In this document: positions 1-63,357 of the stretch, in pieces
How the letters are laid out: each line of letters begins with the position of its first letter
Numbering within the stretch: position 1 is the stretch's first letter
NCBI GenBank assembly: GCA_030614915.1
Contig: JAUXAG010000013.1
Coordinates: 1 to 63,357 of the forward strand
Length of the DNA stretch: 63,357 nucleotides
Reading direction: 5' to 3'
DNA from: Actinomycetes bacterium
GTDB taxonomy: Bacteria; Planctomycetota; Phycisphaerae; JAACET01
Notes under the pieces: generated by a model
Seen by the model: the letters and a program-made list of their open reading frames with translations, nothing else
Told to the model about the DNA's origin: nothing
The model's database searches: none
Translations under genes and position numbers: made by a program

Positions 1-278
1 AACACCGGCAATTCCCCCCAATCACTGCTCCCCCCCGCCCCATCCTTTTCTACTACTGCCGCCACTGCCCCCGCTTTGATAGCTTGGCCCACAAACTCGT
101 GCCCGTCGAAATGCTCTCCACTCAGCGCAAAAAATAGATCCCCCTTTTCGATTTGCCTCGAATCCGTACAAACCCTCTGAATCACCCTATCCGCCACCCC
201 TGCCGGGACCGCTTGTCCTGAGCAAAGTCGAAGGGCCTCAACAACCTCCCCCACCCGAGAAAGCCGAAACTCTATCAC
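1..278 (-). CDS. murF: UDP-N-acetylmuramoyl-tripeptide--D-alanyl-D-alanine ligase, N-terminal part
   Basis: Only the first 92 codons are in the window; the gene runs off the left edge. The minus strand reads from a GTG at 278 and gives a MurF/MurE-type N-terminal domain, including the stretches VCTDSRQIEKGDLFFAL and GEHFDGHEFVGQAI, the uridine-nucleotide-binding part that precedes the ATP domain in this ligase family. MurF would add D-Ala-D-Ala to the muramoyl tripeptide in the cytoplasm. It follows murE on the same strand, the usual order. No ATG is available before the upstream stop, and the ribosome binding site is weak. Residues of roughly 20-30 are encoded by a dispersed repeat (separate entry). 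The choice of MurF over another Mur ligase rests on position after murE and on the N-terminal motif. Confidence 0.8.
   Translation of the reverse strand, partial: MIEFRLSRVGEVVEALRLCSGQAVPAGVADRVIQRVCTDSRQIEKGDLFFALSGEHFDGHEFVGQAIKAGAVAAVVEKDGAGGSSDWGELPV
203..240. repeat. Dispersed repeat captured inside murF
   Basis: The segment contains TCCTGAGCAAAGTCGAAGGG followed by CCTCA. Related intergenic sequence at about 2070-2115 shares GTCGAAGGGCCTCA and a preceding GAGCAAA. Here it is translated in frame as part of the murF N-terminal domain, between the first helix and the conserved DSR motif. I infer that an intergenic repeat was inserted into, or recruited by, the gene. Confidence 0.5.
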
Positions 279-455
279 TGCGTGTACTCGTTTCCTATCC
301 CCAAACCTCTGCGTTATCTGCGTCTGATGTCATCCCCGCGCAGGCGGGGATCCATCTTTCTGTATTCTCTGTATTTCTGTAATCAGCGTCTAAGTTCTGT
401 ATTTCTTTCTGTATTCTCTGTTTTCTTTATTTTTACATTTTGCTTTGTAATTTTG
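279..455. repeat. Intergenic repeat mosaic between murF and murE
   Basis: This gap consists of modules that recur elsewhere in the window. One is a palindromic CCCCGCGCAGGCGGGG segment (about 334-349), which recurs with an inserted stretch at 17165-17235. Next are TTCTGTATTCTCTG-type tracts (about 358-420), seen in reverse at 6571 and 17150. Last is an AT-rich TTTTGCATTTTGATTTTTG-type tract (431-480), also seen at 6645, 7455 and 34870. No gene or clear promoter is visible. Confidence 0.6.
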
Positions 456-1946
456 CTATTTGCATTTTGATTTTTGATTTCTCTTCAGCCATTCCGCCGC
501 TACTTGCCGATCATCGAAAGGCCTTCGCTCGTTGCCCACAATCTGATACCGCTCATGTCCCTTGCCCGCCACCAGCACCACGTCGCCCGGCCCCGCCGTC
601 GCCAGCGCCGCTTGAATCGCCTCCCGCCGATTCGCTATCACTTGGGTATGCCTCCGCGCCTGCCTGCTTATGCCCACCATTATCTGCCTGATAATTTCTT
701 CCGGCTCTTCCGTTCGCGGATTATCGCTGGTCACGAATATCTTGTCCGCCAGAGCCGACGCCTGAGCCGCCATTTTCGCCCGCTTAGTCTTATCCCGATC
801 ACCCCCGCAGCCAAAAACCACAATCAATTCCTTTTCCGTAATCGCCCGCACTGCTCGCAGCACATTGCTCAGGGCATCATGCGTATGGGCATAATCCACC
901 AGCACCTGGAAAGGCCCATCCCACTGCACCGCCTCCAACCGCCCCGGCACCACTTCCAGCCGCCCTATCCCCTCCGCTATAGTCGCCGCATCAATTCCCA
1001 GTGCCACCGCCGCCCCCGCCGCCGCCAACGCATTCACCACGTTGTGCGTACCCGGCAATCGGCTCTTCACTTTCAGCTTCCTCCCGGCACAACTCAGCAC
1101 AAAGCTCGAGCCATCCGCCCCGTTGCTCAATCCGCTCGCCCGCACTTTTGCCCTCGTGCCCAGCCCGTACCATATCTTCTTAGCCGCACTCCTCCGAGCC
1201 AGCTCTTCACTGCTCGGCTCCGCACGGTTCAGCACCGCCACCGCCCCAGCCGCTAATCCTTCAAACAGCCCCGCCTTAGCCGCAAAATATTCTTCCATCG
1301 TCCCGTGATAGTCCAGATGATCGCCGCTTAGATTCGTAAAGACCCCCACCTCAAAATCTATCCCCGCCAACCTCCCCTGGTCCAGGGCATGGCTCGAGGC
1401 CTCCAGCACCGCATATCTTATTCCCGCCGACCTGGCTCGGGCCATTAGCTCCGCCAGCTCCAACGGCCCCGGCGTAGTCGTCCCCGCCGCCACAAACTCA
1501 TCCCCCACACAATACCCCGTCGTGCCGAACATCACCGATTCGTGCCCCGCCGCCTTCAGTATCGACCGCAAGATGTAGCAGAACGTCGTCTTGCCGTTGG
1601 TCCCTGTAACCGCCACCTTAGCCAGCGACTTAGCCGGCTCACCGTAGAACACCTGTGCCAACCTCCCCAGAGCCTCCCGACTGTCCGGCACTACCACGCA
1701 GGCCGCCCCATCCACTGTCCCTTCAGCCACCACCGCCAGAGCCCCTTTGCTCAGGGCTTCTCCTATATAATCATGCCCATCGACCCGCGGCCCTTTTACC
1801 GCTACAAAGACACTCCCCTTGCGAACCACTCGCGAATCGCACGCCAGAGCCCTCACTACCGCCTTATATTTTGCCTTTGATAGTCCCTCTTCTCGCCGTT
1901 CGCTCAGCCCCCCCAGCAACTCTCCCAATTTCATTCCGCCAGCCAT
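456..1946 (-). CDS. murE: UDP-N-acetylmuramoyl-L-alanyl-D-glutamate--2,6-diaminopimelate ligase
   Basis: This 496-residue Mur ligase adds the third amino acid of the peptidoglycan stem peptide. The ATP loop TGTNGKTT lies at residues 114-121, and the C-terminal domain carries DNPR at 408-411, the motif that in this family goes with meso-diaminopimelate rather than lysine. GHERYQ near 463 is the usual C-terminal signature. The ATG at 1946 is preceded by AGGAAG; a second ATG four codons on is possible. Length is normal. murF follows on the same strand. In most bacteria murE follows ftsI in the dcw cluster, but here it lies in opposite orientation upstream of mraZ, so the cluster has been rearranged. 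Confidence 0.95.
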   Translation of the reverse strand: MAGGMKLGELLGGLSERREEGLSKAKYKAVVRALACDSRVVRKGSVFVAVKGPRVDGHDYIGEALSKGALAVVAEGTVDGAACVVVPDSREALGRLAQVFYGEPAKSLAKVAVTGTNGKTTFCYILRSILKAAGHESVMFGTTGYCVGDEFVAAGTTTPGPLELAELMARARSAGIRYAVLEASSHALDQGRLAGIDFEVGVFTNLSGDHLDYHGTMEEYFAAKAGLFEGLAAGAVAVLNRAEPSSEELARRSAAKKIWYGLGTRAKVRASGLSNGADGSSFVLSCAGRKLKVKSRLPGTHNVVNALAAAGAAVALGIDAATIAEGIGRLEVVPGRLEAVQWDGPFQVLVDYAHTHDALSNVLRAVRAITEKELIVVFGCGGDRDKTKRAKMAAQASALADKIFVTSDNPRTEEPEEIIRQIMVGISRQARRHTQVIANRREAIQAALATAGPGDVVLVAGKGHERYQIVGNERRPFDDRQVAAEWLKRNQKSKCK

Positions 1947-2198
1947 GGCTCTTCCTATTTGATGTGCTTACCTCCGACAGGCCTATTCTAATCTCTTGCA
2001 GCCCTCTCTTCAAATGACAAATAACTAATGACTGATGACTAATGATGATTTGCCTAAGACGCCCGTCCCGAGCAAACCCTGCATTGAGCTTTGTCGAAGT
2101 GTCGAAGGGCCTCAGAATTGAATGGAACGTCTGAACTCATCTGCCAAAACCGCTTGCGGTTTTGGTCAGCTGCATTGATCTATTAGGCATTTGATTTC
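1947..2198. repeat. Intergenic repeats upstream of murE
   Basis: No gene is seen. The stretch 2025-2050 holds short tandem TGACTAATGA-like words. At 2070-2118 there is a pair of TTTGTCGAAG / TGTCGAAGGG words related to the repeat inside murF. At 2142-2170 CCAAAACCGCTTGCGGTTTTGG forms a perfect inverted repeat that could act as a terminator for the membrane protein gene at 2199 or for murE transcription read-in. Confidence 0.45.
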
Positions 2199-2768
2199 TT
2201 AACCATCTGACTCCAAAGATTCTTTTGATTCAGATATTGTTTTCCCATTTGTTCTAAACTTTGATATTATCCAACAAATAAAGGCAATAATTAGACCAAT
2301 GAGTAACAAAGGAAGTAATATTGCCAAGATCCAGTCTACGATACCGAATCCTGTGTCACCTATGCTCTGCCCAAATGTCTTTAGAATCGTCATGTAAAGT
2401 ATATAAGAAACGACTGATACCAATATTGCTAAAAGATTTGTCTCACCACTGGGTGCTACACACCAGAAGCAGAGGAGACCACCAATAATTGCATAAAGCA
2501 TAGGATGAGAAGCGCCCTTCATGAAATAATTCGTGGTAGCAAATATGCCACCACTGTAAAAAAGAGCTGGCAGCAACGTTCCGAAAAGAAACATACCAAC
2601 AAGAATCGGGATGGATAATATTTTCTTTGCTCTGCTTCTGTGTTCTTCCGTTGCCCAACTTAGCAAGGGAAGAAACGCCATAGATGGCAAGCTGATAATT
2701 ATGAATATTAAGTACCAGAATAGAAACTCAAAGCATATAATAGCAATTGCATATTTTATAAAGTGCAT
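2199..2768 (-). CDS. Hypothetical multi-pass membrane protein
   Basis: This 189-residue protein is not recognised. It has a hydrophobic N-terminal helix (about 5-30), further hydrophobic stretches near 50-75, 90-125 and 140-170, and a charged serine/glutamate-rich C-terminus, so it is probably an inner membrane protein with four or five helices. Base composition is clearly more AT-rich than that of murE or ftsI, suggesting acquisition. Upstream lies the same palindromic promoter element (2799-2815) that precedes the protease gene at 2908, so the two genes are probably controlled together although each has its own promoter. No enzymatic motif is seen. Confidence 0.65.
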   Translation of the reverse strand: MHFIKYAIAIICFEFLFWYLIFIIISLPSMAFLPLLSWATEEHRSRAKKILSIPILVGMFLFGTLLPALFYSGGIFATTNYFMKGASHPMLYAIIGGLLCFWCVAPSGETNLLAILVSVVSYILYMTILKTFGQSIGDTGFGIVDWILAILLPLLLIGLIIAFICWIISKFRTNGKTISESKESLESDG

Positions 2769-2798
2769 TATCTTTTCCTATTTTCGCTTGAACAATGA

Positions 2799-2815
2799 TT
2801 ATACAGCCTGTATAA
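2799..2815 (-). promoter_or_regulatory. Palindromic operator/promoter element, copy 1
   Basis: TTATACAGCCTGTATAA is a perfect 8+1+8 palindrome. Read on the minus strand its end forms a TATAAT -10 box (complement of 2798-2803), with TTGAGG about 16 bases upstream as a weak -35. It ends 31 bases before the ATG at 2768. The flanking bases also match copy 2 at 3819-3835 over about 31 positions. Likely a repressor site overlapping the promoter. Confidence 0.6.
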
Positions 2816-2907
2816 AACGCCTCAAAGCCCATCGGCCGGACTGCGTACGTCAGTGCGTCACCTTTCGCCCGCGTAGCGTGCGATAAGATGTATGCAGTGG
2901 TTCGCTT

Positions 2908-3789
2908 TTATTTCTTCATTAATGACCAATATTCGATATTTTCATCCTTCTGCTGTTTTGCTTTGTCGAGTACTTCTCGTATTCTGGAAACTGGTTCCAC
3001 CACACCAAAATCCATCTTCTGACTCGAGGCGATGACCAGACCAAGCAACTGAACTTTTGAATCTGTTAAGGATGGCTGCTTCAATACAGGGCTTCCACTG
3101 TTACCGTGAAATATTTCAGCATCGATCAGATAGCATTTCTCTTCCACAAACTTGTTTTCTCCATTCATCCTCAGCCTTAGAAACTTCTTGCCTGTCCGCA
3201 TTGCGATTATGCCTGATCTACCAAATGGCCGTTGCTCACGGAGTTCGAAGCCGATGTTGACTGGAAACCCAAAGACAAGAATCTTTCTCGGCGGTGCTGG
3301 GTCATCTAACGGGAGTTGATTCTTGTCCTTAGTTTTAGAATCTGGAAGATCATATCTAAAGTGCGTGATTGTTCGTCCCTTGAACCACGATATCTTCATT
3401 GCGGCCACGTCAACAGGATGAGTATCCTTATTGCCATCGACAGGATGAGAAACCCATCGCTTTCTTGGGAGCTTGAGAAGGACCATTTCTTTCCTTCCCG
3501 AACTCTTGTTGATGCACTCAACTCTTGCATGGAGGTCATATGGCAGTTCAACCACGTGGCGAGCCGATACGACAAACAGATGTCCAGCACTCTGGACAAA
3601 AAAGGCAGTTCCATTCGACTTGTTCCGTTTAATAACTTCTGATGACCCTTCCTGTTTAACATACTCCAAATGTTCCAGACGAATGACAGCTCGGCTGAGC
3701 TGTGAGTAGAAATCCTCTTTCTTCTTCGTGCCTGCAGCGTTGGCAACAAGACAGGAGACCACTAGTATTGCTGATATCACTCTATTCAT
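2908..3789 (-). CDS. Secreted trypsin-like serine protease
   Basis: A 293-residue protein with an N-terminal signal peptide (hydrophobic 4-18, ending AANA-like) followed by an S1-type protease domain. The likely triad is His78 in VVSARHV, Asp127 in PVDVAAM and Ser231 in GNSGSPV, in the usual order and spacing. The start is the ATG at 3789, preceded by AGAGGAA; an upstream in-frame extension lacks a binding site. It should act in the periplasm or outside the cell; its substrate is unknown. A second protease of the same build is at 50585. The gene is AT-rich compared with the dcw genes and carries its own palindromic promoter. Confidence 0.8.
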   Translation of the reverse strand: MNRVISAILVVSCLVANAAGTKKKEDFYSQLSRAVIRLEHLEYVKQEGSSEVIKRNKSNGTAFFVQSAGHLFVVSARHVVELPYDLHARVECINKSSGRKEMVLLKLPRKRWVSHPVDGNKDTHPVDVAAMKISWFKGRTITHFRYDLPDSKTKDKNQLPLDDPAPPRKILVFGFPVNIGFELREQRPFGRSGIIAMRTGKKFLRLRMNGENKFVEEKCYLIDAEIFHGNSGSPVLKQPSLTDSKVQLLGLVIASSQKMDFGVVEPVSRIREVLDKAKQQKDENIEYWSLMKK

Positions 3790-3818
3790 TTCGTGTTCCT
3801 CTGAAGATCTAACAATGA

Positions 3819-3835
3819 TTATACAGTCTGTATAA
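3819..3835 (-). promoter_or_regulatory. Palindromic operator/promoter element, copy 2
   Basis: TTATACAGTCTGTATAA differs from copy 1 only in the central base and again ends 30 bases before the start codon, here the protease ATG at 3789. The minus-strand -10 box is TATAAT, and a TGTTTG lies 17 bases upstream. The repeated sequence and identical spacing argue for a shared regulator. Confidence 0.6.
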
Positions 3836-3927
3836 AACACCAAACACAGGGAGCCAAATTTGGATTTCTGGAGGCCCCCATTAATCAGCATAATACTCAA
3901 ACTCCCACCCGACGTCAATCGCCAATT

Positions 3928-3996
3928 CTCGGATCCCGGCGAGCCGGGACCGTTTCACTCGCCCTGCCGTTCTGCGTAATCAGCGCAATCAGCGTC
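3928..3996 (-). repeat. 69-base dispersed repeat, copy 1
   Basis: Read on the minus strand, this begins GACGCTGATTGCGCTGATTA and ends in GTCCCGGCTCGCCGGGAT, a near-palindrome. The plus-strand segment 9740-9808 matches it along the full length with scattered differences. The two copies are in inverted orientation and bracket the mraZ-ftsI genes. Confidence 0.65.
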
Positions 3997-4078
3997 TTTC
4001 ATTAGACTGTAGGCTATAGGCTGTAGACTTGAGTATCTTGTCTTTGTTTTGCTGCACCTCCAGCCTCCAGCCTTACTA

Positions 4079-4112
4079 CTCTGCGAAGCGGCGCTTCGCT
4101 GCGAAGCACGAG
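4079..4112 (-). repeat. Modular hairpin repeat, copy 1
   Basis: The arms are CTCTGCGAAG (4079-4088) and CGAAGCACGAG (4102-4112) around a GC-rich self-complementary centre. Related copies lie in opposite orientation at 5408-5480, with a longer centre, and inside priA at 24722-24758, with a different centre. Confidence 0.65.
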
Positions 4113-4450
4113 CAAGCCCCACGCCTTACACCTGGCCGCGGTGGGCGGGGAAAGTCCATAACTGCTTTATGAATAAGTTCTTATGGCAATTGGGCACTTT
4201 GTCTCAAGGATTCCTGTTGGGCGGTCGATGCTAGTATTAGTGGGACATTTTCCCATAGCTCCCAGGGACGAAGCCCCAGGGCTGCCCGGAGAGCTTGCCG
4301 GACCTTTGGACCAAGGCAAAGAAGCCAGAAATCGAGGTTTTGGGCTGATATAAAGGGTTTTTTAGCTCGGCAGGCGTACTTTGCGACCAAATGCGGGCCA
4401 GCGGCGAAGCGAGACCAAGAAATTATGTGAAAATTTTTTTGATTTTTCTC

Positions 4451-4504
4451 TTGACCTGAGTGGGACTAAGAGGGACAATATCCCACACAGGTGGAGGCAA
4501 GTGG
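4451..4504 (+). promoter_or_regulatory. mraZ promoter with ten-base-periodic MraZ-type boxes
   Basis: TTGACC at 4451-4456 and GACAAT at 4474-4479 are separated by 17 bases, a good sigma70-type promoter. Across and after it, G-triplet or C-triplet boxes occur every ten bases: GTGGG at 4460, GAGGG at 4470, ATCCC at 4480, GGTGG at 4490 and AGTGG at 4500. MraZ proteins are known to bind short TGGG-type direct repeats with five-base spacers, so this fits autoregulation of the operon. Confidence 0.65.
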
Positions 4505-4507
4505 TAA

Positions 4508-5014
4508 ATGAGCCCATCACTTTTATTTCTGACCGGTGAATACGAGCACAAATTGGACTCCAAGAACAGGCTGTTTATTCCGGGCCGGCTGCGGGAGTGC
4601 ATCTATCCGGAGCGGGACGGTCTGGGATTTTTTTTGGTCTTTGGACCGAACAAGATCCTGGGACTTTACCCGGACGAATACTATCGGCGGCTGGCGGTGA
4701 GGGAGGAGGGGCAATTGGTGCCGGGGGCTGAGCTGGTGGATTTCGAGCGGGTGACTTTTGCCTTGGCATCTCATCTGGAGCTTGACCCGCAGAACAGACT
4801 GACCTTGCCGGCAAAGATGATCGAACGGGCTCAACTGGGACGTGATGTGGTGCTTATCGGAGCTAAGGACCATATCGAGCTCTGGGACGGGAAGGCGTGG
4901 AAGAATTACCTGGCTGGACAGCTGGAAAAGCACGAGGAACTGCTGGAACTCGGACGCCAAGCTCGGCGTGGACGGGCGAACCAAGAATCGACCAAGTCGA
5001 AACGACAACGGTAG
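4508..5014 (+). CDS. mraZ: Transcriptional regulator MraZ
   Basis: A 168-residue protein with two AbrB-like DNA-binding halves, each carrying the DxxxR signature: DSKNRLFIP near residue 17 and DPQNRLTLP near residue 93. It is slightly longer than the E. coli protein because of a charged C-terminal tail. The ATG at 4508 has GGAGG about ten bases upstream. As the first gene of the remaining dcw cluster it should repress its own operon through the periodic boxes just upstream. The next gene starts 126 bases downstream. The assignment is firm from both motif and position. Confidence 0.95.
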   Translation: MSPSLLFLTGEYEHKLDSKNRLFIPGRLRECIYPERDGLGFFLVFGPNKILGLYPDEYYRRLAVREEGQLVPGAELVDFERVTFALASHLELDPQNRLTLPAKMIERAQLGRDVVLIGAKDHIELWDGKAWKNYLAGQLEKHEELLELGRQARRGRANQESTKSKRQR

Positions 5015-5140
5015 AGAGGCTGGAGCTAGCCGTGGCGGTCAGGGGATAGTTGGAAAGGAAAGCAGTCAGGGAAGGAGAACTGCTCAGGGCCAAGGAGGGC
5101 CCACTTAGAATTCGATTCGGTCCAACGGAAAGGAGCGATT

Positions 5141-5383
5141 ATGGCAGCGGTAAAGGAGATGCCCAGGGTTGAAGTGGTTACATCGATGAGCCTGGGGGAA
5201 GTACGCCAGCAGTTGGCCAAGTTCAGGCGGGGCGGAAGGATAAAGGCTGCCGATCGGGCCAGGCTGGAGAGGAAAATGAAGGAGATTCTGAGTCGTTTGG
5301 CCAAGCTGGGGCAGAAGGGCGAGCGATTTGCCCAGATTCGGCTCAGTGCTGAGGCAAAGGCACTGAGCAAGCGGATCTGCTGA
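5141..5383 (+). CDS. Small charged helical protein between mraZ and rsmH
   Basis: An 80-residue, strongly basic protein predicted to be helical throughout, rich in Arg, Lys, Ala and Leu, with possible coiled-coil heptads from residue 20 on. The ATG is preceded by AAAGGAG at a good distance, and its codon use matches the neighbours. I do not recognise a family. Its place between mraZ and rsmH suggests a division-related or structural role but this is only context. A modular repeat begins about 25 bases after its stop. Confidence 0.6.
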   Translation: MAAVKEMPRVEVVTSMSLGEVRQQLAKFRRGGRIKAADRARLERKMKEILSRLAKLGQKGERFAQIRLSAEAKALSKRIC

Positions 5384-5407
5384 TCGTGAAGAAAGGCGTG
5401 AGGCCCG

Positions 5408-5480
5408 CTCGTGCTTCCAGCCTTCGCAGCCGAAGCTGCTTCGGCGGAGTAGGCTCGCAGCGAAGCGCCGCTTCGCAGAG
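5408..5480 (+). repeat. Modular hairpin repeat, copy 2 (long centre)
   Basis: CTCGTGCTTC at 5408-5417 and CTTCGCAGAG at 5471-5480 are the same arms as in copy 1, in inverse orientation. The centre is longer and contains two self-complementary parts, CCGAAGCTGCTTCGG and GCGAAGCGCCGCTTCGC. Together with copy 1 it brackets mraZ and the small gene. Confidence 0.65.
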
Positions 5481-5620
5481 TAGTAAGGCCTGGGGCTTAG
5501 CAGTAGAGGGGCGGAGAGGAGGGGGGATCGAGAGGGAGCAGGGAAAAAACGAATATAAGTTTCCAAGAGAAGGGCAAGTTTCTTGCAGGGGAGTATGAGC
5601 GGCGGTAAACTTCAGAGCCG

Positions 5621-6532
5621 ATGCAAATGAGCCGCCAGCAAAGCAAACATGAGCCGGTGCTTCTGGCGGAGGTCCTGGAGCTGCTGGAGCCGTCGGCTGG
5701 AAAGGTGGTGGTGGATTGTACCGTAGGTTTTGGCGGTCATGCCTCGGCGATGCTCAAAAGGATCGGGGCGGGCGGTTTTGTACTTGGAATAGACCTTGAC
5801 CGGACTGCTCTGGCAGCGGCCAGAGCTGAACTGGAGGATATTGGAAACAACTTTGAGCTCTGGCAGGGCAACTTCGGGCAGACAGAGGAAATTATTGGCC
5901 GACTGCCAGGCAAAAGAGCGGATGTGATCCTGGCGGATTTGGGAGTTAACTCGCAGCAGCTCGACGATGGGTCACGAGGTTTCAGTTTTGGGCAGGATGG
6001 ACCCTTGCGGATGACGATGGACGCGGATGCAGAACCAGATGCGGCTGAGTTGGTCAATAGACTCAGCGAGAAAGAGCTGGCGGATTTGATATATGGTTAT
6101 GGTCAGGAGCGTCGTTCACGGCGGATAGCGCGGTTTATTGTGCGGGCCCGGACAGAAGAGCCGATTAGGACAACGGGACGGCTGGCGGAGATTATTTGTC
6201 GGGCCGTCGGGCCGGCAGCGAGACGCCAGCGAATACATCCGGCGACGCGGACCTTTCAGGCCCTGCGGATAGCAGTCAACGGTGAGCTTGAGAATCTGAG
6301 CAATCTGCTGGCAGGAGCCAAGGACATTTTGGCTGAGGGGGGAAGAATGGGAGTGATTTCTTTTCAGAGCCTGGAGGATCGGCTGGTCAAGCACAGTTTT
6401 CGCCGAGGAGCCAAGGAAGGTTACTGGAAGGTTTTGACGAAATCGCCGATTCGGCCCGGCGAAGCAGAAAGAAAGGCTAATCCGCGTTGCCGCAGCGCGA
6501 AGTTTCGAGCAGCAGAACGAAGAAAGGCTTGA
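5621..6532 (+). CDS. rsmH: 16S rRNA (cytosine1402-N4)-methyltransferase
   Basis: A 303-residue protein of the MraW/RsmH family, which methylates C1402 in the decoding region of 16S rRNA. The AdoMet loop VVVDCTVGFGGHASAML lies at about residues 28-44, DLGVNSQQLDD near 108 and the substrate-side motif DGPLRMTMD near 127. GVISFQSLEDRLVK near 248 is the characteristic C-terminal signature. Length is typical. The start could be the ATG at 5621 or the one two codons later. It lies downstream of mraZ as usual for dcw clusters. Confidence 0.95.
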   Translation: MQMSRQQSKHEPVLLAEVLELLEPSAGKVVVDCTVGFGGHASAMLKRIGAGGFVLGIDLDRTALAAARAELEDIGNNFELWQGNFGQTEEIIGRLPGKRADVILADLGVNSQQLDDGSRGFSFGQDGPLRMTMDADAEPDAAELVNRLSEKELADLIYGYGQERRSRRIARFIVRARTEEPIRTTGRLAEIICRAVGPAARRQRIHPATRTFQALRIAVNGELENLSNLLAGAKDILAEGGRMGVISFQSLEDRLVKHSFRRGAKEGYWKVLTKSPIRPGEAERKANPRCRSAKFRAAERRKA

Positions 6533-6700
6533 GGCCTGAGGCTGGAGGCTTGAGGAAGAAGACGGAGAAAGAAATACAGAGAATACAGAAAGATAATTAG
6601 CCACAGATGAACACAGATTGTAAGAAATAATGAACTCTTTCAATATTTGATTTTTGCTTTGTCATTTTGCACTTTGCATTTTGATTTGATCAAGGAAGGA
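6529..6700. repeat. Intergenic repeat mosaic after rsmH
   Basis: Three modules follow each other: GAGGCTGGAGGCTTGAGG (about 6538), GAAATACAGAGAATACAG (about 6570) with GCCACAGATGAACACAGA (about 6600), and an AT-rich TTTGATTTTTGCTTTG / TTTGCATTTTGATTTG tract (6646-6688). The same modules in similar order occur at 17098-17170, 43967-44100 and 47886-47945. Confidence 0.65.
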
Positions 6701-6707
6701 GGCGGCT

Positions 6708-7451
6708 ATGACCAAGGAAACTAAGGTCGGACTGGTAATAGGGCTGCTGTTTATGGTGGGCGTGGTTTATGTGCTCAGCGTGGTTACGAACCATCCGAAC
6801 GATCCGGAACTGGAAAAGCAGGTGGCTGATCTCAGAGCCCAGCAGAGGGGGGCAGATCTGCAGGCGGCCAGCGGTAAAAGGATCCCCCTGAGTGTATCCA
6901 AGAAGATCGAGCCGTTGGGGGATACAGTGCCCCAGAAGAAAGAGGTCGCGGTTATCCAGCCAGTAGCTGTAAAAGTGCCTGTGGTGAAAAAGACTGTTCT
7001 GGCGGCGCCGCCGAAGCCGCGGTTCTATATTGTCAAGGAGGGGCAGACGCTGAGCGACGTGGCTGGGGAGGTTTATGGCTGGGCGAACCGGCATGAGTTT
7101 GAGCGGATTCATAAGGCCAATGAGTACAAGGTGCCCAACGCCAACATGATTTGGCCGGGTCTGAAGCTGCTGATTCCGCCGTTGGAAGAGCCCAAGCCGA
7201 CTGACGCAAAAAAGGTGCTGAGTCCGGGCGGGGTACGGACCTATACGGTAATGCTCGGCGATACGCTCTCGGAGATATCATCGAGGAAGTTAGGGACAGC
7301 CACACGCTGGCGGGAGATATTGAGGCTCAATAGTCACAAGCTGCCTAGTGAATACACGCCGCTGCAGGTGGGTATGGTTTTGAAGCTGCCGGCGGCGTCG
7401 AAGGGATCTGGGTTCCGGCTGCCGAAAGGGCCCGATGATTTGTGGCGATGA
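6708..7451 (+). CDS. Membrane-anchored protein with two LysM domains
   Basis: A 247-residue protein with one N-terminal membrane helix (about 9-26), a linker rich in Lys, Pro and Val, and two LysM modules at about 105-157 (starting FYIVKEGQTLSDVA) and 177-228 (starting TYTVMLGDTLSEIS). LysM modules bind the glycan strands of peptidoglycan, so the protein probably sits in the inner membrane and reaches into the wall. AAGGAGG lies just before the ATG. It occupies a place between rsmH and ftsL in the cluster, which suggests a role in septal or lateral wall assembly. No hydrolase domain is present. Confidence 0.85.
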   Translation: MTKETKVGLVIGLLFMVGVVYVLSVVTNHPNDPELEKQVADLRAQQRGADLQAASGKRIPLSVSKKIEPLGDTVPQKKEVAVIQPVAVKVPVVKKTVLAAPPKPRFYIVKEGQTLSDVAGEVYGWANRHEFERIHKANEYKVPNANMIWPGLKLLIPPLEEPKPTDAKKVLSPGGVRTYTVMLGDTLSEISSRKLGTATRWREILRLNSHKLPSEYTPLQVGMVLKLPAASKGSGFRLPKGPDDLWR

Positions 7452-7543
7452 AGGAAAAATAAAAAATCAAAAATATAAATGCAAAATGACATAGTAAAGT
7501 TCAAAAAGAGAAGAGGAACGTTGTTGGGGCAGGGATAGGCGGC

Positions 7544-7843
7544 ATGAACCAAAGACGAGTGGTTGCGGTGTTGGTGTTTTTCTTTGCGGTGGCCTTTTGC
7601 ATAGTTCACTTGGAAGGAGAGGAGAGTCGCCATGCCCGTCAGATCGCCCGGCTGAATAGACAGCTACTGGAGCTTGACTATCAGGGATGGCAAGCTCGGG
7701 CGCACCTGGCGAAGTTATGCAGTCCGGCCCAACTGCGGCAGCGCTCGGAAACAATGGCCCTGGGGACGATGGCCCCGGGTGCTGTGGTCGAAGCCGGCGC
7801 CGGAAGCGGGGAGGAGCTGGCCGCGGATTTAACGGAAAGATAA
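7544..7843 (+). CDS. ftsL: FtsL-like cell division protein
   Basis: A 99-residue protein with a short cytoplasmic N-terminus, one membrane helix (about 5-22) and a coiled-coil region with Leu/Ala heptads (about 28-60). This is the architecture of FtsL, and the gene lies directly before ftsI. Sequence identity of FtsL proteins is always low, so the call rests on architecture and position. The last 15-20 residues are Gly/Ala-rich and lie over the region where an alternative ftsI frame is open. The AT-rich repeat tract at 7455-7506 lies just upstream. Confidence 0.65.
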   Translation: MNQRRVVAVLVFFFAVAFCIVHLEGEESRHARQIARLNRQLLELDYQGWQARAHLAKLCSPAQLRQRSETMALGTMAPGAVVEAGAGSGEELAADLTER

Positions 7844-7854
7844 TTGGCCACATC

Positions 7855-9657
7855 GTGTTCGAAAAAAGCGATAGAACATTTAAGCAAGCAGGAAAAAGTC
7901 GCAGTGAGCCCAGGGCCTGGGTCTGCAAAGGTATGCCGGTGCTGATTATGCTGGGGTTGGCGGGGCTGCTGGGCAGGTGCGCGTTTTTGCAGTTGAGCCC
8001 GGCGACGGCTGGCTGGCGTGAACGGGCCCGGCGACAGCAAAGGCAAATCATTCGGCTCTCGGCTAAACGGGGCAGCATCCTGGACAGGGCGGGGAGGGTC
8101 TTGGCCTGCGACGTGCGGGCCCGGGGAGTTTTTGCCGATCCGGAGATTCTGGCTGAGCCGGGCAGGGCGGCTGAGAAACTGGCGGGGATTCTCCGAATCA
8201 GCGGGGAAGATTTGCTGGCCAAGATCGAGCAGGCTAAAAGCAGGCGGTTCGTCTGGCTAAAGCGCGATGTTTCGGATGAGCAGGCCCGGCTGGTGCGGGG
8301 CTTGGGCATCCGGGGGATCGCAGTGCAGAGCTATCAGCAGCGAGATTATCCGCAGGGCAAACTGGCGGGTCAATTGTTGGGCTTTACGGGCCTTGACGGA
8401 AACGGACTCGAAGGAATGGAAAAGCAATTCGAGGCGGAACTGGCTGGGCGCCAAGGGTATCAGCGGCGGACGGTGGGCCCGGGACGCCGGGCCCTGTGGG
8501 CGCCGGCTAGGGACTACCGGGCGGTGAGAGACGGGGCTAACCTGGTGCTGACCATCGACAGCGCGATTCAGCAGATCTGCGAAGAACAACTGGAACAGGC
8601 TTGCGAGAAGTATAAGGCCAAGTGGGGGATGGCGGTGGTGATGGACCCGGCAAACGGGGAGGTGCTGGCGATGGCCAATTGGCCGAGCTTCGCCCCGGCG
8701 GAGTTTGCCGGCAGCAAGGCCCAACTGAGGCGGAATCGCTGCGTGACGGATGTGTTTGAGCCTGGCTCAACCTTCAAATGCTTCGTGGCGAGCAAGGCCC
8801 TGGAGGCGGGACTGTTCGCAGTGGAGGAGGAGATTTTCTGCCATAACGGGGCCTACCGGATCGGCGGGCGGACGCTGCACGACCACGGGGCGGGGTTCGG
8901 CGAGCTGAGCTTTGAGGACGTGGTGGTGCATAGCTCGAATATCGGGATGGCCATTGTGGGCCAACGGATGGGCAATGAGAGGCTATACCAGGCGGTGCGG
9001 GATTTTGGGTTCGGCCAAAAGACTCAAGTAGGACTGGCAGGGGAGTCGGCGGGGCTTGTGGCAGAACTGGAGAAGTGGACGAGCTATTCGACGAGCTCGG
9101 TGCCGATGGGGCAGGAGATCGGAGTGACGGGGCTGCAGATGCTGCGGGCTTTTTGTGCGATAGCTAATGGGGGTCTGCTGTATGAGCCGAGGATTGTACG
9201 CGAGGTGGTGGCCGAGAGCGGCGAGGTGCTCTGGCGGAGTGTGGCGGATGAGCAGCCGAGCCGAGCGCTGGAAGAGCCGGTGGCGAAGATTATGCGCGAG
9301 CGGATATTGGCTAATGTGGTCCAGCGGGGTACGGGGACGCGGGCGAAACTCTTCGGCTGGGGAGTGTTCGGCAAAACTGGTACGAGCCAGGTGGCTGGCG
9401 AAGGGGGGTATTTGGCGGATAAGTTCGTGGGCAGCTTCTTAGGCGGGGCGCCGATCGATGAGCCGCGGGTCTGTGCGATGGTGGTGATCGGTGAGCCCCA
9501 GCGGTCGCTCGGCTATTACGGCGGTACGGTGGCAGCGCCGGCAGTGGGGGCTATCCTGGAGCAGACACTGGGGTATCTGGGGACCCCGGCTGAGCCGAGG
9601 CTCCAAGAGAGAGATGGGCTGATGGTCAGGGCCTTGATAGATGAATACAGAAATTAG
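7855..9657 (+). CDS. ftsI: Peptidoglycan transpeptidase FtsI (class B penicillin-binding protein)
   Basis: A class B PBP of about 600 residues that cross-links septal peptidoglycan in the periplasm. After a cytoplasmic start and a membrane helix comes the dimerisation domain (KRGSILDRAGRVLA), then the transpeptidase domain with Ser305 in PGSTFK, SSN at 360-362 and KTGTSQ from 507. The frame is open from an ATG at 7687, but that would overlap most of ftsL and adds a low-complexity leader. I prefer the GTG at 7855, 12 bases after the ftsL stop; an ATG at 7933 is also possible. No PASTA domain is present. murE, which often follows, is on the other strand. Confidence 0.92.
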   Translation: MFEKSDRTFKQAGKSRSEPRAWVCKGMPVLIMLGLAGLLGRCAFLQLSPATAGWRERARRQQRQIIRLSAKRGSILDRAGRVLACDVRARGVFADPEILAEPGRAAEKLAGILRISGEDLLAKIEQAKSRRFVWLKRDVSDEQARLVRGLGIRGIAVQSYQQRDYPQGKLAGQLLGFTGLDGNGLEGMEKQFEAELAGRQGYQRRTVGPGRRALWAPARDYRAVRDGANLVLTIDSAIQQICEEQLEQACEKYKAKWGMAVVMDPANGEVLAMANWPSFAPAEFAGSKAQLRRNRCVTDVFEPGSTFKCFVASKALEAGLFAVEEEIFCHNGAYRIGGRTLHDHGAGFGELSFEDVVVHSSNIGMAIVGQRMGNERLYQAVRDFGFGQKTQVGLAGESAGLVAELEKWTSYSTSSVPMGQEIGVTGLQMLRAFCAIANGGLLYEPRIVREVVAESGEVLWRSVADEQPSRALEEPVAKIMRERILANVVQRGTGTRAKLFGWGVFGKTGTSQVAGEGGYLADKFVGSFLGGAPIDEPRVCAMVVIGEPQRSLGYYGGTVAAPAVGAILEQTLGYLGTPAEPRLQERDGLMVRALIDEYRN

Positions 9658-9662
9658 CCACT

Positions 9663-9700
9663 GATTCATCCTTCGTAGTACTACGGAGAATGGATTTCGC
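9663..9700. repeat. Short palindromic repeat with variable tip, copy 1
   Basis: GATTCATCCTTCG leads into the palindrome CGTAGTACTACG (9674-9685) and then GAGAATGGATTTC. The same flanks at 44109-44155 hold a longer stem, TCCGCC...GGCGGA, at the same place. Confidence 0.55.
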
Positions 9701-9739
9701 AGATGACGCTGGTTCAAAGAAAGAAATACAGAAAAATTA

Positions 9740-9808
9740 GACGCTGATTTCGCTGATTACGCAGAAGGGCGGGGCGGCTGAAGCGGTCCCGGTGCGCCGG
9801 GATAATCG
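9740..9808 (+). repeat. 69-base dispersed repeat, copy 2
   Basis: It begins GACGCTGATTTCGCTGATTA and ends with the near-palindrome GTCCCGGTGCGCCGGGAT. It matches the minus strand of 3928-3996. Confidence 0.65.
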
Positions 9809-9914
9809 TTAGGTTTGGAACAGGCGTTATGTTTATTGCAGGCGGGTCTGATCACATCGTGAACATTGCTTAATTAATAAAAACACGACACATAGTATCC
9901 TTCCCAAATCTCCG

Positions 9915-10150
9915 AATAAGAAAGGGTCGAATAGCCCTTTTACCGGACCGGTTCAGATAGGGCCAAAGCAAGCAACTGAGCTAGTGGTTGCTGCTTAAGT
10001 AGGGTCGACGGTTCTCCGATGATAACGCTGGACAAATGATGTATTTGGAGAAGGTTCCTATAAGTCACAGCGCCGTCTGAAAGGAGCAGACGAAGGACCC
10101 CCTCAGGGATCGAGCGAGGTTCTTCTGTTGCGCAAAATTTCGGATTTATC
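9915..10150 (+). promoter_or_regulatory. Possible structured leader upstream of the receiver/HD-GYP pair
   Basis: The 500-base gap before the receiver gene has no convincing frame but several stems. AAAGGG/CCCTTT lies at 9921-9940. AAGC-A-AGCAAC pairs with GTTGCTGCTT at 9966-9996, ten pairs with one bulge. TTCTCC near 10012 can pair with GGAGAA near 10047. CGTCTG/CAGACG lies at 10074-10092. This density of pairing suggests a cis-acting RNA. The downstream gene acts on cyclic di-GMP, but the conserved core of known cyclic di-GMP riboswitches is not visible, so no class is assigned. Confidence 0.35.
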
Positions 10151-10184
10151 GGCGGTGCTGCGGAGCAAGACAAGGAGTCTTTGC

Positions 10185-10598
10185 ATGAACAACAAGCTAG
10201 TGCTGATAGCGGACGATGAGGTGCACATTCGAGAGGTGGTCTCTTATAAGCTTCAGAGCGCCGGCTTGGAGGTAATAATGGCCCGAGACGGTCAGGAGGC
10301 CCTGGAATTGGCTAAGAGCGAGCATCCGGGCCTGCTGATCGTTGATTACCAGATGCCGGGCCTGAACGGTCTGGAGGTCTGCCTGCAATTGCGCCAAGAG
10401 CCGCAAGCACAGCGAATTCCGGCTATTATGCTCACAGCCACAGGCCGGGGACTGGATATGGCCCAGGCCGAGCTGGACCGAGCAGGCATCAGGGTGGTTA
10501 TAGCCAAGCCTTTCAGTCCGCGGGAAGTTCTGAGCTGCGCGGAGGAACTGCTCGGGCAAGAGGACGCGGAGGTTGCGGCTGAAAAAGTGGAGAAGTAG
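10185..10598 (+). CDS. Single-domain response regulator (receiver)
   Basis: A 137-residue CheY-like receiver with the acidic pair Asp10-Asp11, phospho-acceptor Asp54 (LIVDYQMPG), Thr84 in MLTATG and Lys108 in VIAKPF, all in place. There is no output domain. The ATG at 10185 follows AAGGAG; a TTG 57 bases earlier is open but lacks a binding site. It is followed after seven bases by an HD-GYP gene, so the receiver probably relays a phospho-signal to cyclic di-GMP turnover. The cognate histidine kinase is not in the window. Confidence 0.9.
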   Translation: MNNKLVLIADDEVHIREVVSYKLQSAGLEVIMARDGQEALELAKSEHPGLLIVDYQMPGLNGLEVCLQLRQEPQAQRIPAIMLTATGRGLDMAQAELDRAGIRVVIAKPFSPREVLSCAEELLGQEDAEVAAEKVEK

Positions 10599-10605
10599 AA
10601 CAATC

Positions 10606-11832
10606 ATGGCCCAAACCGTCAAGGACACATACAGCCGCAGCAGTGAGCAAGCCGATGAGGTGGAATCGCTTTCCCGGAATTTGGCTGAGACCTACGAAGA
10701 ACTGAGCTTTATATACAAGCTCAACAATGCGATGAACGTCACGGCCAATCCGGAAGAATACTTCAGACAGATCGCCGAGAACCTGGGCGAGCTGCTAGGT
10801 GTAAAAGCAGTGCTGGTGGTGCTTTTTCCAGAGACCCTGATCTCCGGGGACAAGGACAACATTGTTATCCACTGCGGGCAGTTACCGGCAAGTGAAGAGC
10901 AGATAATGAACAGGGTTTATCCGGACATGCTGGTTAAAGGCGGCTGCCCGGTGCGTAGAGATCCGAGCCATTGCCTGACCTACGCAGCCGGCGACGAAGA
11001 ACTGGGGCAAATGCTGCTGGCCCCGATCCTGCGAGGCGAAAGGCGCCTGGGCATGATCATGGCCCTGGAGCCGATGAGTGGGCGCCAGTTCGACAACATC
11101 GATGCAACTAGGCTGTCGAACGTAGCCAACATCGCTGCAGCTTTTCTGGAGAACTTCCGGCTGTACGGGAGCCTTCGCCGACTGTTCCTGGGGTCGATGC
11201 GAGCCCTGACCAGCAGCATCGACGCGAAAGATCCCTACACCTGCGGTCATTCGGAACGGGTGGCCCTTTTGAGCAAGAAAATCGTAGAGCTGATGGGTTT
11301 GTCCGGGATAGAGGCAGAGCGAATCTACCTGTGCGGGCTGCTGCACGACATCGGCAAAATAGGGGTGCCCGAAGCAGTGCTGCAAAAGCCGGACAAACTG
11401 ACGGTCTATGAATTCGAGTTGGTAAAACAGCATCCGGTAATCGGGGCTAAAATAATTCGGGGTATTCAAGAGATGGAAGATTTGGTCCCGGGGGTGCTGC
11501 ATCACCATGAGCGCATGGACGGGGAAGGTTATCCGGATGGCTTGGGAGCCAAGGAGATACCCTTTCAGGCCCGGGTGCTGTGCGTGGGGGATGCCCTGGA
11601 TGCCATGACCTCGGATCGGCCGTATCGTAAGGCGCTGCCGGCCAAGCTGGCGGAGTCGGAAATATTTCGAGCGGCAGGAACGCAGTTCGATCCGGCTCTG
11701 GTGGAGGCGGTGCTGAAGCTAAACTTCCCGGAATATATTGCGGAGCTGAGGACTCATAAAGGCGTTCAACTTCCTGAGGATAGCTACGAGCTGCGAGACT
11801 CGGTCTCTGCTGAAGCGAGCTACGAGCGCTAG
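10606..11832 (+). CDS. GAF-like/HD-GYP protein, probable cyclic di-GMP phosphodiesterase
   Basis: A 408-residue protein with a GAF-like sensory part (about 30-190) and a C-terminal HD-GYP domain. Visible motifs are CGHSERVA, the metal-binding HDIGKIGVPE, HHERMDGEGYPDGL (the GYP region) and DALDAMTSDRPYR. HD-GYP enzymes hydrolyse cyclic di-GMP to GMP. The start is the ATG seven bases after the receiver stop. The last four bases overlap the stop of the convergent gene on the other strand. The GAF part has no obvious haem or cofactor residues. Confidence 0.9.
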   Translation: MAQTVKDTYSRSSEQADEVESLSRNLAETYEELSFIYKLNNAMNVTANPEEYFRQIAENLGELLGVKAVLVVLFPETLISGDKDNIVIHCGQLPASEEQIMNRVYPDMLVKGGCPVRRDPSHCLTYAAGDEELGQMLLAPILRGERRLGMIMALEPMSGRQFDNIDATRLSNVANIAAAFLENFRLYGSLRRLFLGSMRALTSSIDAKDPYTCGHSERVALLSKKIVELMGLSGIEAERIYLCGLLHDIGKIGVPEAVLQKPDKLTVYEFELVKQHPVIGAKIIRGIQEMEDLVPGVLHHHERMDGEGYPDGLGAKEIPFQARVLCVGDALDAMTSDRPYRKALPAKLAESEIFRAAGTQFDPALVEAVLKLNFPEYIAELRTHKGVQLPEDSYELRDSVSAEASYER

Positions 11833-12680
11833 GGGCGGCTTTGTCTCCGGGGCACCACGTAAACCCTTGGACGTACATATCGTCTGTAATCGCGGCGTAA
11901 CTCGCGAATATCTTCTTTATTCTCCTCTATGTCATCTGTTGCCTGTTGCAGCCTTCTACTCAAGTCTTCGAAGGTCAGGTCTAAATCGGAAATACGCTGC
12001 TCCAAGGTCTTGTAATGGTCATCAAGAGTCTGCCTGATTGCGGCCAACTCGGCAGTGTTTTTGGTGATCTCCTGCTTGAGTTCGTCCATTTGCTGATCAA
12101 TGACAGCCTGGGTTTGAAGTTTTGACAGTTCGGCTCTGGATTCTGCCTCGGTGATCCATATTTCGCGGTCAGCTTTTACCTGGGCTATTTTTTGGTCTAT
12201 TTCGCTGATCTCTTGAGGGTCTGGGTCTGCTGCCTGGCTCAGCAGTTGTTTTGCCTTTTCATAAAGGCGAATGGCCTGGATGAAATCATCGGGATCGTCC
12301 TTGAAATCCCAGGCTTTGCTGGCAAAAAGGGCGGCGAACTTCCGACAATAGTCAAGTTTCGACATAACCTGGGTGTGCATTGTTCCTGAGGCGATTTGTC
12401 TTTTGGCATACATGGAAACAACAATTGGAGATTGGTTGAGTTCCTCTAAGGTGATTTGGTTTCTGTCCTCGGAAATGACTCTGCCCATGACGAGGCTGCC
12501 GTCTCTTAGATAGAAAGTTTTGATTCGAACAGTTTCATTTGGTTGGGGTTTCTCCTGGGAGACAGGAGCAAGGGCTGGCGTTTCTTCAATAGGCGATCGG
12601 GTTTGCTCTGTCTGGGCGTAAAGGATGGAAAAAAGACATACAAGAGCGCTCCCGGCGATTATGAGAGATCTGTTTGTCAT
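11829..12680 (-). CDS. Secreted coiled-coil protein of unknown function
   Basis: A 283-residue protein with a signal peptide (about 1-22, ending LYAQ), a Pro-rich linker, a small beta-rich segment (about 48-85, RIKTFYLRDGSLVMGRVI) and a long coiled coil from about 150 to 265 with regular Leu/Ile heptads. It ends in a basic, Tyr/Arg-rich tail. AGGAGG precedes the ATG. The beta segment resembles the short modules that planctomycetes place at the start of secreted proteins, but I assign no family. It may belong to the envelope-stress set that starts with the sigma factor at 15561, being the last gene in the same direction. Confidence 0.7.
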   Translation of the reverse strand: MTNRSLIIAGSALVCLFSILYAQTEQTRSPIEETPALAPVSQEKPQPNETVRIKTFYLRDGSLVMGRVISEDRNQITLEELNQSPIVVSMYAKRQIASGTMHTQVMSKLDYCRKFAALFASKAWDFKDDPDDFIQAIRLYEKAKQLLSQAADPDPQEISEIDQKIAQVKADREIWITEAESRAELSKLQTQAVIDQQMDELKQEITKNTAELAAIRQTLDDHYKTLEQRISDLDLTFEDLSRRLQQATDDIEENKEDIRELRRDYRRYVRPRVYVVPRRQSRP

Positions 12681-12740
12681 TTTTCAGCCTCCTAATTATG
12701 TAGGTCAGTGTTTGCCAGTGCCAAGGCAAGACCAGAGAAA

Positions 12741-13325
12741 CTAGAACCTAAAGTTAAATACAGCTCCCAAGTTCAGCCAGGAACGAGCGGGTGCGCGAAC
12801 AGGCTGCGAAACCCAGTGGCCGGGGATCCAGACTCGAATCTGGCGAGTCTCATAACGGGGTGGCACATAGACCTTGACCTTGCGCATTTCATATCGGGCA
12901 GGGATCCAGACCTTCCTGGTGCGGGCGGGCTTGACCACGACCTTCTGAGCCTTTGGCCGGGAATTGCGGCGGATTTTCTCAGCCGCTGGCAGAGTGCGTG
13001 TTTCATAGTGGCCGGGCTCAACGAGTACCTGCTGCTTGCGCCACTCGTAGTGGCTAGGCTCGACAAGCACCTGCTCGGTGCGGGTCTGATACTGCCCCCG
13101 AACCCAGCGCCGGGCAGAGGTGTTCCCCAAAAAAAGCCTTCCCAGGTCGACGCTGAGGGTCAGACCGTGGCGGGAGTCTTTGTCGCGGTCTTTTTTCTGA
13201 GTTCGAGCGGGCACAGGTCTTGCTTGGCGCTTCCTTCCTTTGGCTTGAACTGGAGAAGAAAACAACAGGGCCGTAGAGAGGAAAACCGTAGTAAGGATGG
13301 TAATGGTTTTAGTTGAGGTCTTCAT
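12741..13325 (-). CDS. Secreted tyrosine-repeat protein, paralog A
   Basis: A 194-residue protein with a signal peptide (1-28, ending VQA), a very basic linker and a repetitive body. Short repeats with the core V-P-x-x-Y-E-x-R-x-V occur at about 74-86, 87-100, 101-110, 140-152 and 152-172. The C-terminus ends in F-N-F-R-F, an aromatic end like that of outer membrane proteins. Paralog B lies directly upstream with the same plan. AAGGAG precedes the ATG. The function is unknown; position suggests an envelope role under the ECF sigma factor at 15561. Confidence 0.75.
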   Translation of the reverse strand: MKTSTKTITILTTVFLSTALLFSSPVQAKGRKRQARPVPARTQKKDRDKDSRHGLTLSVDLGRLFLGNTSARRWVRGQYQTRTEQVLVEPSHYEWRKQQVLVEPGHYETRTLPAAEKIRRNSRPKAQKVVVKPARTRKVWIPARYEMRKVKVYVPPRYETRQIRVWIPGHWVSQPVRAPARSWLNLGAVFNFRF

Positions 13326-13393
13326 GATGGGGCTCCTTTCGTTGGGGCAAGTAGATTCGCTGGTAAGCCGACCTGAGCTATTGGCCCGGCGAG

Positions 13394-14008
13394 TTAGAAC
13401 CTGAATCTACCTCCGATCCTGAAGAAAGAGGACGGACCGGGAGCGTAAGCTGGGGAGTTGACCCAACGGCCCGGTACCCAGGTGCGGAATTGCCGGGTCT
13501 CGTAACGATTGGGCACCCAGACCTTGACCTGGTGCTGTTCGTACTTGGCTGGAATCCGAATGGTCTCAGTGCGGGCCGGCTCGACCACCACCTTGTAGGC
13601 CTTGCCTTCGTCGTCATGGCGAGTTTGCTCTACGGCTGGGATCTGGCGAATCTCATATCGCTCGGGCTCGATCTGTACCTGCTGGGTTTGCAATTCATAG
13701 TGTCCGGGCTCGACGAGTACTTGCTCAGTGTGCGTCTGGTAGTATCCGGGGACCCATTGCCGGGAACTGGTGGAGTAATAGTTATCGGAAAAGCCGAAGC
13801 TCAGGCCAAGGGACGAACCACCATAGCCTCGTCTTCCCCGTTGGCTGCGTCCGGATCTGCGGCCTTGCGGTCTGCTCCTTGAGGCGGAGCGTCTGCCGCC
13901 TCGACCACCTCGGCCATCTCTGGCCATGGCCGACTGTGGTACAGCAAGGAGTAAGGTCGAAAAGAACACAATAGTCACAGTCAAAATGTTTTTGATTTTG
14001 CGGTTCAT
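13394..14008 (-). CDS. Secreted tyrosine-repeat protein, paralog B
   Basis: A 204-residue protein with a signal peptide (about 1-29, ending AMA), an Arg/Gly-rich region (30-66), a Gly/Ser/Phe segment (GSSLGLSFGFS) and repeats with the core V-E-P-x-x-Y-E at about 85-97, 98-111, 112-124, 152-162 and 165-183. It shares EQVLVEPGHYE and VKVWVPNRYETRQ-type stretches with paralog A and ends in R-F-R-F. The pair must come from a tandem duplication. Runs of Arg before the repeats could bind an acidic surface polymer. No known family is recognised. Confidence 0.75.
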   Translation of the reverse strand: MNRKIKNILTVTIVFFSTLLLAVPQSAMARDGRGGRGGRRSASRSRPQGRRSGRSQRGRRGYGGSSLGLSFGFSDNYYSTSSRQWVPGYYQTHTEQVLVEPGHYELQTQQVQIEPERYEIRQIPAVEQTRHDDEGKAYKVVVEPARTETIRIPAKYEQHQVKVWVPNRYETRQFRTWVPGRWVNSPAYAPGPSSFFRIGGRFRF

Positions 14009-14039
14009 GATCCACCTTCCTTTCTTCTGTTACGAGAGG

Positions 14040-14441
14040 TTACTCAGCCGGCGGGCCAGGGCTGGTCTGCCGGCTGGGTGAAAACCGCCTATTGATTATC
14101 TCGACAAATTTCTGTTTCTGTTCGGGACTTAAATCACGCATAAACTCTTGCACGAGGGCGAGTCTTTCCAAGGCGAAGCTCTCGAGGAGCTTCTGGTCGG
14201 GCTTGTCCTTTATGAGTTCATCCAGAAAAGCCTGGCGTTTGGGGCCCATGCTCTGGCGGCGGTGCTGGAAGTTCTTGTACTGCTCTTCGGTAAGGTTTAG
14301 TTCTTTGGCTAAGAGCTCCATCCGGCCCTGGGGGCTGTGGGCCAATCGCATTCGCTTTTTGTCCAGGAAGGAGCCGACGATGAAAAAGACGTTGAAGGCC
14401 AGCGAAACGGCCAAGAGTATGGTGAGGATTCTGGTCTTCAT
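14040..14441 (-). CDS. CpxP/Spy-like periplasmic stress protein
   Basis: A 133-residue protein with an N-terminal membrane/signal helix (about 5-25) and a helical periplasmic domain carrying two LTxxQ-type motifs, LTEEQ at 50-54 and LSPEQ at 104-108. That is the hallmark of the CpxP/Spy/ZraP group of envelope chaperones and stress sensors. The start overlaps the stop of the anti-sigma gene by one base, which suggests translational coupling. Its location behind sigma and anti-sigma genes supports a role in sensing misfolding or metal stress in the periplasm. Confidence 0.75.
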   Translation of the reverse strand: MKTRILTILLAVSLAFNVFFIVGSFLDKKRMRLAHSPQGRMELLAKELNLTEEQYKNFQHRRQSMGPKRQAFLDELIKDKPDQKLLESFALERLALVQEFMRDLSPEQKQKFVEIINRRFSPSRQTSPGPPAE

Positions 14442-14950
14442 TATTTTTTACCTCCGTTTGAGCCATTTGGCGGGAGGATAAGTGCCAAGGTCAATCCGTC
14501 CATTTCGAGGAAGGCCTGGGAGCTAATGGAAGCCTGGGCACTACGTTGGCTTTGGGAAGTGGTTTGTCCGATGGTGTAGCCAGCCAGGCAGGCGAAAACG
14601 ACGGCTGCGGCGGCGGCTGCCCACTGGAGACGCTGCCAGAAGGCAGTTCGGTGGGGGATGATTGGGGAGTCCGGCAGGAAGGCCTTGGCCCGGTCAAGGA
14701 AGGCTTGAGAAACGAGGGCAGCTCCAGCGTCCTGGAGTTGGCGAAGCTCGATGAGCTCTTCGAGCAGCACGGGGTTTGAGGCCATAAGTGCTTCAATTTG
14801 CTCGACTTGGGCGGGTTCGGCCTTGCCGTCGAGATAAGCAGCCAGGAGATTAGGCTCAAGGTCCGATAATACAGGCTGTGCTTGATCTTGTGCAGCGAAT
14901 TGCCGCCAAAGCTGCTTTTCATTGGCGTGTTGTTGGTTCGACTCGTTCAT
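14441..14950 (-). CDS. Putative anti-sigma factor (single membrane helix)
   Basis: A 169-residue protein with a cytoplasmic helical part containing LAAYLDGKAEPAQVEQIEAL (36-55), typical of anti-sigma domains, a membrane helix at about 109-127 and a short periplasmic tail. It has no HxxxCxxC zinc motif, so it would be of the zinc-free type. It follows the ECF sigma gene after 62 bases and is fused by overlap to the CpxP-like gene. The inferred role is to hold the sigma factor at the membrane until an envelope signal arrives. Confidence 0.75.
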   Translation of the reverse strand: MNESNQQHANEKQLWRQFAAQDQAQPVLSDLEPNLLAAYLDGKAEPAQVEQIEALMASNPVLLEELIELRQLQDAGAALVSQAFLDRAKAFLPDSPIIPHRTAFWQRLQWAAAAAAVVFACLAGYTIGQTTSQSQRSAQASISSQAFLEMDGLTLALILPPNGSNGGKK

Positions 14951-15012
14951 AACTGTTTCTCCATTATGTTGTACGAGGCCCGGTGGTGGTTCATCCCCGC
15001 GGATTGGGGAAA

Positions 15013-15561
15013 CTACGAAGAATTCGGGGCTGCGAAGTGCTTGCGCAGCCGTTGGATAGCCTTGTGCCTGGTGCTGCGGACGGTCTGGGCAGAAACGCCC
15101 AAGAGCTTGGCAATGGCCGGGGTGTCCATTTGGCGGTCAAAGAGCAGATGTAGAATGAGTTTCTGGCGGGGGCTGAGCAGGCCGACGGGCAGGCCCTCGG
15201 CAGCAGAGGATGGTTCGGGGCCTTGAGCAGGCGAGGCAATGGGACCGGCCTGGTCGAGAGGAACGGTGGGAAGCTGCCGGCGGCGAAGGAAATCGATGGC
15301 TGAACTGCGGGCGATAATGGTCAGCCAAGTCGGAAGGGAAGCCCGGTCAGGGTCGTAGGTTCTGAGAAGGTGGAAGTCGTTCTTGATGAGGCGAAGAAAG
15401 ACGTCCTGGCTGATGTCCTCGGCTCTCTGTTGGTCGGCGGCCAGGCCGCGGCTGCTAAGAATCCGCCCGACGGCAGCCATGATCACGCCAGCGTAGCGCT
15501 GGACAAAGGCATCCCAGGCCCATTTTTGGCCCTGCAGACATTTGGCGAGGACTTTATCCAT
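15013..15561 (-). CDS. ECF-family RNA polymerase sigma factor
   Basis: A 182-residue protein with sigma region 2 (EDISQDVFLRLIKN, TWLTIIARSSAIDFLRRR) and region 4 (LSPRQKLILHLLFDRQMDTPAIAKLLGVSAQTVRSTRHKAIQRLRK). Region 3 is absent, as in ECF sigma factors. Region 2 is short of the usual full DVxQE word but retains the pattern. The gene opens a minus-strand set: sigma, anti-sigma, CpxP-like protein, two repeat proteins and a coiled-coil protein. The gap to the divergent kinase gene is 193 bases. Confidence 0.88.
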   Translation of the reverse strand: MDKVLAKCLQGQKWAWDAFVQRYAGVIMAAVGRILSSRGLAADQQRAEDISQDVFLRLIKNDFHLLRTYDPDRASLPTWLTIIARSSAIDFLRRRQLPTVPLDQAGPIASPAQGPEPSSAAEGLPVGLLSPRQKLILHLLFDRQMDTPAIAKLLGVSAQTVRSTRHKAIQRLRKHFAAPNSS

Positions 15562-15754
15562 AAGTACAATTCGATAGGGTCAGCAGATTCTAATCAAGAA
15601 CAGATAATATCGATAAAGAAGGTTGAAATCCAGGATCGGTGGGGAGGATTGCTGTGTACAGGTTAGGCCCGCCTGAGCGAGAGAGGCAAACATCTTGCAA
15701 GAGGTCGGCGTGTTGTGGTAGGTTGAGATGAAGTAATCCCGGGAGGGGAGCAAA

Positions 15755-17089
15755 ATGGCTAAGCGGAGAAAGAAAAAGGCGGCGGGAGTGAATAAGGCCC
15801 AGCTACGTCTGGCCCGAGGTACTCGGCTGGCGAAATACCGGCTGGAAAAGCGTCTGGGCCGGGGCGGATTCTGCGAGGTGTGGAAGGCCCGGGATACGGT
15901 GGAGGGGATCTGGGTGGCCTTGAAAATACCGCATTTGGATATCCACGGCAAACGTGACAACAAGTCGGTCCTGCGCGAAGTGGGCCTGATAGCCAAGCTG
16001 CGGCACGAACACATAATGCCGTTGAAGAATGCGGACATTATCGACGGCCAAGCGGTGATAGCTACGGAGCTGTCCTTGGGGACCCTGGCCGACCGCTCGA
16101 AGCCGATGGCCCTCAGGCGGATCCTGTCGATAACCTGCCAAGTGCTGGAGGGACTGGCTTACGCACACCATCATCGCCTAGTGCACTGCGACGTGACGCC
16201 GGGGAATATATTCTTGCTCGCCGATGGTCGGGCGGCGCTGGGCGATTTTGGAATCAGCCTGGAATTCAAGGGGCGCATGGTAACCATCGACGAGTACGGC
16301 ACGCCGGGATATGTGGCGCCGGAGCAGGCCTACGGCAGGCCGACGTATCGCAGCGATTGCTTCGCGGTGGGCTTGATTCTTTACGAGTATATCACGGGTT
16401 TTCTTCCGCGGTGGCCTTTTCGCTGGCCGTTCCGCGGTTACGAGCGGCTGCATGAGCGGACCAACTGGGCTATGGTGGCCTTTTTGAGGCGGGCTCTGTC
16501 GGTGGATCCGGCCCGGCGTTTTGCCAATGCCGAACAGATGCTTACGGCCCTGTTGCAGGCGACACCAAAGGCACTGCGAGAGGGGCTGGTCAAGGCCTCG
16601 GTGGCGAAGAAAAAAACCGACTGGCGCGAGTCTCGGCGAGAGGCGTTTATCAAACGTTACAAGAGGAGCTTTCCCGCGATTTTCCGCTGCGACCAATGCG
16701 GCGAGCCGATAGCGGAAAGCATGCTGAATTGTCCGTGGTGCGGGAGTGGGCACAATCGCTTCGACTACCGCAGCAATTACAGCCACATTTGCCGGCGTTG
16801 TCATAAGGGGGTCTTGCCGGAATGGCGGTACTGCCCCTGGTGCTATGGGGCGGGCTTTCACTCGCCGAACGGTTCGCGGACACCAGGGGTGCGCTATCAT
16901 CGGCATTGCCGATACTGCAAGGGACCGTTGATGCGTTTTATGCGTTACTGCCCTTGGTGCCGAAGGAAGGTACGGCGAGCGTGGCAGGTTCGGCCTTTCC
17001 CCCAAATATGCGGGCGCTGCGGCTGGTCGGTAGATACGACCTTCTGGAACTACTGTCCGTGGTGCGAACAAAACCTGATGCCAAGATGA
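15755..17089 (+). CDS. Ser/Thr protein kinase with four C-terminal zinc ribbons
   Basis: A 444-residue protein. The kinase domain (about 26-270) has the glycine loop GRGGFCEV, ATP-binding Lys57 (VALK), a catalytic loop HCDVTPGN at 144-151 with Asp146 present but Arg and Lys replaced by Cys and Thr, DFG at 164-166 and GTPGYVAPE at 182-190. The C-terminal quarter has four tandem ribbons, each with a CxxC pair and a second pair in a YCPWC-like word: Cys 312/315/326/329, 346/349/360/363, 385/388/399/402 and 419/422/434/437. There is no membrane helix. A strong GGGAGGGGAG site precedes the ATG. The PP2C gene at 18896 is the likely antagonist. Confidence 0.9.
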   Translation: MAKRRKKKAAGVNKAQLRLARGTRLAKYRLEKRLGRGGFCEVWKARDTVEGIWVALKIPHLDIHGKRDNKSVLREVGLIAKLRHEHIMPLKNADIIDGQAVIATELSLGTLADRSKPMALRRILSITCQVLEGLAYAHHHRLVHCDVTPGNIFLLADGRAALGDFGISLEFKGRMVTIDEYGTPGYVAPEQAYGRPTYRSDCFAVGLILYEYITGFLPRWPFRWPFRGYERLHERTNWAMVAFLRRALSVDPARRFANAEQMLTALLQATPKALREGLVKASVAKKKTDWRESRREAFIKRYKRSFPAIFRCDQCGEPIAESMLNCPWCGSGHNRFDYRSNYSHICRRCHKGVLPEWRYCPWCYGAGFHSPNGSRTPGVRYHRHCRYCKGPLMRFMRYCPWCRRKVRRAWQVRPFPQICGRCGWSVDTTFWNYCPWCEQNLMPR

Positions 17090-17097
17090 GAGAAGAA

Positions 17098-17240
17098 AGG
17101 CGTGAGGCTTGAGGCTGGAGGCCTGAGGAAGAAAACGGAAAAACAAATACAGAGAATACAGAAAGATGGATCCCCGCTGGAGTTTATCCCGCACTTTGCG
17201 AAGCATCTTTCAGAGATGCGGGGCGGGGATGGCAACATAA
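17098..17240. repeat. Intergenic repeat mosaic after the kinase gene
   Basis: GAGGCTTGAGGCTGGAGGCC at about 17102 and AATACAGAGAATACAGAAAG at about 17144 are followed by GATGGATCCCCGC. Near 350 the same word leads directly into the complementary GCGGGGATG, but here the two halves are separated by about 50 bases. Confidence 0.6.
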
Positions 17241-17286
17241 ACCGGTCAGTTCGAGTCAATAACCTTGGAACAAAGAGAGCGATAAC

Positions 17287-18864
17287 ATGAAAAGGATATC
17301 TGGTCTAAGAGTGGGACTAGTGATTGTGGTCATCCTTGGCTTTATGCCTAGCGCAGGGCTTGGTGCTTGGATGCCGGGCTTTGGACGACCAATCGTCTGT
17401 AAGGATTATATTGTCTTCGGTGCTTTGTATGGAACCAACCTAATCTGTATTGACTCTAGCGGAAAGAAAATTTGGGACAAAGATATACTGCAGATACGGG
17501 AAGGAAAATCCTGGTCAGCATTTCCCTACGCTAAGAAAGATGATAATTCGATAGTAGTCCAAGCTGATCGGCGTGTTATCGCTATCGATATTCCTAGCGG
17601 CAAAGAAACTCCCCTGTTCAAGACTCACAGTAAAGACCGTATAGTCCGTTTTGATCGTGATAGCGGTCTTGTCTGGTCATTCGATTACTGGACGTATCGG
17701 CGGTTTCGGATGTTGAATCCAGAATCAGGTGCTGTTCTGTGGAAGAATCGACACATTCGGCACGTAATCCATGCTTCGGAGGATACGCTTATTTGCCTGA
17801 CGGGAAAGGGGTCTTTTCATTCGTCTATACGCCTTAGAGCTGTTGAAGCTTTTGACAGCAAATCCGGAAAAAGGCTTTGGAAGACACGATTGCCCAAGGA
17901 CCTGAACAATACCGACTTGCATGAGGTCTTTGTTCAGCAGCACATTGTTATTTCCAGCCGTGACAAGTTGATATGTCTGAGAGCCAAAGATGGAGAGATC
18001 GTCTCGACGCTCGAAAAGAGTAAGGACTACCGTAGCGGCAACTTTGGCAACGTATGCTCCAAAGATGGTAGGCTGGTGTATGTGAGAGATTCGGTAAGGT
18101 CTAAAGAATCACCAACCTTCTACCGCACGGTTTTTCATTTCTGCTCAGTACCTGATTTGACGGACGAATCGGTTACTGAACTATCTGGGCCAAATGAGAC
18201 AGTGTTTGAGTTCACGTCTTATCACAGATATATCATCGCAGAGGTTCCCTATGGTCGTACTTTGGATGGTCGTACTTTGGCAGGTTCCTCTCGAACAGCC
18301 TGTTTCGATATGAAGACGGGTCAGGAAATATGGAACATGAGGTGCCACGAAAAGTCAGAACCCATAAATGGAAAAATCTATTTCAGCGACTTTGCGGACA
18401 TTCAACCACTTACCGCTCGGATCGGTGTGATAGACATTGCCACAGGAAAGGAGATAATTCTCTATGAAGAGAAGATGTTCAAGGGAAAACCGAAGGCAAA
18501 TACCCTTGAGATCATCGAAACCACAGAAGGTAAGATACGTGTGGCTTCAGCAAGGGAGCTGCAAGACCTGAAGAAAGATATAATCGGGCTTACTACAGAA
18601 GAGTTGGATAGCAGGTTGAGGCAGAATTGTGTAGCGGTGATTAGCCGTTCCGCTGACAAACCGGGTATTGCTACAAAACGAGTCAATGCGGATGTGAAAA
18701 ACTACCTCAAAGGAGATCGAACCATCTGCCATAGAAGGATATATCAAGTCGAAGGTGGGTGGCAGGGAAAGCTGTTTATTGAGATAGAGGGTGGAATGGT
18801 TGTTTCTGTGAAACTGCTCCCAAGAATATCAGAAGATGAGCCATCGTCATCGCCGCAAGACTAG
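17287..18864 (+). CDS. Secreted PQQ-type beta-propeller protein
   Basis: A 525-residue protein with a signal peptide (about 1-26, ending GLGA) and repeated blade-like segments of the PQQ-like type, for example LICIDSSGKKIWDKDI, VIAIDIPSGKETPLF, VEAFDSKSGKRLWKTR, LICLRAKDGEIVSTLE and TACFDMKTGQEIWNMR. No cofactor-binding residues of a true quinoprotein dehydrogenase are seen, so a scaffold or binding role is more likely. The gene is more AT-rich than the kinase and phosphatase genes that flank it, and may be a later insertion between them. The tail after residue 420 is Lys/Glu-rich and unlike the blades. Confidence 0.75.
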   Translation: MKRISGLRVGLVIVVILGFMPSAGLGAWMPGFGRPIVCKDYIVFGALYGTNLICIDSSGKKIWDKDILQIREGKSWSAFPYAKKDDNSIVVQADRRVIAIDIPSGKETPLFKTHSKDRIVRFDRDSGLVWSFDYWTYRRFRMLNPESGAVLWKNRHIRHVIHASEDTLICLTGKGSFHSSIRLRAVEAFDSKSGKRLWKTRLPKDLNNTDLHEVFVQQHIVISSRDKLICLRAKDGEIVSTLEKSKDYRSGNFGNVCSKDGRLVYVRDSVRSKESPTFYRTVFHFCSVPDLTDESVTELSGPNETVFEFTSYHRYIIAEVPYGRTLDGRTLAGSSRTACFDMKTGQEIWNMRCHEKSEPINGKIYFSDFADIQPLTARIGVIDIATGKEIILYEEKMFKGKPKANTLEIIETTEGKIRVASARELQDLKKDIIGLTTEELDSRLRQNCVAVISRSADKPGIATKRVNADVKNYLKGDRTICHRRIYQVEGGWQGKLFIEIEGGMVVSVKLLPRISEDEPSSSPQD

Positions 18865-18895
18865 GGAACAGGTGGGGGTTGTACAAGGGTGAGTA

Positions 18896-19681
18896 ATGAG
18901 CAAGACGGAGGCTGCTGCAGTGGAGAAATTGGCACGGCGGTGGGGAGCGGCGAGCGATGTGGGCAAAGTGCGAGATGATAACGAGGACAGCCTGGTGACC
19001 GAGGCTGAGCTGGGACTGTTCCTGGTTTCCGATGGGATGGGCGGACACAGGGGAGGGGCCCTGGCCTCGAAGATTGTAGCCGAAGATTTGCCGGTGATGA
19101 TTGAGACGCGGTTGGCGAAGCTGAGAGGGCAGAGCGTAAGGGCGATCCGCTCGATGCTGAAGCGGACTATCGCCGAGCAGAACCGACAACTCCAAATGGA
19201 AGGGACAAGCGAAGCTGGATATAAGGGGATGGGGGCAACGGTTGTGGTGGCTTTGCTGCGGGATGGGCGAGCATATGCAGCTAACATGGGCGACAGCAGG
19301 CTGTATCTTTTCCGCAAAGGCAGACTTTCACAGCGGTCCAGAGATCATTCGGTGGTGTCGAGCCTGCTGCGGCGAGGACAGATAGATGCCGAAGAAGCCC
19401 AGAACCATGATGCCCAGGGACAGATTACGCGCTATGTGGGTATGGAAGAAGAAGGCCAACCTTATGTGAGAAGCTTTATGCTCAAAGAAGGCGACCGGCT
19501 GCTGCTGTGTACGGACGGGCTGACGGATGCGATAAGCGATAAGGCTATTGCCAAGATACTCAGGGAGCAGGCTGATCCGCAGGCGGCGTGCGAGGCCCTG
19601 GTGCGTGCGGCTAACACGGCTGGGGGTCATGATAATGTTACAACGATAATTGTTAATTGGCTGGAGTCCGAGCAGCATTGA
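18896..19681 (+). CDS. PP2C-family Ser/Thr protein phosphatase
   Basis: A 261-residue soluble phosphatase of the bacterial Stp type. Metal-binding motifs are all present: DVGKVRDDNEDSL near residue 21, SDGMGGHRGG near 45, MGDSRLYL near 131, CTDGLTDAI near 205 and GGHDNVTTI near 246. It removes phosphate from Ser/Thr residues, probably reversing the kinase encoded at 15755. Its stop overlaps the TTG start of the following lipoprotein gene, indicating one transcript. Confidence 0.93.
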   Translation: MSKTEAAAVEKLARRWGAASDVGKVRDDNEDSLVTEAELGLFLVSDGMGGHRGGALASKIVAEDLPVMIETRLAKLRGQSVRAIRSMLKRTIAEQNRQLQMEGTSEAGYKGMGATVVVALLRDGRAYAANMGDSRLYLFRKGRLSQRSRDHSVVSSLLRRGQIDAEEAQNHDAQGQITRYVGMEEEGQPYVRSFMLKEGDRLLLCTDGLTDAISDKAIAKILREQADPQAACEALVRAANTAGGHDNVTTIIVNWLESEQH

Positions 19682-20520
19682 CCAAAAAAGACGTCATATT
19701 CTTTGGCTGCTTGGTGTGTCTGGCAGTTCTGGTCTGTTCGTGCAATGAACAGGCAGAGGAGTCAAGTGAGCCAAGACAAAACACAGGGGCTGAGCAATCG
19801 GACCAGGCCAAGGACGTTCGGGCCAACACTGGACGGGGGCTAAGAGACTACGAGAAGCAATTGCTGGGTCTGATTTATCCGGGAGAGCTATTGGATGCGG
19901 TGAGGATACACGTGGGGCAGCCGAAGGAGCTGCCGGCGAATCCGGTATGGGGGCTGATCGTGCAGATAGCAGTGCAGAACGGCTGGGGGGTGACCGTGGG
20001 GGAGGATATGTATTTTCCCGAAGAGCTGGATACGACGAGCCTCTGGGGGATGCAGTGGCTGGGGCATGAGCTCAGACACGTGCAACAGTATAGGCAGGCA
20101 GGAGGGATAGAGCAGTTCGGAGCGGCCTATGTGTGGTATTTGACGGCTGGGGCAGTGTCGCTTGAGCCGGGTTCGGCGTATGTGAATAATCCGTTTGAAA
20201 ATGATGCCCGGGTGTATGACGGCTGTGTGGCCAAGCTGCTGGGGCAGAGACCGGAACTGCTGGAGGGGCTGAAGTTGGCTCAGGAGCAGCGAAGGGAGTG
20301 GATCAACAGGCAGATAGGTAAATACGCAGGGCAATACAAACAGATTATACGGGGGTGTTTGGGCGAGGCTAGACAAAGGCCGACTACATTTGAGATTAGT
20401 GGGGGAAAGAGTTTCACGATTGATTTTCACTTGAAGGGCGATTTTGCCGGGCCGGTGGGGGGGACGATTAGCTTTGGGACGAGTTATGAAAACAGAGAAA
20501 GAGAAGATGAGAGCGGGTGA
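19678..20520 (+). CDS. Lipoprotein with HExxH motif, possible metallopeptidase
   Basis: A 280-residue protein. The start is probably the TTG at 19678, which overlaps the phosphatase stop (TTGA) and has GGAG about ten bases upstream. It gives a typical lipoprotein signal with lipobox LVCSC, acylated Cys22. The mature part has GHELRHVQQYR at 129-139, an HExxH zinc site, in a domain resembling the DUF4157-like peptidase group (YPGELLDAVRIHVG before it, GGIEQFGAAYVWYL after it). The C-terminal 50 residues are not assigned. It would act at the outer membrane or in the periplasm. Catalysis is not proven; a third zinc ligand is not evident. Confidence 0.7.
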   Translation: MTKKDVIFFGCLVCLAVLVCSCNEQAEESSEPRQNTGAEQSDQAKDVRANTGRGLRDYEKQLLGLIYPGELLDAVRIHVGQPKELPANPVWGLIVQIAVQNGWGVTVGEDMYFPEELDTTSLWGMQWLGHELRHVQQYRQAGGIEQFGAAYVWYLTAGAVSLEPGSAYVNNPFENDARVYDGCVAKLLGQRPELLEGLKLAQEQRREWINRQIGKYAGQYKQIIRGCLGEARQRPTTFEISGGKSFTIDFHLKGDFAGPVGGTISFGTSYENREREDESG

Positions 20521-20537
20521 ACATAGGAGTGCAGGGT

Positions 20538-21494
20538 ATGGCGAGTGTTCGGGCCCAGGTGTACAACAATCTTTCGATTATGCTGGAGGCGGGAGTGCCC
20601 GTGCGGCAATGTCTACGGACGGCGGTATCGGCAGCCAGAGGGAAATTGCGAAGGGCCTGGGGGGAGGTGGCCCAGGCAGTCTGGCAGGGCGACGGTCTGG
20701 CGGAAGCCATGCGGAAACATCCGAAGGAATTCGCCGAGCTGGATGTGCTGCTGATCGAGGCGGGGGAGGTTTCGGGGGGGCTGCCTGAAATGCTGAGACG
20801 TTTGTCGCAATGGTACAGCTTTCGCGAGCGCACGAAGAAGATGGTGATCTCGGGAATGATGCTGCCGGTGCTGGTGTTGATTGCAGCGGCGCTGGTTATA
20901 CCGTTTCCGCGTTGGTTTATGGGCAATATAAGTGGCTGGGGATACTTGCTGGAGGCGGCCAAGCCGTTAGCGGTGCTATTCGTGCCGATCGGGGTGATCT
21001 GGGGGATAGTGCGGTACACGCCGAAGACGGGAGTGCTGCGGAAGTTGGTGGATGGGACGGCCTTGAAGATTCCGCTGGTGGGGCGGGCGGTGAAGCAATT
21101 GGCTCTGAGTAGATACTTCAGGGCCTTTCACACGCTGTTTAAGGCGGGGGTCCCGGTGATTCGCTGTGTAGAGACGTCGGCAGAGGTTACGGGTAACGCA
21201 GTAGTCAGAGAATGGGTCAAGCCGGGCGCCCAGAGTGCACGGACGGGGCATCCGGTGAGCGAGGGATTCGGGCGGGAGTTTCCAAAGGATTTTCTGAACG
21301 CCTGGCTGGTCGGCGAAGAGAGCGGCAAACTGGAGGAAGTGAGCGAACGGTTGGCGAGGACCGCAGCGGAGAAGGCCGAATGGACGATTAGCCAGGTGTG
21401 CAAATGGCTGCCAATACTTATCTACGGGCTTATTTGCATATGGATGATCAGGATGATTTTCAGGATGTGGGGGCAGATTTATGGGGTAGCATAG
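20538..21494 (+). CDS. Type II secretion system F-family inner membrane protein
   Basis: A protein of about 318 residues with two T2SSF domains, each followed by a membrane helix, and three helices in all (about 115-140, 150-165 and near the C-terminus). The signature stretches are LEAGVPVRQCLRTA and LFKAGVPVIRCVETSAEVTGN. GspF/PilC proteins form the membrane platform of secretion and pilus machines. No ATPase, secretin or pseudopilin gene is nearby. The start may be the ATG at 20538 or the GTG at 20517, which overlaps the previous stop as GTGA. It belongs to the phosphatase-lipoprotein transcript. Confidence 0.85.
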   Translation: MASVRAQVYNNLSIMLEAGVPVRQCLRTAVSAARGKLRRAWGEVAQAVWQGDGLAEAMRKHPKEFAELDVLLIEAGEVSGGLPEMLRRLSQWYSFRERTKKMVISGMMLPVLVLIAAALVIPFPRWFMGNISGWGYLLEAAKPLAVLFVPIGVIWGIVRYTPKTGVLRKLVDGTALKIPLVGRAVKQLALSRYFRAFHTLFKAGVPVIRCVETSAEVTGNAVVREWVKPGAQSARTGHPVSEGFGREFPKDFLNAWLVGEESGKLEEVSERLARTAAEKAEWTISQVCKWLPILIYGLICIWMIRMIFRMWGQIYGVA

Positions 21495-21873
21495 AAAAGT
21501 GGTTTTGGGCTTATAGCAAACTGGGAGGCTGACTTTGGTCAACCTCCCAGCTTAGTTAGGTTTCATCAGAGATACTGCCCTAGCAAAGACAAGGCAATTA
21601 GGCGATGTCAGCTCCTTCGTTAATGGCTGTGTAGACCTGATTCCTTTCTCAGTTACGAACTGGTTACAAGTCCCTAATACTGCAGAAAGTAAGGCCATTG
21701 GGCCATGAGAAGCCAGGACGTGCGGAATATCCGAGCCGGCAAGATCTGCCGCAGGCCGCTGTACGCCAAGAAGCTATAGGATATTGAGCCGATCCCACCT
21801 GTGATAGTAAACAGGGTAATCTCGAAAAAAACAATAAAACTTTGAAATAATTTTGATTTCACCAAGTTTTCCC
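21495..21873. other. Gene-free stretch upstream of the PEP-CTERM gene
   Basis: No convincing gene is seen. At 21521-21548 CTGGGAGGCTGA and TCAACCTCCCAG flank a short loop and form a stable hairpin just after the gspF-like stop, which could end that transcript, although no T-run follows. The remainder has only short frames. Confidence 0.4.
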
Positions 21874-21950
21874 TTGACTAAAAGGTGGAATCCCGGTAAA
21901 TTACAGGCCGGTGCGAGAGAGAGTTTTGTAACCTCCTCGCACCTTTTTTT
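21874..21950 (+). ncRNA. Promoter and GA-rich hairpin/terminator RNA, copy A
   Basis: TTGACT at 21874-21879, 17 bases, then TAAATT at 21897-21902 make a good promoter. The transcript should start near 21909 and runs at once into GGTGCGAG (21910-21917), pairing perfectly with CTCGCACC (21936-21943), followed by seven T residues. This is a terminator immediately behind a promoter, giving a RNA of only about 40 bases or an attenuator for the PEP-CTERM gene whose ATG is at 22038. Copy B on the minus strand at 42542-42607 shares the stem and the GAGAGAGAGT word. Confidence 0.55.
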
Positions 21951-22037
21951 GTCGCAGTTGAAAGCTATCGACACGAGGAGCAGAGAGCTTGGCGTACCGT
22001 TTTGTTTGTCCAGGGTTTCCAGAAAAGGAGAAGGATC

Positions 22038-22736
22038 ATGGCTCACTGGGGAATATCAAAAAGAAGCAACGTCTGGTTAGGTTTAATATTATTCATGGCG
22101 CTTGTGTGGGGGGCGTCAACATCGCAAGCGTCCCCAATATCCTTCGACCTGAGCATTGAATACAGTGGCGCTACGGAACCGGAAGGGGCTCCGCCCTGGC
22201 TGACAGCGACCTTCGAGGATTCAGGTGTCGACGAAGTCACCTTGACGCTCACCGCCCTACACTTGACCGGTTCGGAGCACGTCAAAGACTGGGGGTTCAA
22301 TCTGAATCCGAGTTACGATCCGACGGAGTTGGGGTTCGAACTTAAACTACCAAAGACCGGCAGCTTTGATGCCCCCGACATCACCACTGGCACGGATTTC
22401 TGGCAGGCTGACGGCGATGGGCTCTACGATATCCGCTTCCAGTTTGCCGCCGGCGGCGATTCTGACACGCAGTTCGGCGTTGGCGACGAAGCCCAGTTTA
22501 CCATCACCGGCAATCCTGGTTATGGTCTGACGGCTGACTCCTTCGATTTCGTCAGCGAGCCCAACGGAGGCCACGGCCAGTACGAGACAGCAGCACACGT
22601 TGTGAGCATCGGGGAGTTCAGCGCCTGGGTGGCCACACCCGAGCCGGCAACGCTTGCTGTGCTAGCTCTCGGTCTTCTTCTGAGCCTGTTGAGGAAGTGC
22701 AGATTTCCGAGCCTGTTGAGGAAGCGCAAGGCATAA
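22038..22736 (+). CDS. PEP-CTERM exported protein
   Basis: A 232-residue protein with a signal peptide (about 5-32, ending SQA), a Gly/Asp/Thr-rich beta-type body and a C-terminal sorting signal: TPEPATLAVLALGLLLSLLRK, i.e. PEP motif, hydrophobic helix and basic end. Such proteins are processed by an exosortase and usually go to the cell surface or extracellular matrix. AAGGAGAAGG precedes the ATG at 22038. The basic tail is doubled (SLLRK-CRFP-SLLRK) because GAGCCTGTTGAGGAAG is repeated in tandem. No exosortase gene is in the window. An attenuator-like RNA lies upstream. Confidence 0.85.
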   Translation: MAHWGISKRSNVWLGLILFMALVWGASTSQASPISFDLSIEYSGATEPEGAPPWLTATFEDSGVDEVTLTLTALHLTGSEHVKDWGFNLNPSYDPTELGFELKLPKTGSFDAPDITTGTDFWQADGDGLYDIRFQFAAGGDSDTQFGVGDEAQFTITGNPGYGLTADSFDFVSEPNGGHGQYETAAHVVSIGEFSAWVATPEPATLAVLALGLLLSLLRKCRFPSLLRKRKA

Positions 22737-22783
22737 ATCAACACGAAGTGTCCCTCGGAAAGTCAAGTTTATATTAAGAATTG

Positions 22784-22819
22784 CAGAGCCGTGATAAGAT
22801 TCACGGCTCTGTTTTTGTT
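22784..22819 (+). terminator. Intrinsic terminator of the PEP-CTERM gene
   Basis: CAGAGCCGTG at 22784-22793 pairs with CACGGCTCTG at 22802-22811 over an eight-base loop, followed by TTTTTGTTTG. Ten perfect pairs and a T-run make this a clear rho-independent terminator. Confidence 0.9.
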
Positions 22820-22840
22820 TGTTGCGCTGAGCAGGCTGGG

Positions 22841-25177
22841 TCAGAGCAGATTTACGGGGTCCATGTCGATGGCCAAGTGGACGGGGAGTTTGAATAATTC
22901 GCTGCGGGCTCGGGCCAGGACGGCGTGCAGGGTCCCGGCGGTGGGCGAGCGAAGGATGAAGTGGAGGCGGTGATGGCCGGAGATACGGGCGATGGGCGGA
23001 GGCAAGGGTCCGGTGGTCTTGACAGTCTTGGCGGTGTGGGCAACGGCGCGGGCAAGGATGTCGGCGGCGCGGCGGGCCTGGCGCCAGAGGGCATCCAGCG
23101 AGGGTGCGCGCAAGATGATTCTGGCCATTCTGCCGAAGGGCGGATAGCCGAGCGATTTGCGCAGGGCCAGCTCGGCATCGGCGAAGGCATCGTAATCATG
23201 GGTGGTGGCGAAATGGATGGCGGGGAAGTTGGGATTGAAGGTCTGGAGTATTACGCGGGCGCCGGGGGTGGCTCGGCCGGCGCGGCCGGCTACCTGGGCG
23301 GCCAACTGGAAGGTGCGCTCAGAGGATCGGAAATCGGGGATGCTCAGCGAGGTGTCGGCAGAGAGTATGCCCACCAGGTGAACATTGGGGAAGTCCAGGC
23401 CTTTGGCGATCATCTGAGTGCCTAAAAGAATGTCTAAGTCGCCGCGGGCGAAACGTTCGAGGAGGTCCTGATAGCCCTGGCGATTCATGGTATCCGAATC
23501 GACGCGGGCGAATCGGGCCTGGGGGAACTTGCGGGCCAACTCCTGCTCGGCCCGCTGAGTGCCGATGCCAAGCAAGACCAGGCGCTTGCCACAGGTGGGA
23601 CAGGCCGCCGGCACCCTGGATTCACTGAGGCAATAGTGGCAAAGGGCTCGGCCGGTGGCGACGGGGCCGGTGGTGCGACGATGATAGGTAAGAGCAACGT
23701 CGCAGTGCTCGCAGGTGAGCACATAGTTACACGACGGACAGGAGACAAATCCGGCATAGCCGCGGCGATTCAAGAGTAAGATGGCCTGTTGGCCATTCTC
23801 GAGAGTCCGACGCAGTTGTGCTTCGAGGGCACGGCTGAGGATGTGCAGGCCCTTGCGGGCGCGATACTCCTGGCGAAGGTCAACGACCTGGACGGGAGGG
23901 AGCGGCAAATCGTGGACGCGCTGCAACAGGCGGATACGGGAGAAATGGGGCAAGCTGCGGGAATTGTGGAGCGATTCGAGGCTGGGCGTGGCTGAGCCGA
24001 GAATGATGGGGATGTTCAGTAGCTGGGCGCGTTTGATGGCCACATCGCGGCCATGATAGCGGGGTTGGGTGTCCTGTTTGTATGAGGGTTCGTGTTCCTC
24101 ATCGACGACGATGAGGCCGAGCTTGGCAGTGGGGGCGAAGATGGCGGAGCGTGGGCCGATGACTACGCGGCCTTGGCCGGAAGCAATGCGGAGCCATTGA
24201 CGGCGTCGCTGACTCGAAGTGAGTCCCGAATGCAAGACGCAGACTCCAGGCAGGCGGCTGCTGAAGCGCTGGACGGTCTGAGTGGTTAGAGCAATCTCGG
24301 GAACGAGGACGATGGCCTGGCGGTCGCAGGGGATGAGCTGCTCGACGCAACGAATATAGATTTCGGTCTTTCCCGAGCTGGTGATGCCGTGGAGGAGGTG
24401 AACGGAAAAGCTGGGGTCGGCCAATACGCGGTTCAAACGGCGCAGGGCCTGCTGCTGCTGAGAGTTTGGCAGCCAATCTGGTTTGGTCAGGTCGGCATCG
24501 GGGGCCTGGTGAGCGTCGGCGAGATAGTCCTGAGCCTGGGCTGGGTCGAGCTGGCGGATGAGACCCTTTCGGATGAGGCTGCGGAGGGTTTGAGCGGAAC
24601 ACTCGGCGCGTTGGCGAAGAATCTGGGCAGGCAGAGGGGTCGGCTTGGAATCGGGGAGGCCGAGCAGGGTCTGGAGGACGGCCCGCTGGCGAGGCCCGAG
24701 CCTGACGGGCGAGTGGGCCTCCTCGTGCTTCGTCCCGGCGTGCCGGGACTTCGCAGAGTTGCAAAGGGCAGCCCGGCCGGTATCGGTAAGGCAAAATAAG
24801 CGGGGGGTTCTAATCGTGGGCTGTTGCTTGATGGGGCCTGGCAACATGGCGGCCAGAACCGTCCCCAGTGGACAGCAGTAATAAGAGCCGATCCATCGGG
24901 CTAGGGCCAGCAGCTCGCCGGCAATGAGCGGCTTGGGGTCGATGATCTTGCGGATGGTCTTGAGGGGACGACGGGCAGTACGCTTGGCAAGCGCGACACA
25001 GAAACCGATCTGGGGGCGATTGGCCCGTCCGAAAGGGGCCTGGAGGCGCTGGCCGACTTGAAGCGAGTCGGTCAGCTCAGGTGGGACACGGTAGTCAAAG
25101 AGCTGATCCAGGGGAGAATCGAAGGCCAGCGAAGCTACTAGAGAGACTTCGGGTTGGTGATTGAACAGATCGGGCAT
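22841..25177 (-). CDS. priA: Primosomal replication helicase PriA
   Basis: A 778-residue 3'-5' helicase that restarts stalled replication forks. The N-terminal DNA-binding domain (about 1-110) is followed by a winged-helix linker, helicase motif I GITSSGKTEIYIR, the DEEH box VVDEEHEPSYKQ, and the zinc-binding insertion with CPSC, CEHC, CHYC and CPTC pairs, then motifs V/VI (LGTQMIAKGLDFPNV, QVAGRAGR). Length is normal for the family. A dispersed repeat is inserted in the reading frame at 24722-24758, between the N-terminal domain and the helicase core. The ATG at 25177 lacks a strong binding site. Confidence 0.95.
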   Translation of the reverse strand: MPDLFNHQPEVSLVASLAFDSPLDQLFDYRVPPELTDSLQVGQRLQAPFGRANRPQIGFCVALAKRTARRPLKTIRKIIDPKPLIAGELLALARWIGSYYCCPLGTVLAAMLPGPIKQQPTIRTPRLFCLTDTGRAALCNSAKSRHAGTKHEEAHSPVRLGPRQRAVLQTLLGLPDSKPTPLPAQILRQRAECSAQTLRSLIRKGLIRQLDPAQAQDYLADAHQAPDADLTKPDWLPNSQQQQALRRLNRVLADPSFSVHLLHGITSSGKTEIYIRCVEQLIPCDRQAIVLVPEIALTTQTVQRFSSRLPGVCVLHSGLTSSQRRRQWLRIASGQGRVVIGPRSAIFAPTAKLGLIVVDEEHEPSYKQDTQPRYHGRDVAIKRAQLLNIPIILGSATPSLESLHNSRSLPHFSRIRLLQRVHDLPLPPVQVVDLRQEYRARKGLHILSRALEAQLRRTLENGQQAILLLNRRGYAGFVSCPSCNYVLTCEHCDVALTYHRRTTGPVATGRALCHYCLSESRVPAACPTCGKRLVLLGIGTQRAEQELARKFPQARFARVDSDTMNRQGYQDLLERFARGDLDILLGTQMIAKGLDFPNVHLVGILSADTSLSIPDFRSSERTFQLAAQVAGRAGRATPGARVILQTFNPNFPAIHFATTHDYDAFADAELALRKSLGYPPFGRMARIILRAPSLDALWRQARRAADILARAVAHTAKTVKTTGPLPPPIARISGHHRLHFILRSPTAGTLHAVLARARSELFKLPVHLAIDMDPVNLL
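24722..24758 (+). repeat. Modular hairpin repeat, copy 3, inside priA
   Basis: CTCGTGCTTCG at 24722-24732 and CTTCGCAGAG at 24749-24758 are the arms seen in copies 1 and 2. The centre is the palindrome GTCCCGGCGTGCCGGGAC, which resembles the end of the 69-base repeat at 3928 and 9740. It is translated on the minus strand in frame as CNSAKSRHAGTKHEE-like residues of PriA. Confidence 0.7.
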
Positions 25178-25296
25178 AACGAAAGGATTGTCGACTGGTG
25201 AGTGTTGGTTGTCAACTGTGAGGACGCTCAGGCGCAGCTAAAGCAGTCAAGTGGCAACAAAAGTAAGGATGCAAACAGGTATTAGGATAAGTAGAA

Positions 25297-26781
25297 CTAG
25301 GAGGAACTTGGTTGGGCGATGGCGTACTTCTGTAGCTTGTTGTAAAAAGTTCGGCGGGTCAGACCCAACTGCTTGGCGAGCTCTGAATAAGTGCTGCTCC
25401 AGGAATCCATGGCCTGAGTGATGAGAGTCTTTTCGAAAAACTCCACCAACTGGGGCAGGTTGGCTTGTCCGTCGAGAAGCATCTTTCCAAAGGCCCCGGC
25501 CAGTTCAGTGGAGATAAGGTCCTCCTGCCGGGCAGGTCTGGCTGCGGCTTGAGCGATGATCTCTTCGGGCAGGTCGGAGATTTCCAGCCGGGAACCGGAC
25601 TCCTTAAGGACCAGGGCCTGGCGAATGATGTTCTCCAACTCGCGGACATTTCCGGGGAGCCTGGCTCGGCTGAAAATGGCGTAAATCTGGGGGTCGACCG
25701 AGTCGATCTGTCCCGAATAGTAATGGCTGTAGCGCTTGAGAAAGGCATTGACCAAGAGAGGGATGTCCTCGAGGCGGTCGCGCAAAGGAGGCACACTCAG
25801 GGAAACGACCTTGAGTCGCTGATAGAGGTCCAAACGAAAGTCGCCGTCGGCAACGAGCTGGGCCATGGGTTTATTGGACGAGGCAATGATCCGGACGTCA
25901 ACGGTGTGCTCGCGGTCGGAGCCGACGGGCAGGACTTTTCCTTCCTCGAGGGCGCGGAGGAGCTTGGGCTGAAGATTGCTATCCAACTCGCTGATCTCGT
26001 CCAGGAAGAGGGTGCCGCCGTTGCAGGAGCGGAAATACCCCTGGCGATCAGAGGTGGCCCCGGTGAAAGCGCCCTTGCAGTGGCCGAACAATTCGCTCTC
26101 AGCTAAGGTCCCGGTAATGGCGGAACAGTTTACGGTGGTAAAGTGCTTGCTGCGTCGCTTGGGGTCCAAACGATGAATAGCCTCGGCCAAGAGCTGCTTG
26201 CCGGTTCCGGATTGGCCCTGAATCAATACAGGCACGTCACTGATTCGAGCGGTGCGCCATAACTGCCAGAGGAGCTTTCGCCAAACCGGTGAAACACCGA
26301 CTACGCCGTGAGAGTCGAGCAGTTCCCAGGGGGGCGGAGAGGAACGAACGCGATTGACTTGTTGATGGCGGTCAAAGGCGCACGAAACTCTGTCGATGAG
26401 GTCCTGCTGAAAGGAAGGGGCAGAACTCTGCAAGAATCCGTTGAAGCCGTCGAGCACGGACTGACAGCATACGCTCAAGCTCACCTGACCGTTGATCAGG
26501 GCCAAAACCTGGACGGTATTGTCGGCTCGCCTGACGGTACGCAGCAGTTCGGTGGCTGCTTTGGTGTTGGAGGCCGGGACGTCCCTGGTGGCGGTGGGGG
26601 GTAAGAATAGGTCGAGAAGAATTACAGTGGGGTGCTGCCTGGCGCAGTGTTTGAAACCCTCGGCTGCACAACAAGCCTTGAGCACTTTGTAACGGTGGGC
26701 TCGAAGAGTCCGAGAGATGTCGTTGGCTAACGTACCGTCGACGTGGGCAACCAGTACGAGGGGGCTATCAGGAGCGATCAC
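25297..26781 (-). CDS. Sigma-54-dependent response regulator (NtrC family)
   Basis: A protein of about 494 residues with an N-terminal receiver-like domain (HVDGTL, phospho-acceptor region VILLDLFLP) that is partly degenerate, a sigma54-interaction AAA+ domain (Walker A GQSGTGKQ, GAFTGAT loop that contacts sigma54, DEISELD) and a Fis-type helix-turn-helix at the end (YSELAKQLGLTRRTFYNKLQKY). The GTG at 26781 is preceded by AGAGGATGGG; a TTG at 26829 is also open. A promoter lies at 26918-26946. The target genes are not evident, and no sigma54 -24/-12 promoter was identified nearby. Confidence 0.9.
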   Translation of the reverse strand: MIAPDSPLVLVAHVDGTLANDISRTLRAHRYKVLKACCAAEGFKHCARQHPTVILLDLFLPPTATRDVPASNTKAATELLRTVRRADNTVQVLALINGQVSLSVCCQSVLDGFNGFLQSSAPSFQQDLIDRVSCAFDRHQQVNRVRSSPPPWELLDSHGVVGVSPVWRKLLWQLWRTARISDVPVLIQGQSGTGKQLLAEAIHRLDPKRRSKHFTTVNCSAITGTLAESELFGHCKGAFTGATSDRQGYFRSCNGGTLFLDEISELDSNLQPKLLRALEEGKVLPVGSDREHTVDVRIIASSNKPMAQLVADGDFRLDLYQRLKVVSLSVPPLRDRLEDIPLLVNAFLKRYSHYYSGQIDSVDPQIYAIFSRARLPGNVRELENIIRQALVLKESGSRLEISDLPEEIIAQAAARPARQEDLISTELAGAFGKMLLDGQANLPQLVEFFEKTLITQAMDSWSSTYSELAKQLGLTRRTFYNKLQKYAIAQPSSS

Positions 26782-26917
26782 CCCATCCTCTTGCTTCTTC
26801 TCTCCCTTGAGAATAAAGCAATACCGCAAGTAAGCTTTGCGGAGACACCCACCTAAAGGGCAGATATGCTTGCCATTAGCCCGGTAGGTACTCCTTCTCT
26901 CTCCACTTCAATACGGT

Positions 26918-26946
26918 AGTCTAGCATAAGCAGGAAAGTTAGTCAA
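26918..26946 (-). promoter_or_regulatory. Promoter of the NtrC-type regulator
   Basis: On the minus strand TTGACT (complement of 26941-26946) is followed after exactly 17 bases by TAGACT (complement of 26918-26923). The start of transcription would be near 26911, some 130 bases ahead of the GTG at 26781. Confidence 0.55.
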
Positions 26947-26949
26947 GAA

Positions 26950-27289
26950 AAAAATAAAGTTTCTGAGTCCTGGGGGATATTTGGGAAAAAACCAAGCAAT
27001 TGCGGTTTATCGGCCGGTGCTGGCTAGGTATGGGACGTCAAACAGAAGGCCGAGGGGCTGATAAGGTGTTGGGCGTGCTAAAGCGTCCAGCGGGGCGTCG
27101 GACAGAAGGTCTGGAATTTGCGAGAGTTAGCGAAGAAAAGGGTTGGTGTGGCTGGATAAGTTGGGGGAATTGCGAGAATGTCGCCTTTGCAGGGCTATGG
27201 CCGGTCAAAGGGCAAGGGTGGCAGACAACTCGGGGCCGCCCCCTGCTGGAGGCGGCCCGGTAAATTGAACAAAAGTGATTGCCGGATGG
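26950..27289. other. Gene-free stretch between the regulator and fhs
   Basis: Only an unsupported short frame (27000-27263) is open, with no binding site or family resemblance. At about 27234-27260 GGGCCGCC pairs with GGCGGCCC, a strong hairpin just beyond the fhs stop that may slow or end fhs transcription, although no T-run follows on the minus strand. Confidence 0.45.
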
Positions 27290-29035
27290 CTAGAACATGC
27301 CGAGGACGCGACCGGATTCGTCGAGGTCCACCTTTGTAAAGGCTGGTACGGAGGGCAGGCCGGGCATGGTCCGCATGGCCCCGCACAGAGGATACAAGAA
27401 GCCGGCACCTACACTGGCGCGGATCTCGCGGATGGGCAGCGTGTAATTTGAAGGCACGCCCTTCCACTTGGCATCGTGAGAAATGGAAAGATGGGTCTTG
27501 GCCATGCACATGGGTAGCTTGTCGAAGCCGGCCTTTTCGTAGGCGGCTATCTGCTTTTCGGCAGTGGGCTCGTAGGATACGCCGTCGGCGTTGTAGATCT
27601 TGGTGGCAATAGCGTGAATCTTATCCTTTATGGAGTCGTTGACGTCGTAAAGGAATTTGAAGTCGGCGGGCTGTTCACAGGCCTTGACTACGGCTTCGGC
27701 CAAGCCGATGGCCCCTTCGCCGCCCTTGGCCCAGTGCTGAGACCAGACGGCGTCTTCGGCGCCGGCAGCCTTGGCGGCCTCGGCGACCATGTTGATCTCG
27801 GCTTCGGTGTCGTCGGTAAAGGAATTGACGGCAACGACCACGGGAATGCCAAAGAGCTTGGCGATCTTGATGTGGTGCTCCATATTACACAGGCCCTTCT
27901 TGAGCAGGTCAAGGTTTTCGGAGGTGTAGGCGGGGTCTAGGGAACGTCCGGGGATTACGCGAGGTCCGCCGCCGTGCATTTTAAGGGCTCGAATGGTGGC
28001 GACGAGGACGACACAGTCGGGGACGAGGCCGGATGCCCGGCACTTAATATCGAAGAATTTTTCCATGCCGATGTCGGCGCCGAATCCGGACTCGGTGACG
28101 ACGTAGTCGGTGAGTTTGAGGGCGATTTTGTCGGCGAGGATGGAACTGTTTCCGTGGGCGATGTTGGCAAAGGGCCCAGCGTGGACAAGAGCGGGCTGGC
28201 CTTCGAGGGTCTGCATGAGGTTGGGCTTGATGGCCTCTTTCATAAGGACGGTCATGGCCCCGGCGGCGCCAAGGTCCTTGGCAGTGATGGGGTTACCGGC
28301 CTTGTTGGAACCGATGACGATTTTGTCCATGCGTTGGCGCATGTCCTTCAGGGAGTTTGACAGGGCCAAGATGGCCATGATCTCACTGGCTACGGAGATA
28401 TCGAAGCCGGTGGATCTGGGGCGACCGTCGACGGATTCGCCGAGGCCGACGATGATGTTACGAAGGGCGCGGTCGTTGACATCGACGACTCGGTTCCAGG
28501 TGATGGCATAGGGATTGATGTTCAGGCGTTTGAGTCCGAGTTGCTTCATGCGCTCGTCGGAGAGGACGTCCTCATGCATAATGCGGGCGTCAATGGCGGC
28601 AGCCAAGAGATTGTGGGCAATGCTGACGGCGTGAATGTCGCCGGTCAGATGCAGATTGAACTCCTCCATGGGAATGACCTGAGCATAACCGCCCCCGGCG
28701 GCTCCGCCCTTGATGCCAAAGGTCGGGCCCATCGAGGGCTGACGAATGCAAAGGATGAGGTCCTTGCCGATGAGTCCCAAAGCCTGGGCCAAGCCACAAG
28801 CAGTGGTGGTTTTGCCCTCGCCCAGGGGGGTGGGGGTGATGGCGGTGACGTCAATGTATTTGCCGTTGGGCTTGTCTTTGAGGCGTTCGAGGATGTCCAA
28901 AGAGACTTTGGCCTTGCCTCGGCCGTAGGGCTCGAGCTCGTCGGTGGTGATGCCGGCCTTTTCGGCGATCTGCTCGATGGGTAAAGGTTTGGCGGCGTGG
29001 GAAATTTCGATGTCAGACGGAACTTTCGTACTCAT
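27290..29035 (-). CDS. fhs: Formate--tetrahydrofolate ligase
   Basis: A 581-residue enzyme that makes 10-formyl-tetrahydrofolate from formate, THF and ATP. The P-loop [18 protein letters not shown] is near residue 70, followed by [20 protein letters not shown] and the conserved [32 protein letters not shown] region. All family blocks are present and length is close to the usual 555-560. GGAGGATATCC precedes the ATG. It stands alone, with no other folate or Wood-Ljungdahl gene nearby, so it more likely serves one-carbon supply for purines than acetogenesis. Confidence 0.96.
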
Positions 29036-29281
29036 GGATATCCTCCGGAAAAGGTAAGCAACAAATAGACAAGCCAGCCGGGCCGGACTAAGTAGGCCAA
29101 AGGCCGATTCTCATGCTAAAGTCCTGCCATTTTGCGCGCCAGGGCGGCCAAAGCAAGAGTTTTTCGAGTGTTTTTTTTGCCGCAGCAACAGCCGGACCAA
29201 GCTATCGTGATGGCTATGCTTGGGCAGATAGACTAGAATAAACTCTCGAGTAGGGCAGATAAGGATGGAAAATTGGAGAAA

Positions 29282-30367
29282 ATGGGCGTGCAAAAAAGAA
29301 TACGAAAAGGGGCGTTCACGCTGTGGATTGGGCTAACTCTGGTATGTCTGTTCGGAGCGGGGTGTTCTGTCAGACTGGTGAGCGAAGAGAATCTCAAGGA
29401 CAATCCCAATGTACGTCTTATTGAGTCGGATGAGAAAGCAGTTGTCCTCGAGTTCAACGAAGAAGATGGGCAGAAGACTATCAAGAGTGTGAGATATGTG
29501 GGTACGTCTGTTGAGCTGGAGAAGCCCTGCCGGGTGAGGTATGAAAGGTTTTATTGGGATTTTCTCGATCTGATTGCCGTTCCGGGGCGACTACCGAATG
29601 GAAAAACCTACACGGTGTGGATTGATACGGGGTATGCCGGCCCGGTAATGACAAACGGAATCACCATAATCGAGAACGATTTAGCGATATATCCTCTGGG
29701 GCGGAATCTCAGAAAGGAATTTGTCGGCGTTTGTCATTTGCCTCGATTGGAAATCGGGCAAGCGATAATCACAAATCCGCCGTGCGAGTATTTGCAGATA
29801 CGTTGGCAATGCGATGTCCTGGGATTAGCCTTGTGGAAACAGAAAGGGGCTGTTGTTGGACTTGAGCTATTGAAGCAGTTCTCATATGTTTCTTTTGATA
29901 ATATCAACAAGGAAATGGAATTGTCGCTGGAGGAACCTTTTGAGCCGAGGCAAGCGAATAAATGGCAGTCTTATCCGCTCAAGATCGAGAAAGACGAGTC
30001 AGGGGACTCTAGACTGATGGTGGATATTCCAGTGGGCGGGGAGAATCTTCATATCATGTTTGATACTTGCGGTCGGTACGGGATGGTGGTAGGGCCTGAA
30101 CTGTGGAAGAAGATTTCCGCCAAATCAGGGAAGGTGAAAGTGCGGAAATCAAGGCTGGCCACGGGGTTTTTGGGCTGGGTGGAGTGTCGCAGGGCCAAAG
30201 TGGCCCAGCTTGATGTGGCGGGGACGGAGATAAAAAACGCTGAGGTAATCATCCTGGATAAGGACAGCCCTTATCTGGCGGGCGAAGGATACATCAGTAT
30301 GAAATACTTCGAGAAATCGGTGGTAGTTCTCGATTTCAAGCGGAATCTGATGTGGGTAAAGCAGTAA
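29282..30367 (+). CDS. Lipoprotein with two retropepsin-like aspartate motifs
   Basis: A 361-residue lipoprotein with lipobox LFGAGC (Cys28). The first lobe has VWIDTGYAGPVMT with Asp115-Thr-Gly in the style of retropepsin-like proteases. The second lobe repeats the pattern as LHIMFDTCGRYGMVVG, with Gly replaced by Cys. The two halves probably form a pseudo-dimer as in aspartic proteases. Whether the enzyme is active is uncertain because of that substitution. The start may be the ATG at 29282 or the GTG at 29288; GGAG lies just upstream. It would face the periplasm. Confidence 0.65.
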   Translation: MGVQKRIRKGAFTLWIGLTLVCLFGAGCSVRLVSEENLKDNPNVRLIESDEKAVVLEFNEEDGQKTIKSVRYVGTSVELEKPCRVRYERFYWDFLDLIAVPGRLPNGKTYTVWIDTGYAGPVMTNGITIIENDLAIYPLGRNLRKEFVGVCHLPRLEIGQAIITNPPCEYLQIRWQCDVLGLALWKQKGAVVGLELLKQFSYVSFDNINKEMELSLEEPFEPRQANKWQSYPLKIEKDESGDSRLMVDIPVGGENLHIMFDTCGRYGMVVGPELWKKISAKSGKVKVRKSRLATGFLGWVECRRAKVAQLDVAGTEIKNAEVIILDKDSPYLAGEGYISMKYFEKSVVVLDFKRNLMWVKQ

Positions 30368-30816
30368 GTATTGAGGAGCTGGCGAGGGAGGATTGCAAGA
30401 AGTGGGGGTTTGGGCAAATAAAAGGCAAATCAGCAGGATTGAAGGGCAGGAAAAGGGCAACAGAAAAGGCGATCTGGCCGATAATAGCTAAGAGTGCGAC
30501 CGGAAACGCCGATCTGCTGCGGCTGGCTGCGAAGGTCGCATCCTTTGTTGTCGGCCCAAAACGTCCTCGACGTGGCTTTCGGCCACGCCTCCGGGCCTTT
30601 TGCACCTGCCGCCTCGGCTGCGGCCTTCTCGCACGTCCTCGCGACGAACAGGGCTTCCGGACGCACTCTAAGATAGCAGCGGTGAGAATTGTTTGACCCG
30701 CAGGGCAGAGGCTTATAAAATCCCGGCAGAAACGGGACACGTCGGGAAAGAGGTAAGTACCGAGCTGAAGGGTAAATATAGTAAATAGTCCTGGGTAGGG
30801 GTTTGAATAAGAGCCA
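30368..30816. other. Gene-free stretch with GC-rich hairpins
   Basis: No reliable gene is seen. The centre (30540-30670) is dense in short GC-rich stems such as GTGGCTTTCGGCCAC and GCCGCCTCGGCTGCGGC, and frames are open on both strands by chance of composition. It may be another copy of a dispersed repeat, but no second copy is in the window. Confidence 0.4.
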
Positions 30817-31206
30817 ATGAGTGCGGACAGAGCGAGAAAAATCAAAGTAGGCTGCCTGGTCGGAGGATGGCTGTTGTGCGTCTGCTGGACAGTAGTGCCG
30901 GGCGGTTGCGGCTGGCTAGTAAGTGGTGATTATGTGAAGAATATCTCCGCGTCCGAGCCGGAAGTGGCCACCGAGGCAATGAACAAGGCGGCCCAGAATA
31001 AGAGCCGACGGGCTATAGTGCCGCTGGTGAAGCGCTTGTACGATGAGGACTCGGCGATTCGACTCTCGGCGATCAGGGCTTTGCAGAGTATAACCGGAGA
31101 AGATATGGGCTACCGCAGCTATGAGCCTGAGGTCAAGCGAGTGGCGGCTATCAAGCGCTGGGAAGCCTGGCTGGTACAAGAAGGACTCCTAAGTGGGCAA
31201 GAATAA
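30817..31206 (+). CDS. Small lipoprotein with a HEAT-like helical repeat
   Basis: A 129-residue protein with lipobox VVPGGC and a helical body. The segment SRRAIVPLVKRLYDEDSAIRLSAIRALQSITGED is a HEAT-type repeat, usually a protein-binding element. The remaining C-terminus is short and charged. It starts the block that leads to the Mla genes and overlaps the following RsbW-like gene if that gene uses its GTG start, so the two are likely co-transcribed. Function unknown. Confidence 0.75.
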   Translation: MSADRARKIKVGCLVGGWLLCVCWTVVPGGCGWLVSGDYVKNISASEPEVATEAMNKAAQNKSRRAIVPLVKRLYDEDSAIRLSAIRALQSITGEDMGYRSYEPEVKRVAAIKRWEAWLVQEGLLSGQE

Positions 31207-31651
31207 CATGGGACGTCGTGAAAATCTGAGTATCCATTCGAACCCGGTAGAACTTCGCCAAGTGCGATCGGCAATAGAGGCTGGAGGCGCCCGGGTGGGT
31301 TTCAACAAGAAAGATTGCCATGCGATAGCCCTGGCGGTGGATGAGGCCCTGGCCAACGTCATTAAGCACGCCTACAGCGGTGCCCAAGACAAGAAAATCG
31401 AGATTGAGATTGAAGAGCTAAACGAAGAGATTAAACAACAAGGTTTGAAGATAAATATCCGGGATTTCGGCAAGGCGGTGGAGATATCGAAGATCAAAGG
31501 GCGCGAGCTGACGGATATACGACCGGGGGGTCTGGGTGTGCATATAAGGCGCAAGGTGATGGACGAAGTGGTCTTTGAATGTCCCCCGAGCGGCGGAACC
31601 CTTCTGCAAATGGTGAAATATCGGCGTAATGAACAGAAAAGGAAGGGATAG
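31193..31651 (+). CDS. RsbW/SpoIIAB-like anti-sigma Ser/Thr kinase
   Basis: A 152-residue HATPase_c-type protein. The N box is VDEALANVIKHAY near residue 70, the G1-type motif is INIRDFGK near 106, and GGLGVHIRRKVMDEV near 129 is the G2 region; all fit the anti-sigma kinase family rather than sensor kinases. A GTG start at 31193 follows AAGGAC; an ATG at 31208 is the alternative. The next gene encodes a STAS protein, the usual phosphorylation target of such kinases. No sigma-B-like gene is in the window, so the output partner is open. Confidence 0.88.
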   Translation: MGKNNMGRRENLSIHSNPVELRQVRSAIEAGGARVGFNKKDCHAIALAVDEALANVIKHAYSGAQDKKIEIEIEELNEEIKQQGLKINIRDFGKAVEISKIKGRELTDIRPGGLGVHIRRKVMDEVVFECPPSGGTLLQMVKYRRNEQKRKG

Positions 31652-31689
31652 GAGGCTCAAGGTAGTTCAGCGGTAGTTGGAGAAAGAAA

Positions 31690-32052
31690 ATGCCCGCGGC
31701 AGAACGAAGCAGTTCAGATGATATAGTCAAACAAGTTCGAGAGTTGTCCGAGGCGGTGGCGGTGGACATCAGCGGGGATGTAGACCTGCACCGTTCACCG
31801 GCCCTGCGAGAGACGCTGGCGAAATTAATAGATGCCAATCCCGCCCGGCTGGTGCTGAACCTGAGCGAAGTGGGATATATGGACTCCTCGGGGGTGGCGA
31901 CCCTGGTGGAGGCCCTGCAGCGAATCCAGCGGAAACAGGGACGACTTCTGCTTCACTCGCTGAGCCCGCGAGTTCAGAGTATCTTCGAGATAGCCCGGCT
32001 GGAAAGCATATTCGAGATATATCCTTCTGAAGACGAGGCCCTGAGGGCATAA
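31690..32052 (+). CDS. STAS-domain protein (anti-anti-sigma or MlaB-like)
   Basis: A 120-residue STAS domain with the phosphorylatable-serine motif in YMDSSGVATLVEAL (Ser at about 64). The gene sits between an RsbW-like kinase and mlaE. STAS proteins play two relevant roles: as RsbV-type anti-anti-sigma factors, controlled by such kinases, and as MlaB, which binds the ATPase of the Mla lipid transporter. The intact DSSG word and the kinase upstream favour the first, and the mlaE gene four bases downstream favours the second. Both may be combined here. Confidence 0.8.
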   Translation: MPAAERSSSDDIVKQVRELSEAVAVDISGDVDLHRSPALRETLAKLIDANPARLVLNLSEVGYMDSSGVATLVEALQRIQRKQGRLLLHSLSPRVQSIFEIARLESIFEIYPSEDEALRA

Positions 32053-32056
32053 GAAC

Positions 32057-32917
32057 GTGGCACAAGCAAGTAATGAATTGGCCGAGAGGCGGCCCCCGGC
32101 GGGTATACGCTGGACGCAGCAGTTGGGCCAGGCAGTGATCAACGCGGCGTTGTTTACAGGAGGGATAAGCATTCTGCTGGGGCAGACGCTGAACTGGAGC
32201 CTGCGGAGTCTGGTGGGGCGGAAGGGGAAACTAGCCCGGGCCCGAGTGCTCAAACAGATGGTACGCGTGGGGGTGCGGAGTATCCCCATTGTTTTGCTGA
32301 TTCAATTCTCTATCGGCTTTATTTTGGCCTTGCAGATGGCCCCGGAGCTGGACCGCTGGGGACAGGTGGAACAGGTGGCCAGTATTAATGCGGTGGCGGG
32401 GTTCAGGGAGCTTGGGCCTTTGATGGCGGGGATAGTGCTGGCGGGGTTTGCGGGGGCGTCGATCGCGGCAGAGCTGGGGACGATGGTAACGACGGAAGAG
32501 ATAGAGGCCCTGCAGGTACAGGCGATAAATCCGGTGCGTTTCCTGGTGGTGCCTCGGGTGCTGGCGACGGTGATTATGATGGTATGCCTGACGGTGCTGG
32601 CGGACTTGACGCTGGTGTTCGGAGGTTTCGTAACCGGAGTATTGCAGTTGGATATCAGCGCCTCGCGTTATTATCATGTGACGCTGGAGACTTTGACTAA
32701 TAAGGGTTTTTTGACCGGTTTGATCAAGGGGGGGTTGTTTGGTTTGCTGATCAGCTTGATTGCTTGTTATCAGGGGTTGTCGGTCAAGCCGGCTGAGGGC
32801 TCGGAAGGGGTGGGACGAGCGACGACGGTAACGGTGGTCAGGTCGATTGTGGCTTTGGTGGTGACGGATGGGATATTGACGGCGCTGTTTTACGCGTACG
32901 GATTCTTTGATAAATAA
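32057..32917 (+). CDS. mlaE: MlaE-family ABC transporter permease
   Basis: A 286-residue permease of the MlaE type with five or six membrane helices. Family signatures are GFRELGPLMAGIVLAGFAGASIAAELGTM and EEIEALQVQAINPVRFLVVPR near 125-175. It forms the membrane part of the transporter that moves phospholipids between the two membranes. A GTG start at 32057 lies four bases after the STAS stop. The ATPase and MCE genes follow, so the operon is complete for the inner membrane complex. Confidence 0.93.
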   Translation: MAQASNELAERRPPAGIRWTQQLGQAVINAALFTGGISILLGQTLNWSLRSLVGRKGKLARARVLKQMVRVGVRSIPIVLLIQFSIGFILALQMAPELDRWGQVEQVASINAVAGFRELGPLMAGIVLAGFAGASIAAELGTMVTTEEIEALQVQAINPVRFLVVPRVLATVIMMVCLTVLADLTLVFGGFVTGVLQLDISASRYYHVTLETLTNKGFLTGLIKGGLFGLLISLIACYQGLSVKPAEGSEGVGRATTVTVVRSIVALVVTDGILTALFYAYGFFDK

Positions 32918-32925
32918 GAGCTGAG

Positions 32926-33771
32926 ATGAACGAAGCTGAACCGATTATTAAGGTCGAAAGACTGATCAAGCGTTTTGGGGAGCAGACGGTGCTGAATGGG
33001 ATCGATCTGGAGGTATACCCCGGCGAGACCATGGTGATCATGGGCGGTTCGGGGTGCGGCAAAAGCACGCTGCTGCGGATAATGATCGGTTCAATCAAAC
33101 CGACGGCGGGAAAGGTGATGGTGCTGGGTGAGAACCTGGCGGAGCTGAACGAAAGGCTGCTGGATGAGCTGCGCAAGCGAATCGGGATACTGTTCCAATC
33201 GGGGGCCCTGTTCAACAGCATGACCGTGGGGGAGAATGTGGCTTTGCCGCTGCGCGAACATACGAAACTGCATCCGGACGTGATTGATCTGCAGGTTACG
33301 ATCAAGCTGAACCAGGTGTCGCTGCTTCATGCCCGCCAGAAGATGCCGGCCCAGATATCTGGGGGGATGAAGAAGCGGGCGGGTCTGGCCAGGGCCTTGG
33401 CAATGGACCCGCAGATACTGTTCTACGACGAGCCCAGTGCGGGTCTGGACCCGGTAACCTCAAGTCAAATTGACGAATTGATTATAAAGCTGTCCAAAGG
33501 GCTGGGGGTGACCTCGGTGGTGGTTACGCACGAGATGGATTCGGCCTTTCGAATAGCCGATCGTATATGTATGCTCAATCGTGGCAAAGTGCTGAAGGTG
33601 GGCAAGCGAGAGGAGTTCGAGGCCCTGCGGGATGCTGAAAACGGCCAGGGCTTCGGCGAGGATGAACTGCTGATGCGGCAGTTTCTTCGAGGCGAAGCTG
33701 AGGGTCCGATAAGCAGCGAAGAAGATAAAGGCGGATTTTTCCAAGAGCTGGGGATATTCTCTCTGCGGTGA
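32926..33771 (+). CDS. mlaF: MlaF-family ABC transporter ATP-binding protein
   Basis: A 281-residue ATPase with Walker A GGSGCGKSTLL near 38, the Q-loop GILFQSGALFNSMTVGENV, the signature ISGGMKKRAGLARAL near 143, Walker B ILFYDEPSAGLDPV and the H-loop VVTHEMDS. The sequence between Q-loop and signature is of the MlaF/Mkl type. It pairs with MlaE. The C-terminal 45 residues, acidic and Gly-rich, exceed the E. coli protein. The nine-base gap to mlaE suggests coupling. Confidence 0.93.
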   Translation: MNEAEPIIKVERLIKRFGEQTVLNGIDLEVYPGETMVIMGGSGCGKSTLLRIMIGSIKPTAGKVMVLGENLAELNERLLDELRKRIGILFQSGALFNSMTVGENVALPLREHTKLHPDVIDLQVTIKLNQVSLLHARQKMPAQISGGMKKRAGLARALAMDPQILFYDEPSAGLDPVTSSQIDELIIKLSKGLGVTSVVVTHEMDSAFRIADRICMLNRGKVLKVGKREEFEALRDAENGQGFGEDELLMRQFLRGEAEGPISSEEDKGGFFQELGIFSLR

Positions 33772-33774
33772 GAT

Positions 33775-33865
33775 TAGAGCCCGGAGGTGTGAGTAATCAA
33801 GCCTCCCTTCGGGTCTGAGCCTCAGGGTCGAAGACAAGTCTCACGCCTCAAGCCTGAGTAATGGG
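33775..33865. repeat. Intergenic repeat between mlaF and mlaD
   Basis: Words such as AAGCCTCCCTTCGG, TCTGAGCCTCAGGG and CTCACGCCTCAAGCCTGAG belong to the GGCTTGAGG-type module seen at 6538, 17102 and 47886. It separates mlaD from the otherwise tightly packed operon. Confidence 0.5.
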
Positions 33866-33874
33866 AGCAGGACG

Positions 33875-34867
33875 GTGAACAAAGATCAGGCAAATGAACT
33901 GAAGGTGGGGATTGTGGTGCTTCTCTGCCTGGGTCTGGGTCTGGGTGTAGCCCTGAGACTATCGAACTGGCAGCAGTGGCTGGAGCCGAAGAACACACTG
34001 ACCTTCAAGGTTCCGTACCAGGCGGGGATGGGGGGGATCAAGGCGGGCTGGCCGGTGACCATCGGGGGGGTGGCGGTGGGCAGTGTACGAGAAATCTCGT
34101 CGGTGCGTGGGCCGATCGACGAGCGGGATACAGCGGAGGAGCCGGCTTTAGAGGCTGAGGAATCGCAGACGATAGCCGAACAAGAGACGCAAAGCCCAGC
34201 CCAAGGGTCTGAAGATATTACTAAGGTAACGACCTATTCCTACTTCAAGTTCACGGTGCCGAGTAAATATGAGCTGTACGAAGACTGTGAGCTTACGCCG
34301 GCTAGCCAATTGATCGGCGGGGCTGGGGAGCTGATGATCACCAACTTCGGCAGCAAAGGCAAGCTGCTGCAAGACGGCGACGAAGTATTCCGCAAGAGCC
34401 TAGGTGGAAGCAGCATTGCCGCGGTAATGGATACTGTTCAGGCGGCGATGGCCAACGTTCATAAGATTACAGAAGATTTTAAGGATGTTTCGGCCAAGGC
34501 TCGCACGACCATTAACCAGGCCAAACCAGATTTGGAAAGGACATTCGCCAACGTGCGGGCGGCTTCGGAGGAGATGAAACTGGGAATGCGGGAGATTCGC
34601 TGGAATCCCTGGCGGCTGTTGCATAATCCCAGTAACAGGGAACTGCGGACGCAGAACTTGTTGACATCGGCGAGGGCTTTCAGCAGCGGAGCCAGCGACG
34701 TCGTTGCAGCAGTGGATAAGCTGGAAGGAATGCTAGAAGCTCGTAAGGGTAGCCCGGCTGGCAAGGATGAAGAATTGATACAAGCAGTTGAAGAGCTTAC
34801 GGCAACAATGGATAAGTTCAGCGTGGCAGCAGAGACGTTCTTCAAACGGCTGGGGAAAGGGAAGTGA
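33875..34867 (+). CDS. mlaD: MCE-domain protein of the Mla transporter (MlaD-like)
   Basis: A 330-residue protein with one N-terminal membrane helix (about 12-30) and an MCE domain (VPYQAGMGGIKAGWPVTIGGVAVGSVREI, later SQLIGGAGELMITNFGSKGKLL). The domain is split by an acidic insert of about 40 residues (80-120). The C-terminal half is helical, with a stretch that could form a coiled coil (210-325), more like Mycobacterium or chloroplast MCE proteins than the short E. coli MlaD. GTG start at 33875 with AGGGAGCAGG ahead. It should form the periplasmic lipid-binding ring. Confidence 0.9.
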   Translation: MNKDQANELKVGIVVLLCLGLGLGVALRLSNWQQWLEPKNTLTFKVPYQAGMGGIKAGWPVTIGGVAVGSVREISSVRGPIDERDTAEEPALEAEESQTIAEQETQSPAQGSEDITKVTTYSYFKFTVPSKYELYEDCELTPASQLIGGAGELMITNFGSKGKLLQDGDEVFRKSLGGSSIAAVMDTVQAAMANVHKITEDFKDVSAKARTTINQAKPDLERTFANVRAASEEMKLGMREIRWNPWRLLHNPSNRELRTQNLLTSARAFSSGASDVVAAVDKLEGMLEARKGSPAGKDEELIQAVEELTATMDKFSVAAETFFKRLGKGK

Positions 34868-34922
34868 GAAGAATAGCAAATATCAAAAATCAAATAGCAA
34901 AATTACATAGTACAATTCAAAC

Positions 34923-35450
34923 TTAGATTTTCAGTTCCTGTGGGTAATTGCTTTCCATCAACAACAAGCGGTGTTTGAGGGGTGGTCCGGCGGGGGCGGA
35001 GAAACCGCCGAGGGCGCCGGTGCGGGTTAGTACACGGTGGCAGGGGATAATCAGCGGTAGAGGATTGCGGGCCAGGACTGAGCCGACGGCTCGGGCGGCG
35101 TTGGGTGCGCCGATGCGTTTAGCTAATTGGCCATAGGTTATGGTTCGGCCATAGGGCAGGCGAGCCAAGGCGGTGAGGACTTTGCGGGCGAAAGGACTGA
35201 GTGGGCTCAGATCGAGGGGGGCGGTGAAACGCACTTTGCGGCCTAAAGAATAGTCGGCCAATTGTGCAGCAGTGGCTTTGAGCAATCGGACAGTTGTAGG
35301 TGGAGCTTTAGAAATAGCTAACAAGTTGAGAGTAGCTGGCGGCTTGGATTTGGGCCAACAGATGCGGCGCAGGCCTTGAGTTGAAGCAATCAGGCGGAAA
35401 CGTCCAATGGCTGTGGGAGCAGATAGGGTAAAGAACTTTTGGGAATCCAT
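34923..35450 (-). CDS. ogt: Methylated-DNA--protein-cysteine methyltransferase
   Basis: A 175-residue suicide repair protein that takes the methyl group from O6-methylguanine. The helix-turn-helix region FARKVLTALARLPYGRTITYGQLAKRIG is followed by ARAVGSVLARNPLPLIIPCHRVL, with the acceptor Cys in PCHR at about 137. The N-terminal domain is short. The ATG at 35450 is preferred; a TTG six bases upstream is open. An AT-rich repeat tract at 34868-34922 lies directly past its stop. It is transcribed opposite to the surrounding envelope genes. Confidence 0.93.
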   Translation of the reverse strand: MDSQKFFTLSAPTAIGRFRLIASTQGLRRICWPKSKPPATLNLLAISKAPPTTVRLLKATAAQLADYSLGRKVRFTAPLDLSPLSPFARKVLTALARLPYGRTITYGQLAKRIGAPNAARAVGSVLARNPLPLIIPCHRVLTRTGALGGFSAPAGPPLKHRLLLMESNYPQELKI

Positions 35451-35519
35451 TAGCAACAGGGATTATACTCAGTTAGACGGCATCAGTCATCGGTAAGGGC
35501 AAAGACGGCAAGATGGGGA

Positions 35520-35548
35520 TTGACAAGGGGGGTTGAATCCATAATTAT
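35520..35548 (+). promoter_or_regulatory. Promoter upstream of the lptD-like gene
   Basis: TTGACA at 35520-35525 is the consensus -35. AATTAT at 35543-35548 stands exactly 17 bases later. The gene starts at 35605 after a leader of about 50 bases. Confidence 0.5.
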
Positions 35549-35604
35549 AGGCTGCAGTTGGTGTTGTTTTCGGAGAGGCTTGGGCCCAGGAAGGGCGTGC
35601 GCAG

Positions 35605-38472
35605 TTGCTCAAGAAAATACCCTTGTCATTATGCGGTTGCCTGCTTGTCCTGGCTTGGTTGGCAATGGCTGACGGTGCCCAAGCCCAAGCAGAACAGGAA
35701 GTTACGCCTGAGAAACCCCAGAAGCAAACAGCAGGACTGTCGCTGAGTGGTGACGCACTGGCGATATGGCCCGAGCCTGACGGGACTCAACTGCTGGTCT
35801 ATAAGGGCAACTTCTCGGCCCGGGGGCCGGAACAATCCCTCAGCAGCGACAGGGCGGTAATCTGGCTAAAACAAGTCCGTAAGGAAGGGCAAATCCACAG
35901 CAGCCTCCGGCTGTACCTGGAAGGGAAGGTCAAGATCAGCGAGTCCAGCGGGGCGGTGACCACAGACGAAGTTCTACTGAGCCGACTGGAAGTGGCGGGG
36001 CCGCTGGCAATCGAAGCGGTCCAGCGGACAGACGAGCCGCAGCGAGATGATCCGCTGTACCAACGGGCGGTCGAGGCCCTGCAGGAATCGAGCATAGCAG
36101 AACCAATCGGGGAAGGAATTACAGAGCAGACCGAGCCGGACAGAGTCAAAGAGGGCGAAATTGTCAGAGTCGGGCCGGTAAAACTCCCTCGAGGCCCGGT
36201 GTTCATGCGGGGCTCGGCAGCAACGGTGCAAAAGGGCAATGAGTTTATCATCACCCTGGTAGCTGACGAACGAGGGCAAGTATATGTTTCGCAGGCAGCG
36301 ACCAAAAGTAAACTGCTGCTGGAGATGCAGGCGGATGCAGCGGTAGTTTTTCGAGATCTCGATAGTCCAGAAGAAGAGGGGCAAACAGGCGGGACCTTTA
36401 CGGGGGTGTACCTGGAAGGGCACGTGCTGGTAAGGCAAGCTGAACGGACCATCCGGGCCCAGAGGGTGTACTATGATCTTCGGCGTGAACGAGCATTAAT
36501 CCTGGACGGTGTGTTGCGGACGATAGAGAGGCAACGGAGAGTGCCGCTTTACTTGCGGGCTAGGGAGATTCGGCAGTTGTCGGAAGAAGAATTCCTGGCT
36601 AAGAAGGGGACGCTAACCAGTAGTGATTTCGAACGTCCAGATTATCACCTGGCTGCGAGCAAGGTGCTGCTGCACCAGGGCAGGAAAGTAGATAAGCAGG
36701 GCAGAGAGATCGGGAAAGAACGGCTGCACGTGAGGGCTGACAACATAACCATAAATATAGGGTCGGTGCCGGTTTTCTGGTGGCCTCGATTCGTTGGAGA
36801 TTTCGAGCGGGGGGAACTGCCAATACAATCGGCGAAGTTTGGAGAGAGCGAGAGCGACGGTTTGACGGTGGAGACGGACTGGTGGTTGTTCCGGCTACTG
36901 GGATTGGAAACGCCGGAGAACGTCAGAGCCATTCTGGGATTGGACTACATGAGCAAGCGGGGCCCGGCGGTCCGCTATGAGATAGATTACATACGGGATA
37001 AGTATGAAGGTTACGCCCGGGGTTATCTGATTGACGACCACGGGCAGGACCAGCTGAGCCGGTCCCGTGAGGATATCGAACCTCTCACTAATCTGCGTGG
37101 GCGGGCGTTAGTGCGGCACCGACACTATCTTCCGCAAGACTGGGAGATGCAACTGGAGGCCAGTTATATCTCGGATTTGAATTGGCTGGAACAGTACGAA
37201 GAGAGAGAGTTCGATACGGGTAAAGACCAGGAAACAGCCCTATACCTGAAAAAACAACGCCAAAACTGGGCGTTCAGCATGCTGGCTAACACCAGATTGA
37301 TGGATTTTATCAGCTTGACCGAGCATTTGCCGGAGGGCCGATTTGTACTAATCGGCGAGCCGTTGGGGAACATAGCCAGCGGCTTTTTGGACGTGCGTGG
37401 CGGAGTTGTGCGGCTGCGGGCGAATAATACCTTCGGCCCGCCGGTGCCGCTGGACTCGTCGAGTGTGCTGCGGGGCGATGCCCGGGCCCAAGTAGACCTG
37501 CCACTGCAGCTGGGGAGGGTAAAGGTGGTTCCATATGTTTCGGCGAGGGGGACGGCCTGGGATGATTCGCCCATGGGTGGTGGGGAGGGGCGCTACTTTT
37601 TTACGGCAGGTGTGCGGGGCGGGACGCAATTCTGGCGGGTGTACGACAAAGCAGAATCGCGGATACTGGACTTGCATCAACTGCGGCACATCATTCAGCC
37701 TCAGGTACACGTTTTCGGTTCAGCGACCAACCAAGACCACGGCGAACTGGGTGGGGGGCTTTGGCCCTTCGACCAGGAGGTAGAAGGACTGCATGATTTT
37801 GCGGCAGTGAGCGTAGCTTTGTTGCAGACGTTGCAGACCAAGCGAGGACGGCCCGAGGCCCGGCGGTCGGTGGACTGGCTGAACCTTGACGTGCGGACGA
37901 CCTTTTTCAATCGACATGATCCGCTATTTGCGGGGACGGACTTTTCAGACTCGGTCTGGCCGACAAATATGGCCCGAGCAGTGCCCCGAGGCAGATGGTT
38001 CGACTATCGGCCGGAAAACAGCGTTCCGCGAGATAACGTTCAGGCGGATCTGTCGCTGCGGCTGTCGGACACGACGCTGGTGTTTGCTGATGCGACCTAC
38101 GGGATGATGCCCCAGGGCATGGATCGGGTCAATGTGGGGCTGGCAGTAACGCGTTCGCCACGGCTGAGCTACTTTGTGGCAGACCGCTTCGACCGCGGGT
38201 TGGATATGCAGGTGTTCACGGCGGGGGCAACGTATAGGATTAATGAGAAATATACGCTGTCGGGGGCTCACCAGTTGGATCTCGACAACGGCGACGAATT
38301 GGCTACGAGTATATCGCTGGTCAGGAAGTTTCCGCGTTGGTACATGGCCCTGACAGTGGATATCGACCAGGGACGGGATAACAGCGCAATCACGTTGACT
38401 GTCTGGCCAGAAGGTGCACCAGAGGTGAAGGTAGGCGCCAGGGCGGTAGGGGGGGTTGTAAGTCGAAGGTGA
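35605..38472 (+). CDS. lptD: LptD-like outer membrane assembly protein
   Basis: A 955-residue protein with a signal peptide (about 1-28, ending AQA), a periplasmic OstA-type part (about 50-330, for example GRKVDKQGREIGKERLHVRADNI) and a long beta-barrel region with alternating aromatic strands to the C-terminus. It is larger than typical LptD but has the same layout. LptD inserts lipopolysaccharide into the outer leaflet. The reading frame begins at a TTG with GGAAGG upstream. No lptE is seen. The acyltransferase gene next to it supports a lipid A role. Sequence similarity was judged by eye only. Confidence 0.75.
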   Translation: MLKKIPLSLCGCLLVLAWLAMADGAQAQAEQEVTPEKPQKQTAGLSLSGDALAIWPEPDGTQLLVYKGNFSARGPEQSLSSDRAVIWLKQVRKEGQIHSSLRLYLEGKVKISESSGAVTTDEVLLSRLEVAGPLAIEAVQRTDEPQRDDPLYQRAVEALQESSIAEPIGEGITEQTEPDRVKEGEIVRVGPVKLPRGPVFMRGSAATVQKGNEFIITLVADERGQVYVSQAATKSKLLLEMQADAAVVFRDLDSPEEEGQTGGTFTGVYLEGHVLVRQAERTIRAQRVYYDLRRERALILDGVLRTIERQRRVPLYLRAREIRQLSEEEFLAKKGTLTSSDFERPDYHLAASKVLLHQGRKVDKQGREIGKERLHVRADNITINIGSVPVFWWPRFVGDFERGELPIQSAKFGESESDGLTVETDWWLFRLLGLETPENVRAILGLDYMSKRGPAVRYEIDYIRDKYEGYARGYLIDDHGQDQLSRSREDIEPLTNLRGRALVRHRHYLPQDWEMQLEASYISDLNWLEQYEEREFDTGKDQETALYLKKQRQNWAFSMLANTRLMDFISLTEHLPEGRFVLIGEPLGNIASGFLDVRGGVVRLRANNTFGPPVPLDSSSVLRGDARAQVDLPLQLGRVKVVPYVSARGTAWDDSPMGGGEGRYFFTAGVRGGTQFWRVYDKAESRILDLHQLRHIIQPQVHVFGSATNQDHGELGGGLWPFDQEVEGLHDFAAVSVALLQTLQTKRGRPEARRSVDWLNLDVRTTFFNRHDPLFAGTDFSDSVWPTNMARAVPRGRWFDYRPENSVPRDNVQADLSLRLSDTTLVFADATYGMMPQGMDRVNVGLAVTRSPRLSYFVADRFDRGLDMQVFTAGATYRINEKYTLSGAHQLDLDNGDELATSISLVRKFPRWYMALTVDIDQGRDNSAITLTVWPEGAPEVKVGARAVGGVVSRR

Positions 38473-38576
38473 TTGCGGGTTTAAGACAACTAGCCACAGA
38501 TTTCACAGATCACGCAGATAGAGAAAAGAAAAACCACAAGCCACTGGGACCGATAGCGGGGATTAGTTTGTCTTTT

Positions 38577-39509
38577 TCAAAGGGCGATGGGCTTTGGGGT
38601 GCTTGGGGGCCGGGTTTTCCAGCGGCGGTGGACCCAGAGATACTGCTCGGGGTGGCGACGAGCGACCCGCTCGATGGCCTTGGTATAAGTGGCCGTAATC
38701 CACCGGACTGCGTCGTCACGATCTCGCCACTGATGGGGGTAGATGATCTGCTCAACACTGAATTCGTATTTGAAGGCGTCGCCCAGACGAGTAGCGGCAG
38801 TGACCACAACAGGAGCATCAAAGGAGCGGGCTAACAAAGCGATGCTGCGAAAGGTGGAGGCAGGTCGGCCAAAGAAATCGACAAACAGGCCCCGATCTCC
38901 GGCATTCTGGTCGGCGAGAAAACAGACAATCTGGCCGGCATCGAGAACGTCGCTAACGGCGGAGGTGGCGCCCTTTTTGGTGATGATGCGTTGGCCGGTC
39001 TTCTCCCGCATGCCGAATACGTAGCGATGCAAGTGGGGGTTTGGTAAATGACGGGCTACGGAATAGGAAGTAAAGCCCATAACGGCTAAGACAAAGCTGA
39101 GCAATTCCCAGTTTCCATAGTGTCCGGAGAGCATAATTACGGGTCGGTTCTGGAGGAGCAAGTGCAGGGTTTCGGCCATGTTCTTGAGGCGAATGTAACG
39201 AAAGACGGTATTGATCTTCAGCAATCGCGGGGCATAGACGACCTCGATGATCAACATACCCAGATGGCGGAGACAGTCCCGAGCAGTACGTCTAATCCAG
39301 CGGTCGGGAACGGATGGGCCGTAGATCAAACGCAGATTGTCCAAGGCCCGGTGCTTCCAGCGGGGATAAATGAGATAGGTAATGTCGCCGAGGAGTCGGC
39401 CAACGGCCAAGGCGGCATCAATGGGCAGCATCTGCATGCACATTCCCAGAGTGCGAATGGACAAATAGGTGAGCAAATCGGTGAGCTTGTTTCGAGGTTT
39501 TTCGGCCAT
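38577..39509 (-). CDS. Lipid A biosynthesis acyltransferase (LpxL/HtrB family)
   Basis: A 310-residue membrane-bound acyltransferase with the HX4E active-site motif HYGNWE at 130-135 and conserved LADQNAGDRGLFVDFFGRPAS near 200. The N-terminal helix (about 20-45) anchors it to the inner membrane. Such enzymes add the secondary acyl chains to lipid A. Start ATG at 39509. It converges with the lptD-like gene. No Kdo transferase is nearby, so which acyl chain it adds cannot be told. Confidence 0.9.
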   Translation of the reverse strand: MAEKPRNKLTDLLTYLSIRTLGMCMQMLPIDAALAVGRLLGDITYLIYPRWKHRALDNLRLIYGPSVPDRWIRRTARDCLRHLGMLIIEVVYAPRLLKINTVFRYIRLKNMAETLHLLLQNRPVIMLSGHYGNWELLSFVLAVMGFTSYSVARHLPNPHLHRYVFGMREKTGQRIITKKGATSAVSDVLDAGQIVCFLADQNAGDRGLFVDFFGRPASTFRSIALLARSFDAPVVVTAATRLGDAFKYEFSVEQIIYPHQWRDRDDAVRWITATYTKAIERVARRHPEQYLWVHRRWKTRPPSTPKPIAL

Positions 39510-39656
39510 GCTGGGATATATCAGAGCTAGAAATCAGTAGCGACCAGTAGATACAGACAACCGCCCTAAGGGTAAGGGGCAGACATAGAGCTTGTCAAGG
39601 GCAGACGAAAGAACTAAATAACCTCCGGTGAACGCGCGGGATAAATAGGAAAGTCT

Positions 39657-39689
39657 TTGTGATTGACGCGGGGGACAGGAATCTATAAT
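39657..39689 (+). promoter_or_regulatory. Possible promoter of gnd
   Basis: A consensus TATAAT lies at 39684-39689. TTGACG at 39663-39668 stands 15 bases upstream, shorter than ideal. The leader to the ATG at 39762 would be about 65 bases. Confidence 0.35.
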
Positions 39690-39761
39690 TTGGGGCGAAG
39701 GTTCGGCCAACAAGGCCCCGGCGAGGTAGGTGGTCTAGTTAGACATATAACGGAGCAGGTA

Positions 39762-41174
39762 ATGAGCAAGCAGAAGATTGGACTGGTAGGGCTGGCAGTA
39801 ATGGGTGAAAACTTGGCGCTGAACATGGAACGTAACGGCTTTGGGGTGGCAGTGTTCAACCGGACGACGTCCAAGACGGAGAAGTTCGTGGCCGGCCGGG
39901 CCAAAGGCAAGAACATCGTAGGGACCGAGACTATAGAAGAATTCGTGGAGGCCCTGGAAAAGCCGCGAAAGATTATGCTGATGGTCAAGGCCGGGGAGCC
40001 GGTGGACACGATGATCAATAGTATTGTGGGGCACCTGGAAAAGGGAGACCTGCTGATCGACGGAGGCAACAGCTTCTTCAAGGATACCGAACGGCGGGGT
40101 AACGCCCTGGCGGAGAAAGGTATTCTGTATATCGGCACGGGAGTCAGCGGAGGTGAAGAAGGGGCGTTGTATGGTCCGAGCATTATGCCGGGCGGCCAGA
40201 AAGAGGCCTATGAGATGGTGGAGGAGATTCTGACCAAGATTGCAGCCAAGACGGAAGATGGGCCTTGCTGTATGTACATTGGGCCGGGGGGGGCGGGGCA
40301 CTATGTGAAGATGGTACACAACGGCATTGAGTACGGGGATATGCAGTTGATCTGCGAAGCGTACGATATTCTCAAGACGGCCCTGGGGCTGGAGGCGGCC
40401 CAGCTGAGCGCGATTTTTGGCCAGTGGAACAAAGCTGAGCTGGATTCTTATCTGATAGAGATCACCGAAGCGGTGCTGGCCAGGATAGATGACGAGACGG
40501 GCAAACCGCTGGTGGACATAATTCTGGACAAGGCGGGGCAAAAGGGCACGGGCAAATGGACCAGCCAGAGTTCGCTGGATTTGGGAGTACCGACGCCGAC
40601 AATCAATGCCGCGGTAGTTGCCAGGACAATGTCGGCGTACAAGGATGAACGGGTAGCAGCGAGTGAACTGCTGAGCGGCCCGGAGATTAAGTATGAAGGT
40701 GATAAGGCGGAGTTGATTCAAGCGGTGCGTGAGGCCTTGTACGCTTCGAAGATTACATCGTACGCTCAGGGGATGGCCCTGCTGCGAGAGGCCAGCAAGG
40801 AGTATGGGTGGAATCTGCAGTACGGGGCGATCGCCAAGATATGGAAGGGGGGGTGCATAATCCGGGCGAAGTTCCTGGATCTGATCAAACAGGCTTACGA
40901 TCGAAATGCTGATTTGCCGAACCTGCTGGTGGATAAGGAATTCAGCCAATACGTGGCCAGCCGAGGAGATAACTGGCGGATGGTGGTCAAGCTGGCGGTG
41001 GATATGGGTATCCCGGTACCAGCGATGAGTGGGTCATTGGCTTACTTTGACAGCTATCGCCGGGCTCGGGTACCGGCGAATCTGATCCAGGGGCTGCGGG
41101 ATTACTTTGGAGCCCATACCTACGAGAGAGTAGATAGGGACGGCAGCTTCCATACGGAATGGATGGCTTCGTAG
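39762..41174 (+). CDS. gnd: 6-phosphogluconate dehydrogenase, decarboxylating
   Basis: A 470-residue enzyme of the pentose phosphate pathway that oxidises 6-phosphogluconate to ribulose 5-phosphate with NADP. The dinucleotide loop GLAVMGENL is near residue 8, the substrate segment [21 protein letters not shown] near 127, [16 protein letters not shown] near 185 and the C-terminal SAGDLHSFD-type tail is replaced by [17 protein letters not shown]. The ATG has GGAG upstream; an earlier TTG would add 33 residues without support. Length is standard. Confidence 0.96.
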
Positions 41175-41274
41175 AGGTATTAGGGCCGGTAGTTGCCTGT
41201 GCTATCGATATTCTCGCAGAGCTACTCTGGGAATTGCGTGGACTATAGCTGAGCCCCGGCCAGCACTGCCATAA

Positions 41275-42189
41275 TTAATTGCTTTTCGACCTTTCTTCCG
41301 GCGAGCTTCGCAGCCCACTAATAACCTTGTAAATTGCCTGGGTCCCCTCTCGGCCAAAGCCATGTGAAGATGCAGCCCGGAACAGTGATTCGGCTACTGC
41401 GGTTCCCGGCAATGAAACCTTCAAGTCACAAGCCGCCGCATGAGCGATACGAAGATCCTTGAGCAGGTAGTCCACAAAGAATCCTGGAGCATAATCGCCG
41501 GCGACCATTTTCGGCCCCAGGTTTATAAGTTGCCAACTACCCGCTGCACCGCCTGAGATAGCCTGAAGCATGGATTTCATATCAATTCGGGCCGCCTGTG
41601 CGAACGAAAGTGCCTCGGAGACCGCCCAGCAGTTCATCGAGACAAGTATCTGATTACACAGTTTGACAACGTAACCAGCTCCACTTGAGCCGCAGTAAAC
41701 AATTGTCTTGCCCATCGTTTCGAGTACCGGCAGTACTCTGTCAAAATCTTCTTTTCGGCCCCCGACCATAATGCTGAGTGTAGCATTCTTTGCGCCAGTG
41801 TCCCCGCCGGAAATTGGAGCGTCGAGAAACCCGACACCTTTCTTATTGAGTTCTTCAGTACATCTGGCAGCTACTTCCGGGGCTGCGGTCGAACAGTCAA
41901 CAACTATTGAGCCCTGCCTTGCCCCGGCGATGATGCCGGTCTTTTCTTCGAGTACGACCTGGTAGACATCCGGAGAGTCAGAGACGCAGGATATCACGAT
42001 GTCGCTCTGCGCGGCCGCCTGAGCGGGTGAAGCTGCCAGCACAGCGCCTGCCCTCTTTAGTGGCTGGGTCTTGGCAACTGTGCGATTGTAAACCGTAAGG
42101 GGATGGCCAGCTTTGAGGACATTCGCGGCCATCGATCGGCCCATGATTCCCAATCCTACGAATCCTACATGCAGTTTGTCTTTGCTCAT
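41275..42189 (-). CDS. Beta-hydroxyacid dehydrogenase (GarR/GlxR-like)
   Basis: A 304-residue protein of the 3-hydroxyisobutyrate/tartronate semialdehyde reductase family. It has the cofactor loop GFVGLGIMGRSMAANVLKAG, the substrate motif FLDAPISGGDTGAKNATLSIMVGG and catalytic Lys in GYVVKLCNQILVSMN. It shares a distant origin with gnd next door, but substrate cannot be told between 3-hydroxyisobutyrate and 2-hydroxy-3-oxopropionate. Start ATG at 42189 follows AAGGAA; earlier in-frame ATG at 42246 has no site. The upstream region holds an independent small RNA on the same strand. Confidence 0.85.
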   Translation of the reverse strand: MSKDKLHVGFVGLGIMGRSMAANVLKAGHPLTVYNRTVAKTQPLKRAGAVLAASPAQAAAQSDIVISCVSDSPDVYQVVLEEKTGIIAGARQGSIVVDCSTAAPEVAARCTEELNKKGVGFLDAPISGGDTGAKNATLSIMVGGRKEDFDRVLPVLETMGKTIVYCGSSGAGYVVKLCNQILVSMNCWAVSEALSFAQAARIDMKSMLQAISGGAAGSWQLINLGPKMVAGDYAPGFFVDYLLKDLRIAHAAACDLKVSLPGTAVAESLFRAASSHGFGREGTQAIYKVISGLRSSPEERSKSN

Positions 42190-42483
42190 ATTTCGCGTTT
42201 CCTTTTTCCGGCCTACAAGTTTAGCGTTAATAACCGACGATGGCAAGTGGGCTCAGAAAAAATTAAGTTCGCTGTCTGAGTGAAGAGCAGATAGTGCAGT
42301 GCGATAGGCCTTGCCATGGAGAGTCCCCTGCCATAGCAAAAGGGGCACTGTGTTGACGGGGCCTTGGTGCGTTTGCGTTCGCTTTTATGCTCTCCTTGAG
42401 AGGTAGCTCCTATGTCGGTTGAGCTGACCGTCTTTATACGAAGCAAGAGTTTTTGGAATAAGTCTGGGAATTAGAGGCCCAGA
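42190..42483. other. Gene-free stretch upstream of the dehydrogenase
   Basis: A 77-codon frame on the minus strand is open but has no binding site and reads as a random peptide. No promoter close to consensus was found directly in front of the dehydrogenase. Confidence 0.35.
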
Positions 42484-42520
42484 CAAAAAAAAGCCGCCTC
42501 AGGCCTGTGGGCCCAGCGGA
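42484..42520 (-). terminator. Second terminator behind the small RNA
   Basis: On the minus strand CCGCTGGGCC pairs with GGCCTGAGGCGG (outer CCGC/GCGG and inner GGGCC/GGCCT stems) and eight T residues follow. It lies about 30 bases past the first terminator and would catch read-through. Confidence 0.7.
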
Positions 42521-42541
42521 ACATTTACATACGACAAGCGC

Positions 42542-42607
42542 AAAAAAAGGGTGCGAGAACTACTCTCTCTCACACCCCGAGAAAAGGAGAAAAGGCTAAT
42601 TTAGTAT
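42542..42607 (-). ncRNA. Candidate small RNA with GA-rich hairpin/terminator, copy B
   Basis: A transcript starting near 42606 would be about 62 bases long. It contains CTCCTTTTCTC, similar to the anti-Shine-Dalgarno tail of 16S rRNA, then GGTGTGAGAGAGAGTAG, TTCTCGCACC and a run of T. GGTGTGAG pairs fully with CTCGCACC (one G-U pair), the same stem as copy A at 21910-21943, followed by the same TTTTTTTG. With a consensus promoter and a terminator it is a complete small transcription unit with no frame of useful size. Confidence 0.6.
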
Positions 42608-42612
42608 CCGAT

Positions 42613-42641
42613 AATATACACTACAAATTGCCCTATGTCAA
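42613..42641 (-). promoter_or_regulatory. Strong sigma70-type promoter of the small RNA
   Basis: On the minus strand TTGACA (complement of 42636-42641) and TATATT (complement of 42613-42618) are separated by 17 bases. It is the closest match to consensus noted in the window. Confidence 0.7.
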
Positions 42642-42812
42642 GTGTTTTTTTAGCTTTTTCAATATTTTTTTGTTCCGCCCCACAGCAAGCCAGAAGAGGG
42701 CCCTTGAGCGGGAAGATTTGGGGCATATTATAAGGTCCGGGGAGAGGTCCCGGGCATACAAGCCGAGAGCATCAGCCGAGGGTTACATCGTAACTTACGA
42801 TTCTGTAAGATG

Positions 42813-43307
42813 TTACGGTGAAATAGCCGGGCCGGGGGATAGCGGCTGGCCCGAGGGTGAGAAACTGGGGGAAAATTCCGGCGGGGTCTGGGCAGATGAT
42901 TGCAGGTATTTTATGGCGATGGCCCAGGGGCGTCTGATGGGATAATGGCTGGTTTGGCCGAAGTGAATGCCGACGGAGCCGTGGCTGTGGCGACCAGAGC
43001 CCATGGATATGCTGGTGCCGGTATGAACCTCTTCGGTGGCTTGGCCTTCGAATTGGTCGGGCATGAGTAATATGGCGTCGGCGCCCAATTGGCGGGCTTG
43101 TTCAGCGAGTTTCTGGATGGCGTCGGGCTGATTGCTGTTGATCCATAATTCGGCGAGCTCGATGTAGTCACGCTCAGGCTGAAGGGTTCTGAAGACCTCC
43201 ACCCGAGTGGTGGGGGGATAGGTGAGATTGGTGTAGGGCATGACTTGTACGCGGGGAGCACATCCAAAGAAGAGAAGGGGCAGAAAGAAAAAGGATACCT
43301 TTTTCAT
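42813..43307 (-). CDS. Small lipoprotein, unknown
   Basis: A 164-residue lipoprotein with lipobox LLFFGC near residue 16, a compact domain with LAEQARQLGADAILLMP (a pattern shared by small lipoproteins that fold like a ferredoxin) and a His/Gly/Ser-rich stretch (HSHGSVGIHFG). The start overlaps the coaB stop by four bases (ATGA), so both are translated from one message. Function unknown. Confidence 0.7.
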   Translation of the reverse strand: MKKVSFFFLPLLFFGCAPRVQVMPYTNLTYPPTTRVEVFRTLQPERDYIELAELWINSNQPDAIQKLAEQARQLGADAILLMPDQFEGQATEEVHTGTSISMGSGRHSHGSVGIHFGQTSHYPIRRPWAIAIKYLQSSAQTPPEFSPSFSPSGQPLSPGPAISP

Positions 43308-43951
43308 TTGTGCAGACCCCTACGATCGCCAAGCAAGGTGTGGTCTTCGGCGAGTCGGATGATCCTGCGGGCCAGGCTGAGCTTGGCTAGCGGGCCGAGC
43401 CGCTCGACAGAACCGTCCGCCGAGATAATGACGGGCTTGATGTGCTCCGAGGCCAAGCTGGCCGGAGTGTTGGCGATAATGTAGTCGAGTTTTTTCTTTT
43501 TGAGCTTGGCCAGAGCGTTGGCCTGGAGGTCATTGGTCTCCAGAGCAAAGCCGATGAGGAGCTGTCGCCGTTTGCGGCGGGCCAGCTGAGCCAAGATGTC
43601 GGTGGTAGATTTTAGTTTGAGGGTCAGTGGAGCCGAGGATTTTTTGATCTTAGTGGTGCGGAGCTTGGTGGGTTGATAGTCGCAGACGGCAGCAGCCATG
43701 AGCAGGCAATCGGCACGGGGGAAGTGCTTGAAGCAGGCCCGGGCCATCTGATCGGTGGTCTGGACGTGGATGATGCGGGCCTTCTGGGGCAGTCGGGCAT
43801 GGACGGGACCGAGGATGAGGGTTACCTTGTGGCCGCGGCCCAGGGCGGCGCGGGCAAGAGCCAAGCCCATCTGGCCGCTGGAGGGGTTGGAAATAAAACG
43901 GACCGGATCGAGGTACTCACGAGTAGGGCCAGCAGTTATCAGAAAACGCAT
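43304..43951 (-). CDS. coaB: Phosphopantothenate--cysteine ligase (CoaB domain only)
   Basis: A 215-residue protein matching the C-terminal synthetase half of the Dfp/CoaBC enzyme: [30 protein letters not shown] at the start, [10 protein letters not shown] in the middle and the [15 protein letters not shown] end. It joins cysteine to 4'-phosphopantothenate in coenzyme A synthesis. The decarboxylase half (CoaC) is not attached and must be encoded elsewhere. The ATG at 43951 starts directly before the family core; an ATG-containing 23-codon extension is not supported. Confidence 0.9.
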
Positions 43952-43964
43952 GGCAAAGCTCACA

Positions 43965-44160
43965 AAAACAGGCTTGAAGCCTGGGGCTTGAGACTTGAGG
44001 AAGACAAAAAAACAAGACAAGCCTGCTAAGGCCTATAGCCTACAGACTACTGGAAACACAGATTACACGGATTTTCAGAAAAAGAAAGAAAAGAATTTTT
44101 TGACGCTGATTCATCCTTCGTCCGCCTTCGCCAAGCCTACGGCGGACTATGGAGAACAAA
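43965..44160. repeat. Intergenic repeat mosaic after the ankyrin gene
   Basis: The order is a GGCTTGAAGCCTGGGGCTTG module (43972), a GCCTATAGCCTACAGACT module (44031, also near 4008), an ACACAGATTACACGGATT module (44055) and a hairpin module at 44109-44155, where TCCGCC and GGCGGA form a stem within the flanks seen at 9663. The latter is the same repeat with a longer tip. Confidence 0.6.
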
Positions 44161-44181
44161 TTTCACCTATGCATAATAGCT

Positions 44182-45774
44182 TTAAAAGTCCGGTCGATAT
44201 AAACTAAGAAGTCCAATCAATTCTTTATCACCCCTTTTAATGGCTATATCAAGTGAAGTCTCGTCATTCCTGTTTCTGGCATGCACATCAGCCCCACCTT
44301 CAAGGAGAAGCTTAACGATTTCTTTTTGGTTCTCCCTGACCGCCCAGTGTAAAGGAGTCCATCCGTTCGAGTGACCACGATCATCTCTAACGTGCACATC
44401 AGCTCCGTTGGCGATGAGGAGTTTGACAATCTCACTTTTGTTTTGAAGAACAGCGGTTAGCAAAGGATTTACGCTGGAATCGTGTCTAACATTTATATCA
44501 GCGCCATTGGCAATTAGAACTTCTGCGACTTCTTTATATCCATTGTGGCATGGCCAAAAGATAGCGGTTCTGCCAAATGATTTACATCTGATATTCACAT
44601 CAGCACCGGCGGCAATGAGCATTTCCACAGTTTCTTTATGACCAGATTTGGCGGCAAAATGCAAGGGGGTTTTGCCGTTTTCATTTATAGCATTAACATC
44701 CGCACCATTTGCAATGAGAAATCTGATAGTCCCGCTATGTCCATCTTCTGCTGCCTTAAACAATGGGGTTTGATCCAGCACACCTTTTTTATTTACATTG
44801 TTCTTTAGGGTTTGTACATATTTTACAAGAGCAGTGATTTTTTCTGAAGTATTTGGGTTAGTTATTGTGAGTTCGTCTAATTTTATCGTTTTGGACAAGA
44901 TTTCCATCTTGTCAACATCTCCGTGTTCTCTATAGTGTTCAAGCAAGTTGGCATAGGCATCACCGAGTAAGGGAAAGTTTTTTGAGGACTGGTTTATAAG
45001 GTCAATCATTTTATCGGCTTTAACAGAGCGTGAAGCAGTGGCTAATGTGTATTGAACATAATTTGCATAAAGAGAATCGCCGAAGTGTTCCAGGAAATAT
45101 TTGAGAATCGGGTGCGTGCGATCGCTGCGATAATCAGGAATAAGCGCCCTGGCCACAATACCCGGGCCAAACCCCCTGCCACCAATCTTAAATGCTTTTC
45201 TTCGTCTCATAAACTTATAAGCCTCTAAATCATGGTCTCGGGGTTCTATTACTTTTATTTTAATGTCATTTGATTGGTATTTGGCGTTTCTATATTTGCG
45301 AGGTAACGGCTGAAATATTGCACGAATAGTATGTTCGCCCGGCTCGAAGAGGCCCTTGAAATGATTACCGATTAGCCAATGGCTTTGAATATAAGATGAA
45401 TTTTCTTTTATGGACCAAGTTTTGGGTTTTTCTTGTAGCCTGTTTAGTAGCCTGAGACTATTGCCGCATATGCCAGTTTCCGGTGGATACACTGCGGCGC
45501 CAATATCACGTAAAGTTCCATCCCCTCGAACTTCAACAAAGATAACCTTTGCAGCACGTTGCTTAGTGGCTTTGTATTTTATTAAAAACTCAGTTTCAGA
45601 ATCATTCTCTAGGAAAACAGTAGCGCGAATGGGTTCGAGCTGCAGGTATTCATGCTTATCTATTTTTATTTCAAAATTCAGTTCAGTTGTGACCTCTTTT
45701 GATTCTTCACAGCCCATCAGGTGAATAATCAAAAGCATTACGGTAATTGCGACAAAGAATTTATTTGTTAGCAT
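44182..45774 (-). CDS. Lipoprotein with C-terminal ankyrin repeats
   Basis: A 530-residue protein. The start ATG at 45774 follows GGAG and gives a lipobox IHLMGC (Cys at about 22). Residues 30-180 form a beta-rich domain, 190-340 a helical region, and the C-terminus from about 340 carries at least five ankyrin repeats (patterns such as GKTPLHFAAKSGHKETVEML and NGWTPLHWAVRENQKEIVKL). Ankyrin repeats bind proteins; as a surface-anchored lipoprotein it could recruit a partner. AT-rich compared with neighbours, which suggests acquisition. A further in-frame 19-codon extension is not supported. Confidence 0.8.
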   Translation of the reverse strand: MLTNKFFVAITVMLLIIHLMGCEESKEVTTELNFEIKIDKHEYLQLEPIRATVFLENDSETEFLIKYKATKQRAAKVIFVEVRGDGTLRDIGAAVYPPETGICGNSLRLLNRLQEKPKTWSIKENSSYIQSHWLIGNHFKGLFEPGEHTIRAIFQPLPRKYRNAKYQSNDIKIKVIEPRDHDLEAYKFMRRRKAFKIGGRGFGPGIVARALIPDYRSDRTHPILKYFLEHFGDSLYANYVQYTLATASRSVKADKMIDLINQSSKNFPLLGDAYANLLEHYREHGDVDKMEILSKTIKLDELTITNPNTSEKITALVKYVQTLKNNVNKKGVLDQTPLFKAAEDGHSGTIRFLIANGADVNAINENGKTPLHFAAKSGHKETVEMLIAAGADVNIRCKSFGRTAIFWPCHNGYKEVAEVLIANGADINVRHDSSVNPLLTAVLQNKSEIVKLLIANGADVHVRDDRGHSNGWTPLHWAVRENQKEIVKLLLEGGADVHARNRNDETSLDIAIKRGDKELIGLLSLYRPDF

Positions 45775-45895
45775 ATTATTTCTCCGAAACCAAAAGCTTC
45801 TATTCTTTTGACAGTTTCTTTTTTTTTTCACCGGTCGATGATAGACATATCCTTAAAGGTCAATTCGAATGGCACGATTTCAATAGCCAAACCCC

Positions 45896-46312
45896 CTAGC
45901 GGTCTTCGGGCGTCAAGGTCTGGCTTCGCAAATCCTGGGCTCGGTCGATGAGCTGTTCGGTGGAAACGGGCTTACGAGGTTCCAAAGTAAATGACCAGTC
46001 GTGGTGATCGTGGAACTTGAAAGGCAAAAGGACCTCGCAGACGAAGTCGATTACGGGCCATTGATATATGGGAGCGGAGACGCCCTGGGAAGTTTCGAGA
46101 GTCTCGTATTGGGGGTGTTCGACAAGGACACGATATTGGCCATACCAAGTGAAAGGAAAAGTGACGGGGGTGCGGCCTTTCTCGACGTCGTTGACACTGA
46201 CCAAGGCTCCGGGCGGATCGGTGCGGACAGTAATGGTCCGCTCCACACAGCCGATCAGACCGATGAGAAATAAAGCTACTAAAACCGCAAGGGGATGTTT
46301 AGCGATAATCAT
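45896..46312 (-). CDS. PEGA-domain lipoprotein
   Basis: A 138-residue protein with lipobox LIGLIGC and a PEGA-type segment VRTDPPGALVSVNDVEKGRTPVTFPFTWYGQYRV, a small beta domain common on the surface of many bacteria. The rest is short and unassigned. The start ATG lies four bases within the end of the phosphodiesterase gene upstream (overlap of 46309-46312), so the two are coupled. Function unknown. Confidence 0.75.
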   Translation of the reverse strand: MIIAKHPLAVLVALFLIGLIGCVERTITVRTDPPGALVSVNDVEKGRTPVTFPFTWYGQYRVLVEHPQYETLETSQGVSAPIYQWPVIDFVCEVLLPFKFHDHHDWSFTLEPRKPVSTEQLIDRAQDLRSQTLTPEDR

Positions 46313-46785
46313 GAGAGAGTAATTAGCTCCACTGAAAGGTTCTGCGAATCAAGCAGGGCTACGGTGGGTTGGCCGCTGGCTCGGCCGCAACATTCGCCGG
46401 GGTTAATTATGAGGGTGTGGTCCTCGCGACTCTGCCTGGCCTGGTGAGTGTGACCAACGACAGCGAGATCGGCCTGGCTGAGCAGCTCGTCGGAGATCTG
46501 GGAACGGTCGTGAGCCAACACGAAACTCCGCCCGTCAAGTTCAAAGCTGACAGGGGCAGCAGCAATCGATTTGAGAACACGCCCCAGGCCTGGGCGATCG
46601 CTGTCGGCGTTTCCGAAGACGGCGTGGATGGGGCCATCAAAGGTGCGGACCTTCTGGGCCGTGAAAGGGGAGACCACGTCGCCAGCGTGAATGAGGACCT
46701 CGGCAGAGGCCTGGGCGAAGATCTGAAGGGCCTGTTCCAGGCGTTCCAGATGGTCGTGGGTGTCAGATATCAGGGCTATCTTCAA
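46309..46785 (-). CDS. YfcE/MJ0936-type metallophosphoesterase
   Basis: A 158-residue two-metal phosphodiesterase of the YfcE group: DTHDH at 7-11, AGDVVSPF near 38, GNADSD near 63, and VVGHTHQ near 112, all the usual metal ligands. The start is taken as the TTG at 46785 because GGGAGA lies at a good distance and because the protein then begins M-K-I-A-L-I-S-D-T-H, as family members do. Longer versions have no binding site. Substrate not known. Confidence 0.85.
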   Translation of the reverse strand: MKIALISDTHDHLERLEQALQIFAQASAEVLIHAGDVVSPFTAQKVRTFDGPIHAVFGNADSDRPGLGRVLKSIAAAPVSFELDGRSFVLAHDRSQISDELLSQADLAVVGHTHQARQSREDHTLIINPGECCGRASGQPTVALLDSQNLSVELITLS

Positions 46786-46945
46786 TAAAAGTCTCCCAAA
46801 AGAAATCATAAATAGTATACAGGGCAAAGGGGCGGAGTAAACTGCAAAAAACGCCAGCGGGGAGGCAACGGGCGGGGGGAGCTTTATGATTGACCGGCCC
46901 AGAAGGGGCTGATATAAAGAGAGCGGTCAGGCTAAACATAACTAC

Positions 46946-46966
46946 CCCCCAGGATAAACCTGGGGG
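46946..46966. repeat. Perfect hairpin upstream of the amidohydrolase gene
   Basis: CCCCCAGG (46946-46953) and CCTGGGGG (46959-46966) pair perfectly over the loop ATAAA. No T-run follows, so it is more likely a repeat or a transcript-stabilising stem than a terminator. Confidence 0.5.
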
Positions 46967-47004
46967 CTAAACAGCCCGGCTGTGGGCCTTGGGAGAAATC
47001 GGCG

Positions 47005-47907
47005 ATGATTATAGATTGCCACCGACATATCTGGGAGAAGCCGAAAGACCTGCAGGACGGTTCGCTGGGCGGTTCGGGACCTTTGCCGGATTGGCAGGAA
47101 AATGAGAATCTGAACTTGGCCCAATCAGAGGATGCCCCGATCCGCGGATTGGTGGATTGCTCGATTGTGCTGGGCTTTGTGAGCCGACTGCTGGGAACCC
47201 AAATCAGCAATGATTTCGTGGGACGCTATGTCAGGCAACATTCAGAGTGCACGGTGGGTTTTGCAGGTGTGGATCCGACGGATCGGACAAGCCCAAGACT
47301 GGTGGAAGAATTAGTCAAGAAGCAGGGGTTTGCGGGGGTGGTGGTTTCGCCTGGGGCCCAGGGGTTTCATCCGTGCGATACGCGGGCGATGAACCTGTAT
47401 GAGAAACTGGTAGAGCTGGATGTGCCGGTGATGTTTCATTATCCGGAACGGTGGTTGAAAGGTGCCCATCTGAAACAGGCAAGTCCGGGGCTGCTGGATG
47501 AGGTAGCCCGGAGCTTCGGGGGCCTGCGGATGATAATCTCCAGCCTGGGTTGGCCATACGTGGATGAGAGCATGCTGATGGTGGCTAAGCATGAGAATGT
47601 TTATTCGGATGTGAGCATAGTGGTGGACCAGCCGTTGCGGGTGTATCAGGTAATCAGCAACGCGTATCAATACCAGGTAATGGATAAGCTGCTGTTCGGC
47701 AGCGGTTGGCCGTATTGTACGGTGCGGGCGGCAGTGGAGGCTCTGTACAACATCAACGAGATACCGCGGCAGACGGGGCTGCCTTCGGTGCCGAGGGAGG
47801 CCCTGCGGACCATAGTGGAGCGAGACAGTCTGGCACTTCTGGGTATAAAACATCCGCCGGGTATGGCTGAAGGGCAGGAGGAAAAAGGCTTGAGGCTTGA
47901 GGCTTGA
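47005..47907 (+). CDS. Amidohydrolase-family metal-dependent hydrolase
   Basis: A 300-residue TIM-barrel protein of the amidohydro_2 type. The metal motif is IIDCHRHIW at the N-terminus, with VMFHYPERWLKG near 143 and LLFGSGWPYCTVRAAV near 230 supplying further ligands in this group. Relatives act on small cyclic or aromatic acids or are decarboxylases; no substrate can be inferred from the sequence alone. The last codons read into a GGCTTGAGG-type repeat (RLEA end), so the natural C-terminus may have been extended. Start ATG at 47005 follows GGGAG. Confidence 0.75.
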   Translation: MIIDCHRHIWEKPKDLQDGSLGGSGPLPDWQENENLNLAQSEDAPIRGLVDCSIVLGFVSRLLGTQISNDFVGRYVRQHSECTVGFAGVDPTDRTSPRLVEELVKKQGFAGVVVSPGAQGFHPCDTRAMNLYEKLVELDVPVMFHYPERWLKGAHLKQASPGLLDEVARSFGGLRMIISSLGWPYVDESMLMVAKHENVYSDVSIVVDQPLRVYQVISNAYQYQVMDKLLFGSGWPYCTVRAAVEALYNINEIPRQTGLPSVPREALRTIVERDSLALLGIKHPPGMAEGQEEKGLRLEA

Positions 47908-48007
47908 GACCTGAGGCAGATAATACAGAAAAAAATTAGCTGTCAATTATTGTAAGAACACGAGGGTAAATCGGTGCGAGGGAGGGGGGAGTAAGTGCGA
48001 GTAAGAC

Positions 48008-49447
48008 ATGGCAAGTAAACGCAATGGTGAACAATATCGGCATCCATTGGCCGAACGGAATGCCTCGGCCCAGATGGTGAGGCTGTTTTCGCCGGCTAAG
48101 AAGTTCGGGAGCTGGCGGAGGCTGTGGCTGGCGTTGGCCCAGGGGCAGCGGGAACTGGGGCTGAAGATAACGGCTAAGCAGATTCGCCAGATGCAGCAGC
48201 ATCTGGACGATATCGACTATGGGTATGCGGCGAAGATGGAAAAGAAGCTGCGGCACGACGTGATGGCTCACATCCATACGTACGCCAAGGCAGCGCCGGC
48301 GGCGGCGGGGATAATCCACTTAGGAGCGACCAGCGCGTTTGTGGGGGATAATACGGATTTGATTATTATTCGTGAGGCCCTGGAACTGGTGCGTGCTCGG
48401 TTGGTCAATGTAATCGATGCGTTGGGGAGATTTGCCAGGCGGTATCGCAGCCTGCCAACGCTGGGCAGGACGCATCTGCAGCCGGCTCAACTGACTACGG
48501 TGGGTAAGCGAGCGACGCTGTGGGCGCACGACTTTGTGCTGGACTTGGCCGAGATCGAGATGCGGCTGGAGAGGCTGGCCTTTCGGGGGACCAAAGGGAC
48601 GACGGGAACACAAGCGAGCTTTCTGGCGCTGTTCGACGGGGATCATAGAAAAGTGGAGCGGCTGGAAAAGCTGGTGGCTAAGAAGATGGGGTTCAAGAAG
48701 TGCTACGCGGTAACGGGGCAGACCTATCCGCGGAAGGTGGATGCCCAGGTGGTCTATGCCTTGGCGGAGATTGCGACGAGTGTGCAGAAGTTCTGTAACG
48801 ATATTCGGCTGTTGGCGAGTATGAAGGAGATTGAAGAGCCGTTCGAGAAGAAGCAAGTGGGCAGCTCGGCGATGGCTTATAAGCGGAATCCGATGCGTTG
48901 CGAGCGGGCGACGGGGCTGGCCAGGTATGTGCTGAGCGTGGCGAGTTCGCCGGCGGCTACGGCAGCGGAACAGATGTTCGAGCGGACGCTGGATGACTCG
49001 GCCAATCGGCGGATAACTTTGCCCGAAGCCTTCATGGCTATCGAGGGGACCTTGATGATCGTGCAAAACGTGGCGGAGGGCCTGGTGGTGTATCCGAAGG
49101 TAATTGCGGCACACGTGAGGGCCGAATTGCCGTTTATGGCTACGGAAAATATCATCATGGCTGGGGTGCGGGCTGGGGGCAATCGGCAGGAGCTGCACGA
49201 GCGGATTAGAAAACACAGCCAGGCGGCAGCCAAGCGAGTGAAGCTGGAAGGGCGGGATAATGATTTGATCGAGAGACTCAAAGGGGATGCTGCCTTTGGG
49301 AAGCTGAATTTTGGGCGACTTCTGCGGCCGAGGGACTTTGTGGGCAGGGCACCGGAGCAAGTGGATGAGTTTCTGCGGGAAGTGGTGGGTCCGATAAGAA
49401 GGAAGTATCGGAAGTTGCTGGGCGGGGAGGTGGAGCTAAAAGTCTAA
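48008..49447 (+). CDS. purB: Adenylosuccinate lyase
   Basis: A 479-residue enzyme of the fumarase/aspartase superfamily. The signature SSAMAYKRNPMRCE lies near 285, with HLGATSAFVGDNTD near 102 and the catalytic His in GRTHLQPAQLTTVG near 156. It removes fumarate from SAICAR and adenylosuccinate in purine synthesis. It resembles the longer eukaryote-like PurB type. Start ATG at 48008. It precedes pyrE by about 30 bases, pairing purine and pyrimidine enzymes in one transcript. Confidence 0.93.
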   Translation: MASKRNGEQYRHPLAERNASAQMVRLFSPAKKFGSWRRLWLALAQGQRELGLKITAKQIRQMQQHLDDIDYGYAAKMEKKLRHDVMAHIHTYAKAAPAAAGIIHLGATSAFVGDNTDLIIIREALELVRARLVNVIDALGRFARRYRSLPTLGRTHLQPAQLTTVGKRATLWAHDFVLDLAEIEMRLERLAFRGTKGTTGTQASFLALFDGDHRKVERLEKLVAKKMGFKKCYAVTGQTYPRKVDAQVVYALAEIATSVQKFCNDIRLLASMKEIEEPFEKKQVGSSAMAYKRNPMRCERATGLARYVLSVASSPAATAAEQMFERTLDDSANRRITLPEAFMAIEGTLMIVQNVAEGLVVYPKVIAAHVRAELPFMATENIIMAGVRAGGNRQELHERIRKHSQAAAKRVKLEGRDNDLIERLKGDAAFGKLNFGRLLRPRDFVGRAPEQVDEFLREVVGPIRRKYRKLLGGEVELKV

Positions 49448-49480
49448 AGAATTGCGAATTGCGAATTTGCCGGAGGAGTT

Positions 49481-50002
49481 ATGGATAAGGCGGAGTTGGC
49501 CAGGCGGATAAAAGAGGTGGCGTATCTGGAGGGGGACTTTTTGCTGCGCTCGGGCAGGCGGAGCAAGTATTACCTGGATAAATATTTGTTTGAGACGGAG
49601 CCGGAGATTCTGGCTGAGCTGGGCCGACGGTTGGCGGATAGGGTGGGGGCTCATGTGGACAAGATAGCCGGGGCTGAGCTGGGGGCGGTGCCATTGGCAG
49701 CGGCGACGAGCATGGCCTGTGGTAAGCCTTACGTGATTGTGCGGAATAAAAAGAAGGACTACGGGACGAGTAAGCCGATCGAGGGGCGGCTGGAAAAAGG
49801 CGACGTGGTGCTGCTGGTCGAGGACGTGGTTACGACGGGCGGGCAACTGCTGGAGGCTGCTAAGACGCTGGAAGAGGCGGGGGCCAAGATCGAGCGGATT
49901 GTAGCTGTGATCGATCGAGGCGAAGGCGGCCGAGAAAATATCGAAGCGGCCGGGCATAGCTTTGAGAGTATTCTGACTAAAAGTGATCTTGGCATAGGGT
50001 GA
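49481..50002 (+). CDS. pyrE: Orotate phosphoribosyltransferase
   Basis: A 173-residue phosphoribosyltransferase with the PRPP loop VVLLVEDVVTTGGQLLEAAKTLEEAG near 108-133 and the substrate lysine region IVRNKKKDYGTSK near 87. It makes orotidine 5'-phosphate. Family start and length are standard, and GGAGGAG lies just before the ATG. The spacing after purB suggests co-transcription. Confidence 0.93.
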   Translation: MDKAELARRIKEVAYLEGDFLLRSGRRSKYYLDKYLFETEPEILAELGRRLADRVGAHVDKIAGAELGAVPLAAATSMACGKPYVIVRNKKKDYGTSKPIEGRLEKGDVVLLVEDVVTTGGQLLEAAKTLEEAGAKIERIVAVIDRGEGGRENIEAAGHSFESILTKSDLGIG

Positions 50003-50050
50003 AGAAAAGAGCTCAACACGTTGTGCAGTATTTCAGGGAGTGCGATAATT

Positions 50051-50509
50051 ATGCTAAAAAAGTTGTACATTAGCGCCGTCATTGTATTTGCAACAATTGC
50101 ATCACTGTTTTCAATCGCCAATTCCGCTTTAGCGGTACACGATTCCCTTCACTATTCCAGGCTCCCACTCGAATACCGCTCTGGCATTCAACGCCTTCAA
50201 GCTGGATGGCACTTCAGCGGTCTTTCTGACAAACAGCAGGATGCGATAAGCCGGGTGCACCAACGCTGGTACGAAGCAGGGCATTTGTCCTGGTTGGATG
50301 CGGGTATTCCGGTTGATATGGTAATACGGAAACATGAGGCGTTGGCGAATTTCGAGAAATTTGTGCCGCGATGGGGATTTCGCCTTCACCAGCAGTACCC
50401 AATTGCAACATCCTTTCTAGCTCTTTTGAGCTTTGTTCCAATGTTGGTACTGATGGGCCTTAGAAGGTGGGTTAGGTGGTTAACTTCTCCATCTGAGGGT
50501 CTTGGCTGA
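50051..50509 (+). CDS. Hypothetical membrane protein upstream of the second protease
   Basis: A 152-residue protein with an N-terminal signal or membrane helix (about 5-25), a soluble middle part with several conserved-looking Trp and His residues, and a C-terminal helix (about 120-140). No family is recognised. GGGAG lies about ten bases before the ATG. It is AT-richer than purB/pyrE and adjoins the protease gene, just as an unknown membrane protein adjoins the protease at 2908. Confidence 0.55.
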   Translation: MLKKLYISAVIVFATIASLFSIANSALAVHDSLHYSRLPLEYRSGIQRLQAGWHFSGLSDKQQDAISRVHQRWYEAGHLSWLDAGIPVDMVIRKHEALANFEKFVPRWGFRLHQQYPIATSFLALLSFVPMLVLMGLRRWVRWLTSPSEGLG

Positions 50510-50584
50510 TTAGACGTTTATCAGACTGCGGGGCGACTAAAAAGATGAACACTGCCTTTGGTTCCGTTTTTAAGGAGAACATAA

Positions 50585-51502
50585 ATGCACGCCAATAGGT
50601 TTTTTCAGGGCACCATTACCATTATGCTATTGTCATCCATATTGGGAGGAATTCTAATGGCAGCTCCTATACCACCTGTTTTTAAGTCTGTGGTCGCTTT
50701 TATCTACATTAAAAATGAGAAAGGCGAGCTTATTCCCAACGGAACAGCTTTTTTCGTGGCAGTCAAAAACCCTTCTGATCCTAACATTTCCAGTGTTAAT
50801 CTAGTTACGGCAAAACATGTGCTGTGTAAACCGGACACAAGCGAGTATCGCGACAACGTCTTCGTTCGTCTGAACAAGAAAGAGGGTGGTTCGGAGACCG
50901 TTCTTATTCCTATTAGCACCAAAGGCGAGAAACGGACAGTCTTCACACACAGTGACCCTAATGTTGATATCGCAGTTATTCCGTGCTTACCTAACCAGGC
51001 TAAGTTCGATTTTAAGTGTCTATCAGACGATATGATTATAACGAAAAAAGCATACAAGGATCTTAAGATTCGAGAGGGTTCTGAAGTATTTTTTACTGGG
51101 CTATTTTCACGACATCCAGGGGTCGAGAGGAACTATCCTATTGTTAGATTTGGCCGTGTTGCTCTGGTTACGGACGAGAAGATTGAGTGGAAGCCCGGAA
51201 AGAAAATGGACCTGTATCTGATTGAAGCTGGCTCTTACGGTGGCAACAGTGGTGCGCCAGTGTTCTTCGCTCTGGGGAGCGATCGTGAACCTGGAAAACT
51301 TATACTTGGTTCCACCATTTATAAACTGGCAGGTATCATGAAAGGCTCATTTTCTGATGTTCGTGAAATCAAAGTCGTTGACACAAAGAAAAAAAGAGTT
51401 CCAGTTGCGTTATCAAATATGGGGATCGCCGCCGTAGTCCCAGGCTATAAGCTCCACGAAGTACTATTTAGTGAGGAAGTCAAGAAAACCAGAGGTTTTT
51501 AA
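50585..51502 (+). CDS. Secreted trypsin-like serine protease, second copy
   Basis: A 305-residue protein with a signal peptide (about 8-27) and a trypsin-like domain. The likely triad is His78 (VTAKHVL), Asp128 (NVDIAVI) and Ser222 (GGNSGAPV), so His and Asp lie at the same positions as in the protease encoded at 2908. Both also share NGTAFFV at about 59-65. The two proteins are therefore paralogs of one divergent family. AAGGAGAAC precedes the ATG. The palindromic element of the first gene is not found here, so regulation differs. Confidence 0.8.
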   Translation: MHANRFFQGTITIMLLSSILGGILMAAPIPPVFKSVVAFIYIKNEKGELIPNGTAFFVAVKNPSDPNISSVNLVTAKHVLCKPDTSEYRDNVFVRLNKKEGGSETVLIPISTKGEKRTVFTHSDPNVDIAVIPCLPNQAKFDFKCLSDDMIITKKAYKDLKIREGSEVFFTGLFSRHPGVERNYPIVRFGRVALVTDEKIEWKPGKKMDLYLIEAGSYGGNSGAPVFFALGSDREPGKLILGSTIYKLAGIMKGSFSDVREIKVVDTKKKRVPVALSNMGIAAVVPGYKLHEVLFSEEVKKTRGF

Positions 51503-51637
51503 TCGTAAGTGTTAGAGCCACATTGACAGCGGGACAAGTTGTGCGGGAATGACGCGAAGGAAGACGGGGAATCTGAGATTCAAAATTAGAGATTTGAGCG
51601 GTGCATAAGCTAGACAGGAGACAGTAGAAAGTAGACC

Positions 51638-51694
51638 GCAGGCGAGAGTCTCGCCTGCTCTAGCTGTCTGCGGAAACGGTATTGCAGACAGCTA
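51638..51694. repeat. Two adjacent perfect hairpins at the xerD stop
   Basis: GCAGGCGAG and CTCGCCTGC (51638-51658) pair over the loop AGT. TAGCTGTCTGC and GCAGACAGCTA (51661-51694) pair over twelve bases. The second stem overlaps the xerD stop codon. They may end xerD transcription, although no T-run is present on the minus strand. Confidence 0.6.
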
Positions 51695-52669
51695 TCCATG
51701 AGGGTGGAATTTTTGGTGGACTTTTTTCAGGTGGGAGATGTCGACGTGGGTGTAGATCTGGGTGGTGGAGACGTCGACGTGGCCTAGCATTTCCTGAACG
51801 GAGCGGAGGTCGGCTCCGCCGGCGAGCAGGTGCGTGGCGAAGGTGTGGCGAAGAGTGTGGGGGGATAATGTACCGGCCAGGCCGGCCTTGCGGGCGTGCT
51901 TCTTGACGATGCGGAAGATGTCGATCCGCGAAAGAGGCAGTTGCTGGCGAGAGAGGAAGAATTCTGGGGGACTATTCGCCGGATCGGGCCGGGCTTTGTG
52001 GAGGTATTCCTGGAGGGCTTGGGAGGCCTGGGAGCCGATGGGAATGACTCGCTCGCGTGAGCCTTTGCCGATACAGCGCAAATAACCGATGCGAAAGTTG
52101 ACGTCGGCGGTCTTGAGGTTGGCCAACTCCTCGGCCCGCATGCCGGTGGCGTAGGCCAACTCGAGCATGGCTCGGTCGCGAAGGTCCAGGGGGGTCGAGC
52201 CGTCCGGGCCGGCGAGCAACTCTCGGACTCGCTGGGGGCTGAGGACCTTGGGCAGGCGGTGCCAGGAGCGCGGCTGAGAGATGACCTCGGCGGGGCTTCT
52301 GGGTAACAGGCCGATGATTACTATATAGCGACAAAAGGTGCGAAGGGCGGCGAGATGGCGGGCCTGGCTGGTCTCACAGAGGCCTTTCTCGCTGAGCAGG
52401 CGGAGGAACTTGGCGATGGTGGCGGGGCTGAGCCATTGGGGTAGGGATTCGTCGGGGGATTCAGAGCGATAGAGATCCAGCAGGAGGGACAAATCGCGGC
52501 GGTAGGCCTGGACGGTGTTGTGGGCCAAGGCCCGCTCGATTCGAAGCCAGCTAAGGAAATCCCGCAGGAGCTGCTGGGCCTGGACTGGGGAGCTATCCGG
52601 GCTGGGCGGCGAGCTCAGGCTTGGGCTGGGCCTGTAGGCGTTTGAATATTTCACAGTCCTCGTACTCAT
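51692..52669 (-). CDS. xerD: Tyrosine recombinase XerD
   Basis: A 325-residue site-specific recombinase. The catalytic set is complete: Arg in GMRAEELANL near 175, Lys in IGKGSRERVIPI, HTLRHTFATHLL near 272, MLGHVDVSTTQIYTHV near 295 with nucleophile Tyr. It acts with XerC on dif to resolve chromosome dimers. It is of housekeeping type, with no phage or integron neighbours. The N-terminus before residue 30 is not conserved and overlaps a separate small gene; the start may be the ATG at 52669 or the GTG at 52654 after GAGGA. Confidence 0.88.
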   Translation of the reverse strand: MSTRTVKYSNAYRPSPSLSSPPSPDSSPVQAQQLLRDFLSWLRIERALAHNTVQAYRRDLSLLLDLYRSESPDESLPQWLSPATIAKFLRLLSEKGLCETSQARHLAALRTFCRYIVIIGLLPRSPAEVISQPRSWHRLPKVLSPQRVRELLAGPDGSTPLDLRDRAMLELAYATGMRAEELANLKTADVNFRIGYLRCIGKGSRERVIPIGSQASQALQEYLHKARPDPANSPPEFFLSRQQLPLSRIDIFRIVKKHARKAGLAGTLSPHTLRHTFATHLLAGGADLRSVQEMLGHVDVSTTQIYTHVDISHLKKVHQKFHPHG

Positions 52670-52760
52670 GGCCGCAAATGGTAATGGCCTCGTCCAGCCG
52701 GTCCAGGCACATATGCTTTTGGCAGTCGGGGTTTTTTTGGTCTATGTATGGACAAGCCAC
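52593..52760 (-). CDS. Small cysteine-rich protein overlapping the xerD start
   Basis: A 55-codon gene in a different frame from xerD. It starts at a GTG preceded by AAAGG and encodes a compact protein with five Cys: CPYIDQKNPDCQKHMC and CGHEYEDC plus charged residues between, a pattern expected for a metal-binding fold. It ends in a Pro/Ala-rich tail that lies over the unconserved N-terminus of xerD. It resembles small conserved proteins with a CPYLD...C...C layout that I associate with planctomycetes, from memory only. It is too short for ordinary gene calling. Confidence 0.65.
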   Translation of the reverse strand: MACPYIDQKNPDCQKHMCLDRLDEAITICGHEYEDCEIFKRLQAQPKPELAAQPG

Positions 52761-52921
52761 AAGGGACCTTTCATTGAATAGTAGTATCCGGCAGGTACGC
52801 TGAGCCGACGGCCCAGAGGCACCGGCGGGGCGTCTGTGAGGGTATCGACCCTGGAGGGGCGAAATCTTTAGGGATTTGAGGAATTATGCAGCTTGAGGAG
52901 TGAAAATAACAGAGGGCAAGA

Positions 52922-52993
52922 GGCGGCGGTCGGATTCGAACCGACGATAACGGATTTGCAATCCGTCGCCTTAGGCCACTTGGCTACGCCGCC
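52922..52993 (-). tRNA. tRNA-Cys (anticodon GCA)
   Basis: The minus strand folds into a complete cloverleaf of 72 bases. The acceptor stem is GGCGGCG with CGCCGCC, the anticodon stem ACGGA/TCCGT holds TTGCAAA, and the T arm is GTCGGTTCGAATCCGAC. The CCA end is not encoded. It lies alone between xerD and the rhamnose genes. Confidence 0.95.
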
Positions 52994-53029
52994 AACGGTA
53001 AGTGAATCTATCTGGACAGGGGCCCAGAG

Positions 53030-53288
53030 TCAAGAGTTTTGCTGATAACGAGGGGGTTTGAAGTACTTTTGAATGACAGCGGCGCCGAGCTTGGCAAAGG
53101 CAGATATCCGCTGCTCGGATGATTTGTATTAATGAATGTGCGAATTGACCTTGAGCTGGATCGATGGAGCATAGTTCTGCTTTGCCAGGGCTTGCAGCTG
53201 CTCGGGCGAACCTAACTGGCTGATAGCCAGGATACTTTTTTTTGCAACGATTGTCTCTGATTCCTCCGTGAAAAAAACATCTTGCCTT
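53030..53288 (-). pseudogene. Remnant of one or two genes behind rhaA
   Basis: After the rhaA stop the same strand holds GGAGG and then a frame that reads like protein, SILAISQLGSPEQLQALAKQ and PSIQLKVNSHIH, ending at a TAA. Beyond that stop the same frame reads SSEQRISAFAKLGAAVIQKY and continues to a TGA. The first part resembles the start of a PHP-type protein and the second the start of a larger enzyme, judged from memory. I interpret it as a deletion scar in a former longer rhamnose operon. No valid start codon fits the binding site. Confidence 0.4.
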
Positions 53289-54563
53289 TTAGTGGGCACG
53301 CTTCGAGAGAACATCCTTTTCATAGGCCTTAACTCTGTCAAGCCAGGCCAGGCCGACAGGAACATTCTCTTTGAGGCAGTAGTAATCCCAAACCGCACCA
53401 AATGGCAGGGTCTTAATCTCCTCAAGTAGGGCGAGCCGGCTGGTAAAGTCGCCACTGGTTTCCATTTGACAAAGCATTTGCCTCGGCTCGAGCACAGCGA
53501 TAAGCAGGGCTTTGAGCATGCAGCGTGTTCCTATAACCCAAGCTGCTATGCGGTTGATGCTGGCGTCGAAAAAGTCCAGACCGATGTACACCCGGCTGAG
53601 GAAATCGCCCCTGACGATTTCTTCGGCAATGGCACGCAGTTCGTCGGACAAAACTACTACGTGGTCACTGTCCCAGCGCACGCCCCGACTGACGTGGAGC
53701 AGAATTTCATCAAGAAAGGTCAGTACCGACGAAATCTTGTCCGAGATTACTTCCGTCGGATGAAAATGGCCAGCATCAAGACAGAGTAGCTTGTTGTTCC
53801 GGATCGCATAACCCAAATAGAACTCATGCGAGCCGACGACGTAGCTTTCCGAACCGATACCGAAAAGCTTACACTCCACCGCATCAAGGTTGTATTGAGG
53901 ATCGAGTTGTTCGGCAAAGATTTCATCGAGCGACTTTTTGAGAATAAGTCTTGGCGTTTTGCGGTCGGCGGGGATGTCCTTATATCCGTCGGGGATCCAG
54001 ACGTTGGTAATGCACGGGCTATGCAGAGCTTTGCCCATCTGCTCGCCGATTTTACGGCAAGCGATGGCGTGCTCAACCCAGAATTGTCGTACCCCCTCGT
54101 CCCGGCTGGCCAGAGTAAAGCCGCTGTCGGCCTTGGGGTGTGAAAAGAATGTTCCATTGAAGTCCATCCCAGCAAGGTTGGTTTTAGCCCAAGCTATCCA
54201 ATTGGAAAAATGCTCTGCCGTAAGCTGGTCGCGGGCAACATTCTTGCCACCGGTCTCAGCATAGCTTGCCTGAAGATTCAGTCGATGTTTGCCGGGAATA
54301 AGACTCAGAACCATTTCAATATCTGCCCGAAGTTCATCCGCGTTGCGAGCTTTGCCGGGATAGTTGCCCGTAGCCATGATACCGCCCCCGGACAACCCAG
54401 CATCAGACGTTTCAAATCCGCCGAGATCGTCTCCCTGCCAGCAGTGCAAGGAAATCGCTATCTGTTTCAGCCGCTCAATGCTCGCCTCGGTATCCACACC
54501 GATTTGGGCATACCTGTCCCTGGCTTCTGTGTATAGTCTTTCGATAGTTTTGTCTGTAAGCAT
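53289..54563 (-). CDS. rhaA: L-rhamnose isomerase
   Basis: A 424-residue cytoplasmic enzyme that converts L-rhamnose to L-rhamnulose. Family blocks include [15 protein letters not shown] at the N-terminus, metal-site regions [18 protein letters not shown] and [14 protein letters not shown], and [27 protein letters not shown] stands ten bases before the ATG at 54563. It follows rhaB after five bases, so the two are one transcript. The length matches E. coli RhaA. There is no aldolase RhaD in the window. Confidence 0.95.
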
Positions 54564-54568
54564 CTTGT

Positions 54569-56044
54569 TTAAATCCTCCATTTACGGGACTGATTGTATT
54601 TGTCTCGTTTCTCTTTCCACAGAGCATGCTCCTGCGGTTGGTATGTTTGCAGTTGAGCTGAATTGAACAAAACCTGCTGGACCTGATCACCCTCGGACAG
54701 AATGCCCAAGGCCCGCGCCTGGCAGATGGCATTACCCATGGCTGTACACTGTTGGACCCCGGCATGGACGACTACATCGCAAGCATTGGCGGTGAATTGG
54801 CAGAGCAGCTTGTTGGCACTGCCTCCGCCGACAAGGTACAAACAATCACGTTGTTTGCCGGTAAGCTCAGCAATAACATCCATACGCCAGGCATACTCCA
54901 GAGCCAGCGATTCCAGTACACAGCGAATTAATTGTCCACGCGTTTGAGGGCTGCCCTGAGCGGTATCGGCTAGGACCTTTCCTAAAGCGACCTCCATGTC
55001 TGCTGGTGCTAGCAGCGATTCGTCAGCCACGTTGAACAGGCCGGCAAACCCGGTGGCTGTGGCAGCCTCGCTGGTCATTCGCACATAGTCCCAGGGATCG
55101 CTGGAAGTATTCCACTTTCGACGAAGTTCCTGCAGCAGCCAAAGGCCAAGGATGTTTCTTGCCAGATACCAACCCCCAAGGGTGTACTCGTTGGTATAGC
55201 CCTGCTGGAGGCACGGCACTGTCGTGATTGGCTTATCTACTAGCGTGCCAATGACGCTCCATGTGCCGCAGGACAAAAACGCCCAATTGTCCCCCTCGGC
55301 TGGCACGGCGGCCACCGCAGAGGAGGTGTCGTGCCCGCAGACAGCAATTACCGGCACATCGGAAAGTCCAACTTCCTCGGCTAGGGCCGGTTGCAAGGGC
55401 CCAAGAACGGTGGCCGGCTCGATCAATTCCCCGAATATCTCCGGCAAAGCGAAGCGCTCGATAACTGCTCTGCTCCACAGGGCGTTCGTAGCCATGATGT
55501 TGCTGGTACTGGCAATCGACCGCTCGTTCGCCTTTCGTCCGCTAAGAAAGTAGTTGAACAGGTCGGGCATATTCAGAAAGCTCTTGGCAATCCCCAACAG
55601 TTCCGAGCCGTCGCGCCGCATGGAAGCTAATTGAAACAACGAGCTTATCGGCCAGGGCTCGCAGCCGGTCTCGGCAAAGATGTCTTGCCGGGACATAATT
55701 GCATCCGAATACTGGTGAATTTGATCCGTTCTATGATCTCGATAGTGAACGGGGTTGCTCAGTAATGATCCATCAGCCGCCAACAGGCCGAAGTCCACCC
55801 CCCAGGTATCAATGCCAATACCGTCAGGGCTGATGCCTTGTTCCGCACAGATGCGCATGGTATGGAGCATTTCGGTGAACAGATATGGGAAATCCCAGTA
55901 GAGCGTACCAGCCAAGCGAACCGGCCGATTGGGCCAACGATGGATTTCTTCCATTTCCATTTTGCCGCCACGGAGCATAATCAGAATGCCACGCCCGCTC
56001 TCTGCCCCAAAATCTATGGCCAGAAAACGTTTTTCACTCTCCAT
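54569..56044 (-). CDS. rhaB: Rhamnulokinase
   Basis: A 491-residue FGGY-type sugar kinase that phosphorylates L-rhamnulose. It has [11 protein letters not shown] at the start, [11 protein letters not shown] near 86, CGHDTSSAV near 235 and [10 protein letters not shown] near 258, typical of RhaB. The start is the ATG at 56044, preceded by TAGGAG at some distance; a further 10 codons upstream is open. It forms the first gene of the rhaBA pair, divergent from the efflux operon at 56229. No regulator or transporter is adjacent. Confidence 0.94.
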
Positions 56045-56228
56045 ATCCGTTGCTGCTCCTACATTGGAAGGCAAGGCAATATCGATCCTCGTCTGGGCAA
56101 GTATACATCATTCGGCCTCATGTTGCCAAGGGCTTGGGGATACCGCTGCTCGTGGGAGTTTTTCCATGTCCGGGTTAGATAAGAACACCTCTGGACTGTA
56201 AAGGGCATAAGTGGCATAATAGAGGTCT

Positions 56229-58124
56229 ATGACGAAAAGGCTTTACAAATCGCAGCTGTTTGGGCTAGCCTTGGTGCTGTGGTTGGCCGTGTGGGCGGGG
56301 ACAGGATGCAGCAAGCCGGCGGACTATCGGCGGGAAGCCGACCAGGCAGCAGCCAAGATTATCGAACAAAAACAGTTCGAAGCCCTGGGGCGGTCTGAAG
56401 CATTCAGCATCGAACGTCCGGCGGACACTTTGCGCCGCCGAATCCTATTAGCCAGCGGTCTGCCCTATTCCGGCAGGGCCTCGCTGGGAACCGGCCAACT
56501 TGAGCTCATCGAACATTGGCCGGAAAAGGACTACCCGAGTTCAAGGCCGGATGCCGAGCCTGCGGTTGGGCCTTGGAATGATAAGCAGCCGCGGCGACTG
56601 ACGCTGATCGAAGCCCTACAGGTGGCGGCTCGCAATAACCGGGACTACCAAAGTCAAAAAGAGGATATTTTTCGGGCAGCTTTGGACCTTGACCTGGAGC
56701 GTGATGACTTTCGGGACACCTTTGCGGGCAGCCTGGAGTCCATCTATAGCGCCGATTTGAGCGGGGATCATACTGAAAGCGGAATTGAGAACAGTATCGA
56801 GGCGGGTGTGGGTCGCCAGCTCAGGAGCGGTGCTGCCCTTTCGGCCCGGATAGCCCTGGATCTGGTGAATCTTCTGACGCTGGATAGAGCGTCGTCATTC
56901 GGCATTTTCGCCGACGCTACGGTCTCGATTCCTTTGCTTCGTGGATCGGGCAAGCACATTGTCAGCGAACCGCTGAGGCAGGCGGAGCGGGATGTGATTT
57001 ACGCCATACACAGGTTCGAGCGTTTCAAGCGTACCTTGGCTGTCCGCGTAGCCAGCGAATACCTTTCGGTACTGCGGCAAAAGGATCAACTCAAAAACGC
57101 AGAAGACAACTATGGGCGATTGCTGAAATCGAGTCGCCGGGCTCAGAGGATGGCCGATGCCGCTCGGTTCCGGGCGATCCAGGTAGATCAGGCCCGACAG
57201 GAGGAATTGCGAGCCCGCGACCGGTGGATTCGCGCTCAGCAGTCCTACGCCAGAGGGCTCGATTCGTTCAAGATCACGCTGGGACTGCCGACCGACGCCA
57301 ATATTGAACTGGATGAGGCGGAACTGGAGCGTCTGGCAGAGATGGCTAAGAAGGTTATGCCCATTGAACGCAGCGGGGCGGTCCCCGCCGAGCCGGCAAC
57401 ACTGGGAACGTCTGACGCCGACAGCCCTGTTGAACTGGTTCCGCCCAGTCGAAAGGACGGCGGACCATTGGAACTGGAACCGTCGGAGGCAGTCAGATTG
57501 GCCCTGGAGCACCGGCTTGATTTGCGGACGGCTCTGGGTCGTGTTTACGATGCCCAGCGGGGCGTGGTGGTGGCGGCGGATAATCTGCGGGCTGAGCTAA
57601 CTCTGGCGGGCACGGCCCAGGCGGGTAGTCGGCGAAGCCTAAGCTCCGCAGACAGTCCCAATGCCCAACTGCGCCCGGAGAAAGGCTCCTACTCGCTGGG
57701 CCTGTTTCTGGATTTGCCTTTGGAGCGCACAGCCGAGAGGAACGCGTATCGGGCCAGTTTCATCAGCCTCGAACGAGCGGTGCGCAGTGTGCAAGAACTG
57801 GAGGATCAAATAAAGCTCGGCGTTCGTAATGATTTGCGGAACCTGCTGGAGGCTCGGGAAAGTACTAAAATCCAGGCCCTGTCGGTGCGTGTGGCCCAAC
57901 GGCGGGTGGCAAGCACGGAACTGTTCCTGAAGGCTGGAGATGCACAGATGCGAGACGTTTTGGAAGCGCAAGAATCGCTGGTTTCAGCCCAGAATGAATT
58001 GACGGCGGCTTTGGTTAATTATCGTGTGGCCGAGCTGGATCTCCAGCTCGATATGGACGTACTGGAAGTAAGCGAGAAAGGACTTTGGCGTGAATACCGA
58101 CCCGAAGACGACAAATCCGAATAG
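56229..58124 (+). CDS. TolC-family outer membrane efflux lipoprotein
   Basis: A 631-residue protein with lipobox WAGTGC near residue 27, then an unusual region (about 30-130) and two long helical OEP repeats (about 135-370 and 420-610). Helical hairpins with heptads, for example RVASEYLSVLRQKDQLKNAEDNYGRLLKSSRRAQ, match TolC-type channels. It should form the outer membrane part of the efflux system encoded downstream. A possible promoter is TGGACT-17-CATAAT just before the gene, which would leave almost no leader. The HlyD gene overlaps its end by 35 bases. Confidence 0.85.
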   Translation: MTKRLYKSQLFGLALVLWLAVWAGTGCSKPADYRREADQAAAKIIEQKQFEALGRSEAFSIERPADTLRRRILLASGLPYSGRASLGTGQLELIEHWPEKDYPSSRPDAEPAVGPWNDKQPRRLTLIEALQVAARNNRDYQSQKEDIFRAALDLDLERDDFRDTFAGSLESIYSADLSGDHTESGIENSIEAGVGRQLRSGAALSARIALDLVNLLTLDRASSFGIFADATVSIPLLRGSGKHIVSEPLRQAERDVIYAIHRFERFKRTLAVRVASEYLSVLRQKDQLKNAEDNYGRLLKSSRRAQRMADAARFRAIQVDQARQEELRARDRWIRAQQSYARGLDSFKITLGLPTDANIELDEAELERLAEMAKKVMPIERSGAVPAEPATLGTSDADSPVELVPPSRKDGGPLELEPSEAVRLALEHRLDLRTALGRVYDAQRGVVVAADNLRAELTLAGTAQAGSRRSLSSADSPNAQLRPEKGSYSLGLFLDLPLERTAERNAYRASFISLERAVRSVQELEDQIKLGVRNDLRNLLEARESTKIQALSVRVAQRRVASTELFLKAGDAQMRDVLEAQESLVSAQNELTAALVNYRVAELDLQLDMDVLEVSEKGLWREYRPEDDKSE

Positions 58125-59832
58125 GTCCTTGGGCGCTATGACGAGGAGCCGATGGCTCCGAGTGGTGGGGGTGCTAGTGGTGATTCTCATCGTTTGGAGT
58201 TTGTTCTGGGCGATTTGGCTAAGGCCGTCCAAGCCCGAACAGAAAGAATCTGTCTTTGTCGTGAAGCGTGGGCCGCTGCGGATCAGCGTTACGGAGTCGG
58301 GGACGCTTAAGAGCCGCGACCGGGTCGTGGTCAAGAGCGAGGTCGAAGGCAGAACGACAATCCTTTGGCTTATACCGGAGGGCAGGCACGTCCAAAAGGA
58401 CGATCTGCTGCTGGAACTCGACGCCAGCCGGCTGGAGGACGAAAAAACCAGGCAGCAGATTACGGTGCTCAATGCCGAGGCGTCTTACATCCGGGCGAGA
58501 GAAAATCTAGCGGTTACGAAGAGCCAGACCGAAAGCGACATTGCCAAGGCCAAACTGGCCCACAAGTTCGCTAAGTTGGACCACCAGAAGTACATTAAGG
58601 GTGAATACCCCCAGGAAGTCCAGCAAGTGGAAGCCGACATCACGATCGCCCGTAGAGAGCTTATCCGGGCCAAGGAGAAGCTCCACTGGTCGGAAGAGTT
58701 GGAAAAGGAAGGCTATATTACCAAAACTGAACTAGAAGCCGATGAACTGGCCCTCGAACAAAAGCAGCTCAAGGTGGAACTGTCCGAAAGAGACCTGGAA
58801 GTGCTCCAAGAGTACACGCACGTTAGAGACTTAGAGCAGAAAAAGAGCGACGTTGAACAGGCGGAGAAGGCTCTGGAAAGGGAGATGCTCCAGAGCTCGG
58901 CAGATATGGTTCAGGCCAACGCGGAGCTTAAGGCTAAGGAATCGGAATACGCACGGCAGAAAACTATCCTAGCGAAAACCATCGATCAGATCGCCAAATG
59001 CCGGGTGGTGGCCCCGGTGGCGGGAATGGTAGTCTACAGCACCACGGGAAGGGGCAGTTGGCGAGGAAACGTCGAGCCGATGGAGGAAGGCCAGGAAGTG
59101 CGCGAACGTCAGGAACTGATCTATCTGCCAACCACTGCTTCGATGATGGCTGAAGTAAAGGTTCACGAATCCAGCCTGCGGAAGGTTCATCAGGGCATGG
59201 AGGTGGTTATCACAACCGATGCTCTGCCGGGAAAGGTTTTGCCCGGGAAGGTAGGCAAGATCGCCCTGCTGCCCGATGCGACGATGGCTTGGCTCAATCC
59301 CGACCTGAAGGTCTTCAGCACAGATATCTATTTAGATGGTGACGCTAGCGAAGTTCGCCCGGGAATGAGCTGTCAAGCCGAGATCATCGTTGAGGAGTAT
59401 GCTGATACGGTTTATGTGCCGGTCCAGTCGGTGCTTCGTGTGGGGGGTAAACCGACGGTGTATGTGGTTGGCCCTGACGGAGTCCAGCCGAGGGAAGTTG
59501 AGTTGGGCCTGGACAACAACCGAATGGTGCGGATAGTCAACGGACTGCAGGAGGGTGAGCGGATATTACTGGCTCCGCCACTTGCCCCGTCGGAAGTGAG
59601 AACCGAGGTCCCGGAGATAAAGCAACCGGGAGCGGTTGGCACCGGCCAGACAGAGCCCAGAGATGGGCGAAGCCCTGAATCGGAGGCATCGGGCAAACCT
59701 TCCCCGGAGGAAATACGCAAGCGGATGGAAAGCCTATCTCCCAGCCAGCGTGAAGAACTTGAGAAGCGGGCAAGGCAACGGAGAAGAAGCAGCCAAGGGG
59801 AAGCGGACAAGCCCCCCAGCGAGAAACAATGA
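58090..59832 (+). CDS. HlyD/MacA-family periplasmic adaptor
   Basis: A 580-residue adaptor with a membrane helix (about 24-46), a barrel-sandwich half (about 60-110), a long coiled-coil hairpin (about 115-290) and the returning half with VVAPVAGMVVYST near 313, then a beta barrel. The C-terminus adds a disordered Pro/Glu/Arg-rich tail of about 70 residues. It connects MacB-type transporters to TolC. Start taken as the GTG at 58090 after AAAGGA; an ATG at 58138 is possible. The ABC gene begins inside its stop. Confidence 0.87.
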   Translation: MNTDPKTTNPNRSLGAMTRSRWLRVVGVLVVILIVWSLFWAIWLRPSKPEQKESVFVVKRGPLRISVTESGTLKSRDRVVVKSEVEGRTTILWLIPEGRHVQKDDLLLELDASRLEDEKTRQQITVLNAEASYIRARENLAVTKSQTESDIAKAKLAHKFAKLDHQKYIKGEYPQEVQQVEADITIARRELIRAKEKLHWSEELEKEGYITKTELEADELALEQKQLKVELSERDLEVLQEYTHVRDLEQKKSDVEQAEKALEREMLQSSADMVQANAELKAKESEYARQKTILAKTIDQIAKCRVVAPVAGMVVYSTTGRGSWRGNVEPMEEGQEVRERQELIYLPTTASMMAEVKVHESSLRKVHQGMEVVITTDALPGKVLPGKVGKIALLPDATMAWLNPDLKVFSTDIYLDGDASEVRPGMSCQAEIIVEEYADTVYVPVQSVLRVGGKPTVYVVGPDGVQPREVELGLDNNRMVRIVNGLQEGERILLAPPLAPSEVRTEVPEIKQPGAVGTGQTEPRDGRSPESEASGKPSPEEIRKRMESLSPSQREELEKRARQRRRSSQGEADKPPSEKQ

Positions 59833-60572
59833 GTGCGGCAAACAAAGAAAGCGACATGCAAGACGACGGGAGATCAAAGACCCTGGTGCGATTTGACGAC
59901 GTACGCAAGGTCTATCAAATGGGCACAGCCGAGGTTCGAGCCCTGGACGGAGTAAGCCTGAGCTTTGGCTGGGGTAGCTTCTGGGCGATCATGGGGCCCA
60001 GCGGGTCGGGGAAAAGTACACTGCTGAACCTACTTGGCTGTCTTGACCGTCCGAGCTCAGGAAGATACGAGTTCGACGGCCGGGATGTCGGAACCCTCAA
60101 CGACGACGGCCTGAGCGAATTGCGTTTGCGAGAACTGGGGTTTATCTTTCAGAGCTTCAATTTGATTCCGCAACTGACGGTTCAAGAGAATATCGAGCTG
60201 CCTTTGTATTATCTGGGATGGGATCAGAGCCGGAGCCTGCAGCGTGCGAAAGAGCTAGCGGAGGAGGTGGGATTGGGGGATCGGCTGAGCCATCGGCCGA
60301 TGGAGCTTTCCGGCGGACAGCAGCAGCGGGTGGCCATTGCCCGCTCATTGGCCAATGATCCGCCGATTCTGCTGGCTGACGAGCCTACCGGTAACCTGGA
60401 CTCGGCAACGGGGACACAGATACTGGAACTGTTGGGCAAACTCCATCAACGGGGCAAGACCATCATCATGGTTACTCACGAAGAAGATATCGCTTCGTAT
60501 GCCACAGGGCAGCTGCACATGCTGGACGGTGTGATCGATCGAGTCGAGGGTGGTACTGATGCATCAAATTAG
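59829..60572 (+). CDS. MacB/LolD-type ABC transporter ATPase
   Basis: A 247-residue ATPase: Walker [16 protein letters not shown] near 56, the LolD/MacB-style [19 protein letters not shown] near 106, signature [15 protein letters not shown] near 160, Walker [17 protein letters not shown] and H-loop MVTHEED. Its ATG overlaps the adaptor stop (ATGA), and the permease gene begins within its own end, so all four genes are translationally coupled. Confidence 0.94.
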
Positions 60573-61824
60573 GGTGGTTCGTAATATTCTTTTGGGGATC
60601 AAGAACCTTCTACTGCACAAGCTGCGATCTCTGCTGACGGTTCTGGGAGTGGTCTTCGGCGTGGGGAGCGTGATTGCCATGCTGTCGGTGGGAGAGGGCG
60701 CCAGCCAGGAGGCTTTGGAACAGATCCGCAAGCTAGGCAGCAACAACATCATCCTGACTGCGGTTAAGCTGGCTGAAGACGAGGCAGCTTCTGCACGCCA
60801 CATCCATATGGGCATCTATGGTCTGCGCTATGAGGATGTGCTTCAGATCAGAGAAACGATGTCGGCTGTAACGCGAACAGTACCGGTTAAGCACATCCGA
60901 AAGAAGGGACGCCTCGGGGAGCGTTCGCTCGAGTTGCGCATCGTAGGCACGACACCCGATTGGTTTGGCGTGGTTGACCGCAGCATAACTGTTGGGCGGA
61001 TCCTTTCAGAACATGACTTCGAACAGCGTGCGGCTGTTTGTGTTCTGACGGAGTACGGCGCCCGGCGGCTCCTGGCCACTGAACACACTGTCGGTGAGTC
61101 CATTCGCATTGGTGGTAATTATTTTAAGATCATCGGAATCGTCCAAAGCGAACAGGTCAGCGGGGCTATCCAAACCCCTGATCTGGAGGTAGATGCCTAT
61201 ATACCCTTGAACATTGCCCGTGAGTTCTACGGGGATATGATCGTGCGGCGGACGGCTGGCTCGCGTGAGCGTGAATTCGTGGAGCTGCACCAGATATTGG
61301 TCCAGGTCGGTTCGGACGAGCAGGTGGAGGCCACGGCGGCGGCGCTCAAGGCCATGCTCGAACGCTCTCACAAGAAAAAGGATTACCGGATGAACGTGCC
61401 GTTAGCTTTGCGGCGAGCGGCCGAGCAGACCAAGCGGACCTTCAACATCGTGTTGGGATCAATCGCGGGGATCAGTCTGCTTGTCGGCGGTATCGGGATC
61501 ATGAACATTATGTTGGCTTCGGTTACCGAACGAACGCGGGAGATTGGCATCCGCCGAGCCATCGGCGCCAAACGGCGGCAGATTATCGGGCAATTCCTGG
61601 TGGAAACAGTGGTGCTTTCGAGTGTTGGCGGGGTGATCGGCATCGGGATCGGTTTGCTATTTCCATGGTTGATCACCCAGTTTGCGGGCATGCCTACTAT
61701 CGTTCCCGGATACAGTATTGCCCTGTCGCTGGGGATCAGCGTGGGAGTTGGTCTGATATTCGGGCTTTATCCGGCTATTCGGGCCGCCAAGCTTGATCCC
61801 ATCGTTGCTCTTCGTCATGAGTAA
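60559..61824 (+). CDS. MacB-type ABC transporter permease
   Basis: A protein of about 421 residues with an N-terminal membrane helix (LLTVLGVVFGVGSVIAML), a large periplasmic MacB_PCD domain (about 60-290) and three C-terminal helices with the FtsX motif VTERTREIGIRRAIGAKRRQI. MacB-type permeases drive mechanotransmission in tripartite export of peptides, macrolides or lipids. The start is the ATG at 60559; a GTG three codons earlier is open. No substrate hint is present. Confidence 0.93.
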   Translation: MHQIRVVRNILLGIKNLLLHKLRSLLTVLGVVFGVGSVIAMLSVGEGASQEALEQIRKLGSNNIILTAVKLAEDEAASARHIHMGIYGLRYEDVLQIRETMSAVTRTVPVKHIRKKGRLGERSLELRIVGTTPDWFGVVDRSITVGRILSEHDFEQRAAVCVLTEYGARRLLATEHTVGESIRIGGNYFKIIGIVQSEQVSGAIQTPDLEVDAYIPLNIAREFYGDMIVRRTAGSREREFVELHQILVQVGSDEQVEATAAALKAMLERSHKKKDYRMNVPLALRRAAEQTKRTFNIVLGSIAGISLLVGGIGIMNIMLASVTERTREIGIRRAIGAKRRQIIGQFLVETVVLSSVGGVIGIGIGLLFPWLITQFAGMPTIVPGYSIALSLGISVGVGLIFGLYPAIRAAKLDPIVALRHE

Positions 61825-61870
61825 GGTAAAAGGACTATGTGTCGTTTCTGTTTCGTAGGAGTGGTGAGGT

Positions 61871-62497
61871 ATGGTGAGGAAGCTTTATTTCGGCCAGCCA
61901 TGGGATGAGCCGGGATATCCCAATTCCTGGATAAGCTTCGAGGACAATCCGGAATTTTCGCTAACAGGGGCGAAATCCAAGTTCTGCCAGGCGTGCCTTT
62001 ACGCCTTGAAAAAGGGCCTGCTGTCCTATGAGCCGGGACGGGGGATAGATATAGGTCCCGGTGCCTACTGCTGGAAGGCAGTGTTAGGGATAGAGGGCAT
62101 GAAGAGCCCGGAAGAGGCCAGGCACTTCCTGGAGAAGCACCAGGACGATTTCCTGCCCGGCGAAGCTGGAATCCACGGCAAGGTCGGTGGTGGTGAAATG
62201 CTCGGACAGCAGCAGATATTGATGCACAGCGACAACATAGTAAAGGCAGAGATATACAAGGAAAGCATGAAGGAATGGCTGAGAAGCCACCACAACAATC
62301 CCCTGAACTCCTACTCCACAGAGCAGGGTTGCAAGCACCCCTTTCTGGAACTCTTTGGCCCGGTTTCGTCCAGGAGCCAGATGATGGTACCCACAAGTCC
62401 GCAAGCCGTCCGGAATGTCCTTGACGTCTATTTGCAGGATTCAACAATTGCCAGCTTTGACCCCGTGCTCGTGCGGCGTTGGAAAACACCCATGTAG
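61871..62497 (+). CDS. Hypothetical protein after the efflux operon
   Basis: A 208-residue soluble protein that I do not recognise. It has no signal or membrane helix. FCQACLYALKKG near residue 38 gives one Cys pair; several His and Trp residues stand out (SHHNNPL, WKAVLG). GGTGAGG precedes the ATG. The gap to the permease gene is 46 bases, so it may belong to the efflux operon, but no functional link is seen. A structured segment and a strong terminator follow. Confidence 0.6.
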   Translation: MVRKLYFGQPWDEPGYPNSWISFEDNPEFSLTGAKSKFCQACLYALKKGLLSYEPGRGIDIGPGAYCWKAVLGIEGMKSPEEARHFLEKHQDDFLPGEAGIHGKVGGGEMLGQQQILMHSDNIVKAEIYKESMKEWLRSHHNNPLNSYSTEQGCKHPFLELFGPVSSRSQMMVPTSPQAVRNVLDVYLQDSTIASFDPVLVRRWKTPM

Positions 62498-62642
62498 GCA
62501 TAGGGAGGATCGGAAACGATACCCCCTAGCAGTCAAAGAGAAAAGTACTGGGGGCTGGCATAGAATATTAAAGCCGCTTGCTATCCCCGGGTAGGCCGTG
62601 CCCCCCCTCACGGTCAAGCCCATCGACAGGCGGCTTTTTTTT
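62498..62642 (+). ncRNA. Structured RNA region ending in a terminator
   Basis: Three stems follow one another. TAGGGAGGATCG (62501-62512) and CGATACCCCCTA (62517-62528) are joined by a GAAA tetraloop with two mismatches. CCCCCTAG (62522) can alternatively pair with CTGGGGG (62548-62554). Finally AAGCCGC (62571-62577) pairs with GCGGCTT (62630-62636), enclosing CCGTG/CACGG, and eight T residues follow. The competing pairings around 62522 would suit a switch, or it may be a small RNA or 3' region. No known class is recognised. Confidence 0.45.
62571..62642 (+). terminator. Intrinsic terminator after the unknown gene
   Basis: AAGCCGC at 62571-62577 pairs with GCGGCTT at 62630-62636, with an inner CCGTG/CACGG stem (62596-62613). 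The last two bases of the stem merge into an eight-base T-run. Confidence 0.7.
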
Positions 62643-62726
62643 GCGCTTATCCGGCCGCGGCTTGGCCAAATTTAAGCCTACAAACCCGTATAGGCCAGAT
62701 TTTCTGCCATTTACCCCAAAAAACCC

Positions 62727-62755
62727 TTGACTTACCTCCCCCTTTCTGCTATCTT
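62727..62755 (+). promoter_or_regulatory. Promoter of the partial secreted-protein gene
   Basis: TTGACT at 62727-62732 and TATCTT at 62750-62755 are separated by exactly 17 bases. The ATG at 62808 lies about 45 bases after the expected start of transcription. Confidence 0.6.
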
Positions 62756-62807
62756 ATTGGATTGGAGAGTATTCAGCGACTGGGGGCAAGCTGAGGAGAG
62801 AGAGTCC

Positions 62808-63357
62808 ATGCTTCAGAAAATCCACGCTCGGAATACGAAGAACCCCCCGGCGGTCGGACGAATCAGTTGTTTGGCGAAACTGGGCCTGCGCCCAATTCAC
62901 GCTGAACCATTACAATCATCAATGCTAAGGGGCCAAGGTTGGAAGTTGAGGCGACCGATGCGAACTATGCTCTTGTTAATAGTATTTTCTCAAGTCTTAT
63001 TTTTGACTGTTGCCGGACAGGGTCTTAGAGCGGAGGACCTCGTCCTTGTCAGTGACGGGCAGGCACAAATAACAATCACACATGCATACGAAGCAGATGC
63101 TTTTGCCGGCGCCCAGAGGCTTCAAGATTACATCAACCGAATGACAGGCGTTCTTTTGCCCATTGATCACTACGGTGACGTCGATCCAGGGGATCCGCGC
63201 ATTCTGGTCGGGCACGACGCAGCCATGCAGGCCGGTGTGAACATATCGCAGACTTATCCAGGCGATCAACGAGTCGTGGTCAAAAGAGTCGGCAATGATC
63301 TTGTAATTGCAGGCAATGACGATCGGGCCTATAACAGCACCAGATACGCTATAGACA
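62808..63357 (+). CDS. Secreted protein, 5' part (possible glycoside hydrolase-type N-terminal domain)
   Basis: The gene runs off the right edge after about 183 codons. The ATG at 62808 follows GAGGAGAGAG, the best binding site; an in-frame ATG at 62958 follows TTGAGG and starts directly at a signal peptide (hydrophobic, ending GLRA). The mature part reads AQRLQDYINRMTGVLLPI, ILVGHDAAMQAGVNI and VKRVGNDLVIAGNDDRAYN. This matches the small N-terminal domain in front of GH67-like or DUF4838-type proteins of planctomycetes, judged from memory. If the first start is used, the protein has an unusual 50-residue basic extension before the signal. Confidence 0.65.
   Translation, partial: MLQKIHARNTKNPPAVGRISCLAKLGLRPIHAEPLQSSMLRGQGWKLRRPMRTMLLLIVFSQVLFLTVAGQGLRAEDLVLVSDGQAQITITHAYEADAFAGAQRLQDYINRMTGVLLPIDHYGDVDPGDPRILVGHDAAMQAGVNISQTYPGDQRVVVKRVGNDLVIAGNDDRAYNSTRYAID

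Follow-up and report, generated by a model that had tools for sequence, protein, structure and literature searches.

A sigma factor operon of a planctomycete with a Spy/CpxP-like protein and secreted repeat proteins as its possible envelope-stress output

Six open reading frames follow one another on the minus strand at positions 11829–15561 of the 63,357-nucleotide stretch of planctomycete DNA analysed here (the window), and they raise the question of what a sigma factor set has to do with the secreted repeat proteins encoded behind it. A sequence-only reading had named a sigma factor, a zinc-free anti-sigma factor, a CpxP/Spy-like protein, two paralogous repeat proteins (RP1 and RP2 below), and a secreted coiled-coil protein, and had proposed an envelope-stress response. 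All six frames are present (Table 1), and dN/dS measured against one same-genus genome is 0.24–0.55 across them, the sigma gene having 0.24; therefore, all six are real genes, and purifying selection acts on all of them. We are inclined, with modest confidence, to regard the first five as one envelope-stress operon and the RPs as its resident secreted β-sheet output. This reading draws on the gene identities, the operon-like spacing, purifying selection, a four-gene order that recurs in a distant genome, and predicted folds.

Table 1. Genes and upstream elements of the locus (window positions)
Feature	Position	Strand	Basis
Non-coding block immediately before the sigma gene	15562..15633	-	conserved with G001
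ECF sigma factor, 182 aa	15013..15561	-	Sigma70_r2, Sigma70_r4, TIGR02937 matches
Anti-sigma factor, 169 aa	14441..14950	-	weak NF010501 match, no Hx3Cx2C
Spy/CpxP/CnrX-like periplasmic protein, 133 aa	14040..14441	-	LTEEQ and LSPEQ motifs
RP1, secreted YExR repeat protein, 204 aa	13394..14008	-	repeats, predicted fold, RP2 paralogue
RP2, RP1 paralogue, 194 aa	12741..13325	-	46% identity to RP1
Candidate sigma70-like promoter, TTGGCA-18-CATAAT, before the coiled-coil gene	12695..12724	-	10/12 matches
Secreted coiled-coil protein, 283 aa	11829..12680	-	coiled-coil-type matches

The sigma factor belongs to the ECF family, being a short protein with sigma-70 regions 2 and 4. Sigma70_r2 (E 6e-12) and Sigma70_r4 (E 5e-9) of Pfam and TIGR02937 (E 6e-21) of NCBIfam all match above cut-off, and a profile of the protein matches ECF sigma chains in the PDB. 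The anti-sigma factor, perhaps of Class I (ASDI), has a weak match to the anti-sigma model NF010501, and a sequence search against solved structures gave no convincing match. By eye, it consists of a cytoplasmic domain followed by a single hydrophobic helix and, on the periplasmic side, a short tail. It lacks the Hx3Cx2C zinc motif, as had been claimed and as is the case for the non-zinc anti-sigma factors of Class I (ASDI); its sole cysteine, residue 121, lies inside the hydrophobic stretch. Strong matches to this protein in the phylum sample come from G000 and G690 only, and an ECF sigma gene adjoins 20 of the 23 loci bearing weak relatives of its domain.

The third gene product combines LTxxQ-type motifs with what appears by eye to be an N-terminal membrane anchor. 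It scores 23.4 bits against LTXXQ (PF07813) and 22.3 bits against Metal_resist (PF13801), below the curated cut-offs of 24.3 and 29.2, respectively. In the structure ranking of its model, which was built on 2 sequences and has a mean pLDDT of 69, Spy, VirG-like, CpxP, CnrX, and NccX chains are on top: Spy 5wo3_B with Z 6.9 (rmsd 2.3 over 68 residues), CpxP 3itf_A with Z 5.7 (rmsd 3.7 over 87), and CnrX 3epv_C with Z 5.5 (rmsd 3.6 over 82), all at Z < 8, and Foldseek gave no match reaching E 0.001. The protein is read as having the Spy/CpxP/CnrX fold because such chains rank first, and the earlier CpxP/Spy-like assignment agrees with both the motifs and these best matches. CpxP and Spy differ from the window protein in that the latter is apparently anchored (by eye) and linked to an ECF sigma factor; CpxP is linked to a two-component system. 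A literature search found no paper joining CnrX/CnrY/CnrH with Spy and CpxP.

The sigma/anti-sigma/Spy-like trio is an already known type of regulatory module. The RpoE8 operon of Azospirillum brasilense contains a sigma factor, a hypothetical protein, and a periplasmic heavy metal sensor, whereas the excerpted account of it describes no repeat protein (PMC12826043). CnrH/CnrY/CnrX of Cupriavidus metallidurans likewise comprises a clustered ECF sigma factor, a small membrane-bound anti-sigma factor, and an anchored periplasmic protein whose fold is probably similar to that of the window protein (PMC4598750). Were the locus a CnrYXH-type metal sensor, the Spy-like protein would bind a metal ion and the RPs would be a metal-handling output; the three shared regulatory components and the probable similarity of fold fit this alternative, as do the ECF sigma genes that adjoin 16 of the class's 30 PF13801 loci and the His-rich linkers of some RP homologues. 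The metal ligands of CnrX are His and Met residues. By contrast, among three orthologous Spy-like proteins, no His, Cys, or Met is invariant besides the start Met, so that conserved ligands of the CnrX type are absent. RP1 and RP2 each contain four His residues and are free of Cys. The window operon encodes secreted repeat proteins, and none of the six genes encodes an efflux component. The metal-sensor reading is not favoured because the conserved ligand residues are absent, and we regard it as improbable.

The RPs themselves are 46% identical to one another. The core P-x-x-[YT]-E occurs in five copies in RP1 and four in RP2, compared with shuffle means of 0.09 and 0.06, and none of 5000 shuffles reaches either count. 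Both proteins end in FRF (RP1 ...GGRFRF, RP2 ...FNFRF). The description of two paralogous secreted repeat proteins with aromatic C-terminal ends was therefore accurate. RP1 is laid out as a signal peptide (by eye), an Arg-rich linker, a β-meander, and the C-terminal GGRFRF. The β-solenoid that had been suggested gives way, in the AlphaFold prediction, to a ten-strand β-meander at about residues 81–186, with pLDDT mostly > 90; judging from this model, RP1 and RP2 are probably sheet-forming. Of the features of an outer membrane β-barrel protein, the aromatic C-terminal pattern is present; the model (pTM 0.30) shows a meander, which may or may not close into a barrel. Foldseek found no match to the RP1 fold at E <= 0.001 in PDB and BFVD, the best VIA-align row has Z 2.8 (rmsd 7.2 over 64 residues), and a sequence search against solved structures gave no convincing match. 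Since the structural matches are weak or absent, no fold relative is claimed, and a new fold is not thereby shown.

There is no RP family model in Pfam, NCBIfam, or PHROG, and a literature word search with the short repeat motifs found no paper; by these three model libraries and this motif search, the family is undescribed. The earlier statement that the proteins match no known family holds for models, but the family is widespread in the phylum, where profile search places it in 77 or more of the 392 genomes sampled (this figure and the other wide-profile count, 10 of 397, are both lower bounds). RP genes are absent from one of the three genus genomes. Beyond the phylum, relatives were sought by one pattern scan of genome contigs and a plasmid search, which found no plasmid-borne relatives of RP2. 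The YTV proteins (PF07639, Planctomycetales) resemble the RPs as secreted planctomycete proteins with short Tyr/Val/Pro repeats but are Cys-rich and longer; homology to them was rejected (hhalign probability 4%; 0 Cys in RP1 and RP2). The WXXGXW family (PF12779) resembles the W-V-P-G-x-W stretches that end the RP repeat region, with scores of 13.1 and 12.2 bits, below the cut-off of 18 bits.

Evidence connecting the RPs with the regulatory trio comes from gene order. The succession of sigma, anti-sigma, Spy-like, and RP genes recurs in G690, a genome of another family and class, where identities to the window proteins are 53%, 35%, 42%, and 28% (RP1), respectively. In G001, of the same genus (sigma identity 91%), the order is the same if two contigs join, the sigma gene lying at another contig's end. 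The anti-sigma and Spy-like genes overlap in all three genomes, in the window by the Spy-like start on the anti-sigma stop (14441). G516, representing a third lineage, has on one strand an RP gene followed by genes for an ECF sigma factor, a small protein with a single hydrophobic segment, and an LTPEQ protein with an anchor, the last being Spy-like by motif and position only. Because the profile of Spy-like proteins included G516 and G690 sequences, its matches there are circular; the independent match in G690 is that of phmmer. The sigma/anti-sigma/CpxP-like set is real, its linkage to an RP gene recurs in G001 and G690, and a different sigma set stands beside an RP gene in G516. The RPs thus do not occur apart from a sigma set in every case, a pattern that would have spoken against the earlier reading.

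The proposed association of the RPs with this set holds in those genomes but does not extend to the family at large: of the 69 loci outside the genus whose surroundings were examined (weaker matches and additional copies per genome excluded, and several contigs ending within a few kb), 65 lack an ECF sigma gene within 1.2 kb. General sigma enrichment near RPs was rejected, 4 being seen against 2.2 expected from outer flanks (P 0.19, not significant). Both results are what one would see if the RP genes were passengers, members of a widespread secreted family that landed by chance behind a sigma operon; such an accident would, however, have to account for an identical four-gene order in two classes, anti-sigma/Spy-like overlap included, and for a second type of sigma set adjoining an RP in G516, and we consider it unlikely. 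In view of the non-significant enrichment, the argument for linkage rests on the conserved four-gene order, not on the sigma gene alone. An operon of nearly the same make-up in a distantly related genome points to cooperation of the gene products in the cell envelope.

The C-terminal tail of the RPs invites a different assignment of roles. An aromatic-x-aromatic C-terminus is found in all four genus RPs and in those of G690, G516, and G469. It occurs at 9 of 69 RP loci outside the genus versus 3 of 487 control ORFs (Fisher 7e-7, uncorrected for kinship) and at 3 of 4 sigma-linked versus 6 of 65 unlinked RP loci (Fisher 0.006, likewise uncorrected). By analogy with OMP tails and DegS, or MucE and AlgW, the RP may be the signal instead of or besides the output, the tail of a misassembled RP being recognised by an HtrA-type PDZ protease, with cleavage of the anti-sigma factor as the consequence. 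HtrA-PDZ genes are present in G000, G001, G690, and G516, and G000 also encodes an RseP-like HExxH protein with a PDZ domain. The tail resembles the reported YxF ligands of DegS and WVF-type ligands of AlgW (PMC8545111), but it also fits the aromatic pattern reported as an outer-membrane insertion signal (PMC3582582). It is also clustered on the RP tree (7 changes; one of 73 rows dropped for too few columns), which the Fisher tests ignore; the HtrA found has a signal-peptide-like start and no evident anchor, and at six of the loci with the tail no sigma gene lies within 1.2 kb. We regard this signalling role as improbable. The same low expectation applies to its fullest form, a self-reporting stress operon that would encode both a sigma pathway and the secreted β-sheet protein under watch: the tail of unassembled RP would lead an HtrA-type PDZ protease to destroy the anti-sigma factor, the Spy-like protein would keep the RP soluble and gate the response, and the RP would represent a novel type of envelope protein in planctomycetes, corresponding to the YTV wall proteins but lacking Cys. 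If true, the supply of a structural envelope protein would be matched to its assembly.

Upstream of the operon, about 72 bp before the sigma start are common to the window and G001, the sequence further upstream being unalignable; this conserved block is likely the operon promoter region. No RNA structure was found upstream of the sigma gene (z -0.05). The expected common ECF promoter motif did not emerge: the window and G690 sigma upstream regions share nothing above shuffles (best 16-mer 11 matches, shuffle null mean 11.2), and the room upstream of the RP genes is only 31 and 68 bp. The sixth gene may have its own promoter and form its own transcription unit, as the intergenic stretch holding the sigma70-like candidate is about 90% identical in G001. 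Its product has coiled-coil-type model matches in Pfam and NCBIfam, and the gene, present in 2 of 7 genomes searched (G000 and G001, both of this genus), is probably genus-specific.

For the envelope-stress operon that we prefer, we infer sensing, autoregulation, an envelope location of the RPs, and a structural role for them, as follows. At rest, the zinc-free anti-sigma factor would hold the sigma factor at the inner membrane, while the anchored Spy/CpxP-like protein on the periplasmic side would sense the state of the envelope, much as CnrX acts on CnrY and CpxP on its partner. Under stress, the anti-sigma factor would release the sigma factor, which would transcribe its own operon and so raise the amount of secreted RP proteins. 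RP1 and RP2 would be exported across the inner membrane and assemble in the envelope into an extended antiparallel β-sheet, tethered by the strongly basic disordered linker, and may reinforce or cap the wall or outer membrane.

The basis of planctomycete envelope cohesion is unsettled. YTV proteins, the known protein candidates, have been reported from Planctomycetales only (PMC8567305). The RP family, which spans many families of the phylum and has a confidently predicted β-meander, provides concrete envelope-protein candidates, and its link to an ECF operon in some lineages offers a regulator through which the RPs may be studied.

The six minus-strand genes proposed by the sequence-only reading are all present as ORFs at the expected positions of the window, which is contig C18 of a 2.56-Mb planctomycete assembly. 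The sigma and anti-sigma genes are separated by 62 bp, the anti-sigma and Spy-like genes overlap, and the remaining gaps, in order after the Spy-like gene, are 31, 68, and 60 bp; the spacing is operon-like. In the sister genome G001, the order coiled-coil protein, RP2, RP1 (the two paralogous secreted YExR repeat proteins, RPs), Spy-like protein, and anti-sigma factor reaches a contig end, and the sigma gene, 91% identical to that of the window, lies at the edge of a second contig, approximately 50 bp from its end. The dN/dS ratios between these genomes are below 0.6 for all six genes. About 72 bp upstream of the sigma gene, and no more, is conserved with G001; conservation does not extend to the divergent kinase gene, whose corresponding stretch in G001 cannot be aligned.

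Coordinates and selection estimates (dN/dS, window versus G001) of the features discussed
Feature	Position	dN/dS	Observation
Six-gene set	window 11829-15561		minus strand
Sigma		0.24	
Anti-sigma		0.30	from a partial copy
Spy-like		0.29	
RP1		0.31	
RP2		0.55	
Coiled-coil protein		0.36	
Serine/threonine kinase	window 15755-17089		adjoins sigma gene, divergent; C-terminal zinc-ribbon-like CxxC repeats
mraZ, rsmH, LysM protein, PBP gene	window 4508-9657		in a row, a division/wall cluster (names by eye); LysM protein in the spot expected for ftsL
Two secreted trypsin-like proteins	window 2908-3918 and 50585-51502		GTAFFV and GNSG motifs; no PDZ domain evident by eye
LptD-like outer membrane protein	window 35605-38472		by eye; C-terminus non-aromatic
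Two ECF sigma factors, genome G469	locus L136, 2314-3978 and 6089-8281		long C-terminal extensions (several hundred residues); RP gene divergent from one
RP-like ORF and large ORF with ECF-sigma match, genome G408	locus L213, 2605-6467		same strand, 93 bp apart

The sigma gene encodes a plain ECF factor. The anti-sigma protein indeed lacks the zinc motif, as had been claimed; this is nothing unusual, the reported share of non-zinc domains among class I anti-sigma factors being about 44% (PMC7406223). Its assignment is supported by the ECF sigma found in the short flanks of 20 of 23 class loci with a weak relative of the domain. Strong matches are rare, being confined to G000 (the window's genome) and G690 (a genome of another family, outside the class) among 392 phylum genomes, and to G000 and G001 among 198 genomes of the class.

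The Spy-like protein contains two LTxxQ-type motifs and scores slightly below the LTXXQ and Metal_resist cut-offs; the chains ranked highest against its predicted structure (2-sequence input, mean pLDDT 69) are Spy, VirG-like, CpxP, CnrX, and NccX (Z 5.0–6.9). Moreover, an ECF sigma adjoins 16 of the 30 PF13801 loci examined in the class, and an operon of sigma factor, hypothetical protein, and periplasmic heavy metal sensor, the same make-up as here, has been described in Azospirillum (PMC12826043). Thus, the sigma/anti-sigma/Spy-like triad is of a known kind. Three orthologous Spy-like proteins share no invariant His or Cys, and no invariant Met except the start Met, which disfavours a CnrX-type metal site.

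RP1 and RP2 are 46% identical, and each groups in the tree with its own G001 orthologue; the duplication is therefore older than the window/G001 split. The earlier statement that they match no known family holds insofar as the Pfam, NCBIfam, and PHROG libraries gave no match at cut-off (PHROG: none at E 0.1), but the family itself is widespread, occurring in at least 10 of 397 class genomes (profile search, E ≤ 1e-6) and at least 77 of 392 phylum genomes (wider profile, E ≤ 1e-5). Many members have a signal peptide and a charged low-complexity linker, and in many, V-x-V-P-x-x-Y-E-x-R-type repeats flank a central D-x-x-G turn. The AlphaFold model of RP1 (7-sequence input) has ten antiparallel strands in residues 81–186, mostly at pLDDT > 90, with turns at the P-x-x positions; the linker and tail are of low confidence, and with a pTM of 0.30 the model does not define an overall shape. 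We infer a role of the RPs in the envelope.

The sixth gene was likewise correctly located, but it may adjoin the operon without belonging to it: relatives of the coiled-coil protein were found in G000 and G001 only, among seven genomes searched, and the conserved gap 5′ of the gene holds a sigma70-like promoter candidate.

The aromatic C-terminal ends ascribed to the repeat proteins are real, both RP1 and RP2 finishing in FRF. This feature characterizes one part of the family: an aromatic-x-aromatic tail is present in all four RPs of the genus, and the last and third-last residues are aromatic at 9 of 69 RP loci outside it, versus 3 of 487 ORFs taken as controls at those loci. Among these 69, the tail occurs in three of four sigma-linked RPs versus 6 of the 65 others (Fisher 0.006, uncorrected for kinship); on the tree the trait is clustered and needs seven changes. 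A tail of this type is similar both to the insertion signals of outer-membrane proteins (PMC3582582) and to HtrA-PDZ ligands, examples being YQF, recognized by DegS, and the WVF end of MucE, recognized by AlgW (PMC8545111). G000, G001, G690, and G516 (a further RP-bearing genome outside the genus) all carry HtrA-type genes with PDZ domains, and G000 also encodes an RseP-like HExxH protein with a PDZ domain, the protease types being assigned from the GNSGG and HExxH motifs, respectively. The tail may have a MucE- or OMP-like reporting role. An aromatic end is no rule for outer membrane proteins of G000, because the LptD-like protein ends in GGVVSRR.

The general claim that RPs go with sigma factors fails, because sigma genes near RPs are not in significant excess: over the 69 loci, four were seen within 1.2 kb versus 2.2 expected (P 0.19; seven more lie farther away), and three within 500 bp versus 0.9 expected (P 0.065). 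Within the genus, G002, one of three genomes and 89% complete, has neither an RP nor the coiled-coil gene. The specific claim, which ties an RP to this sigma/anti-sigma/Spy-like set, does better. G690 has the order sigma, anti-sigma, Spy-like, RP, with the middle genes overlapping as in the window; phmmer matches the window's anti-sigma and Spy-like proteins there at 8.5e-20 and 4.7e-20, and identities are 53% (sigma), 35% (anti-sigma), 42% (Spy-like), and 28% (RP1). In G516, the gene after an RP encodes a different ECF sigma (27% identical); next come a small protein with a single hydrophobic stretch and an anchored, only weakly Spy-like LTPEQ protein. In G469, an RP gene and the gene of an ECF sigma whose C-terminal part is longer are divergent. 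The proposed functional link between RPs and the sigma set rests on gene order kept in two classes, not on family-wide statistics. The finding is a genuine operon; its regulation is of a known kind, and its cargo is an uncatalogued, widespread family of secreted beta-repeat proteins.

Follow-up and report, generated by a model that had tools for sequence, protein, structure and literature searches.

In Escherichia coli, the ATPase MlaF of the MlaFEDB lipid transporter binds the STAS protein MlaB partly via a C-terminal extension that includes Tyr261, Leu265 and Leu266. Thr52 of MlaB holds a central position at the interface with MlaF, and the phosphomimetic exchange T52E lowers binding (PMC7367683). 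The exchange T52A abolished ATPase activity while MlaFEB was still assembled (PMC5016091); thus, control of binding may not be the only function of the site. Together, the weakened MlaF binding of T52E and the lost ATPase activity of T52A argue that the site controls activity, in details that may differ. Phosphorylation of Thr52 was proposed as an open possibility, with no kinase known and no phosphorylation seen (PMC5016091, PMC7367683).

An operon with a kinase gene next to the Mla genes was analyzed in the window, i.e., the whole stretch of 63,357 nucleotides under study. Six genes on the plus strand, assigned by open reading frames and family profiles, fill positions 30817–34867 (Table 1). 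The first-pass annotation had given the order HEAT lipoprotein, kinase, STAS, mlaE, mlaF and mlaD, with gaps of 38 bases before the STAS gene and 4 bases before mlaE, and both order and gaps were confirmed. The DSSG motif that it had assigned to the STAS protein lies within YMDSSG, at residues 63–68. Located 3' of the operon are genes for MGMT, an LptD-like protein and a member of the lipid A acyltransferase family, the first and the last on the opposite strand.

Table 1. Features of the kinase–STAS–mla operon, with positions in the window.
Feature	Position	Strand	Basis
HEAT-repeat lipoprotein	30817-31206	+	HEAT_2 E 6e-5, below gathering score; lipobox-like VVPGGC
RsbW/SpoIIAB-type GHKL serine kinase	31208-31651 (GTG 31193 possible)	+	HATPase_c_2 8e-22; N, G1 and G2 box residues
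STAS protein in MlaB position	31690-32052	+	STAS 6e-24; ant_ant_sig 7e-26
Codon of Ser66, putative phosphosite	31885-31887	+	Alignment with 1th8_B and 1tid_B; Ser/Thr in kinase-linked STAS proteins
MlaE permease	32057-32917	+	PF02405 3e-65
MlaF ATPase, with putative MlaB-docking-type C-terminal tail	32926-33771	+	ABC_tran 2e-32; PDB MlaF matches; tail comparison
MCE/MlaD-like protein	33875-34867	+	TIGR00996 2e-9 and TIGR04430 6e-7, both below curated cut-off; operon position

The kinase more likely starts at ATG 31208, just past the stop of the HEAT gene, than at GTG 31193, which overlaps that gene, since the relatives L009 and L010 retain the Met of MGRRENL. Its PDB relatives are RsbW (6m36) and SpoIIAB (1til, 1l0o, 1th8). 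In an alignment of 23 kinases, E51, N55, D91, G112, G113, G115 and R25 were invariant, and these residues correspond to ATP-site positions of RsbW 6m36 and SpoIIAB 1til in the alignment; the N box ExxxN, the G1 Asp and the G2 motif GGLG of GHKL ATP sites are all present. E51, N55, D91, GGxG and R25 were also kept in all members of the kinase family from the class and from the species-genome loci. R25 falls into the column of SpoIIAB Arg20, a residue in contact with both sigma and SpoIIAA. The kinase scored 58.8 bits against the NCBIfam equivalog of RsbW (cut-off 145) and 46.7 bits against that of SpoIIAB (cut-off 135). By homology, it is thus to be regarded as related to the RsbW/SpoIIAB family, not as the equivalog. 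In a tree of 68 kinases from a short search without bootstrap, a single branch (SH-aLRT 96) separated all 49 Mla-linked kinases and four others from the rest of the RsbW-type kinases; the Mla-linked kinases appear to form one separate family. A second RsbW-type kinase gene, with two flanking STAS genes, is present at locus L001.

The STAS protein matched TIGR00377 (anti-sigma-factor antagonist) with 90 bits, above the cut-off, and reached 22.1 bits against the NCBIfam MlaB equivalog NF033618, with its cut-off of 90. It resembles RsbV/SpoIIAA more closely than the MlaB of E. coli, and its gene adjoins mlaE/mlaF, as is the case for MlaB. The Asp-Ser pair of the phosphosite of RsbV/SpoIIAA-type STAS domains is present as D65-S66, and D65-S66-S67 was invariant among 23 relatives. 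Ser66 aligns with the SpoIIAA phosphosite in 1th8_B and 1tid_B (1tid has Ala in this column). Judged by alignment, Ser66 is the putative equivalent of this phosphosite and, by family, of MlaB Thr52.

All 111 kinase-linked STAS rows, which represent about 104 distinct genomes since some were entered twice, carried Ser or Thr at the phosphosite. Among STAS proteins from operons without the kinase, Ser/Thr was kept in 13/18 and lost in 5/18, all of the latter from one family (f5). In families f11 and f14, the Ser is kept while the kinase gene is absent from the operon, which suggests that it has a role besides that of kinase substrate. Strict coevolution of kinase and Ser was thus supported in part: f11 and f14 depart from it, and since joint loss is confined to the single lineage f5, the evidence for it is weak.

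Docking of kinase and STAS protein was modeled with AlphaFold2 on the gene pair of locus L010 (same genus), with the stop between the genes read through in frame and 53 aligned rows as input. The resulting fusion of 285 residues, which has a disordered linker, reached a pTM of 0.83 and a mean pLDDT of 87.9. In comparison, a control of like size, the HEAT lipoprotein plus kinase of L009, reached a pTM of 0.52. Structure prediction of the STAS protein with the kinase, proposed beforehand as a check, hence came out in favor of a complex: the two are predicted to dock, and the high pTM marks their placement relative to each other as confident. Natural kinase–STAS gene fusions (Rosetta-stone evidence) were not found among the loci compared. 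The predicted docking would equally suit a kinase that acts as scaffold or stoichiometric inhibitor and sequesters the STAS protein without phosphotransfer, as binding alone could compete with MlaF. This explanation is very improbable: without phosphorylation, one could hardly account for the preservation of the ATP-site residues and of the Ser/Thr across several phyla, or for the phosphatase gene that is often part of the operon.

Conservation of the gene order in relatives had been set beforehand as a test, and the order was recovered. Kinase matches were present in 36/61 genomes of the same class, and the 30 best of them, from many families, all showed the order HEAT–kinase–STAS (30/30). 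Where the 3.4 kb loci reach, MlaE and often MlaF follow the STAS gene; MlaE was unscored within the locus in 4/30. Class members without the kinase still have MlaE, and those with a close MlaE orthologue show the order STAS–MlaE–MlaF, mostly with the HEAT gene. Thus, the kinase is a long-standing part of the operon but absent from some lineages, whereas the STAS gene stays with the transporter genes. A scan of species genomes yielded kinase–STAS–MlaE in 73/80 loci; the seven exceptions (L095, L103, L120, L129, L146, L148 and L156) are at contig ends or have no mlaE nearby. In a Planctomycetota-wide sample, the kinase gene was beside mlaE in 21/119 genomes. The first gene of the operon in this phylum is that of the HEAT-repeat lipoprotein, kept 5' of the kinase gene across the class; the HEAT gene was not found in the operon in the loci examined from other phyla.

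In Calditrichota/KSB1, the kinase family was present in 57/59 genomes, and 29 of the 30 best loci showed kinase–STAS–MlaE, the 30th ending at a contig end. The kinase–STAS–mlaE arrangement was found in 2/118 genomes of Desulfobacterota and 2/119 of Acidobacteriota. Kinase–STAS–MlaE–MlaF occurs in metagenome-assembled genomes (MAGs) of KSB1, Calditrichota, Desulfobacterota, Acidobacteriota and UBP3. At least four bacterial phyla have the kinase gene beside the Mla STAS gene, and the conserved order in the class, the species-genome loci and Calditrichota/KSB1 rules out chance or a local oddity. Two database labels were not counted as extra phyla: L113, labeled Cyanobacteria, nests among Phycisphaerae in the kinase tree, and L086, labeled Actinomycetota, matches contig G002 of the same genus as the window.

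The MlaFED set is represented by MlaE permease, MlaF ATPase and an MCE protein, the match of the last being weak and below the cut-offs. The MlaF of the operon can be regarded as a true MlaF by homology; its best PDB relatives are the MlaF chains of Pseudomonas aeruginosa, Acinetobacter baumannii and E. coli. Its tail reads RQFLRGEAEGP...FFQEL. In STAS-bearing operons, the MlaF tails carry RQFLxGxxxGP and/or a YxxDLL-like end (46/50 by pattern, the remaining 4 by eye). Both motifs were absent from 10/10 STAS-less MlaF paralogues, which are mostly of one class and hence not independent. L056, counted as STAS-less by script, is cut at the contig start and stands outside these ten. The tail motif tracks the presence of the STAS gene, which supports, rather than shows, docking of the STAS protein on MlaF in the manner of MlaB.

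These data bear on the possibility that the STAS protein is phosphorylated by the kinase with another partner as output, the mla genes being merely co-transcribed neighbors. Kinases of the family whose genes lie beside a STAS gene but away from mlaE (L103, L120), or without a STAS gene (L148), would fit such an arrangement. It is nevertheless quite unlikely, considering that the order is conserved across phyla with the STAS gene directly before mlaE, that the STAS gene remains with mlaE where the kinase is absent and that the MlaF tail tracks it.

A gene for a GAF-SpoIIE protein (PF01590 and PF07228) is located directly upstream of the kinase gene in 20 of the 30 best Calditrichota/KSB1 loci and also in L124, L140, L150, L151, L157, L176 and L222. 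The phyla concerned are Calditrichota/KSB1, Desulfobacterota, UBP3 and, with one locus, Acidobacteriota. Outside Planctomycetota, the predicted phosphatase–kinase–STAS cassette is thus commonly complete, with an ABC lipid transporter in place of a sigma factor. In Planctomycetota, no phosphatase gene was found within the operon. The genome of the window encodes a related GAF-SpoIIE protein elsewhere (G000:C1:103439), which is the best candidate for a phosphatase acting in trans. The PP2C gene at 18896–19681 of the window was rejected as cognate phosphatase: it is PP2C/PrpC-like, lies 11 kb away and does not resemble the GAF-SpoIIE proteins found in other phyla.

The first-pass annotation had alternatively considered that the state of the transporter feeds back to a sigma factor. 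In that case, the kinase would act as an ordinary anti-sigma factor, with the STAS protein as its anti-anti-sigma factor, which, free or on MlaF, would couple transporter state to a sigma factor encoded elsewhere. Both proteins do belong to the RsbW/RsbV families, including the Arg20 position, and sigma-70-family genes of about 270–280 aa exist in the genome. Gene context, however, gave no support to this idea. A conserved sigma gene near the operon was not found, since a sigma gene occurred in 2/80 loci, both times on the opposite strand, and the kinase and STAS genes were accordingly rejected as part of a sigma-factor operon. Moreover, SigB/F/G matches above the curated cut-off were not found in the genome, the second kinase with its two STAS genes at L001 is available for sigma control, and the Mla-linked kinases stand apart as a family of their own. 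We consider a sigma-factor output unlikely.

The reading with the best support is that Ser phosphorylation switches lipid transport, because the catalytic residues and the phosphosite are kept, a PP2C gene is found in the operons of several phyla and docking of kinase and STAS protein is predicted; phosphotransfer and the effect on MlaF are steps that we infer. It is quite probable that a partner switch, i.e., phosphorylation of the MlaB-like STAS protein by a dedicated RsbW-type kinase, controls the MlaFED(B) lipid transporter. First, the unphosphorylated STAS protein would bind MlaF as MlaB does, and the ATPase would be assembled and active. By analogy with SpoIIAB–SpoIIAA and MlaF–MlaB, the kinase would compete with MlaF by binding the STAS protein on the helical face that MlaF also uses, with Ser66 at its center. 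Second, the kinase would phosphorylate Ser66 with ATP, MlaF would be detached from the phosphorylated STAS protein or disabled, and transport would stop. Third, a GAF-SpoIIE (RsbU-type) PP2C phosphatase would restore transport; its gene belongs to the operon in Calditrichota/KSB1, Desulfobacterota and some Acidobacteriota, whereas in Planctomycetota the phosphatase would act in trans. That the HEAT lipoprotein serves as a periplasmic envelope sensor is a guess. Besides phosphotransfer, we infer that MlaF binding or activity is lost, that the switch runs in this direction and responds to a signal, and that the phosphatase of Planctomycetota acts in trans.

If the proposed switch exists, the kinase is of the kind that has been missing for the proposed MlaB phosphorylation. 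Since the operon puts a kinase, and elsewhere a phosphatase, beside the STAS subunit, three or four purified proteins would suffice to put the question of MlaB phosphorylation to the test. Partner switching would then extend beyond transcriptional control and act directly on a membrane transporter, and bacteria may turn membrane-lipid traffic on and off by phosphorylation. In a search of open-access journal papers, no paper pairing RsbW with MlaE, SpoIIE with MlaE or RsbV with MlaB was found, and the word kinase is absent from the main text of a phylogenomic Mla study that mapped MlaA–F. On balance, it is likely that the direct target of a complete phosphatase–kinase–STAS partner switch, old in several phyla, is an ABC lipid transporter rather than a sigma factor, and that this is the first dedicated phospho-switch of a bacterial MCE/Mla system.

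Compared with E. coli MlaFEDB, the operon has in common that MlaE, MlaF with a putative MlaB-docking tail, an MCE protein and a STAS protein are encoded together. It differs in that it encodes an RsbW-type kinase of its own, joined in other phyla by a SpoIIE phosphatase; the STAS protein is RsbV-like, with DSSG where MlaB has Thr52, the gene order is another one and mlaC is absent from the operon. SypE/SypA of Vibrio fischeri and RsbT/RsbS/RsbR of the stressosome likewise comprise STAS proteins under GHKL serine kinases, with outputs beyond direct sigma sequestration; unlike the operon described here, they are not known to be linked to a transporter. With RsbU/RsbW/RsbV and SpoIIE/SpoIIAB/SpoIIAA, the operon shares the three protein families, the catalytic residues, the phosphosite, the adjacency of the genes and the predicted docking of kinase and STAS protein, whereas its kinases form their own family and an ABC lipid transporter replaces the neighboring sigma factor. 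The parts thus all belong to known families, and what is likely new is that they are combined into a partner switch whose probable output is a lipid ABC transporter.

Together with the LptD-like gene and the lipid A acyltransferase-family gene, the mla operon forms a neighbourhood for envelope biogenesis (see table).

Genes flanking the mla operon
Gene	Window position	Location	Match
PP2C/PrpC-like phosphatase	18896-19681	~11 kb 5' of mla operon	
Lipoprotein-like ORF	29273-30367	upstream of mla operon	weak, retropepsin-like aspartyl protease PF13650
LptD-like outer-membrane protein	35605-38472	directly 3' of mla operon	PF04453
Lipid A acyltransferase-family	38577-39509	opposite strand to LptD-like gene	

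The genome's second RsbW-type kinase (L001; G000:C35:200276-203641) had two flanking STAS genes, one of them with the phosphosite motif changed to FIVSMG.

Calditrichota/KSB1 genomes carried at most four kinase homologues each, some within multi-domain open frames of ~1200-1400 aa. At locus L148 (4758-6677), a member of the kinase family adjoined an FAD-dependent oxidoreductase-like gene in place of STAS-mlaE. Planctomycetal-looking kinases and operons were found in MAGs labelled Cyanobacteria (L113) and Actinomycetota (L086); these labels are probably wrong.

In the kinase-less mla operons L063, L067, L068, L069 and L075 (family f5), the STAS protein has lost the putative phosphosite (Ser66 of YMDSSG in the window's STAS protein) and carries RFGGAG, RFHGAG or CFSGAC at this position. 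The f5 STAS protein apparently represents an MlaB independent of phosphorylation.
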